From IMG/VR virus record IMGVR_UViG_2162886015_000004, positions 1 to 45,437 of that record: DNA of 45,437 nucleotides; one strand, 5' to 3'. Below the pieces are notes generated by a model. The model saw nothing but the letters and a program-made list of their open reading frames with translations, ran no database searches and was not told where the DNA came from. This document shows, one piece after another, positions 1 to 45,437 of this stretch (position 1 is the first letter of the stretch; the number at the start of each line of letters is the position of its first letter). This DNA is from a virus. Position numbers and translations under genes: made by a program.

Positions 1-1
1 C

Positions 2-619
2 ATTGCGGTGTTTCCCGGTGGCGTCGGTACCGCGGAAGAAATTCTCTACCTGCTCGGCATCCTGCTGCACCCGGACAACGCCGGTACGCCGTTTCCGCTG
101 ATCTTCACCGGGCCGCGCGAATCGGCCGCCTACTTCGAGCAGATCGATCGCTTCCTGCGCCTGAGCCTGGGCGACGAGGTGGCGCAGCATTACCAGATCA
201 TCGTGGATGACCCGGCGGCGGTGGCGCGGGCGATGATCAAGGGCATCGACAAGGTGCGCCACAACCGGCTGGACACCAAGGACGCCTTCTTCTTCAACTG
301 GGCGCTGCAGGTTCCGCTGGAGTTCCAGTTGCCGTTCCGTCCCACCCACGAGGCGATGCGCGCGCTGCAGATCCACCGCGATCGGCCGCGGCATGAGCTG
401 GCGGCGGATCTGCGCCGGGCCTTTTCCGGCATTGTCGCCGGCAACGTGAAGGAGGAAGGTGTACAGGCGATCGAGCGGCATGGCCCGTTCGATATCGACG
501 GCGATGCGGACATCATGCGCGCGCTGGACAAGCTGTTGCAGGCGTTTGTCCAGCAACACCGCATGAAGCTGCCCGGCGGCGCGGCGTACGTGCCGTGCTA
601 CCGGGTGCTGACCGCCTGA
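2..619 (+). CDS. ppnN: LOG-family pyrimidine/purine nucleotide 5'-monophosphate nucleosidase, C-terminal part
   Basis: This is the 3' end of a host gene that begins before the window. The visible frame opens with the LOG-family signature FPGGVGTAEE (PGGxGTxxE), the nucleotide-binding and catalytic motif of phosphoribohydrolases. The long C-terminal extension after it is typical of PpnN/YgdH rather than the shorter cytokinin-activating LOG proteins. The family cleaves nucleoside monophosphates to base and ribose 5-phosphate in the cytoplasm. It lies about 70 bp upstream of tRNA-Asn on the same strand and belongs to the chromosome, not the phage. The family is clear; the exact symbol is by resemblance. 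Confidence 0.8.
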   Translation: MAVFPGGVGTAEEILYLLGILLHPDNAGTPFPLIFTGPRESAAYFEQIDRFLRLSLGDEVAQHYQIIVDDPAAVARAMIKGIDKVRHNRLDTKDAFFFNWALQVPLEFQLPFRPTHEAMRALQIHRDRPRHELAADLRRAFSGIVAGNVKEEGVQAIERHGPFDIDGDADIMRALDKLLQAFVQQHRMKLPGGAAYVPCYRVLTA

Positions 620-687
620 GGATGCGCGAAAACCTGTCCGCGATGGCTTGACAGCCCGCAGCGCTATCGACAAACTACGCAGCTCAC

Positions 688-764
688 GCCCGAATAGCTC
701 AGCTGGTTAGAGCACTTGACTGTTAATCAGGGGGTCGCTGGTTCGAGTCCAGCTTCGGGCGCCA
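688..764 (+). tRNA. tRNA-Asn(GTT)
   Basis: A full cloverleaf of 77 nt including an encoded CCA. The acceptor stem pairs GCCCGAA (688-694) with TTCGGGC (754-760), with discriminator G at 761. The anticodon stem is CTTGA (715-719) with TCAGG (727-731), and the loop CTGTTAA places anticodon GTT at 722-724. The T arm contains GGTTCGAGTCC. It is the integration target: the 3' part from 714 is repeated at attR, so the phage brought a replacement 3' end and the tRNA stays intact. Confidence 0.97.
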
Positions 765-765
765 C
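714..765 (+). repeat. attL core (52-bp direct repeat)
   Basis: Identical to 44287-44338; flanking bases differ on both sides (C versus T upstream, T versus G downstream). The repeat starts in the anticodon stem of tRNA-Asn and runs one base past the CCA end. It marks the left prophage boundary. Confidence 0.95.
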
Positions 766-777
766 TTTCGGCGCATT

Positions 778-799
778 GCGTGTAAATCCCCGTGTAAAT
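778..799. promoter_or_regulatory. Putative integrase arm-type sites, left (two copies of CGTGTAAAT)
   Basis: GCGTGTAAAT (778-787) and CCGTGTAAAT (790-799) lie directly between attL and the integrase stop codon, 12 bp apart. Two near-identical copies lie just inside attR (44187-44196 and 44240-44249). Short repeats flanking the core on the phage side are the expected arrangement for arm-binding sites of a tyrosine integrase. Function is inferred from position and repetition only. Confidence 0.55.
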
Positions 800-1926
800 C
801 AATCGCGCTTTCCGGCTGGTTTCACGGTCGGAATCTCGTGGTCGTACAGCGCCGTCATCGCGTCCGTCTTGTGTCCGCTGGCCTGTTTTTTGTCGGCGCG
901 CGTGCCCGGCGTATCGGTGACGCCGCGATGCTTCAACCCATGCAATCCGAAGCGTGCATCCTCGCCGATCACGCCAGCCTCGATCGCTACCGCCATCGAC
1001 CGGCGCCACGCACTGTTGAGCGCCGACTTGCTCAGGGCGCTACCATCCTCGGCCACTACCAGCGGACGCAGCGCCTGGGCGCGCAGTGCGGGCTTCTTGA
1101 GCCAGATGCGGGCGCGGCGAGACACCAGCCAGCCCCATGCTTCCGTCAGCTCCGGGCACCACGTCGTCAGGTTGCCATCGCTACCCTTGACGCGCTCCAC
1201 GATGATGCCGGCGTCCGTCCTGTTCGCATCAGTCAGGTTGCGTACCTCGATGCTGCGCATGCGACAGCGGTAGGCAATCTCTGCCACCGCCCATATGTAG
1301 GGCGGCACCGATCCTTTGCGGCGACTGGGGAGCGCGCCGCGCGCCCGCAGCAACGCAATGACATCACGCGCGGTATCGGCCTCGGGCATCCGGTGCGCCT
1401 TGCGTTCCTTGGCCTGCCTGATGCCTTGCGCGACGTTGACGTCCGCATAGCCATTCAACACCCCCCACTGGTACGCCACTGACAGATACCGCTTGACGTG
1501 GTTCGCCTTGCTCGGGGTCTTGATGGCGATATCATTCACCAGGCGCTGAATCAGCGGCGCCTTGATGCTGGCGCGACGCAGATAGGCGAAGGCCACACCC
1601 AACTGCGTCATGTGGCGCTGCAAGACGTCGCGGCAATACCGGTAGTCGATTTGCGTGTTCGCGCCTATCTCCGTCCGGAACTGGCCCGATTCCTCGAACT
1701 TGCCCAGCATGTAATCGAGCGTCGAACTGTCTGCGCCCTGCGCCAGCTCCATTGCCTTGTGCAAATCGGACAGCAGAGCCTTGTCGTCGGCGATCGGCTT
1801 GCTACGCTTGCCGGCGCGCAGTGTGTACCAGTACCGATCACGCCGATTCCAATAGCAGCCCGTCGGCAGCTTGCGTTGATCGATGTGGCTAGGGATGGAT
1901 GGGTCGTGTTTGCGCTGCCGCGGCAT
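799..1926 (-). CDS. int: Phage tyrosine integrase
   Basis: A 375-aa tyrosine recombinase that would integrate and excise the prophage at tRNA-Asn. The catalytic residues are visible: Arg224 in RMRSIEV, His329 and Lys332 in HGLKHRG, His352 in SGHKTD and the nucleophile Tyr361. Lys in place of the second Arg is seen in the phage integrase family that ends in a KP-containing tail and travels with DUF4224 genes. The start is ATG at 1926, sharing one base with the TGA of the upstream gene; a GTG one codon earlier is also possible. It sits 34 bp from attL, reading towards it, and is the last gene of the leftward early operon. Confidence 0.95.
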   Translation of the reverse strand: MPRQRKHDPSIPSHIDQRKLPTGCYWNRRDRYWYTLRAGKRSKPIADDKALLSDLHKAMELAQGADSSTLDYMLGKFEESGQFRTEIGANTQIDYRYCRDVLQRHMTQLGVAFAYLRRASIKAPLIQRLVNDIAIKTPSKANHVKRYLSVAYQWGVLNGYADVNVAQGIRQAKERKAHRMPEADTARDVIALLRARGALPSRRKGSVPPYIWAVAEIAYRCRMRSIEVRNLTDANRTDAGIIVERVKGSDGNLTTWCPELTEAWGWLVSRRARIWLKKPALRAQALRPLVVAEDGSALSKSALNSAWRRSMAVAIEAGVIGEDARFGLHGLKHRGVTDTPGTRADKKQASGHKTDAMTALYDHEIPTVKPAGKRD

Positions 1927-2138
1927 CACAGCACCTTGTCGGGGTCATAGGCTTCGTCGTTTGCCGATCCTACGCCAAGCGCGGCGTTCAGGGCGTCACG
2001 TGTCGTCCATGGACCATCCTTCCCATCCTTGACGCGAATGCCCTGTTCGCTTGCCCACCTGCGCACGGCGGAGCGATTATGCTTGCCGGATAGCTGGCGC
2101 AGCGTCTCCGCATCCACTATATGCGGATTCTGGATCAT
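1926..2138 (-). CDS. DUF4224-like small protein, possible excision factor
   Basis: A 70-aa protein with the pattern of DUF4224: a short helix-turn-helix-like region beginning HIVDAETLRQLSG, then RRWASEQGI and a beta-turn DGKDGPW. Proteins of this type are usually encoded immediately upstream of phage integrases, which suggests a role in directionality or DNA binding; that role is inferred. The start ATG (2138) overlaps the upstream stop as ATGA, and its own stop overlaps the integrase start, so the three genes are probably translationally coupled. A longer in-frame start exists upstream but would run through the end of the preceding gene. Confidence 0.7.
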   Translation of the reverse strand: MIQNPHIVDAETLRQLSGKHNRSAVRRWASEQGIRVKDGKDGPWTTRDALNAALGVGSANDEAYDPDKVL

Positions 2139-2803
2139 GCCGCTACCGCCTCCGCGTAGGCTTGCTGGATTCGCTGAAACTCCACCACCCACACCCACGG
2201 GTCGGCGTGCCATGCGCCTTCGCCGTTGATTTGGTCCCAAAGCTGTCGGAATGTGCGGCGCCAGCCTGTCTCATCGCTCGGCCAGTCGCGAGCATTGCCA
2301 TCTATGGACGGTCGAACGCCTTCGGCTTCACACCCTGCGTCTGTGATTCCATGCAGCCGCTCGACGCGCACGTCGGTTACTTCCAGCGTGATGCGACTGG
2401 CCCACCGATACATATGGATGGAGGGGCGCCACTTCGGCAGCAGCTGCTCGCGCAGTTCCTTGTCCGAATAGTCGGCGCGCCAGAACACGGGCTCGTCGTC
2501 GCAAAGGTGCGGATAGAGTTGGCCCCAAGTCTCCCGCACCCACAGCCGATCGCCGGGCTGGCCGTAGGGACACAGTTCGGGGCATGCCGACAAGGAAGCC
2601 GGCGCGCCATCGTCAAGGAACTCATAGCCCCATGAATCGGGGTCGTTGTGCCGGCCGGAATAATGCAGCGCCGGCTCGGCCTCTGCCAGATTGACGATCG
2701 GATACTTGCGGTATGGCTTCAACACTCGCCGCGTCACCGTCTTGCGGCCTTCGAGGATCGCGCGAACCATCGGCGCGGAGAACAGGATGGGACGCTCTTT
2801 CAT
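2135..2803 (-). CDS. ASCH-like phage protein of unknown function
   Basis: A 222-aa protein beginning MKERPILFSAPMVRAILEGR followed by KTVTRRVLKP, the start of a widespread phage family with an ASCH-like fold (PUA-related, probably RNA or nucleotide binding). The middle has the typical PGDRLWVRETW and the end WVWVVEF. It is often called a morphogenetic protein, but its real activity is unknown. The start overlaps the previous stop as ATGA, and its stop overlaps the next start the same way. Its place between the DGR remnant and the integrase gene is probably incidental. Confidence 0.75.
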   Translation of the reverse strand: MKERPILFSAPMVRAILEGRKTVTRRVLKPYRKYPIVNLAEAEPALHYSGRHNDPDSWGYEFLDDGAPASLSACPELCPYGQPGDRLWVRETWGQLYPHLCDDEPVFWRADYSDKELREQLLPKWRPSIHMYRWASRITLEVTDVRVERLHGITDAGCEAEGVRPSIDGNARDWPSDETGWRRTFRQLWDQINGEGAWHADPWVWVVEFQRIQQAYAEAVAA

Positions 2804-3528
2804 GCCGCGATCCTCTCCGGCATGGCCCAGCGTCCGGGCCCAACGCGCACAGCGATGCGCTGCAAGGTCTGCCGGATCTTGGCTTGCCAGAAGTTGTTGG
2901 TGGTGGGGCGGGCGCCTTCCACTTCGTTGTAGATGGCGGCGAGGTCGGCAACGCCGCCGAGAGTTTCCAGCGCCGCCATGGTCACGGCGGCCCACACTGA
3001 GCGTTCGCCCTGGGCCAGCAAAGCGCGGTAGCGTCGGCGGAGATGGGTGACGGCGTAGGTCTCGCCGTACAGGGCGAAGCCGAACAACTTGCCGTTGCGT
3101 TCCTTGACGAACGTCGCGAAGCACAGCGGCAGGCTGAGGCGGTGGAACAGGTTGCGCGGCAGCATGTCCTGCCGGATCGACCAGCGTTGCTGCAGCGTGG
3201 CTCGCGGCGACCAGGTGCCGTCGATGATCTGCTGCTGGATCTGCAGCAGGCCGTCGATCCATCGGCTGTCGAAGCTGAGTTGGTCGAGACTGGGGACCTT
3301 GCCACGGCGCGCCTGGCGCCGTGCACGGTCAAGCGCATGTAGCGTGACATCCTGACACTCACCGGACACGAGCGAACGCACCGGCCGGCAGAACGCCTTG
3401 TTGTTCCGGTCGTTGTTGTTCACGTTGCCGTTGTTGAAATTGACGATAAAGACGCGGCCCGGAGACCACGCGTCCCCGCTCTCTTGCGACCCTGCCGCGC
3501 ATCCATCCGGGTAGCGTGACGTCGTCAT
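2800..3528 (-). CDS. DGR reverse transcriptase remnant fused to a C-terminal winged-helix-like domain
   Basis: The open frame has three parts. Residues about 19-57 are the in-frame reading of the template-repeat-like DNA and are probably not meant as protein. Residues about 60-111 look like the N-terminus of DGR reverse transcriptases: LHALDRARRQARRGK, a spaced LSFDSRW, then LLQIQQQIIDGTWSPR. The palm that should follow is absent; there is no YxDD box or other polymerase motif in any frame. From about residue 112 the frame continues into unrelated sequence ending in a winged-helix-like segment (AALETLGGVADLAAIYNEVE and NFWQAKIRQTLQR). A deletion fusing a reverse transcriptase to a neighbour explains this best. 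The real start may be a GTG near 3369 rather than the ATG at 3528 that overlaps the avd stop. Confidence 0.6.
   Translation of the reverse strand: MTTSRYPDGCAAGSQESGDAWSPGRVFIVNFNNGNVNNNDRNNKAFCRPVRSLVSGECQDVTLHALDRARRQARRGKVPSLDQLSFDSRWIDGLLQIQQQIIDGTWSPRATLQQRWSIRQDMLPRNLFHRLSLPLCFATFVKERNGKLFGFALYGETYAVTHLRRRYRALLAQGERSVWAAVTMAALETLGGVADLAAIYNEVEGARPTTNNFWQAKIRQTLQRIAVRVGPGRWAMPERIAA
3358..3474 (-). repeat. DGR template-repeat-like sequence, AAC-rich
   Basis: In the minus-strand direction this 117-bp stretch would read FIVNFNNGNVNNNDRNNKAF, with Asn codons almost all AAC. That is the typical look of a DGR template repeat, where adenines mark the positions to be mutated. It lies between the Avd-like gene and the reverse transcriptase remnant, the usual place. 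It is homologous in pattern to the three variable repeats of this prophage (GxVxFxxGxxxxxxRxx...CRPV versus CRPL), but differs at many non-adenine bases, so it cannot be their template. No matching variable repeat was found in the window. Confidence 0.7.
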
Positions 3529-3959
3529 GGATTGGCCTCACGTTGCGAGGCGGAGCGGGTACTCAGTGTCTTGGCACACTGACGGGAGGTAACAGTCCCG
3601 CCATTCTGGCCGTTGGGGTGTTGCAAGCTGCGTTTCCAGCCACCCACCATGCGTCCCAGTTCTACCTTCAGCAGCGCAATGGTGCCGAGATGGTTGGCAC
3701 TGATCTGGCCCAAGTCCTTGGCGGTTTGAAGAGCTTCGCCGAGATCATCGAGCACCCACGACAGATCACTCACCCACTTGGGTGCATTGGCCGTATCGCG
3801 CCAGGCACGATTGATGAGAGAGATGAGTCTGTCAGCATGACTACAGATCGTCCGACCCAACTCATAGCGATGAGATCGCGTGAAGCGACTCACCGTCCGA
3901 TGCACTTCGGCACGGAACGATCGGGCTTTCTTCATGATGGGAGGGATGGCTGGATTCAT
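3525..3959 (-). CDS. avd: Avd-like DGR accessory protein (four-helix bundle)
   Basis: A 144-aa, mostly helical protein without membrane segments. Length, position and the helical pattern (EVHRTVSRFTRSHRYELG, then LISLINRAWRDTANAP, then ALQTAKDLGQISANHLGTI) fit the accessory variability determinant of DGRs, related to the four-helix 23S-rRNA intervening-sequence proteins. Avd forms a basic pentamer that binds the reverse transcriptase and template RNA. The gene lies 30 bp after a variable-repeat gene and directly before the template-like region and the reverse transcriptase remnant, the canonical DGR order. Its stop overlaps the next ATG. Family assignment rests on pattern and context. Confidence 0.75.
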   Translation of the reverse strand: MNPAIPPIMKKARSFRAEVHRTVSRFTRSHRYELGRTICSHADRLISLINRAWRDTANAPKWVSDLSWVLDDLGEALQTAKDLGQISANHLGTIALLKVELGRMVGGWKRSLQHPNGQNGGTVTSRQCAKTLSTRSASQREANP

Positions 3960-3989
3960 GGCTGGATCAAGAGCACCAAAAGAGCCCTA

Positions 3990-4115
3990 TCACTGCTGAC
4001 TGGCGGGCAACGGGCGGCACACGGCCAGAGCCCGGCTGCTGCAGCCGCGGACGTACCTGTCGATGTAGCCCGCGCCGAAGCCGACGCTCCACGCGCAGCC
4101 GGCAGGCGACGACGC
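3990..4115 (-). repeat. DGR variable repeat A
   Basis: A 126-bp repeat from the Ala-Ser-Ser codons to the stop, matching 8693-8818 and 10347-10472. The last 39 coding bases (CTG GCC GTG... to TGA) are identical in all three and would be the initiation-of-mutagenic-homing end. Differences from B and C fall only at first and second bases of codons whose inferred template is adenine (AAC, GAC, ACG, ATC, AGC, ACT). Confidence 0.85.
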
Positions 4116-4475
4116 ACTGACGGGCTTGAGCCAGTACCATTCCGATTTGATGCCGGGATGTTTCGCGGTATCGACCGCAGGATTGAACTTGCTGTAGTCG
4201 ACCAGCAGGATGGCATCGCGAGGTTCGGCAAGATTCCATGGCGTATGCCCGTGAACCTGTTCAAGCTTCGCTACGGCACCCGGAGCATCATGGTGCGTCA
4301 CCTTATCGGTGAAGGTGTAGAGCAAGTCCGTACCGGCGATGCGGTGCACGCCGTCTGGCAGTTTCTTGCCGGCGATCACGTCGAGCTTGTCGGAGAGCGC
4401 CTTGGCGATGGTGTCCATCGCAGTGTCGGGGTTGTCGATGGTGACGCTGAGATGGATCGTTTGCGGAGCAGTCAT
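3990..4475 (-). CDS. DGR variable protein A (C-type lectin / DUF1566-like)
   Basis: A 161-aa protein with a DUF1566/formylglycine-enzyme-like C-type lectin C-terminus (SEWYWLKP, then AWSVGFGAG, then LAVCRPLP). The last 42 codons are a DGR variable repeat shared with two paralogues in the window; sites where the others have Tyr, Asn or Ser read Cys, Gly, Val or Ser here. Such domains display a hypervariable ligand-binding face on a fixed scaffold. No signal peptide or membrane segment is visible, so it is probably cytoplasmic or virion-borne; the ligand is unknown. The start at 4475 is chosen for GGAG eight bases upstream and for similarity to paralogue C. It is the target nearest avd. Confidence 0.8.
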   Translation of the reverse strand: MTAPQTIHLSVTIDNPDTAMDTIAKALSDKLDVIAGKKLPDGVHRIAGTDLLYTFTDKVTHHDAPGAVAKLEQVHGHTPWNLAEPRDAILLVDYSKFNPAVDTAKHPGIKSEWYWLKPVSASSPAGCAWSVGFGAGYIDRYVRGCSSRALAVCRPLPASQQ

Positions 4476-4597
4476 GTGAAACTCCAAGGGTGAAGGGATG
4501 CTGGTTACGGTTCCAGCGCTGATGTGATCCGTTGATGTTCCGGAAGACCCGGCAGTCATCGCAGGGCAGAGCAGCCGTCTCGCTCGCCGGTTGTGGG

Positions 4598-5395
4598 TTA
4601 CGGGGTGAAGCTACCCAAATACAACCTCGCGTCGCTGCCGATGCCGTCCTGCAGCTTCCGCTTGAACTCCTGTGCGATAGCCTCCTGTGCCGATTCCAGC
4701 GCGATGGCGCGAAGCACCAGCTGCGGCTTGTCGCCGCCGGTCAGGATCGAGAGGCGCAGGGTGAAGGAGCGGATAGCCAGGCCGGCATACGGCGTGGCCG
4801 TGAAGCCGAAGCCATAGGGCAGGCCGTCGTCGGCAGATGCTTCGATTTCTTCCAGCGACGACTTGCGGGCGCCGAAATCCTTTTCGGTATGCGTGGCCTC
4901 AGCTGTCGCCTTGATCGTCAGTTTGCGGACTGCGGCAAGGGCTTTGGACACATTGATCTGAGCGCCGTCCGCGGCGATGGCGGTGATGTTGCCGCTCCAG
5001 TCTTCGGCGAAGTCGATCATGTCGCGCTGGCTCAGGCGATTACCGAGTACCTTCAGCATGGCGGCGTATTCGGCGGTCGGCTTCAGCTTGAGCATGGCCG
5101 TCCAGTCGCCGTGCCCAGGCGCCTCGGTTTCGCCGAGGTTGAAGAACACTTTCGCGGCGATGTTTTCGGCATCGACGAATCCATGGCCGCCCGGATGGTC
5201 TTTCGTGTATGTGACGAAATCATCCAGTGAATCGGTCGTCAGTTTGCCGCGGAAGCGGGAGCGACCTTCGCCAAGGTGTTCGGTCGACTTGATGTCGCTG
5301 CCGATGATGATGGCCGGTGTATGGGTGTTGAGACGGTTCGAGGCTGCCGCCTGGATGGCGGTATCCTGAATCAGTTGGATGGCGCTGGAATCCAT
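4598..5395 (-). CDS. DUF2303 family phage protein (YfdQ-like)
   Basis: A 265-aa protein of the DUF2303 family, found in early regions of many temperate phages. It has the expected length and typical landmarks (an early HTPAIIIG segment, then DDFVTYTKDH, AKVFFNLG, and a C-terminal LRLSILTGGDKPQLVLR). The biochemical role is unknown; family members sit with recombination genes, as here. A good Shine-Dalgarno (AGGAA) lies before the ATG. The 122 bp between its stop and variable protein A holds no recognisable gene. Confidence 0.85.
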   Translation of the reverse strand: MDSSAIQLIQDTAIQAAASNRLNTHTPAIIIGSDIKSTEHLGEGRSRFRGKLTTDSLDDFVTYTKDHPGGHGFVDAENIAAKVFFNLGETEAPGHGDWTAMLKLKPTAEYAAMLKVLGNRLSQRDMIDFAEDWSGNITAIAADGAQINVSKALAAVRKLTIKATAEATHTEKDFGARKSSLEEIEASADDGLPYGFGFTATPYAGLAIRSFTLRLSILTGGDKPQLVLRAIALESAQEAIAQEFKRKLQDGIGSDARLYLGSFTP

Positions 5396-5448
5396 GGTCT
5401 GTTCCTGTGTTGTGGGTGAGAGATACAGCCGCGCTGAATGCGGGAAAC

Positions 5449-5829
5449 TCAGTGCGTCCCGTCGACCGTGCTACGCGGCGGTTCGGCGGAACGATCCTTG
5501 TTGAACATGTCGACTTGCTCGCCCGGGTACAGGGAGAGCTTGCCGCCGCGGCCGACGTGCAGCGGGGTATCGCCAGCCGACTCTTCGGTGATCCGGCCGC
5601 GCATCATCGGCACGACGGACTTGAGCGAGTGAGTCAGCGCGACCTGGCTGGAATCTCCGATCTGCCTGATCTGCAGCTTGATGATCAGCTCGCCCTTCTT
5701 GCCGTGGGTAACCACGTTCGCGGCCACGTCGCTGATCGCAGCGTTGAGCTGCTGTTCGAACACGCCGGCATTGAGATCGGTCAGAAGCTCGGCGATGTTG
5801 GTGCGGTTCGTTTGGATGCTCTTGTTCAC
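5449..5829 (-). CDS. Phage early protein of unknown function
   Basis: A 126-aa protein read from a GTG at 5829 with GGAG nine bases upstream; an ATG start further up would overlap the NinB-like gene and lacks a ribosome site. It begins VNKSIQTNRTNIAELLTDL and has a beta-rich middle (GELIIKLQIRQIGDSSQVAL) and a C-terminal GKLSLYPGEQVDMF. It looks like the small partner genes often found between DUF2303 and NinB-like genes in temperate phages. I cannot assign a function. Confidence 0.65.
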   Translation of the reverse strand: MNKSIQTNRTNIAELLTDLNAGVFEQQLNAAISDVAANVVTHGKKGELIIKLQIRQIGDSSQVALTHSLKSVVPMMRGRITEESAGDTPLHVGRGGKLSLYPGEQVDMFNKDRSAEPPRSTVDGTH

Positions 5830-5857
5830 AGGTGCTCTCCTAGATTGAGTGGTGCGC

Positions 5858-6292
5858 TTATCGGCGCCAAAGCGGATCAGGGCTGGGAATATCAATCCCA
5901 AACTGCGCCGCCTGGCGCTGAATGAAGTCGTAGAACGCGGACATGGTTATGGTGTCGATCACGTCACGTTCGCCGCGATCGTTGGTGGTGGTGGTGCGCC
6001 GCGGGCGCGGTTTGCCGAGCGGTCCATCGACCCATCCGAAGAAGTCGCCGCAGAAGTCGCGATGCAGTTGCTTCTTCTCGGCATCGCCCTGCAGGCCTGT
6101 TGCTTCCATGATCCGGTCGTAGGCCAGGCCGAACATGGCGGCGTTCTGATCCTGCGTGCGTTCCTTGCGGTCTTCCCGCACCTCGATGCGCCATGACTTG
6201 GCGACTGGCAAACGATCGATGAAGGCATGCAGGTTGGCGCGCACCGCGTCGCGGTTGGGGTGACCTTTGCGCAGGACATGGATCTGTGCCAT
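5858..6292 (-). CDS. NinB-like recombination protein
   Basis: A 144-aa protein resembling NinB, the lambda nin-region recombination protein that acts with the Orf/Red functions. Visible features are an N-terminal WRIEVREDRKERTQDQNA block in which the SQN-type motif appears as TQDQN, a helical middle (MFGLAYDRIMEATG) and a C-terminal MSAFYDFIQRQAAQFGI. It lies three bases after the exonuclease gene and with the ERF gene forms a recombination cluster. Confidence 0.7.
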   Translation of the reverse strand: MAQIHVLRKGHPNRDAVRANLHAFIDRLPVAKSWRIEVREDRKERTQDQNAAMFGLAYDRIMEATGLQGDAEKKQLHRDFCGDFFGWVDGPLGKPRPRRTTTTNDRGERDVIDTITMSAFYDFIQRQAAQFGIDIPSPDPLWRR

Positions 6293-6295
6293 GAA

Positions 6296-6922
6296 TCAGC
6301 CCGCCTTCCGCTGATCGCTCAGGATGTCCATCCATTCCTTCACCCGCGACTCAAGGACGGCCACGCGTGAGGCCATCTGATCTTTCTCGCTGTCAGTGAC
6401 TTCGCACGGGATGATGATCAAGCCGGCCTTGGGGTGATCGCATAGGAAATCCATCGACTCCAGCTCGCCGACCCACATGCCCCATTTGGTCTGCCACAGG
6501 TATTCGGATGGAATCTTCCCGGTCCGCTTCACTTCCATGTAGGCCTTGTGAAGCGGATTCTTGGCTTCGATACCATGCTTGCGACCGTGAAGGCCATCAG
6601 GTGACCAGCCGACATGCGGGATCGTCGCGTGTTCCACGAATCCGCATTCGTCAATGACGCGGTCAGTCGTGAAGGCATAGCTCTCGCGGGTATCAGGCTC
6701 AAGGTTATTCCCGCGCTCCATGGCCGCTGACTTGAAGCTGCTGTGCTCCACAGGGCCATAGACGCGACCCCACGCGATATCCATGATCAGGTCATCAAGC
6801 CCTTTCGTGGTCAGCCCACCCATGATCGTGCTAGCGCGCGATGCGCTCCACTTGCCAGCGCGAATTGCATGCCAAGCATCCGTTCCCTGCTCGATGTCAA
6901 AATGGAATACGGGGCCGATCAT
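6296..6922 (-). CDS. YqaJ / lambda-exonuclease-family recombinase nuclease
   Basis: A 208-aa 5'-3' double-strand exonuclease of the PD-(D/E)XK superfamily. Motifs in order: GKWSASRASTIMG near residue 28, AMERGNNLEPDTRESY, the catalytic Asp in GWSPDGL, and the Glu-Ala-Lys of GIEAKNP. Such enzymes resect DNA ends and load a single-strand annealing protein, here the ERF protein encoded immediately upstream. The ATG overlaps the ERF stop as ATGA, which supports coupled synthesis of the two partners. Confidence 0.9.
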   Translation of the reverse strand: MIGPVFHFDIEQGTDAWHAIRAGKWSASRASTIMGGLTTKGLDDLIMDIAWGRVYGPVEHSSFKSAAMERGNNLEPDTRESYAFTTDRVIDECGFVEHATIPHVGWSPDGLHGRKHGIEAKNPLHKAYMEVKRTGKIPSEYLWQTKWGMWVGELESMDFLCDHPKAGLIIIPCEVTDSEKDQMASRVAVLESRVKEWMDILSDQRKAG

Positions 6923-7677
6923 TGCGCCGCACTCTTCAATTCATTGAACTTCGCGTTGAACGCGGCAAGCACATGTTTCGGGACGCGCTTCACGTCGCCA
7001 TATGCCTTGATCACTTCAGCTTTTTTCGCCTTGTAATCATCAATGGTGGTTAGCGATTCCGCAGTCGACTGCCAATCCATCGCCAGCCTTTCAGCGACCG
7101 GGTCGATTTCGGGATCGCGTTCTCCGCCCCGGCCGTCGTCGTCCATACCTTTGGTCGACATGCCGGTAATCGCCAGCAGGGTGTAACGCTGCAAATAGGT
7201 TGTAGTCGATGCGATCGACTGGATCGCGTTCTTCTTTCCCGATGCATCCGGTGCGCCGCTCATGGTGACGGTTTCTGAGTGGCCGAGAACGTGCGTCAGA
7301 ATGCAGTCGACCTTGATCGCGCCAGCCTCCTGGTGAATGTTCCAGCGATAGGAAAGGCTGTGTTTTGCCAGCGCCGCGCCGATAGCATCGGTGATGTCAG
7401 AAAGCTCCGCATGCTTGTATTTCACGTCAAGGAAGGCAACTTCCTTCCGCTTGAAAATCTCGACCGGCTCAGCCTTGAACCCGGTCATGGCAACCGTGAA
7501 TGCCTTACGCGCTTCGTTGGCTTCCCAACGGTCCTGCAGGTCCATCATGTGATTCAGTTGCTCGACGTTGCCGCCTGCCTGCATGAAGGCAAGGGCGCTA
7601 CCAAGCGGACTTGTTGCCGGCGCCGATACCTGCAATCCCTTCGGCTCATGTTCGATGACTCGTGCAGTGGTTTCCAT
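6919..7677 (-). CDS. ERF-family single-strand annealing protein
   Basis: A 252-aa ERF superfamily recombinase, which anneals single-stranded DNA and allows circularisation and recombination of phage genomes. Typical features are AFTVAMTGFKAEPVEIFKR, the VKYKHAELSDITDAIG block, and SIASTTTYLQRYTLLAITG followed by DDDGR. The start at 7677 has GGAG eight bases upstream; a Met four codons earlier would place that site inside the gene. It pairs with the downstream exonuclease in a Red-like system. Confidence 0.92.
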   Translation of the reverse strand: METTARVIEHEPKGLQVSAPATSPLGSALAFMQAGGNVEQLNHMMDLQDRWEANEARKAFTVAMTGFKAEPVEIFKRKEVAFLDVKYKHAELSDITDAIGAALAKHSLSYRWNIHQEAGAIKVDCILTHVLGHSETVTMSGAPDASGKKNAIQSIASTTTYLQRYTLLAITGMSTKGMDDDGRGGERDPEIDPVAERLAMDWQSTAESLTTIDDYKAKKAEVIKAYGDVKRVPKHVLAAFNAKFNELKSAAQ

Positions 7678-7689
7678 GCCAATCTCCAA

Positions 7690-8631
7690 TCAGTAAGCGA
7701 TGCTGGTGTGCGCGACCTTTCCGGAAGCGATCGCGATCACTAGAAGTTTTGCTGTGTCCTGGCTGCAGCCGGCTTTCACCAGGTCAGCCAAAACGGCGTT
7801 GTTGATAGCAGCGCAATGACGCTTGTTCGCGGCGCGCTTTTCGTCTTCGGCCTTGATGCGTGCGGCCTCGGCAGCGCGCTGGGCTTCGATGCGGGATGCT
7901 TCCTGCTTCGCTCGCTCTTCGGCCTGGCGCACGGCCTCAACCTGATCGTGTTCGGCCTTCTCGCGCGCTGCTGCGGCGTCACGCTCCGCTTTTTCAGCAG
8001 CACGTCGCGCCGATTCTTTGGCTTCCTCGGCTTCGCGTGCAGCTTTGGCTATAGCCTCTGCAGCATCACGCTCGGCCTTGGTTGCAGCATCCTTGCGAAT
8101 GGCTTCCTCACGTTCGGCGCGTTCGCGCTCCGCCTTCTCAGCAGCCAGCTTGTCGGCAGATTCCTTCTCCTTCGCAGCGACAGCGGCTTCACGAGCGGCG
8201 ATATCCGCCTCGCGCTGTGCAAGGGCTGCACGCTCAGCCTCGGCAGCAGCTACGCGTTCGGCCTCAGCCTTCGCAGCGGCCTCCTGCTCAATGCGCGCTT
8301 GTTCGGCCTCCCAATCGTCCAGCGGCTTGCGCACTTCGTCGCGCAGCGCATCCAGATAGTCGCGGGCCTTCTTGCGAGCGGCGTCCACAACCTTGACCTG
8401 GTTTTTGGCATCCTCAACCAGAGACTTGCCGGCCTCATCAATCGTGGTCTTGCTGCGTGCCACTTTGTATGCCAGCGATGCAATTTCCTTGCGGCCGCCA
8501 GCGGTCAAAACGTCCGGCACAATGGTCGCCGTTTCCTGCCGAATCTTCACCAGCAACTCATCCAGGTTCGGCCCAGTGAAAACTTCTACCGCATTGATCG
8601 ACTCAAGCGGGATAAGCGATGTACCGTCCAT
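7690..8631 (-). CDS. Ala/Glu/Lys-rich coiled-coil phage protein
   Basis: A 313-aa protein. Residues about 110-275 are a long uninterrupted helical stretch of Ala, Glu, Lys and Arg, so a coiled coil is very likely. The N-terminus (about 1-100) is a separate domain starting MDGTSLIPLESINAVEVF and resembling phage DUF1351-type proteins. Annotations such as TolA for this type reflect only the low-complexity helix. There is no signal peptide. It lies 12 bp upstream of ERF in the recombination cluster. The ATG at 8631 has GAGG seven bases upstream. Confidence 0.75.
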   Translation of the reverse strand: MDGTSLIPLESINAVEVFTGPNLDELLVKIRQETATIVPDVLTAGGRKEIASLAYKVARSKTTIDEAGKSLVEDAKNQVKVVDAARKKARDYLDALRDEVRKPLDDWEAEQARIEQEAAAKAEAERVAAAEAERAALAQREADIAAREAAVAAKEKESADKLAAEKAERERAEREEAIRKDAATKAERDAAEAIAKAAREAEEAKESARRAAEKAERDAAAAREKAEHDQVEAVRQAEERAKQEASRIEAQRAAEAARIKAEDEKRAANKRHCAAINNAVLADLVKAGCSQDTAKLLVIAIASGKVAHTSIAY

Positions 8632-8692
8632 CAAATCCTCTTGCCGGAGTCCGCCGGCACGGTGTTGAAATAGAAGCACCAAAAAAGCCCAA

Positions 8693-8818
8693 TCACTGCT
8701 GACTGGCGGGCAACGGGCGGCACACGGCCAGAGGCCGGCTGCTGTAGTTGCGGTAGTTCCTGCCGATGTAGCCCGTGTCGAAGTAGACGTACCACGCGCT
8801 GCCGGCAGGCGACGACGC
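8693..8818 (-). repeat. DGR variable repeat B
   Basis: A 126-bp repeat ending at the stop codon. It differs from A and C only at template-adenine-compatible positions and keeps AAC or TAC at many codons where A has GGC, GTC or TGC. The 39-bp 3' end is identical in all three copies. Confidence 0.85.
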
Positions 8819-9124
8819 ATCGGGTGTACGCGTCCAGTGCCACTCCGGCTTGATGTGCGGGTATTCCTCGGGATCGACGGCGGGGTTGTAGAAGCGACGA
8901 TCCACGATCAACTCGGCGTCCTTGTCGCTCATCAGCTCCCAGGGCGTGTAGCCGGGAATCTGTGGGAGCTTGGCGCTAGCCGCTTCGGCATCGCGCTGTC
9001 TCAGATCCTTGTCACTGGCATAGGCAGTGACGATCTGATCGCGCAGGTTGAGGATGCCAGCGCATGCCGCGGCATCAGCGGAAAGATGCGAACCGTCGGC
9101 GGCAAGCTTGATGAACTTGGACAC
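8693..9124 (-). CDS. DGR variable protein B (C-type lectin / DUF1566-like)
   Basis: A 143-aa paralogue of variable proteins A and C, read from GTG at 9124 with AGGAG eight bases upstream. The scaffold (PQIPGYTPWEL, NPAVDPEEYP, PEWHWTRT) matches the others. The variable face reads mostly Tyr, Asn and Ser, close to an unmutated template, so this copy looks the least diversified. There is no signal peptide. It lies in the early operon upstream of the recombination genes, far from the tail genes that most phage DGRs target. The ligand is unknown. Confidence 0.8.
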   Translation of the reverse strand: MSKFIKLAADGSHLSADAAACAGILNLRDQIVTAYASDKDLRQRDAEAASAKLPQIPGYTPWELMSDKDAELIVDRRFYNPAVDPEEYPHIKPEWHWTRTPDASSPAGSAWYVYFDTGYIGRNYRNYSSRPLAVCRPLPASQQ

Positions 9125-9136
9125 GTGGAATCTCCT

Positions 9137-9151
9137 GCCGGCGTGGCCGGC
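9137..9151. other. GCCGGC-N3-GCCGGC hairpin before variable gene B
   Basis: A perfect 6-bp stem just upstream of the ribosome site of the gene at 9124. Related hairpins occur at 8643-8658 and 10296-10312. They may shape translation or mark DGR targets; no function is proven. Confidence 0.35.
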
Positions 9152-9166
9152 GTTGTTGAGTAGCGG

Positions 9167-9478
9167 TTAGGCAACTTCGGTTTTCGGAAGCGTGCCAAGA
9201 TCGATAGGCTCCGGGTCAGGCGCAATGCGGATGCCTTTGTTTTCCAGCTTGTTCGTGATCGCAGAACGGCGCCTGGCGATGACTTCGAGAACTTCGGTCG
9301 GCGTGATGTCGATCAGCTGAGCGAGACCTTCGCCTGATCCATCAAATTCAGAACCGCCTCCATCACATCGCACGACCAGCTCATCCACAGTCGCCAGCTG
9401 ATCCAGCAGATCCCGCACCTCGTTCACGGCTGCTTTCCCGCGAAGGGTGGCTGCGACGGAGATAGGCGTGGCGCTCAT
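9167..9478 (-). CDS. Phage early protein of unknown function
   Basis: A 103-aa protein from ATG at 9478, which overlaps the upstream stop (ATGA). It begins MSATPISVAATLRGKAAVNE, has an acidic middle (VVRCDGGGSEFDG) and a short basic helix (VIARRRSAITNKLENKG). No family recognised. It lies 42 bp upstream of variable gene B in the same operon. Confidence 0.6.
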   Translation of the reverse strand: MSATPISVAATLRGKAAVNEVRDLLDQLATVDELVVRCDGGGSEFDGSGEGLAQLIDITPTEVLEVIARRRSAITNKLENKGIRIAPDPEPIDLGTLPKTEVA

Positions 9479-9705
9479 GCGGGTTCCTTGGAGAGAGTGC
9501 TGGCCATGGCGCGATCCAGGGGGAGATCTGCCGGGAGGAGGCCGGTGCCATGGCCTGCGGTGAAAGCGTTTCGCGCATGGAATCGAGCGGCGCGTGCCTG
9601 CTCTTCCTCGTTGCGCTTGATGCATAGCGTCTCGACGAGAGTCACGGCGATGCGCTGTTCCGGCGTCCATTCCGGACAGTCCATGAAGTTGCAGAGACTG
9701 CTCAT
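9475..9705 (-). CDS. Small phage early protein
   Basis: A 76-aa protein from ATG at 9705, one base of which is shared with the preceding TGA; a GTG one codon earlier is possible. A helical core (EQRIAVTLVETLCIKRNEEEQARAA) and one Cys pair are visible. No family recognised. Both ends overlap neighbours, which supports a real gene in a coupled operon. Confidence 0.55.
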   Translation of the reverse strand: MSSLCNFMDCPEWTPEQRIAVTLVETLCIKRNEEEQARAARFHARNAFTAGHGTGLLPADLPLDRAMASTLSKEPA

Positions 9706-10034
9706 CACAGATCCCTGGCCGCCGCATCACGCGCTGCGATCAGCAGCACGGCTACGCGCTCCTGGATCTCGTCCATATGCCGCACGATGCATTCATCGAC
9801 GGCGCGCAGCACGATCTCTTCGTCGGCCGTGACCAGGCACTCGCGATACGGATCGGTGCCCATGTCCAGTTCGAACGGTGTCCGTAGCAGCTGGGCAATG
9901 CGGTCACGCTCGGCGATCAGCTCGCGGCGTAGGCGAGCGACTTCCAGACCGCGATCAATCGCGACTTGCTTGGCGTCGTCGGATGGTGCGAAAGGCCGCA
10001 GGGCGTCCTGCAGGGGTTTCGGCAGGGCGCTCAT
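9705..10034 (-). CDS. Phage early protein of unknown function, helical
   Basis: A 109-aa, mostly helical and acidic protein. The start at ATG 10034 overlaps the upstream stop as ATGA; the longer reading frame upstream is a shadow of the membrane protein gene. It contains VARLRRELIAERDRIAQLL and EIVLRAVDECIVRHMDEIQE, which suggest paired helices. No family recognised. Confidence 0.6.
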   Translation of the reverse strand: MSALPKPLQDALRPFAPSDDAKQVAIDRGLEVARLRRELIAERDRIAQLLRTPFELDMGTDPYRECLVTADEEIVLRAVDECIVRHMDEIQERVAVLLIAARDAAARDL

Positions 10035-10285
10035 GAAAGCCACCCGCGCACGACTGGAACCAGCGTCGCCAGCTCGTAAGCCACGAACGACAACAGCAAC
10101 GAGCAGGCAACACGCACGAGCCACACCCACGGCGATGCCGGCGGCGCGTCGTCAGTTTCGGCGCAACCCGACGTGTCGTTCTCGCGGATGCGATCGAGCA
10201 GGGCATCGGTCTCGATCTGCGCACTTAGACGCAGGGATCGCTCTGCTTCGTACTGGTAACTGGCGCGATGAGTGAGGGAGTTCAT
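10031..10285 (-). CDS. Small single-TM membrane protein
   Basis: An 84-aa protein with a hydrophilic N-terminus of about 50 residues and one membrane helix at residues 53-77 (VWLVRVACSLLLSFVAYELA). The gene follows variable protein C after 61 bp; a GCCGGC hairpin stands before its ribosome site. It could be an early membrane-active factor, but nothing identifies its job. Confidence 0.6.
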   Translation of the reverse strand: MNSLTHRASYQYEAERSLRLSAQIETDALLDRIRENDTSGCAETDDAPPASPWVWLVRVACSLLLSFVAYELATLVPVVRGWLS

Positions 10286-10295
10286 GGGAACCTTT

Positions 10296-10312
10296 GCCGG
10301 CTACCGGCCGGC
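10296..10312. other. GCCGGC-N5-GCCGGC hairpin after variable gene C
   Basis: A 6-bp stem 35 bp downstream of variable repeat C. A similar GCCGG/CCGGC hairpin follows repeat B at 8643-8658, with conserved flanks (CACCG before it, CAA-AGG after it). DGR targets usually need a hairpin shortly after the variable repeat, so these are candidates. Repeat A has none. Confidence 0.35.
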
Positions 10313-10346
10313 GCGGTGCGGGATGAGGAAGGGCGCCAAACGCCGA

Positions 10347-10472
10347 TCACTGCTGACTGGCGGGCAACGGGCGGCACACGGCCAGAGCCCGGCCGTAGTA
10401 GTAGCGGCTGTCCCTGTTGAAGCCGCCCGCGTCGAAGTAGACGAGCCACGCGTAGCCGGCAGGCGACGACGC
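10347..10472 (-). repeat. DGR variable repeat C
   Basis: A 126-bp repeat ending at the stop, aligned without gaps to A and B. All differences fit mutation of template adenine; every variable codon keeps its third base. Confidence 0.85.
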
Positions 10473-10778
10473 ACTGACGGGCTTGAGCCAGTACCAGTCC
10501 GACGTGATGCCCGGATGCACCTTCGTGTTGACGGCGGGGCTGTAACGTTTGTCGTCGATCAGCAGCACGGCTTCGCGCTTCTCGGCCAGGTCCCACTTCG
10601 AGTAGCCGGGAATCTTCGGCAGGCCCTTGGCCCGCTTCGTGGCGTCCTGATGGCTGAGGCGCTCTTCGATCGTGGTGTAGAGCAGATCGGTACCGGCGAT
10701 GCGGTAGACGTTCGGCGACAGCTTCGGGGCCTTGTTGACGGTCTTCGGCTGCGCGGTTTTGCGGGCGGTCGTGTTCAT
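10347..10778 (-). CDS. DGR variable protein C (C-type lectin / DUF1566-like)
   Basis: A 143-aa paralogue of A and B. A and C share more of the scaffold: RIAGTDLLYT, LAE-x-R-x-A-x-LL, DWYWLKPVSASSPAG. The variable face here carries Tyr, Leu, Asp, Asn and Gly. The start ATG overlaps the upstream stop as ATGA. Third gene of the leftward early operon, so it should be made soon after induction or infection. No signal peptide; ligand unknown. Confidence 0.8.
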   Translation of the reverse strand: MNTTARKTAQPKTVNKAPKLSPNVYRIAGTDLLYTTIEERLSHQDATKRAKGLPKIPGYSKWDLAEKREAVLLIDDKRYSPAVNTKVHPGITSDWYWLKPVSASSPAGYAWLVYFDAGGFNRDSRYYYGRALAVCRPLPASQQ

Positions 10779-10957
10779 GCTGATACCTCGTTCGTGTTGA
10801 CAATGGAGGCGTCATCGCGCCCCGGGTTGGCGACGACGTAGTCGATCCATGTGTGATTGCCGAGGACGTAGCCGCTGGCGTACTGGCGGCCCTCCTCGAT
10901 GGGGGCGGCGGTGAAGCGCTTGATCTCCCCGTCGACGATGTGAAGTTCGAATTTCAT
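10775..10957 (-). CDS. Small phage early protein
   Basis: A 60-aa protein (MKFELHIVDGEIKRFTAAPI...) whose start and stop both overlap neighbours as ATGA. Predicted mainly beta-strand. Second gene of the early operon, directly before variable protein C. No family recognised. Confidence 0.6.
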   Translation of the reverse strand: MKFELHIVDGEIKRFTAAPIEEGRQYASGYVLGNHTWIDYVVANPGRDDASIVNTNEVSA

Positions 10958-11151
10958 GCCGCAGCACTCCGCGCTGCTGCCTCGACTGCAGCCAGCTCGC
11001 GCTGCAGCTCGGTCAAGAGGGCTTGAGCCTCGCTGAATGACAGGCTGCTGACGCTGCAGCCCAGGACGCCAATCCAGACGTAACCCGGATCAGACTCGTT
11101 GCGCCATGCCTTGACCGGCTGGCTCGTCTGGACGTTGGTGCTGGTGTACAT
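10954..11151 (-). CDS. First gene of the leftward early operon, small protein
   Basis: A 65-aa protein with Ser-rich beta segments (YVWIGVLGCSVSSLSFSEAQ) and a C-terminal helix (ALLTELQRELAAVEAAARS). GGAG precedes the ATG. It follows the predicted left promoter by about 35 bp, the place held by early regulators such as N in lambda, but it shows no arginine-rich motif and I do not assign that role. Confidence 0.6.
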   Translation of the reverse strand: MYTSTNVQTSQPVKAWRNESDPGYVWIGVLGCSVSSLSFSEAQALLTELQRELAAVEAAARSAAA

Positions 11152-11184
11152 GGTCGTCTCCGTTGCCGTGTTGGCGTGGGAGAG

Positions 11185-11227
11185 ACATTACGGCATTCCG
11201 TAATCACCTGTCAACGGATTTCCGTAA
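11185..11227 (-). promoter_or_regulatory. Left early promoter (PL) with two repressor operators
   Basis: On the minus strand TTGACA (11209-11214) and TAATGT (11185-11190) are separated by 18 bp. Two copies of the ACGG-N4-CCGT palindrome cover the promoter: TTACGGCATTCCGTAA at 11188-11203 and ACGGATTTCCGT at 11214-11225. The same palindrome occurs three times at the right promoter, so this is the left operator of the S24 repressor. Confidence 0.8.
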
Positions 11228-11244
11228 TTTATTTACGCAGCCAC

Positions 11245-11268
11245 AAAAAAGCCCGCCGGAGCGGGCTT
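11245..11268 (-). terminator. Rho-independent terminator of the immunity operon
   Basis: Stem AAGCCCGC/GCGGGCTT (11249-11256 and 11261-11268) with a 4-base loop, followed on the minus strand by six T. It ends the leftward repressor transcript just before PL. Confidence 0.85.
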
Positions 11269-11290
11269 GGTGCGGATCGCGTGGTGAGCG

Positions 11291-11824
11291 TCAGGCGGCG
11301 TGACTTCCAGGCTTTGGTGCCAAGTTCTCCCATCGCAACCATTGGGCGGTCATGGCAGCCCAGAATGGCAACGCAGAACGCGGCGGCATCGCATGAGCGC
11401 GAGCCATCTCGTTTTCACAGAGAAGATCGAGCCCGACATAGATGGGTGGCTCGTCGGATTCAATGGCCAAGCGTTCGGCCAGCCAGCGGTGAATCTCAGT
11501 TTCAGCAGGCGCATCAGTGGAGCATCGAATTGCCGATTCCAGCATCAGGAACCGCTTGCGCAGCTCGCGATGCTGCCACGCCATATCGGCGGTTCCTACC
11601 ACCATATCCACTGCCGACATGATGGCGACAATGAAGGCGGCGAAGATGGCAATGTCATGGATGCCACCTTTGAGCAGATCGACCGCCGCGGCGGATCCGA
11701 AGATTACACCGAAGCCTAACGTCACACGTCGCCAGCGATCGAAGAATGCTTGCCGGCGAGCGTGATAACGGGCAGACCGCTGCGCGGCCCATAGAAGGTT
11801 CCAGCGTTCAGTGAGCGTGTCCAT
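11291..11824 (-). CDS. Two-TM membrane protein in the rex position, SLATT-like
   Basis: A 177-aa protein with two membrane helices (about 33-51 and 56-77), then an amphipathic helical stretch (WQHRELRKRFLMLESAIR) and a soluble C-terminus. That layout resembles SLATT-type two-TM effectors; the assignment is tentative. It is the last gene of the leftward operon that starts with the repressor and ends at a terminator before PL. Lambda rexA and rexB occupy the same position and are expressed in lysogens. A role in superinfection exclusion or host protection is therefore plausible but inferred. Confidence 0.65.
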   Translation of the reverse strand: MDTLTERWNLLWAAQRSARYHARRQAFFDRWRRVTLGFGVIFGSAAAVDLLKGGIHDIAIFAAFIVAIMSAVDMVVGTADMAWQHRELRKRFLMLESAIRCSTDAPAETEIHRWLAERLAIESDEPPIYVGLDLLCENEMARAHAMPPRSALPFWAAMTAQWLRWENLAPKPGSHAA

Positions 11825-11839
11825 TGGCTCACTCTATCA

Positions 11840-12025
11840 CTATTTCTTGGTCGGAGGAGGTGGTGGCGCGAGCGTGTCGCGCACGGTATTGCCACTGTCC
11901 TTGGCCAGCCCGCCATTGTCACGATGCTCATGTCGAGATGGTGCTGGCGCTGGTGCTGGCGCTGGTGCTGGCGCTGGTGCTGGCGCTGGTGCTGGCGCAG
12001 ACGGCTTGCTTTTGTCATTGGACAT
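11840..12025 (-). CDS. Small Ala-Pro repeat protein
   Basis: A 61-aa protein: a charged N-terminus (MSNDKSKPS), ten consecutive Ala-Pro pairs, a charged middle (SRHEHRDNGGLAKDS) and a C-terminal proline run. The ATG at 12025 has a GGGGGA ribosome site; longer upstream frames overlap the repressor. The Ala-Pro array is a stiff linker encoded by a 12-bp tandem repeat. It lies between the repressor and the two-TM protein in one operon. No known family. Confidence 0.55.
   Translation of the reverse strand: MSNDKSKPSAPAPAPAPAPAPAPAPAPAPSRHEHRDNGGLAKDSGNTVRDTLAPPPPPTKK
11941..11998. repeat. 12-bp tandem repeat encoding Ala-Pro
   Basis: About 4.8 perfect copies of GTGCTGGCGCTG. Each unit encodes four residues, so copy-number changes by slippage would keep the reading frame and alter only the linker length. 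Confidence 0.9.
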
Positions 12026-12047
12026 AAATGTTCCCCCTTGTGAGTGA

Positions 12048-12707
12048 TTAATCCTCCCAGCTGCCGATCCACCGCACGCGGCCATGGATCTCGAATCCTT
12101 TGGCCTCATCCACCGGAATAGGGCGCTTCCACTTCGGATCGGCTTTGTTGTCACTGTCAATGAACCAACGGTCACCCAGGCGTACTAGACGCTTCGCGAA
12201 TAGATCGCGGCCATAGGTGATGACGAACAGTTTCTCGTCGCGTGGCTCCTTGTCGCTCAGGTCAACCAGGATCGCGTCGCCATCCTTGATCGTCGGGTAC
12301 ATGGAATCGCCTTTGCCATAGATCACGGCGAGCTTGTCTGCCTTGAGATGCTTGCGCTTCAGGCTTTCCGCACGAAACTTCAGCTTGTGCGTCTCGGCAT
12401 ACTCGTCCGGCTCAGCGCCGTCACCAAGCGCGGCGGCTTGCTTGACGCCAAGGATGTCAGCCCAGGCGGTGTCGGAATCCGCATCCTGCGGCGCCTCCAT
12501 TACCCCTTTGCCTGTTTCGAGCCATTCCACGCGCACTTTTAGCCGCTTGGCAATGCGGTGCAGGGCTGTCGTGCTATCCGAGAATCCGTTCTCGACATCC
12601 GCCAGCGTGCTGTAAGCGATTCCGGCCGCCGTGGCCAGATCCTTGCGCGTCACCTTGGCGGCTGGTCCGTGATCGCGCGCCAGCCTGATTCGTTCACCGA
12701 TTGTCAT
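12048..12707 (-). CDS. CI-like repressor, HTH plus S24 autoprotease
   Basis: A 219-aa lysogeny repressor. The N-terminal HTH_XRE domain covers about residues 4-60 (DLATAAGIAYSTLADVENG is the recognition region). The C-terminal LexA/CI-type peptidase has Ser135 in GDSMYP and Lys172 in DLFAKRL, so it should self-cleave on RecA activation during the SOS response. The start at ATG 12707 is set by the family; the longer frame would cross the cro promoter. It lacks a strong ribosome site. It faces cro across three operator copies and heads the operon with the Ala-Pro and two-TM proteins. Confidence 0.93.
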   Translation of the reverse strand: MTIGERIRLARDHGPAAKVTRKDLATAAGIAYSTLADVENGFSDSTTALHRIAKRLKVRVEWLETGKGVMEAPQDADSDTAWADILGVKQAAALGDGAEPDEYAETHKLKFRAESLKRKHLKADKLAVIYGKGDSMYPTIKDGDAILVDLSDKEPRDEKLFVITYGRDLFAKRLVRLGDRWFIDSDNKADPKWKRPIPVDEAKGFEIHGRVRWIGSWED

Positions 12708-12719
12708 AGTTATGCATTG

Positions 12720-12775
12720 CAACGGATTGCCGTTACGGATTGCCGTTGACAGTGAGCTACGGAAAACCGTAGGAT
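12720..12775 (+). promoter_or_regulatory. Right early promoter (PR) with three repressor operators
   Basis: Three ACGG-N4-CCGT palindromes at 12722-12733, 12735-12746 and 12759-12770; the last extends to CTACGG-AAAA-CCGTAG. TTGACA (12746-12751) and TAGGAT (12770-12775), spaced 18 bp, form a promoter overlapped by operators two and three. The layout matches a lambda OR region between a repressor and cro. Confidence 0.82.
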
Positions 12776-12782
12776 CGGCACC

Positions 12783-13022
12783 ATGAAGACAGTCTGGTCG
12801 GAACGAATCAAGGAACTCGGCATGACTTACGCCGAGATTGCCGACGCTGTCGGCGCACCCGCTTCCACGATCGGGGATCTGGCATCGGGGCGGAGTAAGT
12901 CCCCTCGTGGCGATCTGGCCATCCGTCTCCATGGGTTACACGTCGCCCATTGCAGCGCCGGCGAAGCGCCGGCCAAGCCCGCAGAGCAGGGCGCCAAGCC
13001 CTCGAAGCAGGAGGCGGCGTAA
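12783..13022 (+). CDS. Cro-like HTH regulator
   Basis: A 79-aa protein with an HTH at about residues 14-36 (MTYAEIADAVGAPASTIGDL) and a Lys/Ala-rich tail. It is divergent from the repressor and the first gene after PR, the position of cro. No Shine-Dalgarno precedes the ATG. The predicted promoter ends at 12775, so transcription should start at or within a base or two of the ATG, suggesting a leaderless message. It should bind the same operators and switch off the repressor. Confidence 0.8.
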   Translation: MKTVWSERIKELGMTYAEIADAVGAPASTIGDLASGRSKSPRGDLAIRLHGLHVAHCSAGEAPAKPAEQGAKPSKQEAA

Positions 13023-13025
13023 GCC

Positions 13026-13376
13026 ATGCCGAGCGGATACTGCATCGACGCGGCTGCCGGCATTGTCTACGGGAAGCGCGGCAAGCCCATTCGAAAGATT
13101 GATAGTCGGGGCTACCTTTTTGTGTACTCCGGAGCCGGGTTCGTTGGCACTTGCCATCGAATGATCTGGGAGAGCGTGCACGGCCCGATCCCCGCTGGCC
13201 TGCAAATCAACCACATCAACGGCATCAAGACGGACAACCGGATCGCGAACCTTGAGTTGGTGACGCCGAGCGAGAATATCGTTCATGCATACCGCCACGG
13301 GCTGATGAAAGCTGGTCCGCGCGTAAACGGACGCTTCGTAACCAACATCGAAGCCGCGCGTCGGGGGTTGCTATGA
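13026..13376 (+). CDS. HNH endonuclease
   Basis: A 116-aa HNH-3 type nuclease. The core is visible: HRMIWESVHGPIPAG, then LQINHINGIKTDNRIANLEL and VTPSENIVHAYR, where the NHINGxKxDNR-IANLE block is the metal-binding centre. Stand-alone genes of this kind in phages are often homing endonucleases that spread into related phages. A strong AGGAGG (13009-13014) lies inside the end of cro. It sits inside the early right operon. Confidence 0.88.
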   Translation: MPSGYCIDAAAGIVYGKRGKPIRKIDSRGYLFVYSGAGFVGTCHRMIWESVHGPIPAGLQINHINGIKTDNRIANLELVTPSENIVHAYRHGLMKAGPRVNGRFVTNIEAARRGLL

Positions 13377-13386
13377 CACACCCAGC

Positions 13387-13521
13387 TTACCGCGCGGAGG
13401 GGTTCTCCCTGTCCGGTGTTGCCGGCTGCCTCGCCAGCCACTCGGCGAATGTCTCTTCGTCCTCCTCGCTTGTGTCCAATATCCAGGCCAGGAGTTGCTC
13501 GAAGGTCGGGGTCTCGGGCAT
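13387..13521 (-). CDS. Short acidic antisense ORF
   Basis: A 44-aa minus-strand frame (MPETPTFEQLLAWILDTSEE, then DEETFAEWLARQP) in the gap between the HNH gene and the regulator, opposite to its neighbours. AAGGA lies eight bases before the ATG at 13521; a Met three codons earlier (13530) is also possible. It is strongly acidic and helical, and its composition looks more protein-like than the overlapping plus-strand frame. No family recognised. Confidence 0.45.
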   Translation of the reverse strand: MPETPTFEQLLAWILDTSEEDEETFAEWLARQPATPDRENPSAR

Positions 13522-13552
13522 GCGCGGCATCCTTTTTCGTCGTGGTGGTCAT

Positions 13553-13568
13553 GGCAAAAAAATTTGCC
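13553..13568. promoter_or_regulatory. Palindrome GGCAAA-AAAA-TTTGCC
   Basis: A perfect 6-bp inverted repeat with a 4-base AT centre, 43 bp before the regulator gene and upstream of the antisense ORF. It may be an operator for a regulator other than the repressor; unproven. Confidence 0.35.
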
Positions 13569-13610
13569 TGATTCGTGCCTCTCAACACCACTCAACAAGG
13601 TTGTGAGGCA

Positions 13611-13985
13611 ATGACAAGCCAGCTCTCATTGCCAGTCGTTGTGCGCCCCGAGCAGATTTCCCTGGAGAAATCGCTCGGCTCTGCCATTGAGCTTTGCGCA
13701 AAGGTTGCAGGGCATGAGCTCGACAAGACCCTGCAGATGCAGCTCGGCGTCGACAAAGGTCAATTCTCCCGCTGGCAGAGCGGCAGTGAGGGGATCAAGT
13801 GGCCGAAGCTCGTCGAACTGATGGACGCATGTGGCAACGATGCGCCGCTGCTCTGGATGCTCCACGACCGCGGCTGGGATCTTCACACCATTCGCCGACG
13901 CGAATCCGAAACCGAACGCGAGAACCGGCTGCTGCGTGAAGAGAACGCCGCGCTTCGCCGTGTGCTCGTAGGGAGTCCCGCATGA
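13611..13985 (+). CDS. CII-position phage DNA-binding regulator
   Basis: A 124-aa protein with a helix-turn-helix in the middle (LQMQLGVDKGQFSRWQSGSE) and a C-terminal charged helix (SETERENRLLREENAALRR) likely to oligomerise. It follows cro in the early right operon, the place of lambda CII, and has a comparable HTH-plus-helix layout. Promoter activation or repression cannot be told from sequence. GAGG lies before the ATG at 13611; a start 12 codons earlier lacks a ribosome site. Confidence 0.7.
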   Translation: MTSQLSLPVVVRPEQISLEKSLGSAIELCAKVAGHELDKTLQMQLGVDKGQFSRWQSGSEGIKWPKLVELMDACGNDAPLLWMLHDRGWDLHTIRRRESETERENRLLREENAALRRVLVGSPA

Positions 13986-14254
13986 CGCCTCTCGATTGCC
14001 AGCTGATCATGGCGAACCTCGACATCATCCGCCATATCGCCAATGGCGGACTCATCGAGCACGCCTTGTACGACTACAAGGGCGATTTCGTTCGATGGGA
14101 TCGCCCGACGAATAAGGTGCTGATCAGCTGTTTCGGCAATTACCGAATCCATAAGCCGCGCATTCGTATCACGCATTGCGCGTGCTGTAGCCGCCAGACA
14201 CAGCAGTGCGTCGAATGCGGCCAGCCAATGGGGGAGCCGCATGAACATCGCTGA
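13982..14254 (+). CDS. Small Cys-rich zinc-ribbon-like phage protein
   Basis: A 90-aa protein ending in two CxxC pairs (HCACCSRQTQQCVECGQP), which probably bind zinc. The N-terminal part (IIRHIANGGLIEHALYDY) is helical. Overlaps the upstream gene as ATGA and the next gene by 14 bp. Function unknown. Confidence 0.65.
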   Translation: MTPLDCQLIMANLDIIRHIANGGLIEHALYDYKGDFVRWDRPTNKVLISCFGNYRIHKPRIRITHCACCSRQTQQCVECGQPMGEPHEHR

Positions 14255-14417
14255 CCACTCCCTGCCGCCGCTTGAGCCCGACAACGACCCCGAGTTGGTC
14301 AAGTGGGCTCGCTTCGGCGTGAACCAGCTCAAGCGCGACAACGCTGCTCGCGACGCCTACGAGCAGGCCAATCGCGATTACCTCCACCACAACCGCAACC
14401 TGGATGGACAGTCATGA
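14241..14417 (+). CDS. Small helical phage protein
   Basis: A 58-aa frame (MNIADHSLPPLEPDNDPELV...). It starts inside the end of the zinc-ribbon gene behind GGGGAG and ends with an ATGA overlap onto the next gene. The second half is one charged helix. The chain of overlaps supports it; no family known. Confidence 0.6.
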   Translation: MNIADHSLPPLEPDNDPELVKWARFGVNQLKRDNAARDAYEQANRDYLHHNRNLDGQS

Positions 14418-14560
14418 AGGCTATACCTCGCTGGCTTGTCTACACACCCACACTCACTAACGGTACGCACTGGCATGTCCTGCCGAGCCGCAAGTCGCAG
14501 CGGGAATTCGCCGATAAGTATCACGGCGACCGGTACGAAGTGCATCGGAGCAAGCATTGA
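14414..14560 (+). CDS. Small basic phage protein
   Basis: A 48-aa frame (MKAIPRWLVYTPTLTNGTHW...), rich in His, Arg and Lys. ATG overlaps the previous TGA, and its own TGA overlaps the next ATG. Supported only by operon packing and composition. Confidence 0.5.
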   Translation: MKAIPRWLVYTPTLTNGTHWHVLPSRKSQREFADKYHGDRYEVHRSKH

Positions 14561-14889
14561 TGAGCCGCCAGATACCCCGCGATCTCCCGCACAAGGTCGA
14601 CCGGAAGCGAGACGAGAATGACGCTCTCGGCCATATCCGAGGCACCGCATTTCGCTCCGGGGCCATTGCTGCCGGCATCTACGCCACGCTGATGACCGAG
14701 CGTCTGTTGATGGTGGCCATCACGGATACCGGCGAAGTGTTCGCGGTCAACCCGTCCGGCCTACGCGGCGAGGCGATTTCCGCACGGCAGCCGTCCTGGA
14801 TCATCGGCACATACACGCGTCGCTGCGGCGTCGGCGCCATCCAGCGTGACATGCGTGAATATCAGCGGTTGCTGAAGGTTGCGGCATGA
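14560..14889 (+). CDS. Phage early protein of unknown function
   Basis: A 109-aa protein with a basic N-terminus (PRDLPHKVDRKRDEND) and a hydrophobic centre (GIYATLMTERLLMVAITDT) that is more likely a buried fold than a membrane helix. The ATG at 14560 shares one base with the previous stop. No family recognised. Confidence 0.6.
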   Translation: MSRQIPRDLPHKVDRKRDENDALGHIRGTAFRSGAIAAGIYATLMTERLLMVAITDTGEVFAVNPSGLRGEAISARQPSWIIGTYTRRCGVGAIQRDMREYQRLLKVAA

Positions 14890-14969
14890 CCTTTCCAGGC
14901 GACTTCAATCCCATCGAGCGTGCCATCTGGGCGCGGACGTGGCTGGTGCTGCGGGCGTTTCGGACGTGA
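14886..14969 (+). CDS. Possible 27-aa leader peptide before the C5 methyltransferase
   Basis: The frame MTFPGDFNPIERAIWARTW... starts with an ATGA overlap on the previous gene and ends with a GTGA overlap on the methyltransferase start. If translated it would couple the two genes. The methyltransferase has no good ribosome site of its own, which makes coupling attractive. Evidence is positional only. Confidence 0.4.
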   Translation: MTFPGDFNPIERAIWARTWLVLRAFRT

Positions 14970-15718
14970 ATTACTACAACGAAATCGATCCCTACTGCGC
15001 CGCTTGGCTGCAGAACCTCATGGACGCCGGCCACATCGCGCCTGGCGTCATCGACACACGGAGTATCGAAGATGTCCGACCCGACGAACTCGCCGGATAC
15101 ACCCAGTGCCATTTTTTCGCTGGGCTCGGCGGATGGCCCCACGCCCTGGCCCTTGCCGGATGGCAGGCTGATCGACCCGTGTGGACTGGCTCATGCCCTT
15201 GCCAGCCTTTCAGCGTCGCAGGTAAGGGCGCTGGGACTTCAGATCAGCGGCATCTCTGGCCTGCATGGTTCCATCTCATCGCACAGTGCCGTCCTCCAGT
15301 CATCTTTGGAGAGCAGGTTGCGAACGCGATTGGGCACGGCTGGCTCGATGGAACTTTCGCTGACCTGGAAGGCCAAGGCTACGCCTGCGGGGCGGCCGTA
15401 CTGTCAGCGAGTGCCGCAGATGCACCGCATCGACGTGACCGGCTATGGATCGTTGCCGACGCCGAGTGGAACAAGCAACCACGGCAAGAACCATGTATCC
15501 GGCCGGATCGACGAGTGGGGCGGGAGCAGCAACTATTTCCGTGGGAAGGAGGGTGGCAACGAGCACTTGCCCGGTTTCGAGCTTTGGACAATGGGATACC
15601 CCGCTGCGTGGCGGGAACTGATGCCGCCCGCAACGCGATCGTCCCGCAAGTCGCCGCAGCCTTCATCGAAAGCTACCGCGAAGCCCGAGGCTTGATTGGC
15701 TTGGAGGCTGCGGCATGA
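14966..15718 (+). CDS. C5-cytosine DNA methyltransferase
   Basis: A 250-aa phage-type DNA (cytosine-5) methyltransferase. Motif I is FFAGLGGWPHAL (about 50-61); the catalytic Cys79 lies in GSCPCQPFS; GEQV stands for the ENV motif; RRDRLWIVAD is motif VIII; the C-terminal ARNAIVPQVA is motif X. It modifies cytosine in an unknown site, probably to protect phage DNA from restriction. The GTG at 14966 fits the family N-terminus (NYYNEIDPY); an ATG 29 codons upstream is possible but adds unconserved sequence. Most of the gene is shared with a second reading frame at 15072-15695. Its stop overlaps the helicase start. Confidence 0.92.
   Translation: MNYYNEIDPYCAAWLQNLMDAGHIAPGVIDTRSIEDVRPDELAGYTQCHFFAGLGGWPHALALAGWQADRPVWTGSCPCQPFSVAGKGAGTSDQRHLWPAWFHLIAQCRPPVIFGEQVANAIGHGWLDGTFADLEGQGYACGAAVLSASAADAPHRRDRLWIVADAEWNKQPRQEPCIRPDRRVGREQQLFPWEGGWQRALARFRALDNGIPRCVAGTDAARNAIVPQVAAAFIESYREARGLIGLEAAA
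15072..15695 (+). CDS. Phage protein encoded within the methyltransferase gene in the +1 frame
   Basis: A 207-aa frame fully inside the methyltransferase gene. It does not look like a random shadow. From residue about 65 it has the character of a phage protein type often found beside C5 methyltransferases: LQSSLESRLRTRLG, MELSLTWKAKATPAGRPYCQ, SLPTPSGTSNHGKNHVSGR, IDEWGGSSN, FELWTMGYPAAWRELMPPAT and a Ser-Arg-Lys-rich end. The resemblance is from memory and not checked by search. The methyltransferase frame also keeps all its motifs, so both frames seem constrained. Function unknown. Confidence 0.6.
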   Translation: MSDPTNSPDTPSAIFSLGSADGPTPWPLPDGRLIDPCGLAHALASLSASQVRALGLQISGISGLHGSISSHSAVLQSSLESRLRTRLGTAGSMELSLTWKAKATPAGRPYCQRVPQMHRIDVTGYGSLPTPSGTSNHGKNHVSGRIDEWGGSSNYFRGKEGGNEHLPGFELWTMGYPAAWRELMPPATRSSRKSPQPSSKATAKPEA

Positions 15719-17112
15719 TCGACGCATACCGTCAATTTGTCGAAACCAAGCTGGCAACCGCCGTCGCCACTGGCTTGACTGGTGAGTTCGATTTGTCCAT
15801 CTACTCGCTGATGCCGCATCAGTCTGATCTGACGGCATGGGCATTGCGTCGCGGCCGTTGCGCCATCTTCGCGGATACCGGTCTGGGTAAGACGCGCATG
15901 CAATTGGCGTGGGCGAATGAGATCCACAAGGCGACTGGCCGCGATGTTCTGATTCTGGCTCCGCTGGCCGTGGCTGCGCAGACGGTGAAAGAAGGTGTGG
16001 AGATTGGCGTCACGGTGACGCATTGCCGCGAACTGACAGATGTTCAGCCCGGCGTGAATATCACGAACTACGACCGCATACATAGGTTTGATGCTGGCCG
16101 GTTTGGCGCGGTCGTTCTGGATGAGTCGAGCTGCATCAAGCATCACGACACCAAAACGCTGGCTACGCTGCTGGAAGCGTTCAAGGCAACTCCATTCAAG
16201 CTCTGCGCAACAGCCACGCCAGCGCCGAACGATTGGACGGAGTTGGGCACGCACGCCGAGTTCCTTGGCGTTTGCTCCCGCGTCGAAATGCTGTCGGAGT
16301 ATTTCGTTCACGACGGCGCTGAGACACAAGTCTGGCGGCTGAAGGGTCACGCCCGCGCGCAGTTCTGGAAGTGGGTATCCGGGTGGGGCGCAATGGTACG
16401 CAAGCCGTCCGACCTGGGCCATGACGATGCCGCGTACAACTTGCCGGACCTTACCGTGAGCGAGCACACGGTGGCGTCCACATTGCAGACGGCGGGGCAG
16501 TTATTCGCGTTCGAAGCGCAAACACTCAGTGAGCGCCGCGATGCAAGAAAGAACAGCCTTGCCGCCCGCGTGGCGAAATGCGCCGCATTGGTGAATGCCG
16601 ATCGCGAGCCGTGGATTGTCTGGTGCGACCTAAATGCGGAAGCCGATGCGCTGAAAGCCGCCATTCCGGACGCCGTGGAGATTCGTGGACCGGATGACGC
16701 CGACACGAAAGAGCGCCGGCTTGCTGACTTCGCTGCTGGACGCATTCGGGTGTTGATCACGAAGCCGTCGATCGCCGGGTGGGGTCTGAACTGGCAGCAC
16801 TGCGCACGGATGGCATTCGTTGGCGTGACCGATTCCTTCGAGGCCTATTACCAGGCCGTTCGCCGCTGCTGGCGGTTCGGGCAGCGCCGCGAGGTGTTGG
16901 TGCATATCTTCGCCAGCGAGCTAGAAGGCGCCGTCGTCGCCAATCTGAAACGCAAGGAAGCTGATGCGATGGCCATGTCCGAATCCCTATCCGCTGAAAC
17001 CCGCGACGCCGTGCGCGCCGAAGTATTCGGTTCAGTCCGGCAAAGCAATCCCTACACGCCGCGCAAGCCCATTGCGGCGCCGGCATGGCTCGTTACGGAG
17101 AAAGCTGCATGA
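15715..17112 (+). CDS. SNF2/SF2-type DNA helicase
   Basis: A 465-aa superfamily-2 helicase. Walker A is DTGLGKT with Lys59; the Walker B equivalent is VVLDESS (DESS instead of DEAH); motif III is CATATPAP; a C-terminal motif VI is QAVRRCWRFGQRR. Such ATPases pump along double-stranded DNA and are found in phages next to methyltransferase genes. It overlaps the C5 methyltransferase before it and the second methyltransferase after it as ATGA, so the three form one translational unit that probably acts on phage DNA modification or protection. Confidence 0.9.
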   Translation: MIDAYRQFVETKLATAVATGLTGEFDLSIYSLMPHQSDLTAWALRRGRCAIFADTGLGKTRMQLAWANEIHKATGRDVLILAPLAVAAQTVKEGVEIGVTVTHCRELTDVQPGVNITNYDRIHRFDAGRFGAVVLDESSCIKHHDTKTLATLLEAFKATPFKLCATATPAPNDWTELGTHAEFLGVCSRVEMLSEYFVHDGAETQVWRLKGHARAQFWKWVSGWGAMVRKPSDLGHDDAAYNLPDLTVSEHTVASTLQTAGQLFAFEAQTLSERRDARKNSLAARVAKCAALVNADREPWIVWCDLNAEADALKAAIPDAVEIRGPDDADTKERRLADFAAGRIRVLITKPSIAGWGLNWQHCARMAFVGVTDSFEAYYQAVRRCWRFGQRREVLVHIFASELEGAVVANLKRKEADAMAMSESLSAETRDAVRAEVFGSVRQSNPYTPRKPIAAPAWLVTEKAA

Positions 17113-17984
17113 AGTGCATTGATTCGACCATCGAAGGCAACTGGGCGCTCTACAACGGCGACTGTGTGGAGGTTGTCAGCGGCCTGCCGGAACACTCGGT
17201 CGACTATTCCATTTTCAGTCCGCCGTTCGCCAGCCTTTACACGTATAGCAACAGCCCGCGCGACATGGGGAATTGCCGCACCACGGATGAATTCTTCGAG
17301 CACTTCGCTCACCTAGTACGAGAGCTTCGCCGGGTCATGAAGCCCGGACACAACGTCAGCTTTCATTGCATGCAGCTGCCAACCAGTAAGGTCCGCGACG
17401 GTGTGATCGGCCTGCGCGACTTCCGCGGCGAACTTATTCGCGCGTTCGAGCTGGAAGGCTTCATTTATGCGAGCGAGGTCTGCATCTGGAAAGACCCGGT
17501 CACTGCCATGCAACGCACGAAGGCACTCGGGCTGCTGCACAAGACGATCCGCACAAACGCCACGATGAGCCGGCAGGGCATCGCTGATTACCTGGTGACG
17601 ATGCGCACACCTGGCGATGTGATCGACAAGGTCGATCATGGCGAGGATATCCCAGTCGATGAGTGGCAGAGGCTTGCCAGCCCTGTATGGATGGATATCA
17701 ATCCGAACGACACCCTGCAATACCGCAGTGCTCGCGAACACGACGACGAGCGACATATCTGCCCGCTGCAGCTTGAGGTGATCCGGCGTGGCATACGTCT
17801 CTGGACGAAGCCGGGTGATGTAGTGCTCTCGCCATTCGCAGGCATCGGATCGGAGTTGTATGTCGCGGTCGAATTGCAGCGCCGCGCGGTCGGCGTTGAA
17901 CTGAAAGGCAGCTACTACGAGCAGGCGGTGCGGAACCTTCGCGCTGCATCGAGTCAAGGCAGTTTGTTCGGTGAAGCCGCATGA
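17109..17984 (+). CDS. N4/N6 DNA methyltransferase
   Basis: A 291-aa amino-methyltransferase. Motif IV is SPPF at residues 37-40; SPP(Y/F) is most common in N4-cytosine enzymes. Motif I appears near the C-terminus (SPFAGIGSELYVAVELQRRAVGVE), so the order is the beta class. It uses S-adenosylmethionine and methylates an exocyclic amino group in an unknown sequence. The ATG at 17109 overlaps the helicase stop. No restriction endonuclease gene is nearby, so it looks like an orphan protective enzyme. Confidence 0.88.
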   Translation: MKCIDSTIEGNWALYNGDCVEVVSGLPEHSVDYSIFSPPFASLYTYSNSPRDMGNCRTTDEFFEHFAHLVRELRRVMKPGHNVSFHCMQLPTSKVRDGVIGLRDFRGELIRAFELEGFIYASEVCIWKDPVTAMQRTKALGLLHKTIRTNATMSRQGIADYLVTMRTPGDVIDKVDHGEDIPVDEWQRLASPVWMDINPNDTLQYRSAREHDDERHICPLQLEVIRRGIRLWTKPGDVVLSPFAGIGSELYVAVELQRRAVGVELKGSYYEQAVRNLRAASSQGSLFGEAA

Positions 17985-18169
17985 AGCTCTACTCCGCCGC
18001 CTGGTTCGAACGACAGGCCGCCCATGCGCGGGAAATCCTCGCGGAGGCTGACCGCATCCATACCCCGGAAGAGATCGCCGCAGCGCGCGCTGCGCTCGCC
18101 ATGGCGCCGTCCGATCCACAGCCCGAGCTCGACCTCACCACAGCGCGGCAAGAGAGGCAGGCATCTTAA
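17981..18169 (+). CDS. Small helical phage protein
   Basis: A 62-aa, Ala- and Glu-rich helical protein (FERQAAHAREILAEADRIHT). ATGA overlap with the methyltransferase; the next gene starts directly after its stop. No family recognised. Confidence 0.6.
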   Translation: MKLYSAAWFERQAAHAREILAEADRIHTPEEIAAARAALAMAPSDPQPELDLTTARQERQAS

Positions 18170-19012
18170 ATGGCTCGCTATCGCAAGATCGACCCACGCA
18201 TCTGGAACGATGCCAAGTTCTCCGCCTTGAGCGATCAGGCGAAGCTGCTTTTCTTCATGCTCCTGACCCACCCAAACATGACCGCCATTGGCGCAATGCG
18301 CGGGACAGCACCCGGATTGGCGGCCGAACTCAAATGGGCTCCGGAAGCCTTTGCGGAAGCCTTACGTGAAGTCTTGTCGAAGGGTATGGCTGAGTATGAC
18401 GAAAGGGCATGCTTGATCGCCCTCCCGAAGTTCATCCAGTACAACCAACCCGAGTCACCAAACGTCGTTAAGGCATGGGCGGGAGCGCTCGATCTTCTGC
18501 CCGAGTGCGACCTGAAGAACCGCGTGGTTGTTAGGGCGAAAGAGTATGCGGAAGCCTTAAAGGATGGCTTTAGTAAAGCCTTACCGGAAGCCTTCGCGAA
18601 GAGTATGCCTATACAGGAGCAGGAGCCAGAACAGGAACAGGAACAGGAAGAAAAGACTCTGTCGGCTGGCGCCGACGATTCACCCGGCGACCAGGATCAC
18701 GATGGGCAGCAGGTGACGAGGACGATCCCCGTCAAAGCGATTCTGGCCGCGTACCACGAACACCTGCCGATGCTGCCGCAGGTTCGGGTGATGACCGATC
18801 CACGGAAACGGAAGCTCAAGGCCCGGTGGGTCGAGGACGCCGAACGCCAGTCGGTCGAGTACTGGCAGAAATTCTTCGTCTACGTCGCGACATCTGATTT
18901 CCTGACCGGCCGTAACAACGCCTGGACGGGCTGCGACTTAGAATGGCTGCTTGAGTCGAGCAACCACGTCAAGGTCATCGAGGGCAAATACGAAAACCGG
19001 GAGGCGGCATGA
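18170..19012 (+). CDS. Phage replication initiator-like protein
   Basis: A 280-aa protein with an N-terminal winged-helix-like domain (MARYRKIDPRIWNDAKFSAL, then LLFFMLLTHPN), a Glu-Gln-rich linker around residue 150 (a run of EQ repeats) and a conserved C-terminal part (RKRKLKARW, FLTGRNNAWTGCDLEWLL). This layout fits phage replisome organiser proteins that bind the origin and recruit DnaB, as lambda O with P. The phage DnaB gene follows after one tiny gene. The origin may lie within this gene, but I see no clear iteron set. Confidence 0.8.
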   Translation: MARYRKIDPRIWNDAKFSALSDQAKLLFFMLLTHPNMTAIGAMRGTAPGLAAELKWAPEAFAEALREVLSKGMAEYDERACLIALPKFIQYNQPESPNVVKAWAGALDLLPECDLKNRVVVRAKEYAEALKDGFSKALPEAFAKSMPIQEQEPEQEQEQEEKTLSAGADDSPGDQDHDGQQVTRTIPVKAILAAYHEHLPMLPQVRVMTDPRKRKLKARWVEDAERQSVEYWQKFFVYVATSDFLTGRNNAWTGCDLEWLLESSNHVKVIEGKYENREAA

Positions 19013-19140
19013 AGAAGCTACTCAAGTGGGGCGTCTTTGTCCTCGGCATTGTTCTCGTCGTCGGTTTCGCTTATGGGCTTTGGGTGCTGACTGGCGCCAT
19101 TCTCTGCGCTCAAGGAGTGGCGTCGGAATGCATGCCATGA
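19009..19140 (+). CDS. Small single-TM membrane protein
   Basis: A 43-aa frame (MKKLLKWGVFVLGIVLVVGF...) with one membrane helix of about 24 residues and two Cys in the C-terminal tail. ATGA overlaps at both ends, with the initiator gene and with DnaB, support translation. Function unknown. Confidence 0.6.
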   Translation: MKKLLKWGVFVLGIVLVVGFAYGLWVLTGAILCAQGVASECMP

Positions 19141-20552
19141 GCGCGCAATTCGCCGATGATCGCGCGCCTGCTGGCTTGTCGGAACTGCGCATTCCACCGC
19201 ATGACATCACCGCGGAGCAGGCCGTCCTCGGTGCGCTGATGCTGGCACCGGAAGCATTGCCGAAAATCTCCGACTGGATCGTCGAGGACGATTTCTACCG
19301 CAAGGATCATCGGCTGATCTGGCGCGCGATCACGCATCTGATCGATCGCAAAACGCCAGTGGACCCTGTCACGTTGGGCGACTGGTTCGACAGCAACGGC
19401 CTGGCCGAAATCATCGGTGGACCCGGTTACCTGATCGAACTGGCCGATGCCACTGCCAGCGCCGCGAATGTCATCGCCTACGCCGAAATCGTCGTGGAGA
19501 AGTCCAGGCTTCGCGCAGCGATCAGCGCGGGCACGAAACTCGCCGAGGCGGCATGGGCGCGTGGGGCCGACTCGCAGCAGATCATCGCCACCGCGGCGCA
19601 CGACCTCTCGCAGATGCAGGCCAGCAAACTGCGCGGTGGCCTGGAGCCGGCGAAGGTCGGCATGAAGCGCATGCAGATGGAGCTCATGGCGCGCTACCAG
19701 CGTGGTCCGGGCTTGCTGGGCATGCCATGGCCCTGGGCGGCCCTGAACAAGTGCACCAAAGGGCTGCGCGATGGCGTGGTGTACATCGTCGCGGGTCGAC
19801 CGTCGATGGGGAAATCCATCTTCGGTCTGCAGGTCGCCATCTTCACGGCGTTGCGCGGCGACGCCACGTCATTCTTCAGCGTCGAAATGGGCGCGGATGA
19901 ATGCATGGCACGCGCGGTGGCCTGCGTGGGCGAGATTCCTTTCGAGTGGGTCGAGAGCCCCGACGACAAAGACCGCGATGCGGAATTCTATTGGTCGCGC
20001 CTGACCGATGCGACACAACGCATCATCGAAGCGCCATTGCTGATCGACGAAACACCAGCGATCTCGATCGTGCAATTGATGGCCCGGGCTCGACGTGCAC
20101 ACATGCAGAAGCCGCAACGTCTGGTGGTGGTCGATCACATGCATGACATGGAGATCGATCCGAAACAGGCGCGGTTCGATTACGGGCAGATCGTGCAGGG
20201 AGGCAAAACGCTGGCGAAAGAGTTCAAGTGTCCGGTGGTAATCCTTGCCCAGCTCAATCGCACCCTGGCGAACCGAGCCGACAAGCGCCCGACGATGACG
20301 GACCTGCGCGAGTCCGGCGAGATCGAGCAGAAGGCCGATGTCATCCTGTTCCTTCACCGTGAGGATTATTACAACCATGACAGCCATCTGAAAGGCATGG
20401 TCGAGGTCATCCCGGCGAAGGGACGCAACATCAGGACAGGCGAAACCATCGGCCTGCAGAACGTGTTCAACGAAATGCGCATGGCGGACTGGGTGGGACA
20501 GTGGCCGGCCAGCCCTGAGCCGGAACGGAAGTCCCGAGGATTCGCCCGATGA
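19137..20552 (+). CDS. Replicative DNA helicase, DnaB family
   Basis: A 471-aa hexameric helicase. The N-terminal DnaB domain covers about residues 15-125 (DITAEQAVLGALML, DFYRKDHRLIW). The RecA-like C-terminal domain has Walker A GRPSMGKS (about 219-226), Walker B LVVVDHMHDM, and the LAQLNR and LRESGEIEQKADVI motifs. Length matches bacterial DnaB. It unwinds DNA ahead of the phage fork. ATG 19137 overlaps the preceding stop; an ATG three codons earlier has a weak GGAG site and is also possible. Confidence 0.95.
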   Translation: MSAQFADDRAPAGLSELRIPPHDITAEQAVLGALMLAPEALPKISDWIVEDDFYRKDHRLIWRAITHLIDRKTPVDPVTLGDWFDSNGLAEIIGGPGYLIELADATASAANVIAYAEIVVEKSRLRAAISAGTKLAEAAWARGADSQQIIATAAHDLSQMQASKLRGGLEPAKVGMKRMQMELMARYQRGPGLLGMPWPWAALNKCTKGLRDGVVYIVAGRPSMGKSIFGLQVAIFTALRGDATSFFSVEMGADECMARAVACVGEIPFEWVESPDDKDRDAEFYWSRLTDATQRIIEAPLLIDETPAISIVQLMARARRAHMQKPQRLVVVDHMHDMEIDPKQARFDYGQIVQGGKTLAKEFKCPVVILAQLNRTLANRADKRPTMTDLRESGEIEQKADVILFLHREDYYNHDSHLKGMVEVIPAKGRNIRTGETIGLQNVFNEMRMADWVGQWPASPEPERKSRGFAR

Positions 20553-20830
20553 GCACGCGCGAGGAGCGTCGGTGGTTCCAGGCTGTCGCCGAATTGTTGA
20601 CCTGTTCGCTGTGCGGCGCCTACGGCGTCCAAGTCGCTCACAGCAACGTCGATCGCGGCATGGGTCAGAAGTCCGCGCCATGGAACACCGCGGCACTATG
20701 CCCGACATGCCACAACGAGCTCGACAACGGGCACAAACTTAATCGTGCTGAGCGCCGATCTCTCATGGATCTGGCGATCAAGCGCACGCATGACCGGTTG
20801 ATCAGCGCCGGCAGGTTGAAGCTGGTATGA
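20549..20830 (+). CDS. YbcO/Ref-like HNH nuclease or zinc protein
   Basis: A 93-aa protein with CSLCG (about 20), AHSN and RGMG, then LCPTCHNELDNG. The spaced Cys pairs and His match the small phage nucleases of the DUF1364/YbcO or Ref type, which are RecA-dependent or structure-specific. Overlaps DnaB as ATGA. Activity not certain. Confidence 0.7.
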   Translation: MSTREERRWFQAVAELLTCSLCGAYGVQVAHSNVDRGMGQKSAPWNTAALCPTCHNELDNGHKLNRAERRSLMDLAIKRTHDRLISAGRLKLV

Positions 20831-21048
20831 CCGAACCGTACTCGCGCCCGGAGCGTTCCGCTGAATTCGCCATCGCGCGCCGGCATCTGGCTGAGGTCTA
20901 TCGCGATCCGTGCGCGCATTGCCTGCGTCGCGAGGTAGTGCTGGGCAAAGCGATCTGCCCGACATTCGGCCGCACCTTTCCACGCTGCACCAGCACGCCG
21001 GGCCTGCAGTTCGAACCCGATCACAGCACACTCAGGGGTAAGCCATGA
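20827..21048 (+). CDS. Small Cys-rich phage protein
   Basis: A 73-aa protein with CAHC, a further Cys (AICPTF, PRCTST) and a terminal FEPDHS. It probably binds zinc. ATGA overlaps at both ends. Such genes often lie between the nuclease gene and the late regulator in lambdoid phages. Function unknown. Confidence 0.6.
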   Translation: MTEPYSRPERSAEFAIARRHLAEVYRDPCAHCLRREVVLGKAICPTFGRTFPRCTSTPGLQFEPDHSTLRGKP

Positions 21049-21575
21049 ACTCCGAAACCTTCAACCACGCCGACCGTTGCGGGTTTATCGAACGTCTCGG
21101 CCGCCTATCCGGAACCACGACATGGCGCGAACCTGGCGGATCGGGTTACACGCCACCCACACCGGGCGCCATCTCGACCGAGAACGCGATGCTGCTGTCG
21201 CTGTCGATGGCCCGGAAGAACCCAAAGGACGTCGGCCCGGACATTGCCTACAGCGTCGGCACCGGCCAACCCTATCGCCGACAGCGCATCGTCGAGTGGT
21301 TGGCCGACAAACTGCAGGAGGGAACGGGAGCCGCAGGACACCGGGCGAAGCGGCAGCTGTTGTCGATCTCCGGGCAAGCCTACGATCTAGTCATCGGTGC
21401 CCGGTCACAGGTTGTTCCACCCCGAGGCGCGGTCGCTGAATTCACGCTGCTGGTGAACGTCGGGGCCGGGTGGCTATGGGTGGCTATGGAGTCGGCGGTC
21501 GAGCGCGCAGAGGTGGCCCTTCATTCACGCCACAGCGGCATCGAAAAAGAGGGGGCTTGCTTGTCAAGGGGGTAA
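21045..21575 (+). CDS. Phage protein in the late-antiterminator position
   Basis: A 176-aa protein, the last gene before the first strong rightward terminator. It contains GYTPPTPGAISTENAML, KNPKDVGPDIAYSVG, and a helical block ADKLQEGTGAAGHRAKRQLL. Position at the end of the early right operon and directly before a terminator is that of lambda Q. No recognisable Q signature or zinc finger is seen, so the role is inferred from location only. Confidence 0.55.
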   Translation: MNSETFNHADRCGFIERLGRLSGTTTWREPGGSGYTPPTPGAISTENAMLLSLSMARKNPKDVGPDIAYSVGTGQPYRRQRIVEWLADKLQEGTGAAGHRAKRQLLSISGQAYDLVIGARSQVVPPRGAVAEFTLLVNVGAGWLWVAMESAVERAEVALHSRHSGIEKEGACLSRG

Positions 21576-21614
21576 TCAGTTACTTTTCGCCATACACGAA
21601 GTCACCACCCCAGA

Positions 21615-21643
21615 AAGCCTCGCCCTAACCGGCGGGGCTTTTT
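21615..21643 (+). terminator. Rho-independent terminator between early and late regions
   Basis: Stem AAGCCTCGCC/GGCGGGGCTT (10 bp, one G-T pair), 6-base loop CTAACC, then TTT. It separates the early right operon from lysis and head genes and would have to be read through for late expression. Confidence 0.85.
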
Positions 21644-21660
21644 CGTTTCCGGAGATCACC

Positions 21661-21900
21661 ATGTCCCAGGTCCGAGCCAAGTTCAAATGCAACAACTTCA
21701 CCCAGCACGCCAGCTGGCAGAAAGGCGTTCCTGGTCCGCGTGAATACCACTTCGACGCCGTATGCGCCGATGAAGTGCCGGAGAACCAGCGCTTCCACAA
21801 GGCCACGCCGAGCGGAAAGCTGAGCATGTACGTCGACAATCATGCCGTCTCGTTCGAGCCTGGCAAGTCGTACTACCTCGACTTCACGGAAGCCGAGTAA
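21661..21900 (+). CDS. Small conserved phage protein
   Basis: A 79-aa protein (MSQVRAKFKCNNFTQHASW..., then NQRFHKATPSGKLSMYVDN, SYYLDFTEAE). Beta-rich with the TPSGKxxM-x-PG-x-YYxDF pattern of a small protein found in many tailed phages of unknown function. GGAG precedes the ATG. First gene after the terminator. Confidence 0.7.
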   Translation: MSQVRAKFKCNNFTQHASWQKGVPGPREYHFDAVCADEVPENQRFHKATPSGKLSMYVDNHAVSFEPGKSYYLDFTEAE

Positions 21901-22026
21901 CCGCTTCCCCCTTGCCGCCTCGCCCTTGGTGACAAATGCCGGACAAAGGCCGCTGGCGGCGATCCGGCGCGGCATCCATCCACTCGACCCGCCGCGCGCG
22001 GGATCACTGCACGCGGAGCACAAAGC

Positions 22027-22344
22027 ATGTCCGAGGACGAAGATGCGATGAATGTTCGAGGCGGCATCTCGTCTAAAAGCATTCTGTCCATCCGCGTAGT
22101 CGTGGAAACCGTGGCGGTCGCCGCGATCCTCTGGCTGGCGAATTCGGTCAACCAGGGCAACCTAGCGATTGCGCGCATGCAGGTGCAGCTGACGCAGGTA
22201 CAGGGCGCGCTCGCTGATGTGCCGGGGCTGACGCGCCAGATCGCGCAGATGCAGACCGAAGAAGCTGAGCATGACCGACGCATCACGGCGCTTGAGACGG
22301 ATGCGGTGAGACGTGATCTCCGCGCCACCGGAGCCGGACACTGA
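22027..22344 (+). CDS. Single-TM coiled-coil protein of the lysis region
   Basis: A 105-aa protein with one membrane helix (about 23-40, VVVETVAVAAILWLANS) followed by a coiled coil (IARMQVQLTQVQGALADV to the end). This layout recalls XhlA-like and other small phage lysis-accessory proteins. GGAG lies before the ATG. The 126 bp upstream show no gene. The stop and the lysozyme start share one base. Confidence 0.65.
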   Translation: MSEDEDAMNVRGGISSKSILSIRVVVETVAVAAILWLANSVNQGNLAIARMQVQLTQVQGALADVPGLTRQIAQMQTEEAEHDRRITALETDAVRRDLRATGAGH

Positions 22345-22775
22345 TGCAGCCCAGCCAAGCCTGCATTGACCTGGTGAAGGCGAGCGAAGGCTGCCGACTG
22401 ACCGCGTACCGCGACAGCGTCGGCATCCTGACGATTGGCTACGGCTCGACGGGTGGCATCAAGCCGGGTCAGACGATCACGCAGGAGCAGGCCGAGGCGA
22501 TGTTGGTCGATGACCTGGACGCCGCTGCGGAAGCGGTGGGCAAGCTGGTTACGGTGCCGCTGACGCAGGGCCAGTTCGATGCACTGACGGACTTCGCCTT
22601 CAACTTGGGCGCCGGCCGGCTGCGCGATTCGACGCTACTGCGGCTGCTGAACCAGGGTCGCTACGGCGAGGCCGCGGTGCAGTTCAAATTCTGGGTCATG
22701 GCTGGCGGTCATCCGCTGCCCGGACTCGTCAAACGCCGCGCTGCTGAGCGCGCCATGTTCGAGGGTACGTCATGA
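22344..22775 (+). CDS. Phage lysozyme (GH24 endolysin)
   Basis: A 143-aa T4-lysozyme-family muramidase. The catalytic triad region is visible: Glu15 in VKASEGCRL, Asp24 in AYRDSVG and Thr30 in LTIGYG. It cleaves the peptidoglycan glycan strand at the end of the lytic cycle. It has no signal or anchor sequence, so it should need the holin encoded next to it. It starts one base into the previous stop and overlaps the holin as ATGA. Confidence 0.93.
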   Translation: MQPSQACIDLVKASEGCRLTAYRDSVGILTIGYGSTGGIKPGQTITQEQAEAMLVDDLDAAAEAVGKLVTVPLTQGQFDALTDFAFNLGAGRLRDSTLLRLLNQGRYGEAAVQFKFWVMAGGHPLPGLVKRRAAERAMFEGTS

Positions 22776-23182
22776 GCCTGACCGGAATTGGAGAGATCGC
22801 CACCGCCGTCGGCGGCATTGTTAACAAGTTCCTTCCCGATAAGTCGCAGGAGGAGAAGGACGCGTTGACCCGCGAGCTGGCGCAGCTGCAGTTCGACCAG
22901 GCGGTGATTCAGTCGCAGACCGACACGAACAAGGCAGAGGCCGGAAATACCAGTGTGTTCGTTGCTGGCTGGCGCCCATTCGTCGGCTGGGTATGTGGGT
23001 CGGCCTTTGCGTGGTCGTTCGTGGTTGGCCCGCTGGTGAGCTATGTCGCTCGTCTGCTCGGCGCCACTGTCGAACTCCCCGCATTGGATCTGTCGCAGCT
23101 GTCGCCCGTGCTGATGGGCATGCTCGGCCTCGGTGCCATGCGCACGGTCGAGAAGGTCAGCGGGATCAAGGCCGGGCACTGA
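22772..23182 (+). CDS. Holin, GTA-type 3TM family
   Basis: A 136-aa protein with an amphipathic N-terminus (GEIATAVGGIVNKFL), a helical middle, then hydrophobic segments from about residue 65 (WRPFVGWVCGSAFAWSFVV, PLVSYVARLL, LMGMLGLGAM). This is the pattern of the three-TM holin family of gene transfer agents and phages, which have the WRPxxGW motif. It would open the inner membrane for the lysozyme. Confidence 0.85.
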   Translation: MSLTGIGEIATAVGGIVNKFLPDKSQEEKDALTRELAQLQFDQAVIQSQTDTNKAEAGNTSVFVAGWRPFVGWVCGSAFAWSFVVGPLVSYVARLLGATVELPALDLSQLSPVLMGMLGLGAMRTVEKVSGIKAGH

Positions 23183-23183
23183 C

Positions 23184-23336
23184 ATGTCCTATCTCGTCAT
23201 CATCGCGCTCATCGTTCTGGGGCTGATTGGCGTGGTCGCATGGCTGCTGGCCGAGCTCAACATGGACCGCAAGTGGCGGAACAGTATCAAGCCGACAGTG
23301 CCGGGACCGCGGGAGCGGTTGCCGCCGATTGAGTGA
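23184..23336 (+). CDS. Small single-TM protein of the lysis region
   Basis: A 50-aa protein: one N-terminal membrane helix (MSYLVIIALIVLGLIGVVAW) and a short basic tail. Starts just after the holin stop. It might be a lysis accessory such as a small spanin-like protein, but no lipobox or coiled coil supports that. Confidence 0.55.
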   Translation: MSYLVIIALIVLGLIGVVAWLLAELNMDRKWRNSIKPTVPGPRERLPPIE

Positions 23337-23337
23337 T

Positions 23338-23958
23338 ATGAGCCTTACCCCACGCCAGCAGCGATTCGTCGACGAGTACCTGATCGACCTGAATGCGACG
23401 CAAGCAGCGATCCGATCCGGGTACAGCGCTCGGACTGCAGCCGATATTGGTCGCCAGCTGCTACGGAAAACTCCGGTAGCCGAGCAAATCCAGAGCGCTC
23501 AGGCGAAACGCTCCGAACGCGTCCAGATTGATGCTGATGATGTGCTGCGGCGGTGGATCGAAATCGCCAATGCCGACCCGAACGATCTGATCCAGTATCG
23601 CCGAGGCTGCTGCCCGGAGTGCTGGGAGGATGTGACGCAGGAAGGTCGCGATCGTGATCCGAATCCGCTATGCACTAAGTGCGGCGGTGAAGGCCATGGG
23701 CGTGTCTATCTGGCCGACACCCGCAAGCTGAAAGGTGCGGCCAAGAAGCTCTATGCCGGTGTGCAGCTTGGTAAAGATGGCATCAAGGTGAACATGCGGG
23801 ATCAGGACGCAGCGGTGATCAACATCGCGCGCCACCTGGGCATGTTCAAAGAGACCGTCGAGCTGAGCGGAAAGGATGGTGGACCCATTGAGGTGAGCGA
23901 TGCACGCGACCGATTGCGAGATCTGCTCGCTCGCAAGCGAGCTGCATCAGGCAGTTGA
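23338..23958 (+). CDS. Terminase small subunit
   Basis: A 206-aa DNA-recognition subunit of the packaging motor. The N-terminus has the Terminase_2 pattern: TPRQQRFVDEYLIDLNATQA, AAIRSGYS, and GRQLLRKTPVAEQI. The middle has an inserted zinc ribbon (CCPEC and LCTKCGGEG). The ATG at 23338 is the family start. The gene overlaps the large subunit by 59 bp. It selects the packaging site on the concatemer; whether cos or pac is not visible. Confidence 0.88.
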   Translation: MSLTPRQQRFVDEYLIDLNATQAAIRSGYSARTAADIGRQLLRKTPVAEQIQSAQAKRSERVQIDADDVLRRWIEIANADPNDLIQYRRGCCPECWEDVTQEGRDRDPNPLCTKCGGEGHGRVYLADTRKLKGAAKKLYAGVQLGKDGIKVNMRDQDAAVINIARHLGMFKETVELSGKDGGPIEVSDARDRLRDLLARKRAASGS

Positions 23959-25294
23959 GTCGGGCGACATAACTGCCGATGAGGCAGCTGACGCGCTTAC
24001 GCCTGAGCAGCAAGAGCTGCTTGCTTACCACTGGCCATGCATTGCTCGACCAGACCAGCAGCTTCCGACGCATCGCGAGTGGACCTACTGGCTGATCAAG
24101 GCAGGTCGCGGCTGGGGCAAGACGCGCACCGGCGCGGAAGCTGTACGGGAATGGGTCAAGCGCGGCTTCAACTACGTCAACCTGATCGGTGCCACCGCAG
24201 ACGATGCGCGCGACATCATGGTGCAAGGCGAGAGCGGCATTCTCGCCATCTGTCCGAAATGGGAGCGGCCTGAGTACAAGGTCAGCCAGCGCAAGCTGGT
24301 GTGGCCGAATGGCGCGGAATCGCTGATCTTCACGGCCGACGAGCCGGAGCGTTTGCGCGGCAAGCAGAGTCAGAAGGGCTGGTGCGATGAGCTGGCGGCC
24401 TGGCGTTACCCCGACGCATGGGACCAGTTCAAGTTCGGTCTGCGGCTGGGATCGAACCCGCAGGCGGTGATCACTACCACGCCGCGGCCGACCAAGCTGA
24501 TTCGCGAGATCATGGATGATCCCGATACGATCACCACGAACGGGAGCACTTACGACAACCGCGTGAACCTGGCACCGGCGTTCCTGACGACAGTGCTGCG
24601 CAAGTACGAAGGGACGCGACTCGGCAGGCAGGAAATTGCTGGCGAGGTGCTGGACGATAACCCCGGAGCCCTGTTCAAGCGTGCGGACATCGACAAGGCC
24701 CGCGTACTGCGCGCGCCGGAGATGACCCGCATCGTGGTCGCGATCGATCCCGCGGCGACCAGCTCAGAGGGTGCCGACGACACCGGCATGGTTCCGGCAG
24801 GCATCGCCATGATCGACGACGTGCTGCACGGCTACATCCTGACCGACCTGACGTGTCATGAGACGCCGATGGGGTGGGCGAAGAGGGCAGTCGGCGCCTA
24901 CCGCGAACTGAACGCCGACAGGGTGATCGGCGAGGCCAACAACGGCGGCGACATGATCGAGGCGGTGATTCGCTCGGTCGACCAGAACGTGAGCTATCGC
25001 AAGGTGACGGCGACACGCGGCAAGGACATCCGCGCCGAACCCGTCGCCGCGCTGTATGAACAGGGGCGGATTCACCATGTCGGCGATCTCGGCAAGCTTG
25101 AGGACGAGATGTGCGAGTGGGATCCGCTGGACAAGTCCGCCAAGTCGCCGAACCGCATGGATGCGATGGTCTGGGCGATCACTGAATTGATGCTCGCCGA
25201 CCAGAACGGCGCTTACCTCGAATTCATGCGCGACGAGATCGCGCGCAGCAAAGCCGCTGATGCGCAAGCTGACGCGGCAAACCCAAGGAAATGA
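23900..25294 (+). CDS. Terminase large subunit
   Basis: A 464-aa packaging ATPase and nuclease. Walker A is AGRGWGKTR (about 68-76), Walker B WCDELAAW, the coupling motif TTTPRPT, and the nuclease acidic residues lie in AIDPAAT, GEANNGGDM and RMDAMVWA. It resembles the GTA/HK97-like large terminases. The start at 23900 has GAGGTGA five bases upstream and lies inside the small subunit gene, an unusually long overlap of 59 bp. Confidence 0.93.
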   Translation: MHATDCEICSLASELHQAVESGDITADEAADALTPEQQELLAYHWPCIARPDQQLPTHREWTYWLIKAGRGWGKTRTGAEAVREWVKRGFNYVNLIGATADDARDIMVQGESGILAICPKWERPEYKVSQRKLVWPNGAESLIFTADEPERLRGKQSQKGWCDELAAWRYPDAWDQFKFGLRLGSNPQAVITTTPRPTKLIREIMDDPDTITTNGSTYDNRVNLAPAFLTTVLRKYEGTRLGRQEIAGEVLDDNPGALFKRADIDKARVLRAPEMTRIVVAIDPAATSSEGADDTGMVPAGIAMIDDVLHGYILTDLTCHETPMGWAKRAVGAYRELNADRVIGEANNGGDMIEAVIRSVDQNVSYRKVTATRGKDIRAEPVAALYEQGRIHHVGDLGKLEDEMCEWDPLDKSAKSPNRMDAMVWAITELMLADQNGAYLEFMRDEIARSKAADAQADAANPRK

Positions 25295-25298
25295 CCTG

Positions 25299-27479
25299 AT
25301 GGCAGTGAAGGGCGGCATCGAGACGAACATCGAGCCGGGCCTTGTTGCGCGCCTTGTGCGTGGAGCGGCGTATACCTTCACCGGTAACGCCGACTGGTTC
25401 GGCCCTGGTGCGCCACTCAACCCGAGCGCACCGGAGGTCATCGCCGGACGTCAGTATGATCTGCCGATTTCGGTCAACACGGTCAACTCGACCAAGATTG
25501 AGGGCGTCAGCTTTCGCCAGCTGCGGCAGTTCGCCGATGCCTGCGACTTGGTGCGTCTGCTGATCGAGACGCGCAAAGATCAGGTCTGCGGGCTGTCGTG
25601 GATGATCAAGCCGAAGGGCGGCGACAAGAATCCAACGCGCAAACTAGGGAAGGCTAAGCCCAAGACCGACAGCCGCATCGACGACCTGACGACGTTCTTC
25701 GCGAAGCCCGATAAGGATCACAACTGGTCGCAATGGCTGCGCCTGGTGCTGGAAGACATGTTTGTGCTCGACGCGCCGACGCTGTATGTCCAGCGCACGA
25801 ACGCGGGCGCCGTCTATGCGCTGCGTCCGATCGATGGCGCCACTGTCAAGCGGATCATCGATACGCATGGCTGGACGCCGATGCCACCCGATCCGGCGTA
25901 TCAGCAGATTCTCAAAGGTACGATCGCGCTGGGCTACACCACCGACGAGCTGATCTATCGTCCGCGCAACCCGCGTACAAACCGCATCTATGGCTATGGC
26001 CCCATTGAACAGATCATCGTCACGGCGAAGTTGCTGCTGTCGCGGCAGGCCTCCAACCTGGAGTACTACGACAACGGCAATCTGCCGGAAGGCTGGCTCA
26101 CCGCCGCCGATGGCTGGACGCCGCAGCAGCTGAAGGAATGGCAGGACATCCTCGACGCGCAGCTGTCCGGCAACCTCGCCGAACGCCGGAAGGCCCGTGC
26201 TGTACCGCATGATTCAAAGTGGACTGCCGTCAAGGAACCAGCCCTCAAGAACGACTATGACGAATGGTTGGCGCGCATCGCCTGCTTTGCCTTCAGCTAT
26301 CCGCCGACGCCGTTCATCAAGCAGATGAATCGCTCGACCTCTGACAATGCCAAGGAATCGGCGGACGAAGAGGGTGTCCAGCCGATCACGCGCTGGGTCA
26401 AGGAGCTGATGGACGACGTCATCCAGACCCACATGGGGTTCGCGGACCTGGAATTCGGCTTCGAGGACAAGGAGGCGCAAGACCCGCTCGAGCGCGCGCA
26501 GATCGATCAAATCTACGTGAATTGCGGCGTGCTGGAGCCGAACGAAGTTCGCGAGGAAATTGGCCTTGATCCGTTGCCTGAGCCGGCCGAGAGCGCACCT
26601 CTCATCTCGACGCTACTGCAGCCGGCGCCTGGAACACCGGAGGCGGCAGCTGCGCAAGTGCCAGGGAATGCAGCGGCCGCCACGAAGCCGGCCGCCAAGG
26701 TGCCAGCGAAAGCCGCCAAGAAGTTCGCCAAGATGGCGCAGGCTGACGGCACGAAGTCGCACGCCGAGGCCGATACCGAAACGGTCGCCGAGACGAAGCT
26801 GGCCGACGAGATCGCTGCCGCGTTCGAGCTGACCTCCGATGCTGTTGCCGAGCAGGTCGCCGAAGCGGAGAGCCGCGGCAATCTGACTCTGGATGCGCAG
26901 GCGCTGGCCGATCAGGTCGATCTGACCGCCATCGCTGAGGCTTCCGAGCAGTTGCAAGCCTCCATCACCGCATCGGCAGAAGCTGGCGCGCAATCCGCCA
27001 TGACCGAGCTGAGCATCGGCGATGCCGACATGACGAGCCTGATCAATACCCGGGCCGTGAACTGGGCGGAACGTCGGGCCGCAGACCTGATCGCGAGTGA
27101 CGGCACCGGTGGCGAGCTGGTCGATGCGACACGCAACTTGATCCGCAGCACGATCGAGCAGGCGGTGCAGGAAGGTTGGAGCGCTCGTATGCTGTCGAAC
27201 GAGTTGCAGGACAGCTACGCCTTCAGCCGCGACCGTGCCGCCACGATCGCGCGCACTGAGCTGATGATGAGCTACAGCAACGGCGCCATGCAGGGGTACA
27301 TCGCCTCCGGTGTCGTGAAGGGAAAGAAGTGGCTGCTCGACCCCGATCCGTGCCCGGTATGCATCGCCAACGCCGCGCAGGGTGAAATCCCCCTGCTGCA
27401 AGCCTTCCAGGGTGGCTCGATGACATCGCCCGCCCATCCGCGGTGCCGCTGCACCGTCGTACCGATTACCGAGGACTGA
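25299..27479 (+). CDS. Portal protein fused to SPP1 gp7/Mu gpF-like minor head protein
   Basis: A 726-aa two-domain protein. Residues about 1-440 are a phage portal: GVSFRQLRQFADACDLVR, then YGYGPIEQIIVTAKLLLSRQ, and CFAFSYPPTPFIKQMNRST. A long Ala/Glu/Lys linker follows. The last 150 or so residues are the gp7/gpF head morphogenesis domain: RDRAATIARTELMMSYSNG, then DPCPVCIANAAQGEIPL and HPRCRCTV with its metal-binding Cys/His. The portal forms the DNA entry ring. AAGGA stands before the ATG at 25299; an earlier Met overlaps terminase and lacks a site. Confidence 0.9.
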   Translation: MAVKGGIETNIEPGLVARLVRGAAYTFTGNADWFGPGAPLNPSAPEVIAGRQYDLPISVNTVNSTKIEGVSFRQLRQFADACDLVRLLIETRKDQVCGLSWMIKPKGGDKNPTRKLGKAKPKTDSRIDDLTTFFAKPDKDHNWSQWLRLVLEDMFVLDAPTLYVQRTNAGAVYALRPIDGATVKRIIDTHGWTPMPPDPAYQQILKGTIALGYTTDELIYRPRNPRTNRIYGYGPIEQIIVTAKLLLSRQASNLEYYDNGNLPEGWLTAADGWTPQQLKEWQDILDAQLSGNLAERRKARAVPHDSKWTAVKEPALKNDYDEWLARIACFAFSYPPTPFIKQMNRSTSDNAKESADEEGVQPITRWVKELMDDVIQTHMGFADLEFGFEDKEAQDPLERAQIDQIYVNCGVLEPNEVREEIGLDPLPEPAESAPLISTLLQPAPGTPEAAAAQVPGNAAAATKPAAKVPAKAAKKFAKMAQADGTKSHAEADTETVAETKLADEIAAAFELTSDAVAEQVAEAESRGNLTLDAQALADQVDLTAIAEASEQLQASITASAEAGAQSAMTELSIGDADMTSLINTRAVNWAERRAADLIASDGTGGELVDATRNLIRSTIEQAVQEGWSARMLSNELQDSYAFSRDRAATIARTELMMSYSNGAMQGYIASGVVKGKKWLLDPDPCPVCIANAAQGEIPLLQAFQGGSMTSPAHPRCRCTVVPITED

Positions 27480-27482
27480 ACC

Positions 27483-28709
27483 ATGCAGATTTTTGCCCGC
27501 ATCACCAAGATCGACGAGGCTACCCGGCGCGTCTATGGCGTGGCTTCTTCCGAGGCTGTCGATCACGCTGGCGAATCGCTCGACTACGACCTGTCGAAGC
27601 AGTACTTCCAGGACTGGTCGAACGGTGTCTCCAAGGCCACGGACGGCAAGAGCGTCGGCAACCTACGCGTGATGCACGGCAATGTCGTCGCCGGCAAGCT
27701 GGTCGAACTGCAGTGCGAAGACGTCACGAAGTCATTTCCGGTCTGCGCCGAGGTCGTCGACGACAACGAGTGGAACAAGACGCTGAAAGGCTGTTACACC
27801 GGCTTCTCGATCGGCGGCAGCTATGTGTCGAAGTCACCGAAGAACGCTGACGGCGTCGTGAAATACGTCGCCAAGCCGAACGAGCTCTCCCTGGTCGACC
27901 TTCCGTGCAATCCGGATGCGACGTTCATCGTCTCGAAGGCCGACGGCATCGAGGAACTGCGCAAGTTTGCGCCGGAAGCTGATCGTCTGGCCAAGGCTCG
28001 CGCGGATCTCGCTGCGAGGATCCACAAGAACGCCAAGGCGGAGCCGGTGGCGCGTGCCCTGTCGGACCTGCTTGGCAAGCCGCTGGAAAAGGGGATGTAC
28101 AGCGTCAGCCAGCTCGCCGACCTGCTGAGCTCGCTTGGCTGGCTGGCCGACGATGCCGAATGGGAGGCGAGCTGGGAAGGTGACGGTTCGACCGTGCCCG
28201 CCGATCTGCGTGCCGCCGTTAAAACGCTGGCCGGCATCCTGGTCCGTATGGCTACCGAAGAGTCACAGGAACTCGCCGAATCACTCGGCGCTGGCACTGA
28301 AAAAGTTACCCCACCCGGCGACTTGAACAAGTCCGCCACAAGTCCCGAGGAGGACGCCATGAACGACGAACTGCAGAAGAGTCTCACCACCGCCCAGGCC
28401 GATCTGGTCAAGGTGTCCGGCGAGCGCGACGACCTGAAAAAGGCGCTCGATACCGCCGCGACCGAGATCGCCGAGCGCGACGAGTTGCTGATGAAGGCTG
28501 CCGCGGCCCTGGACGAGCGCAACGCCATCATCGCCAAGTTCCAGAATGCCCCGGCGCCGGTCAGGGCCGCGCTGATGGCGGTCGCCAAGGGTGACGATGT
28601 CGGCGGCGTCGTGGCCGAGGTCGATCAGGTCAAGAAGGCGGACGGCACGGTTGATGAGGCCGCGACCGCGATCAAGAAGGCCCTGATGACTCCGGTGTTC
28701 ACCCGGTAA
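27483..28709 (+). CDS. Prohead protease with C-terminal scaffold domain
   Basis: A 408-aa protein. Residues about 1-160 are a prohead serine protease of the XkdF/S78_2 type: VYGVASSEAVDHAGE, NLRVMHGN with the likely catalytic His, CYTGFSIGGSY with the likely Ser, and ELSLVDLPCNP. A linker of about 130 residues follows. From about 293 the sequence is a charged coiled coil (ELQKSLTTAQADLVKVSGER) typical of scaffolds. The protease should process scaffold and capsid during head maturation. A second start inside the gene gives a separate scaffold. Confidence 0.85.
   Translation: MQIFARITKIDEATRRVYGVASSEAVDHAGESLDYDLSKQYFQDWSNGVSKATDGKSVGNLRVMHGNVVAGKLVELQCEDVTKSFPVCAEVVDDNEWNKTLKGCYTGFSIGGSYVSKSPKNADGVVKYVAKPNELSLVDLPCNPDATFIVSKADGIEELRKFAPEADRLAKARADLAARIHKNAKAEPVARALSDLLGKPLEKGMYSVSQLADLLSSLGWLADDAEWEASWEGDGSTVPADLRAAVKTLAGILVRMATEESQELAESLGAGTEKVTPPGDLNKSATSPEEDAMNDELQKSLTTAQADLVKVSGERDDLKKALDTAATEIAERDELLMKAAAALDERNAIIAKFQNAPAPVRAALMAVAKGDDVGGVVAEVDQVKKADGTVDEAATAIKKALMTPVFTR
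28359..28709 (+). CDS. Nested scaffold protein from an internal in-frame start
   Basis: An ATG in frame with the protease (codon 293) is preceded by GAGGAGG at 28347-28353 with 5-base spacing, one of the best Shine-Dalgarno sites in the window. It would yield a 116-aa coiled-coil protein identical to the protease C-terminus. This is the arrangement of lambda C and Nu3, where the scaffold is made in excess from an internal start. Confidence 0.7.
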   Translation: MNDELQKSLTTAQADLVKVSGERDDLKKALDTAATEIAERDELLMKAAAALDERNAIIAKFQNAPAPVRAALMAVAKGDDVGGVVAEVDQVKKADGTVDEAATAIKKALMTPVFTR

Positions 28710-28733
28710 CGCAGTCCAGTCCACGCAACACCC

Positions 28734-28758
28734 AAAGCCGCCCTCGAGGCGGCTTTTT
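28734..28758 (+). terminator. Terminator after the protease gene
   Basis: Stem AAGCCGCC/GGCGGCTT with a 5-base loop, followed by T. First of two hairpins before the capsid gene. Confidence 0.8.
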
Positions 28759-28768
28759 CATTCCCCCG

Positions 28769-28792
28769 GCCCGCTCTGCGGGCATTTTTTTT
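28769..28792 (+). terminator. Second terminator directly before the capsid gene
   Basis: Stem GCCCGC/GCGGGC with loop TCT, then A and eight T. The capsid ribosome site (GGAG) follows the T run at once. Confidence 0.75.
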
Positions 28793-28802
28793 GGAGAACA
28801 CC

Positions 28803-30278
28803 ATGTCCGCAGAATCCGCAACCGACGTCATCGCCAAGGCCTTGCAGTCTCCGATCCCGGAGGCGCTCGCCAAAGCGTTCACCAGCCCGGCCAACGCCAC
28901 TTCGGGCCTCGCCGAATACAACCTGGAACAGGGCGCGCGTCTGATCTACCCGATCGACACGCCCCTGCGCAACATGATCGCCCGTGAAGTCGGTCAGGCC
29001 GGCGTGCAGGCCAACTGGCGCTCCATCACGGCCGTCAATGCGGCCGGCGAGAACATCGGCGTCAGTGAAGGCAACCGCGGCGGATACAACTCGTTCACCG
29101 AGGTGGACCGGTTCGGCAAATTCGTCGAGCTCGGCTTGGAAGACTACGTGACCTGGAAGGCCGAGCGTGCTGCCGGCAACTTCCAGAACCTCGACGAGCT
29201 GGCGGTGCAGATGCTTCTGCAGTCCACAATGGAGGCCGAGGAAAAGATCACGCTCGGCGGCTTCGGCGTGACCAAGCTGGCCGCGATCGGCGCGGTCACG
29301 GCCGCCGTGGTCAATGCGGGTGGCGCGATCCCGGCCGGCTCCTACCTGCTCACCTGCGTTCCGTTGACCCATCGCGGCTTCCAGTATTCGAGCGTGGCCG
29401 GCGGCGTCAAGGTCAATTACACCCGAACCAACGCGGACGGCACGACCGACAACATCACCGGCTTCTACGGTGCGCCATCGGCCAATGCGGCAGCCACCAC
29501 CACCGGAACTGCCATCGTCACCGGCTCCGTCACGCCGGTTCCGGGTGCGTTCGGTTACGCCTGGTATCTGGGTCTGGCCGGCGCGCAGCTGCTGGCGGCG
29601 ATCACCTCGATCAATTCCGTGTCGCTGTCGGCCGTGGCCGCCGGTACGCAGAACCTGACGGCAGTGGCCGGTGCTGATACCTCGAACGATGCGCTGGTGT
29701 ACGACGGCCTGGTGGCGCAGATGACGGCCTCCGGTTCCGGCAGCTACTACAACGCCCTGGCCACAGGCACGGCTGGCGTCGGTTCGCACCTGACCAGCAC
29801 CGGCTCCGGCACGGGCGGTATTCTGGAGTTCGACAATGCGATCGAGTCGTTCTTCCAGAACTACCGACTGATCCCGACCGATATCTGGATCAGCGGCAAG
29901 GATCAGGCGAACATCAAGGCGCTGATCTTGAGCGGCAACACCAACATGGCCTCGTTCTTCCAGGGCAATGACGGTGAAGTCCGCGCCGGCGCGCGTGTTC
30001 GCACCTACACCAACCCGATCGGCTACGGCAACCCGGATCTGCGCCTGCGCGTGCATCCGTTCCTGCCGCAGGGCACCGTGCTGTTCACCACCGACAAGGT
30101 GCCGTATCCGCTGTCGAACGTCCGCCAGATCATGAAGATGAATCTGCGGCGCGACTACTACTCGATCCTGTGGCCGCTGAAGAGCCGTCGCTACGAGTAC
30201 GGCGTGTACTTCGACGGCATGCTGCAGCACTACTTCCCGGCCTCGATGGGCATGATTCAGAACATCGCGCCGAACTGA
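28803..30278 (+). CDS. Major capsid protein
   Basis: A 491-aa protein with the HK97-fold pattern: a helical N-terminus (SATDVIAKALQSPIPEALAK), a central beta-rich domain and a typical P-domain end (RAGARVRTYTNPIGYGNPDL, FTTDKVPYPLSNV). A Gly/Ala/Thr-rich region at about 150-335 is larger than in simple capsids and may be an inserted surface domain. GGAG lies before the ATG. It is flanked by terminators, which should raise its independence from neighbours. Confidence 0.88.
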   Translation: MSAESATDVIAKALQSPIPEALAKAFTSPANATSGLAEYNLEQGARLIYPIDTPLRNMIAREVGQAGVQANWRSITAVNAAGENIGVSEGNRGGYNSFTEVDRFGKFVELGLEDYVTWKAERAAGNFQNLDELAVQMLLQSTMEAEEKITLGGFGVTKLAAIGAVTAAVVNAGGAIPAGSYLLTCVPLTHRGFQYSSVAGGVKVNYTRTNADGTTDNITGFYGAPSANAAATTTGTAIVTGSVTPVPGAFGYAWYLGLAGAQLLAAITSINSVSLSAVAAGTQNLTAVAGADTSNDALVYDGLVAQMTASGSGSYYNALATGTAGVGSHLTSTGSGTGGILEFDNAIESFFQNYRLIPTDIWISGKDQANIKALILSGNTNMASFFQGNDGEVRAGARVRTYTNPIGYGNPDLRLRVHPFLPQGTVLFTTDKVPYPLSNVRQIMKMNLRRDYYSILWPLKSRRYEYGVYFDGMLQHYFPASMGMIQNIAPN

Positions 30279-30304
30279 TCCAGTCCGCTGACCTGATGCA
30301 ACCC

Positions 30305-30337
30305 AAGAGGCGCCCGTGGTGGGCGCCTCTTCTTTTT
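30305..30337 (+). terminator. Terminator after the capsid gene
   Basis: Stem AAGAGGCGCCC/GGGCGCCTCTT (11 bp), 5-base loop GTGGT, then CTTTTT. Strong rightward terminator. Confidence 0.88.
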
Positions 30338-30350
30338 CGAGGATTGAGCA

Positions 30351-30536
30351 ATGGCTGATGATCTGATCAAGCTGGATGCGCCCGATGGCGCGAGTCTGGT
30401 GTTGTGGGGCGGCGTCGAGTACGCCGTGGAGAATGGCTCCGTAGCGGTGCCGGCGGCGGCCATTGCCGATCTGTCGTCGCACGGCTTCAGCGTGCCCAAG
30501 CCCCGCAAGGGCCAGCGCAGCGACGCGAGCGCCTGA
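30351..30536 (+). CDS. Small head-region protein
   Basis: A 61-aa protein (MADDLIKLDAPDGASLVLWG...) with a beta-rich start, a helix AAIADLSSHGF and a basic end. Small genes at this place often encode head completion or decoration factors. No family recognised. Confidence 0.6.
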   Translation: MADDLIKLDAPDGASLVLWGGVEYAVENGSVAVPAAAIADLSSHGFSVPKPRKGQRSDASA

Positions 30537-30538
30537 CG

Positions 30539-31093
30539 ATGGCTACGGGTGACCTGTGCGCCGTGGCCGACGTGCAGGCCTTCCTGAGCCTGAACACCGG
30601 CCAGGACAGCGCGCTGCTGCAGACGCTGATCACCAATGCCTCGGCGATGGTGATGAACATGCTCAACCGCAGCCTGCTGCAGGCGACCTACAGCGAGACG
30701 CGCAACGGCGTCGGAAGCGACCGCATGGCTTTCCACGAGTACCCGGTGTCGGCTGTCAGCAGCGTGACGCTGGACGGCGTTGCGGTGCCGCTGTCCACGG
30801 GCCCGAACGTCTACGGCTACGTGTTCGACGAGAAGATGCTCTACCTGCGCAACGGGCGATTCTGCCGCGGCGTGCAGAACGTGGTGATCGGCTACACGGC
30901 CGGCTATGCGAGCGTGCCGGCTGACGTGTCCCAGGCGACGGTCGAGATCGTGGCCACCAAGTACAAGCGCCGCACCACCATCGACGTCAGCGCCAAGACG
31001 CTCAACGGCGAGACGATCAGCTTCACGCAGGCGGACATCCCGGCGTCCGCGAAGTCGGCACTGAAGAACTACATGCGGGTGTTCATGGCATGA
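30539..31093 (+). CDS. Head-tail connector (HK97 gp6-like)
   Basis: A 184-aa protein with the gp6-like pattern: VADVQAFLSLNTGQDSALLQ, TLITNASAMVMNMLNRSL at the N-terminus, then YPVSAVSSVTLDGVAV and a C-terminal TVEIVATKYKRRT. It would form the ring below the portal. The start is ATG 30539, just after the preceding stop. Overlaps the next gene as ATGA. Confidence 0.78.
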   Translation: MATGDLCAVADVQAFLSLNTGQDSALLQTLITNASAMVMNMLNRSLLQATYSETRNGVGSDRMAFHEYPVSAVSSVTLDGVAVPLSTGPNVYGYVFDEKMLYLRNGRFCRGVQNVVIGYTAGYASVPADVSQATVEIVATKYKRRTTIDVSAKTLNGETISFTQADIPASAKSALKNYMRVFMA

Positions 31094-31560
31094 GCGCCGT
31101 CACCGGCCAGGACAACGTGGTGCGCATGCTGATGGCGATCAAGGATGGCGCGCGCCCGAAGATGATCGAGACCATGAACAAGGTGTCGATCAGCATGCAG
31201 GCCTATGTGCAGAACGAGAAGCTGTCGGGCCAGCTGCTGAACCGCCGCACCGGCGTCCTGCGCAACTCGATCTTTGCCCGGGTCACCGAGGGAGCGAGCA
31301 CGGTCTCGGCCGTCACCGGAACCGGCGTGAAGTACGCCAAGTCGCTGGAGGACGGCGCCGCGCCTCACGTCATCATGCCAGTGCGCGCCAAGATGCTGTC
31401 GTTCATCTCGGGCGGCGCGCGCGTCTTTGCCCGCAAGGTGAATCACCCCGGCAACAGGGCGTATCAGTTCCTCAAGGGCTCGCTGCGCGAGAAGGCGCCC
31501 GAGGAAATCGCCCGCATCCGCAAGTCCATGGCTGAGCTGATCGCCGAGGCGCGCGCATGA
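31090..31560 (+). CDS. HK97 gp10-like tail/head-closure component
   Basis: A 156-aa protein of the gp10-like family: LNRRTGVLRNSIFARV, GVKYAKSLEDGAAPHVIMPV, and a C-terminal FLKGSLREKAPEEIARIRKS. It connects head and tail. ATGA overlaps at both ends. Confidence 0.82.
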   Translation: MSAVTGQDNVVRMLMAIKDGARPKMIETMNKVSISMQAYVQNEKLSGQLLNRRTGVLRNSIFARVTEGASTVSAVTGTGVKYAKSLEDGAAPHVIMPVRAKMLSFISGGARVFARKVNHPGNRAYQFLKGSLREKAPEEIARIRKSMAELIAEARA

Positions 31561-31994
31561 GCCGCGAAGCGATCTACGCCGCCATCTTCGCCAAGGCATC
31601 GGCCTCGTCCAGCTTTGCCGAGACCGGCCGGCGCCTGAAGCACATCGACGACCTGCAGCCGGCGCAGTTCCCGGCCTTCTACCAGGTGCAGAAGGACGAG
31701 GACTGGCGCCAGCCGGCCGGCAACCTGCCGCCTGTGGGCGAGCTGACGGTGGAGTGGTGGGTCTACGCCTACAACGCCGACCCGACCACATCGACGGCCG
31801 CCAAGTTGAACCCGCTGATCGATGCACTGTGCGCGTCCGTCGGCCTGCCGCCTGCCTTCAATCCGTCCGGCTACCAGACGCTGGGCGGCCTCGTTGAATC
31901 GGTGCGCTTGAACGGGCGCATCGACTATGCCGAGGGCGCGATGGAAGACCGTGGCTTCGCCCGTATCCCGCTTGTGATCCGCCTACCCGGCTAA
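31557..31994 (+). CDS. Tail terminator/completion protein
   Basis: A 145-aa protein: SREAIYAAIFAKASASSSFA, QFPAFYQVQKDEDWR, LTVEWWVYAYNADPTT, VRLNGRIDYAEG. Size, order (after gp10-like, before the tail tube) and content fit the tail terminator that caps the tube and joins it to the connector. Assigned by context and pattern. Confidence 0.7.
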   Translation: MSREAIYAAIFAKASASSSFAETGRRLKHIDDLQPAQFPAFYQVQKDEDWRQPAGNLPPVGELTVEWWVYAYNADPTTSTAAKLNPLIDALCASVGLPPAFNPSGYQTLGGLVESVRLNGRIDYAEGAMEDRGFARIPLVIRLPG

Positions 31995-32009
31995 CCCGAG
32001 GACACCCCC

Positions 32010-32264
32010 ATGAACGATGAAACCGCATCCGCTCCGGCGGAGGGCGAAGCGTTGCCCGATTCCAACAAACCCAGCTTTGCCTCGTGGGCTGAAAAGGTCG
32101 TCCAGACCGATGTCGAGCGCGTGATTGCCGCCGTCGAGCGCTGGTATGCCGCCCACTTCCACGCCGCCGCCGTCGCTGGCCGCGCACCCATCACCGCCGA
32201 CGACAAGGCCGCGCTGATCCAGCACGTCGCCGACGCCGTGGCACCACCCGCCACCCAGGAGTAA
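32010..32264 (+). CDS. Small tail-region protein
   Basis: An 84-aa, acidic then helical protein (FASWAEKVVQTDVERVIAAV, DDKAALIQHVADAVAP). Lies just before the tail tube gene. No family recognised. Confidence 0.6.
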   Translation: MNDETASAPAEGEALPDSNKPSFASWAEKVVQTDVERVIAAVERWYAAHFHAAAVAGRAPITADDKAALIQHVADAVAPPATQE

Positions 32265-32269
32265 CCATC

Positions 32270-33004
32270 ATGGCTCAGCGTTCCTTCGGTTCCGGTCTGC
32301 TCTTCGCGACCAACACCGCCGCCAACTCGACGCCGATTCAGTTCGGCACCCTGCAGGATGTCACCCTCGACATCTCTCGCACCCTGAAAGAACTGTACGG
32401 CCAGGGTCAGTTCGCCGTGGCAGTCGGTGCTGCGCAGCAGAAAATCACCGGCAAAGCGAAAGTCGGTCAGGTGAATGGTCGGCTGTACAACGACCTGTTC
32501 TTCGGCGGCACGTCTGCCGTGGGCCAGACGCTGCTGGCCTACAACGAGGCAGGAACCGTGCCCGCTGTCACGACCTACACCGTCACCGTCGTGAACTCGG
32601 CGACATGGGTCGAGGATCAGGGTGTGCTGTACGCCAACACAGGCCTGCCGCTCAAGAGGGTAGCGAGCGCGCCGGCGCTGGGCCAGTACAGCGTCGCGGC
32701 CGGCGTCTACACCTTCGCCGCCGCCGATGCCTCTGCCGCTGTGCTGATCAGCTACACGTACACCAGTGCCGCTGTTGGCCAGACGATCACCACTGGCAAC
32801 CCGCTACAGGGCGTGCAGCCGACCTTCACCATGGTGGTGTCGCGCCAGTACAACGGCCAGCAGGAGTCGTTCAAGCTGTGGTCGTGCATCGCTTCCAAGC
32901 TGTCGCTGCCGACCAAGATGGCGGACTGGGGCATCACGGAGCTGGACTTCACCGCGTTTGCGGACAGTGCCGGCCGCACCATCACCCCGTATGTGTCGGA
33001 GTAA
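32270..33004 (+). CDS. Major tail tube protein
   Basis: A 244-aa, beta-rich protein: GSGLLFATNTAANSTPIQF, TLQDVTLDISRTLKELYGQG, FAVAVGAAQQKITGKAKVG, and LWSCIASKLSLPTKMADWGI. This is typical of the tail tube subunit of long-tailed siphoviruses, which stacks into hexameric rings. Position before the frameshifted chaperone agrees. Confidence 0.82.
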   Translation: MAQRSFGSGLLFATNTAANSTPIQFGTLQDVTLDISRTLKELYGQGQFAVAVGAAQQKITGKAKVGQVNGRLYNDLFFGGTSAVGQTLLAYNEAGTVPAVTTYTVTVVNSATWVEDQGVLYANTGLPLKRVASAPALGQYSVAAGVYTFAAADASAAVLISYTYTSAAVGQTITTGNPLQGVQPTFTMVVSRQYNGQQESFKLWSCIASKLSLPTKMADWGITELDFTAFADSAGRTITPYVSE

Positions 33005-33007
33005 GGC

Positions 33008-33406
33008 ATGATTCCCGGCGCTTCGATCAACTTCGGCGGTACGGACTACACCGTGCCGCCGATCAACCTTCGCATCGCCTACGGCATGGAAGAGCAGATC
33101 AAGACGATCTGCAAGCCCGATGGCGAGGTGGATTTCGCCGAGTACGTCCCGGCCGCGTCCGCCATCCTGTTCGCCCTGCTGCAGCGCAATTACCCGGAAC
33201 TGTCGCGAGACAGCTTCAATGACCTGATTGACCTGCCGATGCTTCGTCCGATCATGAACGGCATGCTGCAGATTTCGGGGTACACCGCGCGCCCTTTGGT
33301 AGTGGCGGCACCGACGTCGCCGCCGAACCCTTCACCCGCGCCAGACTCGTCGGATTCGTCCATGGCGCTACCGGATGGTTCCCCGACGACATCCTCGACC
33401 GACTGA
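33008..33406 (+). CDS. Tail assembly chaperone, short (G-like) form
   Basis: A 132-aa product of the zero frame. The first 97 residues (FGGTDYTVPPINLRIAYGM, VPAASAILFALLQRNYPELS) are the conserved chaperone part; the Ser/Pro-rich rest is read from the region that the -1 frame uses. It would guide tape measure folding and tube polymerisation, as gpG in lambda. Confidence 0.78.
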   Translation: MIPGASINFGGTDYTVPPINLRIAYGMEEQIKTICKPDGEVDFAEYVPAASAILFALLQRNYPELSRDSFNDLIDLPMLRPIMNGMLQISGYTARPLVVAAPTSPPNPSPAPDSSDSSMALPDGSPTTSSTD

Positions 33407-33564
33407 CCTGGCAGGACGTGGCCGATCTTTCCGAAAGCTGGAAGGATCGGCCACCGGTTCAATGGATGGTGCAGGCCTATCTCGGCATCAAGCCGCGGGA
33501 CGCCACGGAAGGCGACGCCGGGGAGTTTGACGACCTGGTGGCTGCAGCGGCGCGGCCGGCGTAG
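33008..33564 (+). CDS. Tail assembly chaperone, long (GT-like) form by -1 frameshift
   Basis: At 33292-33298 the sequence CCCTTTG is a perfect X-XXY-YYZ slippery heptamer in the zero frame (C CCT TTG). After slipping back one base the ribosome reads GGT AGT GGC... to TAG at 33562-33564, giving a 185-aa fusion. The -1 extension is a clear protein domain (RARLVGFVHGATGWFPDDIL, LTWQDVADLSESWKDRPPVQ). It lies between tail tube and tape measure, as for lambda G/GT. Annotation pipelines would miss it. Confidence 0.8.
33292..33298 (+). other. Programmed -1 frameshift site CCCTTTG
   Basis: A canonical slippery heptamer in the right phase in the tail chaperone gene, 36 codons before the zero-frame stop. 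The downstream GC-rich stretch could form a stimulatory structure; I did not fold it. Confidence 0.75.
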
Positions 33565-33594
33565 GATGGCCTTTCCAAACCACGGGGAAGGGCA

Positions 33595-33942
33595 ATGAAA
33601 AGGATGATCTTTGCGGTGTGTGTGGCGCTGTTGCTGGCGGGTTGCGCCGGCGTGGTCAATAGCCTTTCTGGCAATGGGCCTATCGCGCAGGCCCGTCGAG
33701 ACAAATACCTGCAGGAACATCCCGACGACGCCTATGCGCAGCAGATCCGAATGGGCGTGCTGGCGGTAGGCATGAGTGAGGATGACTTGCAGGCGCTCTA
33801 TGGCTCGCAATGCGGCATATCGAACACGTCATCCATTGGCACGTTCTATCAGTGCCAAACGAGCATGCTGACCGATACGGCCGACCCCGGAACGATGGTG
33901 CTGGTTGACAATACCGGGCATGTGGCGTCATGGGTTAACTAG
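33595..33942 (+). CDS. Lipoprotein moron between tail genes
   Basis: A 115-aa protein with a signal peptide ending in a lipobox (LLAGC, lipid-modified Cys17), so it should be anchored in the cell envelope. The mature part has an IRMGVLAVGMSEDDLQALYG motif and three or four beta strands with two Cys, resembling the SmpA/BamE-like fold; this is tentative. It interrupts the otherwise fixed chaperone-tape measure order, has its own ribosome site (GGGAAGGG) and is followed by a terminator. Morons of this kind often alter the lysogen, for example by blocking receptors. Confidence 0.7.
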   Translation: MKRMIFAVCVALLLAGCAGVVNSLSGNGPIAQARRDKYLQEHPDDAYAQQIRMGVLAVGMSEDDLQALYGSQCGISNTSSIGTFYQCQTSMLTDTADPGTMVLVDNTGHVASWVN

Positions 33943-33966
33943 ACCACCGCACATGTAACAAACCCG

Positions 33967-33989
33967 ACCCCGCTCCGGCGGGGTTTTTT
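33967..33989 (+). terminator. Terminator after the lipoprotein gene
   Basis: Stem ACCCCGC/GCGGGGT, loop TCCG, then five T. Confidence 0.85.
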
Positions 33990-34007
33990 ATTGCTTCAAG
34001 GATTCCC

Positions 34008-36704
34008 ATGGCCGGCTCTGATACTGAAATCCAAGTCCAGCTAACGGCTGACATGGCGCAGCTGCAGGCCGGCATGGATGCGGGCGCGGCGTCTGTTGCA
34101 TCGGCCACGGAGGCTATGCAGGGGAGTTTTGCGACCGCGAGCGCCGAGATGCAGGCGCAATCTGACGCCATCGTGGATGCGAACGTCGCGGCGTATCAGA
34201 AGTCGGTCGCTGCGCAAAACGCCGCGATGACCCAAATGGTCACATCGGCCAAAGTCGCCGCAGTGGAAGTGGAAGAGGTAACAGCAGCCGTCACCGTGAA
34301 TTCGCGCGTCATGGGCGAAGTCTCCACCATCGCCAGCGAGGCGCTGGCCGGAAACTTCGGACGCATCCGTCGATCTGCTGCTGCGCTCGCCAATCAATCT
34401 GGCCTTCTGCAGGCTGCATTCACTCCGCTAGGCCTCGCCATCATAGCGACGGTTGCTGCCGCGTATGAGCTGGCTAAGGGCTACCTCGACGCGACCGCGC
34501 GAGCTACCGAGTTCAGCGCCGCGCTGTTGACGAACGGCGATGCTGTTGGCATGACTTCGGATCAGTTGCGAACGGCGGCTGATCGCCTTTCGGCATTCTC
34601 CGGCAACAGCAAAGCTGCCGATGAAATCATGCAGAAGCTTGCATCGTCGGGCAAGCTCACCGGGCAGGCGCTCGTAGACGCTGGAACCGGTGCAAGCAAC
34701 ATCATGCGATTGACGGGAGAGTCGTCCGCGCAGGCTGCCAAGGAGGTCGAAAAGCTCGGCGACAATCCGGCTAAGGCCGTCGTCGAACTGAACAACAAGT
34801 TCCACTTCCTCACCGTCGAGCTGTACGACCAGATCACGGCGCTGCAGAAGAACGGCCAGCAATACGAAGCGACCGAGCTGGCCGCCAAGGCGTTCGCGGA
34901 CAATACGTCCGAGCGTATCGAAAAGCTCAATCAGCAGATGGGCTTCTGGGAAAGTCGCTGGGACGGCTTCAAGCAGCGCATCTCTGATGCTGATCACGCC
35001 CTGCAGAAGTTCTTCGACCCCACGCTGGCGCAGAGTGCTGACACGGCGACGCACGCATGGTTCCAGTCGCAGCAGATGCTCAACAAGGCGATCAAGGATG
35101 GGGCGTCGGCAAGCACGATCGCCAACCTGAAGGACATCACGGAGTCTTATCGACAGAATGCGGTCGCCTTGCGCGCGAAGGTGCGCGCGGAAGAGGATTC
35201 AGCCAAGGCACAGGGCGCCGCCTCCGACAAGGCCGCCAAGACCATTGCGGAAATCGACGCGCAGGAAAAATTCAACAAGACGCTCAAGGATACGTCGCAT
35301 CTTCAAGAGGCAATTGCCGAGGCCAAGCGGCGCGCGGAAGAGATCCACAAGAACGACCCAGAAAGCGAGTCGATCAAGGGCATCAACTTCGACGCATCGG
35401 GCGCGATCACTGGTGGCGAGCAGTGGACGGCCACCATCGCCAAGCTGACCAAGGAGTACAGCAACGCAGGAGCCGAAGCACGCAAGGCATCGCAGGAGGC
35501 GAAGAAAGCCGCCAGCGAGCAGATGAACGACTTGGAGATGGTTCGCGCCGGCACGGCCGCCAATACCGCCGAGCGTATCCAGGCCGACGCCGCCATCCTC
35601 GCCAGCGCGACGCGGCTCTACGGCGCCAACTCATCGCAGCAGAAAGCCGCATTGACCCAGATGCTGGCCGATGAAAAGGCCTACAACGCCGATGTTTTGA
35701 AGGAACAGCAAAAGGCCAGCAAGGAGGTGATCGATGCGTCGATCAAAAGGGCCGGCGACGATCTGAAAATCAGGCAGGAACAGGTCGCCACTCAATTCGC
35801 ATTAGGCCAGATCTCCAAGCAGCAGGAACTGGCGCAGCTGTCAGCCGCCAATGAAGCCGAGTACGCACTCGAACTGGATGCGCTGAAGAAGTATCAGGCG
35901 ACGCTCGACCAGAAAACGAAGGCTTATTCGGATTCAGTCAAGGAGATCGAAAAACTGGAAGCGAACCACAAGCTGGCAATGGTCAAGTCGAACGATGACG
36001 TGCAGAAAGCGAACCTGGCGTCATGGGAAAAGTACCTGAAGCCGATCAACGGCGCGTTCCAGCAATCCATCAACGGCATGATTCAAGGTACTCAGACCTT
36101 CAAGAATGGTCTGGACAATATCCTGCGTTCGATCCTTGCGAGTTACGTGCAGCTCGGTATCCAGACTGCGATCCATTGGGCCACGACTGAAGCAGCCAAG
36201 ACCACCGCGACGACTGTGGGCGCGGCTCAGCGCTCGATCGTCGAATCCACTGCCGCCGCCGAATCCAAGGCCGCAGACGCCGCTACCGGCAAGAGCCAGA
36301 TCACCAGTGCAGCGGCAACGGGCGCTGCTAAGGCGTATCAGGCCATCGTCGGCATCCCCTACGTTGGCCCTGTTCTGGCGCCCATCGCTGCGGGCGTGGC
36401 CTTTGCCGGCATCGAGGCGTTCAGCGGCATGATTTCCAGTGCACAAGGCGGCTGGGAACGCGTCCCGATCGACGGCATGATGACCGAGCTGCACAAGGAC
36501 GAAATGGTACTGCCGGCACACGTCGCCAACCCGATTCGCGATATGGCGAAGAATGGTGGTGGGCAGGGTGGGGGCGGTCAAGTCCACATTCACGCCAACG
36601 ACGCCCGCAGCTTCAAGGACATGCTGCGCCGCAATCCCGGCGCTCTGGCGGGCGCGCTCAAGCAGGCTAACCGTATGGGTCACCTGAGCGGGGCGACGCG
36701 ATGA
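34008..36704 (+). CDS. Tail tape measure protein
   Basis: An 898-aa protein that sets tail length and is ejected with the DNA. The N-terminus (IQVQLTADMAQLQAGMDAGA) and long Ala-rich coiled coils are typical. A hydrophobic patch lies near residue 140 (FTPLGLAIIATVAAAYELAK). The C-terminus (WERVPIDGMMTELHKDEMVL, PAHVANPIRDM) is the conserved processing end of lambdoid tape measures. The gene length of 2.7 kb suggests a medium-length tail. Confidence 0.92.
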   Translation: MAGSDTEIQVQLTADMAQLQAGMDAGAASVASATEAMQGSFATASAEMQAQSDAIVDANVAAYQKSVAAQNAAMTQMVTSAKVAAVEVEEVTAAVTVNSRVMGEVSTIASEALAGNFGRIRRSAAALANQSGLLQAAFTPLGLAIIATVAAAYELAKGYLDATARATEFSAALLTNGDAVGMTSDQLRTAADRLSAFSGNSKAADEIMQKLASSGKLTGQALVDAGTGASNIMRLTGESSAQAAKEVEKLGDNPAKAVVELNNKFHFLTVELYDQITALQKNGQQYEATELAAKAFADNTSERIEKLNQQMGFWESRWDGFKQRISDADHALQKFFDPTLAQSADTATHAWFQSQQMLNKAIKDGASASTIANLKDITESYRQNAVALRAKVRAEEDSAKAQGAASDKAAKTIAEIDAQEKFNKTLKDTSHLQEAIAEAKRRAEEIHKNDPESESIKGINFDASGAITGGEQWTATIAKLTKEYSNAGAEARKASQEAKKAASEQMNDLEMVRAGTAANTAERIQADAAILASATRLYGANSSQQKAALTQMLADEKAYNADVLKEQQKASKEVIDASIKRAGDDLKIRQEQVATQFALGQISKQQELAQLSAANEAEYALELDALKKYQATLDQKTKAYSDSVKEIEKLEANHKLAMVKSNDDVQKANLASWEKYLKPINGAFQQSINGMIQGTQTFKNGLDNILRSILASYVQLGIQTAIHWATTEAAKTTATTVGAAQRSIVESTAAAESKAADAATGKSQITSAAATGAAKAYQAIVGIPYVGPVLAPIAAGVAFAGIEAFSGMISSAQGGWERVPIDGMMTELHKDEMVLPAHVANPIRDMAKNGGGQGGGGQVHIHANDARSFKDMLRRNPGALAGALKQANRMGHLSGATR

Positions 36705-37054
36705 CCGCCACGTTTCCGACCCTCTCCGGCATTGGCTGGGATATCAAGAAGCGCGTGCTGTGGTCGACCGATGTCGAGACGGCCAGCTCCGGCGCTGAGT
36801 TTCGCACCGGGCGCTGGACGGCACCGATCTACGAATTCGATCTGGCCTTCAACTATCTGTCGCAAACCGACCAGCAGACGCTGGAGACGTTCTACGAAAC
36901 GCAGCAGGGGTCACTGACGCCGTTCTATCTCGCCGTGGCGAACGATCCGGCCAGCCCGTTCCTGGTGCGCTTCAAAGATGACCAGCTGGAGTTCAACCAG
37001 ATGCTGAGCCAGATGTACGAGGTCCAGACCGTGACCATGCGGACGGTGCGATGA
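36701..37054 (+). CDS. Distal tail protein, DUF2460 family (GTA gp12-like)
   Basis: A 117-aa tail-tip protein: FPTLSGIGWDIKKRVLWSTD, EFRTGRWTAPIYEFDLAFNY, and a C-terminal VRFKDDQLEFNQMLS. DUF2460 proteins form the hub just below the tape measure. ATGA overlaps at both ends. Confidence 0.85.
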   Translation: MTATFPTLSGIGWDIKKRVLWSTDVETASSGAEFRTGRWTAPIYEFDLAFNYLSQTDQQTLETFYETQQGSLTPFYLAVANDPASPFLVRFKDDQLEFNQMLSQMYEVQTVTMRTVR

Positions 37055-38022
37055 AGACCGTCTCTGCCGGCTTCAAGACGATGCTGCAGACCTCGCTATC
37101 GCTGATGGTAGCCGACCTCTACACGCTCACGCTGCTATCCGGCACCGTGCTGTACTACACCGATGCGCCGGTCAACATCACGTTCGGCGGCAACACCTTC
37201 CTCGCTGCGCAGCTGGACAGCGCGCCTGGCTTCGCGCGCGGCCCGACGAAGACAGCGATCGGCCTGCAGGTTGAGACGCTGGAAGTGGACATTCTCTACG
37301 ACGGCGCGACCCGCATCATGGGTGTCACGCCGGGCGCGTTCGCCAATGCCGGTGGCTTCGACGGCGCCACGCTCAAGGTGGACAAGTTCCTGACGCCATC
37401 CCTGGCCGATACCACGCGCGGCATCGTCAACCTGTTCACTGGCGTGGTGTCCGACATCTCGGCCGGCTCCGGCAAGATCGCGCTGAATGTGTCCAGCAGC
37501 ATGGTCTATCTGAATGCCGCGTTCCCGCGCAATTACTTCATGCCGCAGGACAACAATGCCTTGTTCGATGCGAACACCGGCATCAGTAAGGCGGCATGGG
37601 CGGTCGCTGGCACGACCACCAGCAGCACGAAGACCACGATCACGGCGACGGGCCTGACGCAGCCGACGGACTGGTTTGCGCTCGGCTATATCGTCATCAC
37701 CTCGGGCGTGAATGCGGGACTGACCCGCAGCGTCAAGGCGTTCAGCGGCGGCGTGCTGACCTTGTTGTATCCGCTGCCCAATCCGTGCACGGCTGGCGAT
37801 ACCTTCACAGCCTACCCGGGCTACGACCGGACGCAGGCGACGGCCACGACCAAGTTCAGCATGTTGTCGCGCTTCCGAGGCTTTCCCTACGTGCCGACAC
37901 CGGAAGTCATCACGCTGGGCCAGAACGGCAGCGCGCCGAGCGACAACAGTGGTGCCGGCGCAGGCCTGAATGGTGTGGGCCGCGGCGGCGGCGGGCAGCG
38001 CGGGCGCTTCCTGCAGCAATGA
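37051..38022 (+). CDS. DUF2163/BR0599-family tail-tip protein (GTA gp13-like)
   Basis: A 323-aa protein: LYTLTLLSGTVLYYTDAPVN, TKTAIGLQVETLEVDILYDG, LFTGVVSDISAGSGKIALNV, FSMLSRFRGFPYVPTPE. This order matches the DUF2163/BR0599 hub protein of siphoviruses and GTAs. Typical C-terminal Gly-rich tail. Overlaps its neighbours as ATGA. Confidence 0.85.
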   Translation: MKTVSAGFKTMLQTSLSLMVADLYTLTLLSGTVLYYTDAPVNITFGGNTFLAAQLDSAPGFARGPTKTAIGLQVETLEVDILYDGATRIMGVTPGAFANAGGFDGATLKVDKFLTPSLADTTRGIVNLFTGVVSDISAGSGKIALNVSSSMVYLNAAFPRNYFMPQDNNALFDANTGISKAAWAVAGTTTSSTKTTITATGLTQPTDWFALGYIVITSGVNAGLTRSVKAFSGGVLTLLYPLPNPCTAGDTFTAYPGYDRTQATATTKFSMLSRFRGFPYVPTPEVITLGQNGSAPSDNSGAGAGLNGVGRGGGGQRGRFLQQ

Positions 38023-38447
38023 CCGACTCGACGCAAAACCGCATCGTTGCCGAAGCGCAGCGATGGATCGGCACGCCTTATCGCCACAGCGCGGACGTGT
38101 TCGGCGTTGGCGTCGATTGCGCGATGTTGCTGGTGCGCGTGTTCTGCGATCTCGGACTGGTGCCCCAGTTCGACCCGCGCCCGTATGCCACCGACTGGCA
38201 CATGCACCGCAGCGAAGAGAAATACCTCGGCGGCGTGATGCGCTACGCCGTGAAGGTGGATGAACCGCAACCCGGTGACGTCGCCCTGTTCAAGTTCGGC
38301 CGCTGCCTCTCGCACGGCGGCATCGTCGATGCCGTCTCCCCCGAAATCACCATGATTCACGCCGACCTGAATGCGGGCTGCGTCGAGCGCACGGAAGTGC
38401 GTCGATGGGCTGACCGTCTGGCCGGCTATTGGAGAGTTGCCCAGTGA
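38019..38447 (+). CDS. NlpC/P60 peptidase of the tail tip (GTA gp14-like)
   Basis: A 142-aa cell-wall peptidase. Catalytic Cys34 in GVDCAMLL and His99 in CLSHGGIV are visible. Such proteins locally digest peptidoglycan during DNA entry and help assemble the tip. ATGA overlap upstream; its TGA overlaps the GTG start of the host-specificity gene. Confidence 0.9.
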   Translation: MTDSTQNRIVAEAQRWIGTPYRHSADVFGVGVDCAMLLVRVFCDLGLVPQFDPRPYATDWHMHRSEEKYLGGVMRYAVKVDEPQPGDVALFKFGRCLSHGGIVDAVSPEITMIHADLNAGCVERTEVRRWADRLAGYWRVAQ

Positions 38448-41400
38448 GTATCTTCGGCGGTGGGGCCAAGTCGGCAGCGACGACTCCCACTAAGGCGATG
38501 GGCCTAAACCTGCAGGGTGCGCAGTACGGTGCACCGATCCCTGCCGTGTTCGGCCAGAACAAGGTCGCCGGCAATGTCATCGACTACATGGATTTTCAGG
38601 CCATCGGGCATCAGCAGAAGCAGCCCGGCAAAGGCGGTGGCGGCGGATCGTCGGGTACGACGTACACGTACAGCAGCAGCTATTTGCTGGGCCTGTGTGA
38701 GGGTCCGGCGACCATCGTCAACGTCTACGACGGCAGCAGCGTCAGAAGCCTGTCATCGGTCGGCGGCATCGGATTCACTGGCACTCTCGGCCAGGCGCCA
38801 TGGGCGCACCTGACCGGGCTGCATGCCATCGGTTACTCCGGCACCGCGCTGGCCGCATTCCAGAACAAGGATCTCGGCGGTTCCGCATCGCTGCCGAACT
38901 ACAACTTCGAGATGGCGGGGCGTAACCAGTTCGGCTCCGGCATCGTCGATGCGAACCCGGCCGATATCATCACCGCGATCTGCACGGACACGCAGATCGG
39001 CGTGGCTTTCAATTCGCTGGGCGACCTGACCGCGTTCAAGACGTATTGCACCGCCGCTGGCATCTTCTTCAGCCCGGTCTATGCGACGCAGCAATCCGCG
39101 CAGCAGACGCTGGATGACCTGTTCAAGTATTCGAACAGTGCGCCCTTCTTCAGCGAAGGTGTGCTCAAGGTCGTGCCCTACGGCGATGCGGTGATCACCG
39201 GCAATGGCGTCACCTTTACGCCGAACGTGACGGCGGTGGCGGATCTCGGTCGCGACGACTTCATCACGAACGGTCCCGGCGATCCGGTGACGGTGAAGCG
39301 CGTCGGCCCGGCCGACGCCATGAACATCGAGCGCGTCGAGTTTAAGGACCGCTCCAACACGTACCACACCAGCACGGTGATCGCGTCGATCGATCAGGAC
39401 GTGGTTGGCACGGGCGCACGCGCCGACCAGACCGATTCCGTCGACATGATCACCACGGCAGCGGTCGCGCGCCTGGTCGCGCAAAACCTGCTGCAACGCA
39501 CCTACTACATCCGCAACACCTACGAGTTTCAGCTTTCGTGGCGTTATTGCTACCTCGAACCGATGGATGTGGTGACGCTGACCGATGCCAACACCGGCCT
39601 GTACCTGACGCCTGTGCGCATCACCGAAATCAGCGAAGACGAACACGGGCTGCTGTCGATCGTCGCCGAAGAGTTCCCCGATGGCGTCAGTCATGGCGGT
39701 ATCTATGCGACGCAGGCCAATGCCGGCGCGACGGTGGACACGAACGCCGACCCCGGCGCGATCGACGGCCCCTACCTGTTCCGTGGCCCCGGCTTCCTCG
39801 TCTCCAACAACCAGCCGGAGATCTGGTGTGCGCTGTCCGGCAACGACCCGATGTGGGCCGGCTGTGACGTCTACCTGAGCCACGACGGCACCAGCTATAC
39901 CTATCTGGCGACCCATAGCCGGCGAGCGGCCTACGGGGCGCTGACGAACGCGCTGCCATCGGTAGCCGACCCTGACACCACCAGCGCGCCGAACGTCGTC
40001 CTGAACGGCCCGGCGCAGCTTCTGGGTGGCACGACGGCCGATGCCGACCAGTTCATCACGCTGGCGATGGTCGATCAGGAAATCATCGCGTACCAGACGG
40101 CCACGCTGGCCGGCGGCCCGAGCTACACGCTGGGGTATCTGCGCCGCGGCGGTTACGGCTCGGCGATTGCGGCCCATGCGACCAATGCCCCGTTCGTGCG
40201 CCTCGATGAAAACATTCTGCGAATCCCGGTCGACCCGTCGCAGATCGGCCAGACGGTCTACCTCAAGTTCGTCAGTTTCAACGTGTTCGGAAAGGGTGGC
40301 CGCACGCTGGCGAGCGAGACGGCGTACACCTACGTCATCGGCACGAACATCGAGCTTCCGGATGTTCCGCTCACGCCGGTGAGCTTCGCCGCGACCGGTG
40401 TCGCCGATGGCGTCTCGCTGACCTGGACGAACCCGAACCCTGCCGCCGTAGGCTGCACGTCGATCGAATACGCCACGGCCAGCGGCGGACCTTGGACAGT
40501 GCTGGCGCAAGAAGGTCCGACGACAACCAGCTTTTCGCATCACTTCACCAATGGCGCGACGTACTACTACCGCGCCCGCTCGCGTGGCCCCCTCGTTGCC
40601 GCTGGCTTCTCAGCCTATACGGCGACAGTCAGCAATACGGGTACGAACGTCGGCGCGATCAGCACGACGGCCAACACCGCCAATACCACCGCAAACACAG
40701 CGCAGTCCGTAGCGCTGCAGGTTCCCATCGTCAACCCCAACTTCGACGCCACACCGGCAGGCTATGGTTGGGTCGCGGACTCCGGTAGCGGCTGGGTGAC
40801 GGACATGACCGGCATCACGCCTGGAGGGCAGCCAGGTTGCGCCAAGCACGTCGGTGGTAGCGGCGCGGCAGCGGGTTCATACCGCAACATTGGGCGCGCA
40901 CCGTGCCAGCCCGGACAGGTCGTGAAGTTTCAGGCGCTGATCCAAGCTATCGCCGCGAATGGCTACTGCACGCCGACGATCAGCTTCCAAAACATATCAG
41001 GGACGGAAATTACCTCTGCCGCCGGCAACATATTGGTAACCGGCACGACGACGGTTGGCTCATTCGCCACAGCGAGCGCCCCCGCAGGCACGGTATGCGT
41101 CGTCATGCAGCTCACCGTGTCGGGGCATACGTCTGGCACCTACCTGTGCGACAACACTGCCACCAACATGCAACCGTCGAGCATTGACGAAGTGCCCGAC
41201 GGCACGACGAATGCCCGCACGCTGGCGACGCGAGTCAACGCCGGCAATCCATTGATCGATTTTTCAGCGAGCTACCACCTCAACAAGAACCTCTCGAACA
41301 TTGCGGATGCTGGAGGGAGGTATGCCAGCGTCTATACACCGGCGTTGCAAACGGCGCCAGGTGCGAATCAGATCCGCAACCCGACTGCGCGAATGTCGAA

Positions 41401-42982
41401 CGCCTACTGGTCGGCGGCCGTAGCCACCCAAGGCAATACCGCATCGGATGGCTATTACTGGGCCATGCCGGTCACCACCGTGGCGACAACGTCTATCCAG
41501 GTTGGCGAGAATCATGCGATCCCAGCCGGCACAGTGCTCACCATCGCGGCGGACATGTATGCAGGCGGCCTCACATCCGGCACATTTGCCGCAGATATCG
41601 AGTTCCTCAATTCAAGTCTAGGTGTAATCGCTACTTCGCAAGCAGCCATTCCAGCAGTGGCAGGGGCCGGCTGGACGCGCTATTCAGCTACGACCCCGGC
41701 CGCGCCTGCCGGAACGGCTTATTTCCATGCGCGTTTCTATCTTGCATCGGCAATCAGCTCGAACTGCTCCATCCGACTTATCAAGGTCCAGCTGGGGTCA
41801 GTGGCTACGCCGTATAGCGACGAAGCCACCGCAAATACGATCGATCTAGCCGACACAAATCACGTCAACAAGAACCTAGATAACCTCGCAGATGGTGGCA
41901 CCTATGGTCGCCCCCTCGGAATCCGTCTTAACGCTGGCAACCCGCTGATCGACTTCAGTGCCGGCTACCACCTAAACAAAAATCTAGACAACGTTGCTGA
42001 CGGCACCACTTACGGGCGTACGAATACCACAGCACTCACCGGCGGCAACGTCGATCTGTCGAAAGCGGGCGTAACCAACAAGACGTTGGATAACATTGCC
42101 GACACCGCCAGTTTCGGTCGCCTATCCATCGCCGACTTCACGGCGGGAAATCGACTTGGTCTTCGGGTAGCGGGTAGCGGCCATCGCGTCGGCGACCAGC
42201 GCAACCTACTGCCGATTCTTTCGGCAGGCGCGCAGGCGGTATGGCAAAGCCTCACGATCAGCTACACGTCCGCAGCGGGCACGCCAGCGACAGCTACTAT
42301 CAGCGTGAGCGCGGCCAACATTCTCGGTCTGATCGACTCGGGCTCAACCGTGGCATACAACGCAAGCAGCGCCGGCGTGACGGGCACGGGCGGCACGGCA
42401 CCGACGTATTACCTCTACTACATCGACGCAGGCTATGCGGGAGGAACGCAGACCTTGCATGCAACGACCGTCGGCAATGACCTACGCCAGCAGCTCGGCA
42501 TCGTCTACATCGGGACTGTGACAGTGTCGTTCCCCACGTCGGGAACGGGCGGTGGTGGCGGCGGCGGCGGATTGTGCGTCTGCGATGACATGTTCATCGA
42601 TCACGACACGATGGCTGGCGAGGCGTGCATTGGTCACCTGTTCGACTGTCTCGACTTGCCAACTCAAGGCATGCGCAAGTTCCGGCGTCGATTGCTGGCC
42701 GTGGAGCGCGATACGGTCGAGTGCCTACGCCTGACGACGGATGCCGGCGCGATCTGGGAAGGCAGCCTCGCGACACCGTTTGACCTATTCGACGGTCGGA
42801 TGATCCTCGCGCCAGACATGCTGGGCGAACAGGTCGTTACAGACAAAGGCGTCGAAGTCGTTGTCCGTGTTGATCCGATCGGTCCGCAGCCTGTCTCGCA
42901 TATACATCTGGGCGGATGCAGCTATGCAGCCGGCTCCGATCCGTCGCACCGCGTCTACTCGCACAACGCGCTCAAGCCCTGA
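38444..42982 (+). CDS. Tail-tip host-specificity protein with C-terminal Hint-like domain
   Basis: A 1512-aa protein, J-like or GTA gp15-like. The first 700 or so residues are the conserved tail hub (NLQGAQYGAPIPAVFGQNKV, IDQDVVGTGARADQTDSVDM). A fibronectin-like stretch follows (SLTWTNPNPAAVGCTSIEYA), then repeats of an NK-x-L-x-N-(I/L/V)AD-x-x-x-YGR motif (41279-42120). A poly-Gly hinge leads to a 135-residue end domain beginning with Cys1378 and ending SHNALKP, which looks like a Hint (intein-like) domain. The protein binds the host receptor. The start is GTG 38444, GGAG upstream, overlapping the previous stop. Confidence 0.9.
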   Translation: MSIFGGGAKSAATTPTKAMGLNLQGAQYGAPIPAVFGQNKVAGNVIDYMDFQAIGHQQKQPGKGGGGGSSGTTYTYSSSYLLGLCEGPATIVNVYDGSSVRSLSSVGGIGFTGTLGQAPWAHLTGLHAIGYSGTALAAFQNKDLGGSASLPNYNFEMAGRNQFGSGIVDANPADIITAICTDTQIGVAFNSLGDLTAFKTYCTAAGIFFSPVYATQQSAQQTLDDLFKYSNSAPFFSEGVLKVVPYGDAVITGNGVTFTPNVTAVADLGRDDFITNGPGDPVTVKRVGPADAMNIERVEFKDRSNTYHTSTVIASIDQDVVGTGARADQTDSVDMITTAAVARLVAQNLLQRTYYIRNTYEFQLSWRYCYLEPMDVVTLTDANTGLYLTPVRITEISEDEHGLLSIVAEEFPDGVSHGGIYATQANAGATVDTNADPGAIDGPYLFRGPGFLVSNNQPEIWCALSGNDPMWAGCDVYLSHDGTSYTYLATHSRRAAYGALTNALPSVADPDTTSAPNVVLNGPAQLLGGTTADADQFITLAMVDQEIIAYQTATLAGGPSYTLGYLRRGGYGSAIAAHATNAPFVRLDENILRIPVDPSQIGQTVYLKFVSFNVFGKGGRTLASETAYTYVIGTNIELPDVPLTPVSFAATGVADGVSLTWTNPNPAAVGCTSIEYATASGGPWTVLAQEGPTTTSFSHHFTNGATYYYRARSRGPLVAAGFSAYTATVSNTGTNVGAISTTANTANTTANTAQSVALQVPIVNPNFDATPAGYGWVADSGSGWVTDMTGITPGGQPGCAKHVGGSGAAAGSYRNIGRAPCQPGQVVKFQALIQAIAANGYCTPTISFQNISGTEITSAAGNILVTGTTTVGSFATASAPAGTVCVVMQLTVSGHTSGTYLCDNTATNMQPSSIDEVPDGTTNARTLATRVNAGNPLIDFSASYHLNKNLSNIADAGGRYASVYTPALQTAPGANQIRNPTARMSNAYWSAAVATQGNTASDGYYWAMPVTTVATTSIQVGENHAIPAGTVLTIAADMYAGGLTSGTFAADIEFLNSSLGVIATSQAAIPAVAGAGWTRYSATTPAAPAGTAYFHARFYLASAISSNCSIRLIKVQLGSVATPYSDEATANTIDLADTNHVNKNLDNLADGGTYGRPLGIRLNAGNPLIDFSAGYHLNKNLDNVADGTTYGRTNTTALTGGNVDLSKAGVTNKTLDNIADTASFGRLSIADFTAGNRLGLRVAGSGHRVGDQRNLLPILSAGAQAVWQSLTISYTSAAGTPATATISVSAANILGLIDSGSTVAYNASSAGVTGTGGTAPTYYLYYIDAGYAGGTQTLHATTVGNDLRQQLGIVYIGTVTVSFPTSGTGGGGGGGGLCVCDDMFIDHDTMAGEACIGHLFDCLDLPTQGMRKFRRRLLAVERDTVECLRLTTDAGAIWEGSLATPFDLFDGRMILAPDMLGEQVVTDKGVEVVVRVDPIGPQPVSHIHLGGCSYAAGSDPSHRVYSHNALKP

Positions 42983-42992
42983 GAGGCATTCC

Positions 42993-43421
42993 ATGTCCTA
43001 CACCCTAGTTAACCCGCCCACCGTGCCAGTAGCTGCCGCAGAGGCGCAAGTCACCCTCGATACCGGTCAGACCGTGCTAATCGCGGCGTCCAACTGCCGC
43101 GTGGTCGGCAATTGCCTCTGCGTGCGCGCGGATGCGCGATGCGTCGATGCCCAAGGCGTGACACTCAACGACGGCAACGGACACGCCATTGTGTCCACGG
43201 CGCACGGTAATTTTGCGCCGGAAATCGTCGATGCCATCGGAGTACCAGCGCTGACCAAGGACATTACCCTGTTGGCGATCGGCGAGCCGGTGACCGCGAC
43301 TCTCAATGGAGTACCCGTTGTGACGCAAGACCCCAGCGTGTTGGCGTCGTATTCCATCCGCGCGGCCATCGCTGCCGGCGCCCATTCGGGGCCAGTCACT
43401 GATCTGGGAGCACTGCTGTGA
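42993..43421 (+). CDS. Tail-associated protein of unknown function
   Basis: A 142-aa beta-rich protein (MSYTLVNPPTVPVAAAEAQV, TLDTGQTVLIAASNCRVVG, VSTAHGNFAPEIVDAIGVP). GAGG stands before the ATG. It follows the host-specificity gene and may be a tail-fibre accessory or cap. No family recognised. Confidence 0.6.
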   Translation: MSYTLVNPPTVPVAAAEAQVTLDTGQTVLIAASNCRVVGNCLCVRADARCVDAQGVTLNDGNGHAIVSTAHGNFAPEIVDAIGVPALTKDITLLAIGEPVTATLNGVPVVTQDPSVLASYSIRAAIAAGAHSGPVTDLGALL

Positions 43422-43654
43422 AGATCACCATCCAACCCACGCACCTGGGCCAGCTTGCCGCTGGCGAGTCCGCCGTTACCGTCAATTGCCATGATAACGA
43501 TGGCGCGGAGATCGTGCTGTTCAACGCGATCTATGACGGCACCAAGCTGACCGCGATCAACGGGACGCGCAAGCTGCCGGAGGATTCGGTGGCGGAAGGT
43601 ACGATCGAGGCGGCCGCCGAAACGCTAGCCGCAAGGTTCGAGGTGCCGGCATGA
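43418..43654 (+). CDS. Small protein near attR
   Basis: A 78-aa beta-then-helix protein (MKITIQPTHLGQLAAGESAV, IVLFNAIYDGTKLTAING). ATGA overlaps at both ends. No family recognised. Confidence 0.6.
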   Translation: MKITIQPTHLGQLAAGESAVTVNCHDNDGAEIVLFNAIYDGTKLTAINGTRKLPEDSVAEGTIEAAAETLAARFEVPA

Positions 43655-43962
43655 AGCGCCTCTTCCTAATCTTGGTGCTGCCGATCCTGATGCTCGGCTT
43701 GCTGCTGACGCTGGGCCAGTACCTCGTGTTCATCCTTGCCAACCCCGACAAGGCGTTCGCAATTGCCCGAGCGATCGATATCACGACGAACACCGGGTTC
43801 AACGGTAAGCCCGATACCACGATCAGCGCTCGCACAGCGCGCGCACGAAACGCCGGCAAGACATGGGGCTGCGTGTTGTGCAAGTTCTACGCGTTGTTCC
43901 AGGCGGATCATTGCGATCTCGCATTGAAGGATGCTGACCCCTCTGAGCCTATCGCCAGGTAG
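43651..43962 (+). CDS. Membrane-anchored phage protein with HC motif
   Basis: A 103-aa protein with an N-terminal membrane helix (LFLILVLPILMLGLLLTLGQ) and a soluble C-terminus with KPDTTISARTARARN and FYALFQADHCDLAL. The DxTISxR...HC pattern occurs in small phage proteins encoded near the tail or lysis end of other prophages. Function unknown; not a spanin by sequence. Confidence 0.6.
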   Translation: MKRLFLILVLPILMLGLLLTLGQYLVFILANPDKAFAIARAIDITTNTGFNGKPDTTISARTARARNAGKTWGCVLCKFYALFQADHCDLALKDADPSEPIAR

Positions 43963-43967
43963 TTCCT

Positions 43968-44171
43968 GTGACCATTCGAAACCCAGTCCTATACCGCAAT
44001 AGCCAGCGCCGCCGCGATACGGCATGGCTCGGCCACCTCGATGCTTTGGCTGAACAACAAAGGGCAGCGCAAGTGCTTGCTGATCGCCGCATTTATCGGG
44101 CGAAGCATCCGAAGAAAAAGCAGCCTCGCCACGTTCGAATCTCGGTTCAATTCCCAAAATCATCGTCGTAG
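43968..44171 (+). CDS. Possible small basic protein at the prophage end
   Basis: A 67-aa frame from GTG, rich in Arg, Lys and Gln (LYRNSQRRRDTAWLGHLDAL). It lies between the membrane protein and the attR arm sites. No ribosome site better than GGTAG, no known family; may be non-coding. Confidence 0.4.
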   Translation: MTIRNPVLYRNSQRRRDTAWLGHLDALAEQQRAAQVLADRRIYRAKHPKKKQPRHVRISVQFPKSSS

Positions 44172-44186
44172 TCGCCAGCGAGAATT

Positions 44187-44249
44187 GCGTGTAAAACCCA
44201 CCCCGCAACCCGCATTCTTGCGTCGAAACGTGGTCGATTCCGTGTAAAT
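44187..44249. promoter_or_regulatory. Putative integrase arm-type sites, right
   Basis: GCGTGTAAAA at 44187-44196 and CCGTGTAAAT at 44240-44249, matching the pair next to attL. They lie 37-90 bp from the attR core, on the phage side. The 115 bp from 44172 to attR hold no gene. Confidence 0.55.
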
Positions 44250-44286
44250 AGATTCGCAGCAACACCATGATTTAACAGCATCGTTT

Positions 44287-44338
44287 ACTTGACTGTTAAT
44301 CAGGGGGTCGCTGGTTCGAGTCCAGCTTCGGGCGCCAC
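44287..44338 (+). repeat. attR core (52-bp direct repeat)
   Basis: A perfect copy of 714-765 carrying the 3' part of tRNA-Asn without its 5' part. It marks the right prophage boundary and is the original 3' end of the host tRNA gene. Confidence 0.95.
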
Positions 44339-44346
44339 GTTTGATG

Positions 44347-44374
44347 AAAAAAGCCGGCACATTGCCGGCTTTTT
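44347..44374 (+). terminator. Original terminator of tRNA-Asn
   Basis: Stem AAAAAGCCGGC/GCCGGCTTTTT with loop ACATT. It is symmetric (A run before, T run after) so it can also end the leftward pilin gene transcript. The prophage separates it from the tRNA. Confidence 0.85.
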
Positions 44375-44399
44375 GCTTTTTCGCGGCGATGGCGTCCGG

Positions 44400-44999
44400 T
44401 CAGTTCATTTGCGAGCAGTTTGCGATCTGATTTTTGCTGGCCGGAGCGCCGCGGACGCGGCCGGAGTTGGAGACCACCACGCTGAGCGCATGCTGCGGGC
44501 TGGCGGGCTGGCAGAACAGCAAGGTGATGTTGCTGCCGCTGGCGCTGCCGTCGGGTTGGAAACGCACCACATGCCTGCCCGTGCTGCTGCTTATGATCAG
44601 CTTGCCGTGGTAGCTGTGGCCGAGGCTGACATAAAGCGGCCTGTTGTCGGGCTGGTTGTCGCCGTTGGCATCGTGGCCGAGCAGCCATCCGCTGTCCCAG
44701 CGCGTATCTCCATGGCAGCGGTTGCCGTCGCGGGTCGGGCAGAACAAGGTGCGCCTGCCGCTGACGATGGCGGTTTCGCGAGCGTGTCGAAGTGCCGCCA
44801 TGAAGTCGGTTTGCGCGACCTGCAACTGGTTCCGGACCAGCAGCTTCCGCATGGAGGGTATGGCCATGCCGGTGAGAGCTGCGACGATGGCGAGTACCAT
44901 GATCTGTTCGATCAGGCTCGCGCCACGCTGCCGGCGAGAAAACCTGAAGTTCCGAAGGGCTGTCACGGCGTCGCGTCCTGCGTTGTCCGGGACGCTCAT
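44400..44999 (-). CDS. Type IV pseudopilin, FimT/GspH family
   Basis: A 199-aa pseudopilin. The prepilin cleavage site is RG/ASLIEQ after Gly26, with Glu at +5 and a hydrophobic helix (MVLAIVAALTGMAIPSM). The C-terminal globular domain has the Cys residues and the WDSGWLLGHDANGD segment typical of FimT/GspH. It is a minor component of type IV pili and may bind DNA during uptake. It is a host gene, divergent from uvrB. Confidence 0.88.
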   Translation of the reverse strand: MSVPDNAGRDAVTALRNFRFSRRQRGASLIEQIMVLAIVAALTGMAIPSMRKLLVRNQLQVAQTDFMAALRHARETAIVSGRRTLFCPTRDGNRCHGDTRWDSGWLLGHDANGDNQPDNRPLYVSLGHSYHGKLIISSSTGRHVVRFQPDGSASGSNITLLFCQPASPQHALSVVVSNSGRVRGAPASKNQIANCSQMN

Positions 45000-45119
45000 G
45001 CTAGGACGCCGGTACCGGCCGGCCAGTAGCCCGAACGCGGTGTATGGGTCGGTTTCTGCTGACGCATCCTGTCAGCAGGCCCGATTTAAAATGCACTACC
45101 GCGCCCACATCTGTAGCCG

Positions 45120-45437
45120 ATGACTGACCGCTTCCAACTCGTCGCACCTTATCAACCCGCGGGCGATCAGCCGCAGGCGATCCGGAGTCTTTCCGCCGGC
45201 TTCGAGGCGGGCCTGGCCGCGCAGACCCTGCTTGGCGTCACCGGCTCGGGCAAGACCTACACGATCGCCAACGTGATCGAGAAGGTGCAGCGGCCGACCA
45301 TCGTGATGGCGCCGAACAAGACGCTGGCGGCGCAGCTGTACGGCGAGTTCAGGGAATTCTTTCCGCACAACGCGGTGGAGTACTTCGTCAGCTATTACGA
45401 TTACTACCAGCCGGAAGCCTACGTGGTGGCGTCGGAC
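45120..45437 (+). CDS. uvrB: UvrABC excinuclease subunit B, N-terminal part
   Basis: The first 106 codons of a gene cut by the window end. Walker A is GVTGSGKT (Lys45), followed by [17 protein letters not shown] and the start of the beta-hairpin region [10 protein letters not shown], all hallmarks of UvrB. It loads onto DNA with UvrA and verifies damage in nucleotide excision repair. Host gene; ATG 45120 matches the usual N-terminus. Confidence 0.97.

Follow-up and report, generated by a model that had tools for sequence, protein, structure and literature searches.

The prophage analysed here most probably (roughly 0.8 by our estimate) bears a recently active Rhodanobacter DGR, which has lost its matching template repeat (TR) and RT through mosaic recombination and deletion, while its variable repeats (VRs) remain. 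The window, i.e., the whole stretch of DNA that was analysed, is a virus contig of 45,437 bases from a metagenome, and its features are listed in Table 1. No fitting TR and no RT catalytic core are left in the prophage, and avd is intact, which supports the loss of the machinery, with the caveat that the lineage and fusion junctions described below were read from one assembled metagenome contig.

Table 1. Features of the DGR cassette and of the surrounding prophage (positions in the window)
Feature	Position	Strand	Basis and remarks
Attachment repeat, left copy (55 nt)	714-768	+	Overlaps tRNA-Asn (688-764)
Integrase	799-1929	-	phrog_1 integrase, E 5.4e-24
Methyltransferase, C-terminal 131 codons	2800-3195	-	Phage F116-type DNA adenine methyltransferase; in-frame fusion to RT remnant
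Truncated RT, first 111 codons	3196-3528	-	TR' inside; catalytic core absent; 61% over 129 aa to L094 RT, E 2e-25
TR', template-repeat-like, other DGR lineage	3350-3470	-	Alignment to relatives; no cognate VR in the window
avd, intact (144 aa)	3525-3959	-	bAvd E 2e-7, below curated cut-off; 87% aa identity to Avd of the intact L121 cassette
Junction zone of two DGR lineages, 3' end of avd	3530-3590	-	60-nt block identity, L126 versus L094/L123
VR1 (126 nt)	3990-4115	-	Gap-free alignment with VR2 and VR3
VP1, Lcl_C protein	3990-4559 (start may be 4475)	-	Lcl_C E 2.6e-8, just under curated cut-off; L126 ortholog; carries VR1
Early genes between VP1 and VP2	4598-7689	-	DUF2303 (4598-5395); YqaJ exonuclease (6296-6922); Erf annealing protein (6919-7689)
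VR2 (126 nt)	8693-8818	-	Gap-free alignment with VR1 and VR3
VP2, Lcl_C protein	8693-9124	-	Lcl_C E 4.4e-10; carries VR2, including non-adenine column 8734
VR3 (126 nt)	10347-10472	-	Gap-free alignment with VR1 and VR2
VP3, Lcl_C protein	10347-10778	-	Lcl_C E 1.2e-10; L126 ortholog; carries VR3
CI-like repressor, helix-turn-helix and S24 peptidase	12048-12932	-	Domain matches
Attachment repeat, right copy (55 nt)	44287-44341	+	Direct copy of the 55-nt repeat

Prophage and host

The flanks outside the two attachment repeats match Rhodanobacter sp. OK091 with 94% and 91% identity, and in that genome the two flank matches lie 55 nt apart in an empty-site pattern; Rhodanobacter genomes were reached via a protein encoded in the host flank. 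Because of these matches at an empty-like site and the 55-nt repeats, the element is a prophage in the tRNA-Asn of a Rhodanobacter. The left part of the minus strand encodes the integrase, YqaJ exonuclease, Erf, DUF2303 protein and CI-like repressor, with the three VP genes among these, and the terminase, portal, tape measure, baseplate and tail genes are on the right side of the prophage. Besides the methyltransferase fragment at 2800-3195, two more DNA methyltransferase genes are present at 14879-15718 and 17085-17984 in the rightward early region. Short direct repeats with a period of ~12 nt are located at 18342-18594 inside the ORF at 18170-19012, suggesting a repetitive protein segment, while a GC-rich and then T-rich stretch forms an inverted pair at two distant sites (11239-11270 and 33964-33995), which are perhaps similar terminators.

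Variable repeats

According to the original prediction, three repeats end three genes and align without gaps, which was borne out by the ORFs and the alignment: each VR constitutes the final 42 codons, stop included, of its own minus-strand ORF. Of the 23 variable columns in the three-VR alignment, 13 fall on first codon positions and the other 10 on second positions. Third bases had been claimed to be all kept, and the count at third positions is indeed 0 of 23 (hypergeometric P ~8e-6, tested within the varied span). In contrast, the 150 nt directly upstream of the VRs differ at 48-68 sites per pair, with 22-27 of these at third positions, as the predicted contrast with ordinary divergence would have it.

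An A is present in at least one window copy at 20 of the 23 variable columns. The TR of L126 (IMGVR_UViG_3300012942_000008), an IMG/VR phage and the closest relative, has A at 19 of the 23, and at three further columns A is carried by two window copies out of three; judged by the L126 TR and the window copies together, 22 of the 23 are adenine-type columns. The claim that all variable columns fit a template adenine therefore stands with one exception, the first base of codon 28 (G/C/G in GCT/CCT/GCT), where no copy has A and the L126 TR has G, and which is best read as an ordinary non-adenine substitution. The fixed positions of the VRs show one ordinary change among the three copies. The identical 3' end was confirmed too, but with a length of 41 nt in the alignment instead of 39 bp. 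The VRs end in GTCAG, compared with GTGAG in the TRs of relatives and in TR', which is a 3' marker of the IMH/IMH* type; hairpins 3' of the VRs are weak.

By this pattern the three repeats are genuine DGR variable repeats, and the alignment indicates that a single template gave rise to the last ~120 bp of the three Lcl_C genes, the changes falling at its adenines in all but one column.

Relatives with intact cassettes

Complete DGRs, mostly consisting of two or three Lcl_C targets, avd, TR and RT, were found in Rhodanobacteraceae genomes and IMG/VR phages, and the intact relatives share the order VP3 - VP2 - VP1 - avd - TR/RT with the window. Across seven intact loci, the VRs depart from the TR at 254 of 466 adenine cells; the other changes between VR and TR are essentially the constant 3' G-to-C (TR GTGAG, VR GTCAG) and a few alignment-edge positions. 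Comparison with related strains, which had been suggested as a check, thus placed the VR changes of these relatives at TR adenines, and the adenine-specific DGR mutagenesis originally proposed is supported by relatives with a known TR.

L126 encodes Avd, RT, a TR and three VPs that match VP1-3 of the window one-to-one and in the same order, with a DNA identity of 76-80% in blocks. The template inferred from VR1-3 shares 90.8% identity with the L126 TR. At eight positions, the 3' marker among them, the three window VRs agree with one another but not with the L126 TR; these shared differences would be expected if one TR of the window lineage rewrote all three VRs after the split from L126.

The exact cognate TR was not found in 234 genomes of the host family, a set outside which the actual host strain's genome falls, nor in IMG/VR by the VR/TR pattern used. 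Weak short DNA matches to the inferred template in some genomes (e.g. L088, L089) were set aside as probable chance matches. RTs of the window DGR group were found in 10 of the 234 genomes.

Two further loci were observed among the relatives. A VP gene with a VR-like end occurs in an early phage-gene setting in genome G100 (L125, 6957-7388), in which no RT match of the window DGR group was obtained, and it is a possible second case of an orphan VR. On a phage contig (L152, 131-616), an RT of the window DGR group loses similarity after ~144 codons, beside the contig end. Because of this truncated RT and the G100 VP gene lacking an RT match, decay as in the window may not be unique.

TR' and truncated RT

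A search of the whole window for a further template copy returned the three VRs only. A genome-wide search for an A-bearing repeat had been advised with the original prediction; it gave no fitting template, and the cognate TR is absent from the window, which holds the ill-fitting TR' and no other copy. TR' has 26-27 non-A mismatches plus gaps to the window VRs, compared with 8-9 non-A mismatches and zero gaps for the L126 TR. By this alignment, VR1-3 do not have TR' as their template, and TR' is of a different DGR lineage. In 60-nt blocks, window identity to L126 is 73-93% down to ~3530 and 56-68% beyond, and identity to the L094/L123 lineage climbs to 75-85% over the TR; because the block identity switches in this way, a junction of two DGR lineages is placed near the 3' end of avd.

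The ORF at 2800-3528 has a start overlapping the avd stop and begins like the RTs of relatives. Its methyltransferase part showed 45% identity to F116-type phage methyltransferases by tblastn (E 3e-23), and 56-69% to longer ORFs (308-347 aa) in host-family genomes. No RVT_1 match was obtained in the window, which first suggested a host-borne RT; this idea was abandoned, the truncated RT and TR' then being recognised from relatives. Judged by what the ORFs retain, the window cassette is broken in cis and not a complete DGR, and its VRs are DGR products.

In the window (3350-3528) as well as in L093, L094, L095, L121-L124, L126 and others of this DGR group, the TR is located in frame within the 5' portion of the RT ORF. 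There, avd is directly followed by the start codon of the RT, which overlaps the avd stop in the cases checked. In L137 the frame seems broken. In the window DGR group, translation of the TR may give the RT an Asn-rich N-terminus.

Target proteins

The VPs are 143-189 aa long and no signal peptide was visible in them by eye. The AlphaFold model of VP3 has a mean pLDDT of 79.6, with 52-66 across most of the variable part. With this model, which is weak over the variable part, the best Foldseek matches were C-type lectins, all with E > 0.1, so that the assignment of a C-type-lectin-like fold rests mainly on Pfam Lcl_C. The phage collection yielded no match at the DNA level or to the VP proteins, and nothing was found by a VP profile scan of genome contigs. 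The VP genes are located among early recombination genes, away from the tail genes, and because of this location we might guess that the VPs work within the cell as variable binders, in a conflict with rival phages or with the defences of the host.

Proposed history and alternative explanations

We propose that an L126-like TR/RT, since lost, wrote VR1-3 not long ago, a recent writing being indicated because the fixed positions show one change among the three copies. The left arm up to avd would have been exchanged with another DGR phage, and a deletion would have taken the RT core together with the front of a methyltransferase gene; no order or dates of these events are implied. Without a further DGR in the cell to act on them, the VRs would now be frozen. 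From these few sites, the clean VRs suggest one of two things, recent RT loss or upkeep in trans.

Upkeep in trans would make the prophage a non-autonomous DGR user, whose VRs are still rewritten by a chromosomal or second-prophage DGR with a fitting TR. It would explain why the VRs are nearly free of ordinary fixed-position mutations despite a dead local RT, and also why avd is intact; full DGRs of the window group do occur in the host family (in the 10 genomes mentioned above), and G100 has VP genes and yields no RT match of that group. We nevertheless regard it as rather unlikely, as no fitting TR was found in the searched virus contigs and family genomes (the actual host strain being outside this set), and recent RT loss accounts equally well for clean VRs. 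An extension that we also think unlikely is that the prophage is a client of co-resident DGRs, keeping three VRs and avd, hypervariation then being a service that the prophages of one cell share and that acts on early, intracellular proteins.

It is quite improbable that the contig is an assembly chimera, in which two DGR prophages of one sample were joined at the conserved avd end, the TR and RT of the real phage being intact and fitting. The source is a metagenomic virus collection, the lineage switch falls within a partly conserved stretch, and cassettes are intact in relatives, all in keeping with such a join. However, the right part of the sequence continues through a second in-frame fusion, that with the methyltransferase, and on to the integrase and host flank, which a simple mis-join at avd leaves unexplained, and L152 shows another truncated RT. 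Finally, ordinary gene duplicates under diversifying selection or gene conversion, without any DGR, would fit three genes homologous along their length, whose ends gene conversion can homogenise, but this explanation was rejected on codon-position grounds and is effectively refuted by the heavy third-position divergence just upstream of VRs that have none, by the coincidence of variable columns with TR adenines of the sister phage L126, and by the avd and RT remnant that adjoin VP1.

If the reading of a decayed cassette is correct, a DGR has been caught decaying by mosaic exchange, in which VRs, avd, TR and RT each have a history of their own, and VRs can persist after their writing machinery is gone. 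The window also adds a group of soil temperate phages in which DGRs target small proteins encoded amid the early recombination genes instead of tail fibres, and this early-gene location makes a role in intracellular phage-host conflict testable. Should rewriting in trans be true instead, one DGR could diversify several co-resident prophages.

Comparison with known DGR systems

The DGRs of L126 and L121 (the latter a Rhodanobacteraceae prophage in genome G125) resemble that of the window in having three Lcl_C targets among early recombination genes, avd, a TR inside the RT ORF and the same gene order; they differ in possessing a full RT and a TR that fits their own VRs, in contrast to the foreign TR' and truncated RT of the window. 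The archetypal DGR of Bordetella phage BPP-1 likewise shows the order avd - TR - RT and adenine-directed changes at the 3' end of its target gene, which there is C-type-lectin-like (PMC12875486). Unlike the window, with three early-region targets and TR' inside the RT ORF, BPP-1 possesses an active RT and a single target, the tail-fibre gene mtd. A TR in the 5' part of the RT ORF is also the arrangement of DiGReF group 3 DGRs (PMC3521204), from which the window differs in that its RT is cut off. In Stenotrophomonas sp. SKA14, several VRs are likewise located in DUF1566 (Lcl_C) proteins, but this DGR was reported with an RT and two TRs (PMC6642488), whereas no fitting TR exists in the window.

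VRs without a local RT have been described in RT-less DGR fragments of Nanoarchaeota, which were read as fossils or as remotely diversified (PMC4372165), and gut prophages have second, distal VRs near counter-defence genes such as methyltransferases (PMC12629997). Compared with both, the steps of decay are legible in the window, namely a change of lineage at avd and a deletion that runs from the RT into a methyltransferase gene. Thus, TRs inside RT ORFs (PMC3521204), multi-VR DUF1566 cassettes (PMC6642488) and RT-less DGR fragments (PMC4372165) have all been described already, and the window is a new, broken example.

Follow-up and report, generated by a model that had tools for sequence, protein, structure and literature searches.

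The locus at positions 14966 to 15718 (+ strand) of the virus record IMG/VR IMGVR_UViG_2162886015_000004, of which positions 1 to 45,437 make up the window analysed here, raises the question of why a C5 cytosine methyltransferase gene also keeps its +1 frame open, and of what the product of that second frame might do. Both reading frames were present where the initial annotation had placed them, the second one running for 207 codons at 15072 to 15695 (+ strand) within a +1 frame that is open for 241 codons from stop to stop. It is uncommon for long genes to be nested on the same strand, and those that are usually encode unrelated proteins. Going beyond the initial annotation, we consider it most likely that the two frames each supply a part of a single enzyme; that is, on the strength of sequence comparisons, with a probability of roughly 85%, the locus would encode a single two-chain C5 cytosine methyltransferase consisting of an outer alpha chain and a nested beta chain.

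The alpha gene starts with GTG and encodes 250 amino acids, which in profile searches matched PF00145 at 1.9e-15 and phrog_363 at 2.6e-69. The residues of the five motifs that had been claimed for it were found: motif I (HFFAGLGG) at 15110 to 15133, motif IV with the catalytic PCQ (GSCPCQPFS) at 15188 to 15214, motif VI (FGEQV, the EQV form of ENV) at 15305 to 15319, motif VIII (APHRRDRLWIV) at 15422 to 15454, and motif X (ARNAIVP) at 15626 to 15646, all on the + strand. In the alpha alignment, motif IV, residues E116 and Q117 of motif VI, R157 and R159 of motif VIII, and N223 of motif X were invariant. The PF00145 catalytic domain with motifs I, IV, VI, VIII and X thus identifies alpha as a C5 methyltransferase, which has motifs I to VIII and X and is without motif IX.

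What alpha alone does not contain is the combination, in one chain, of motif IX and a target-recognition domain that is also expected of a C5 methyltransferase. The PF00145 match ended at profile position 161 of 324, and a motif IX profile found this motif in the alpha frame of none of the 79 loci that had been collected with alpha as the query. The AlphaFold2 model of alpha (pLDDT 76, pTM 0.74) has the C5 catalytic fold, with M.HaeIII and M.HhaI as the best PDB matches in a fold comparison, and its pLDDT was below 50 across most of residues 177 to 221, the expected place of the recognition domain and motif IX.

Selection on the +1 frame was evaluated by counting its stop codons in loci found with the methyltransferase frame alone, with the +1 product or from named phages, plus the window; the collected row that is the window itself (L001) and one on the same contig as another locus (L005, with L002) were left out everywhere. 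Across 85 of the 88 loci there were 33 stops in the +1 frame, compared to 268.0 expected from synonymous shuffles, and 64 of the 85 had no +1 stop at all; the three loci missed by the motif pattern (L015, L086 and L087) are open in this frame on inspection. The +2 frame of the same 85 loci contained 914 stops, compared to 794.7 expected. In the window gene alone, synonymous shuffles gave an average of 3.6 +1 stops, and zero stops in 0.2% of cases (a chance of 0.002).

Variation at synonymous sites pointed the same way. The initial annotation had named normal synonymous variation in the methyltransferase frame as a finding that would speak against dual coding, and we found this variation to be strongly suppressed. 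The mean entropy of fourfold sites in alpha was 1.71 bits before the overlap (14 sites) and 1.26 bits inside it (78 sites), with several sites at 0; variation was near normal to about +80 (positions here and below are relative to the GSCPCQ codons), sharply lower afterwards, and free again (1.92) at the last fourfold site, near the end of beta. Examples of nearly or entirely frozen third positions are the T of Val +129 (55/56), the C of Ala +195 (49/49), the G of Gly +201 (49/49) and the C of Pro +381 (39/39). Over 601 pairs of 70 to 97% identity, the ratio of third- to first-position changes was 3.14 before the overlap and, inside it, 2.86 in the N-terminal part, 1.49 in the core and 1.32 in the part with motifs IX and X.

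At 15465 to 15539, in the group of window-type loci (4 loci, 6 pairs), alpha codon positions 1, 2 and 3 were changed in 0.493, 0.100 and 0.060 of codon pairs, respectively, with an alpha dN/dS of 2.62 and a +1 dN of 0.077. This is the pattern of +1 coding and not of the methyltransferase frame. Elsewhere in the same group constraint on the +1 protein was weak: the first third of beta (15072 to 15281, about 70 codons) had a +1 dN/dS of 1.10, and 15540 to 15692, where both frames compete, had a value of 1.12.

It might be argued that codon bias or base composition has left the +1 frame open incidentally and that alpha is the sole gene, since the window is rich in G+C and long spurious ORFs are common in such DNA. 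This is contradicted by the synonymous shuffles, by the swapped codon-position pattern at 15465 to 15539, by 164 other ORFs, which were taken from 57 of these loci as controls and had 1378 +1 stops compared to 1451 expected, and by nested loci with a G+C content of only 0.41 to 0.46; we have rejected the explanation and give it practically no credence. Dual coding at 14966 to 15718, as the initial annotation had proposed, is confirmed as being far beyond chance, with both frames under selection.

The initial annotation had also suggested looking for an internal start at 15072. In 57 loci that were less than 90% identical in nucleotides, +1 stops were not depleted upstream of the internal start (113 observed, 92.4 expected); from the internal start to +87 nt there were 4, compared to 38.2 expected, and from +87 to +270 there were none, compared to 79.4 expected. 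An ATG was present at the place of window position 15072 in 38 of the 57 loci and 18 nt upstream in 19, such that at least one of the two was found in 46 loci, compared to 25.2 expected. The Asp codon that creates the first ATG was GAT in 36 of 43 cases (15.2 expected). In the window, a Shine-Dalgarno-like GGAG (15060 to 15063, + strand) lies 8 nt 5′ of the internal ATG; among the 38 loci with an ATG at this place, 23 had a Shine-Dalgarno match of at least 4 nt, where 20% would be expected, and the Arg codon in the site was AGG in 11 of 37, the background frequency being 8%. These comparisons of sequences show that an internal start and its Shine-Dalgarno-like site are conserved; beta translation is predicted to begin there, inside alpha.

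A different way of expressing the +1 frame would be programmed +1 ribosomal frameshifting, by which the catalytic half of alpha would be fused to the recognition half of beta with no separate internal initiation. The existence of single-chain relatives, described below, fits this idea, as does the weak constraint on the beta protein before about 15282, which would place the beginning of the functional part of beta near motif VIII. However, the depletion of stops sets in at the internal start, well before 15282, the ATG and the Shine-Dalgarno-like site are retained beyond synonymous expectation, and motif X is still conserved in the alpha frame 3′ of the recognition region, so that we regard frameshifting as quite unlikely and favour separate initiation of beta.

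The identity of the beta product was approached through profile and structure comparisons. Beta matched phrog_1008 at 1.9e-12, and seven of seven other beta proteins tested also matched this family, which, like phrog_363, carries the label "DNA methyltransferase". The +1 product had been described as a phage protein type commonly seen beside C5 methyltransferases: the members of this family are found inside C5 methyltransferases and not beside them. In Mycobacterium phage ShiLan, gp70 is a single chain of 389 residues that matched phrog_363 over residues 1 to 385 and phrog_1008 over residues 196 to 388 (E 2e-61). Because this protein joins the two families in one frame, and because other beta proteins match phrog_1008, the beta family corresponds to the C-terminal half of a C5 methyltransferase, and beta would therefore be predicted, from sequence homology, to supply the target-recognition region and motif IX that alpha lacks.

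Direct profile-to-profile comparison was consistent with this. In hhalign, the nested beta proteins were aligned with the C-termini of single-chain enzymes (probability 98.1, E 1.4e-13), with the LPTP modules and the MG-P-W motif in register, and with the beta chains of partly overlapping loci (probability 99.0, E 5.9e-18). The initial annotation had regarded a lack of +1 homologues outside genes with the same overlap as evidence against its proposal; these single-chain and partly overlapping proteins are such homologues. The putative motif IX of the window (EHLPGFELWTMGYPAAW) is at 15561 to 15611 (+ strand), and residues M174, P177 and W180 of its "MGxPxxW" were invariant over 49 beta proteins. 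In a Candidatus Megaera plasmid enzyme (L096), in which PF00145 spans residues 4 to 334 in a single frame, "RLNPDWVEWLMGYPISW...LGNAVV" was aligned to "KLHPRECARVMGYPDSY...FGNSVV" of M.HhaI 268 to 314 (motifs IX and X), an alignment that is weak alone, at 5.5 bits, and lies within a strong match.

Beta could, on the other hand, be a separate phage protein with another role, such as an anti-restriction or regulatory factor, that overprints the methyltransferase by chance. The structural comparisons leave some room for this view. The AlphaFold2 model of beta was poor (pLDDT 63, pTM 0.28), with mean pLDDT values of 72 to 96 for the blocks within residues 71 to 120, and a fold search of the PDB with this poor model recovered no C5 enzyme; a search of PDB sequences with the beta-alignment profile matched no chain, and Pfam and NCBIfam searches gave no match for the beta of the window and nothing relevant for other beta proteins. 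Three viral fold matches of the beta model had E values below 0.001, all of them phage proteins, one of which is named a methyltransferase. The start region of beta is also poorly conserved. Nevertheless, the C-terminal half that single-chain C5 methyltransferases carry in frame is homologous to beta, and alpha lacks this part. We therefore hold a chance overprint by an independent protein to be very unlikely, and the two-chain enzyme remains our preferred reading.

The breadth of the family was evaluated by assigning 213 loci to architecture classes by means of two profiles, of the catalytic core and of motif IX, the second of which was built from the +1 sequences of the first locus set, such that matches in those loci are partly by construction. 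Motif IX was nested in the +1 frame in 143 loci; in 30 the beta frame starts within alpha and ends past the alpha stop, in 23 a single ORF contains both parts, 8 were of other types, and in 9 motif IX was not found with this profile; among the nested and single-chain assignments of the wider set, 20 were weak (E above 0.01). Using a simple pattern, motif X was found in the alpha frame in 124 of the 143 nested loci, in the +1 frame in 27 of the 30 partly overlapping loci, and in the common frame in 22 of the 23 single-chain loci. The 79 alpha-seeded loci comprised 70 nested loci, 3 cut by the end of a contig, 4 with an extra G and 2 with an interrupted alpha. A scan of bacterial genomes seeded with beta gave, for the best 80 of 150 relatives, 77 that were nested in a methyltransferase, 2 with a shortened alpha and 1 in one ORF. 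The arrangement appears to be old and widespread in phages.

Several individual loci have features of their own. The gene for the single-chain ShiLan gp70 (L092, 1490 to 1948) keeps a stop-free stretch of 153 codons with LPTP modules in its +1 frame, perhaps a relic of the nested form. In a Betaproteobacteria MAG (L271), the alpha frame contains motif IX and a different frame contains motif X, as would follow from a one-base shift, and the alpha gene of a Plautia stali symbiont (L267) contains an in-frame stop 5′ of motif VIII, with beta intact. Existing annotation is inconsistent (L084, L087 and L094): the records of K1G and Redbud name both frames, and that of Pseudomonas phage VB_PaD_phPA-G names beta only.

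Between motifs VIII and IX, the beta proteins consist of blocks of about 30 to 45 residues, most of which start with [W/L]xTP. Splitting by this motif gave one to six blocks in 140 of the 143 nested loci and two or more in 89 of the 143. In single-linkage clustering, in which the largest cluster was loose, similar blocks were found again in varying positions and across the three architectures. The window has one such target-recognition-like module (SLPTPSGTSNHGKNHVSGRIDEWGGSSNYFRG, 15450 to 15545, + strand), which includes the segment of +1-type evolution and is common to three related loci (L002, L004 and L006) and to Paracoccus, Vibrio and Pseudomonas phage loci. It is preceded by a conserved beta core (SLTWKAKATPAGRPYC, 15282 to 15449, + strand), predicted by AlphaFold2 as a helix and a beta hairpin and marked by strong synonymous constraint in alpha. 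From their position, and by analogy with the multispecific C5 methyltransferases of Bacillus phages (SPR, H2), for which PMC8936443 describes several tandem recognition domains per enzyme, we infer that the blocks read DNA.

In one module a run of G was found, with 8 G in three loci (L043, L046 and L050) and 9 G in four (L029, L040, L051 and L054); in the 9-G loci the alpha chain is cut short, and motifs X and IX are in shifted frames. The run may be a phase-variable tract or may result from misassembly.

Taking the loci together, we lean, with some reserve, towards a broader picture: a large phage and prophage family would keep both halves of an enzyme in one stretch of DNA, with the +1 chain as an exchangeable array of recognition modules whose swaps must keep both frames open, while what the modules encode in the alpha frame would merely be tolerated as a passenger; frame changes close to the modules would convert the nested, partly overlapping and single-chain forms into one another, and in one clade the G run may switch specificity on and off in both chains simultaneously.

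For the window, the proposed enzyme would work as follows. Alpha would bind the cofactor and provide the PCQ catalytic site as well as the last helix (motifs I to VIII and X), and beta, initiated at the ATG at 15072 from its own ribosome-binding site, would bring the target-recognition region and motif IX. By analogy with M.EcoHK31I, for which others have demonstrated this experimentally, the two chains would assemble into a single active enzyme, recognising its site through the beta module, with which the phage may methylate its own DNA against host restriction. Downstream, a gene for a SNF2/DEAD-like helicase (15715 to 17109), the start of which overlaps the alpha stop, is followed by one for a second methylase, of the N6/N4 type (17085 to 17981), which overlaps the helicase gene by a few bases; this suggests a DNA-modification cluster.

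If the two-chain reading is right, both frames of one stretch of DNA would yield parts of one enzyme, an arrangement retained across many unrelated phages. This would explain why annotation names now one frame and now the other, and why there is a PHROG "DNA methyltransferase" family without catalytic motifs. It also suggests that cloning with a disrupted hidden frame, as may result from codon optimisation, would leave many annotated phage methyltransferases without activity. Direct tests of subunit design, of module exchange and of the evolution of frames would become possible.

Parts of this arrangement have been recorded before. Internal ORFs of the beta family, PHROG 1008, are annotated in Kagunavirus K1G ("Mte8-like") and Paenibacillus phage Redbud ("g50 internal gene"), and in none of the annotated records examined is beta named as a recognition subunit. 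Searches of open-licence literature, judged by the entries listed, yielded no description of the nested phage family; "Mte8" is mentioned once in passing in PMC5582158, and PMC11855218, which concerns an HNH endonuclease hidden in a different ShiLan gene, gp65, was set aside as not relevant.

Among known enzymes, ShiLan gp70 resembles the window in combining phrog_363 with phrog_1008 and in having LPTP modules, but it does so in one chain with motifs IX and X in frame, its recognition half being in the catalytic frame and not nested. The SPR/H2-type Bacillus phage enzymes, too, are said to be single chains with the modules in the catalytic frame, and they are multispecific, with several tandem modules, whereas the window has only one. 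Another close parallel is M.EcoHK31I, in which, as reported in the 1995 literature, the gene of the small chain lies inside that of the large chain in another frame, as beta lies inside alpha.

M.EcoHK31I (YGGCCR) is a two-polypeptide C5 methyltransferase with motifs I to VIII and X in the larger subunit and motif IX in the smaller, as given in the secondary account PMC3404938, and this distribution is the same as that predicted from sequence for the window, which agrees with the M.EcoHK31I plan in the three features that were compared. The same paper assigns the predicted recognition domain of M.EcoHK31I to the large subunit, in contrast to the modules in the +1 chain of the window, and this placement counts against the two-chain reading of the window. 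The two chains of M.AquI (CYCGRG) also form one enzyme, with motifs IX and X both in the smaller subunit according to PMC3404938; M.AquI thereby resembles the 30 partly overlapping relatives and differs from the window, where motif X is in alpha. Compared to M.EcoHK31I, the family to which the window belongs is large and consists mainly of phage and prophage members, with as many as six modules per nested locus. The two-chain plan was already known from M.EcoHK31I; the new elements are that the putative recognition modules sit in the nested chain, that the family is so broad, and that its architectures form a series.
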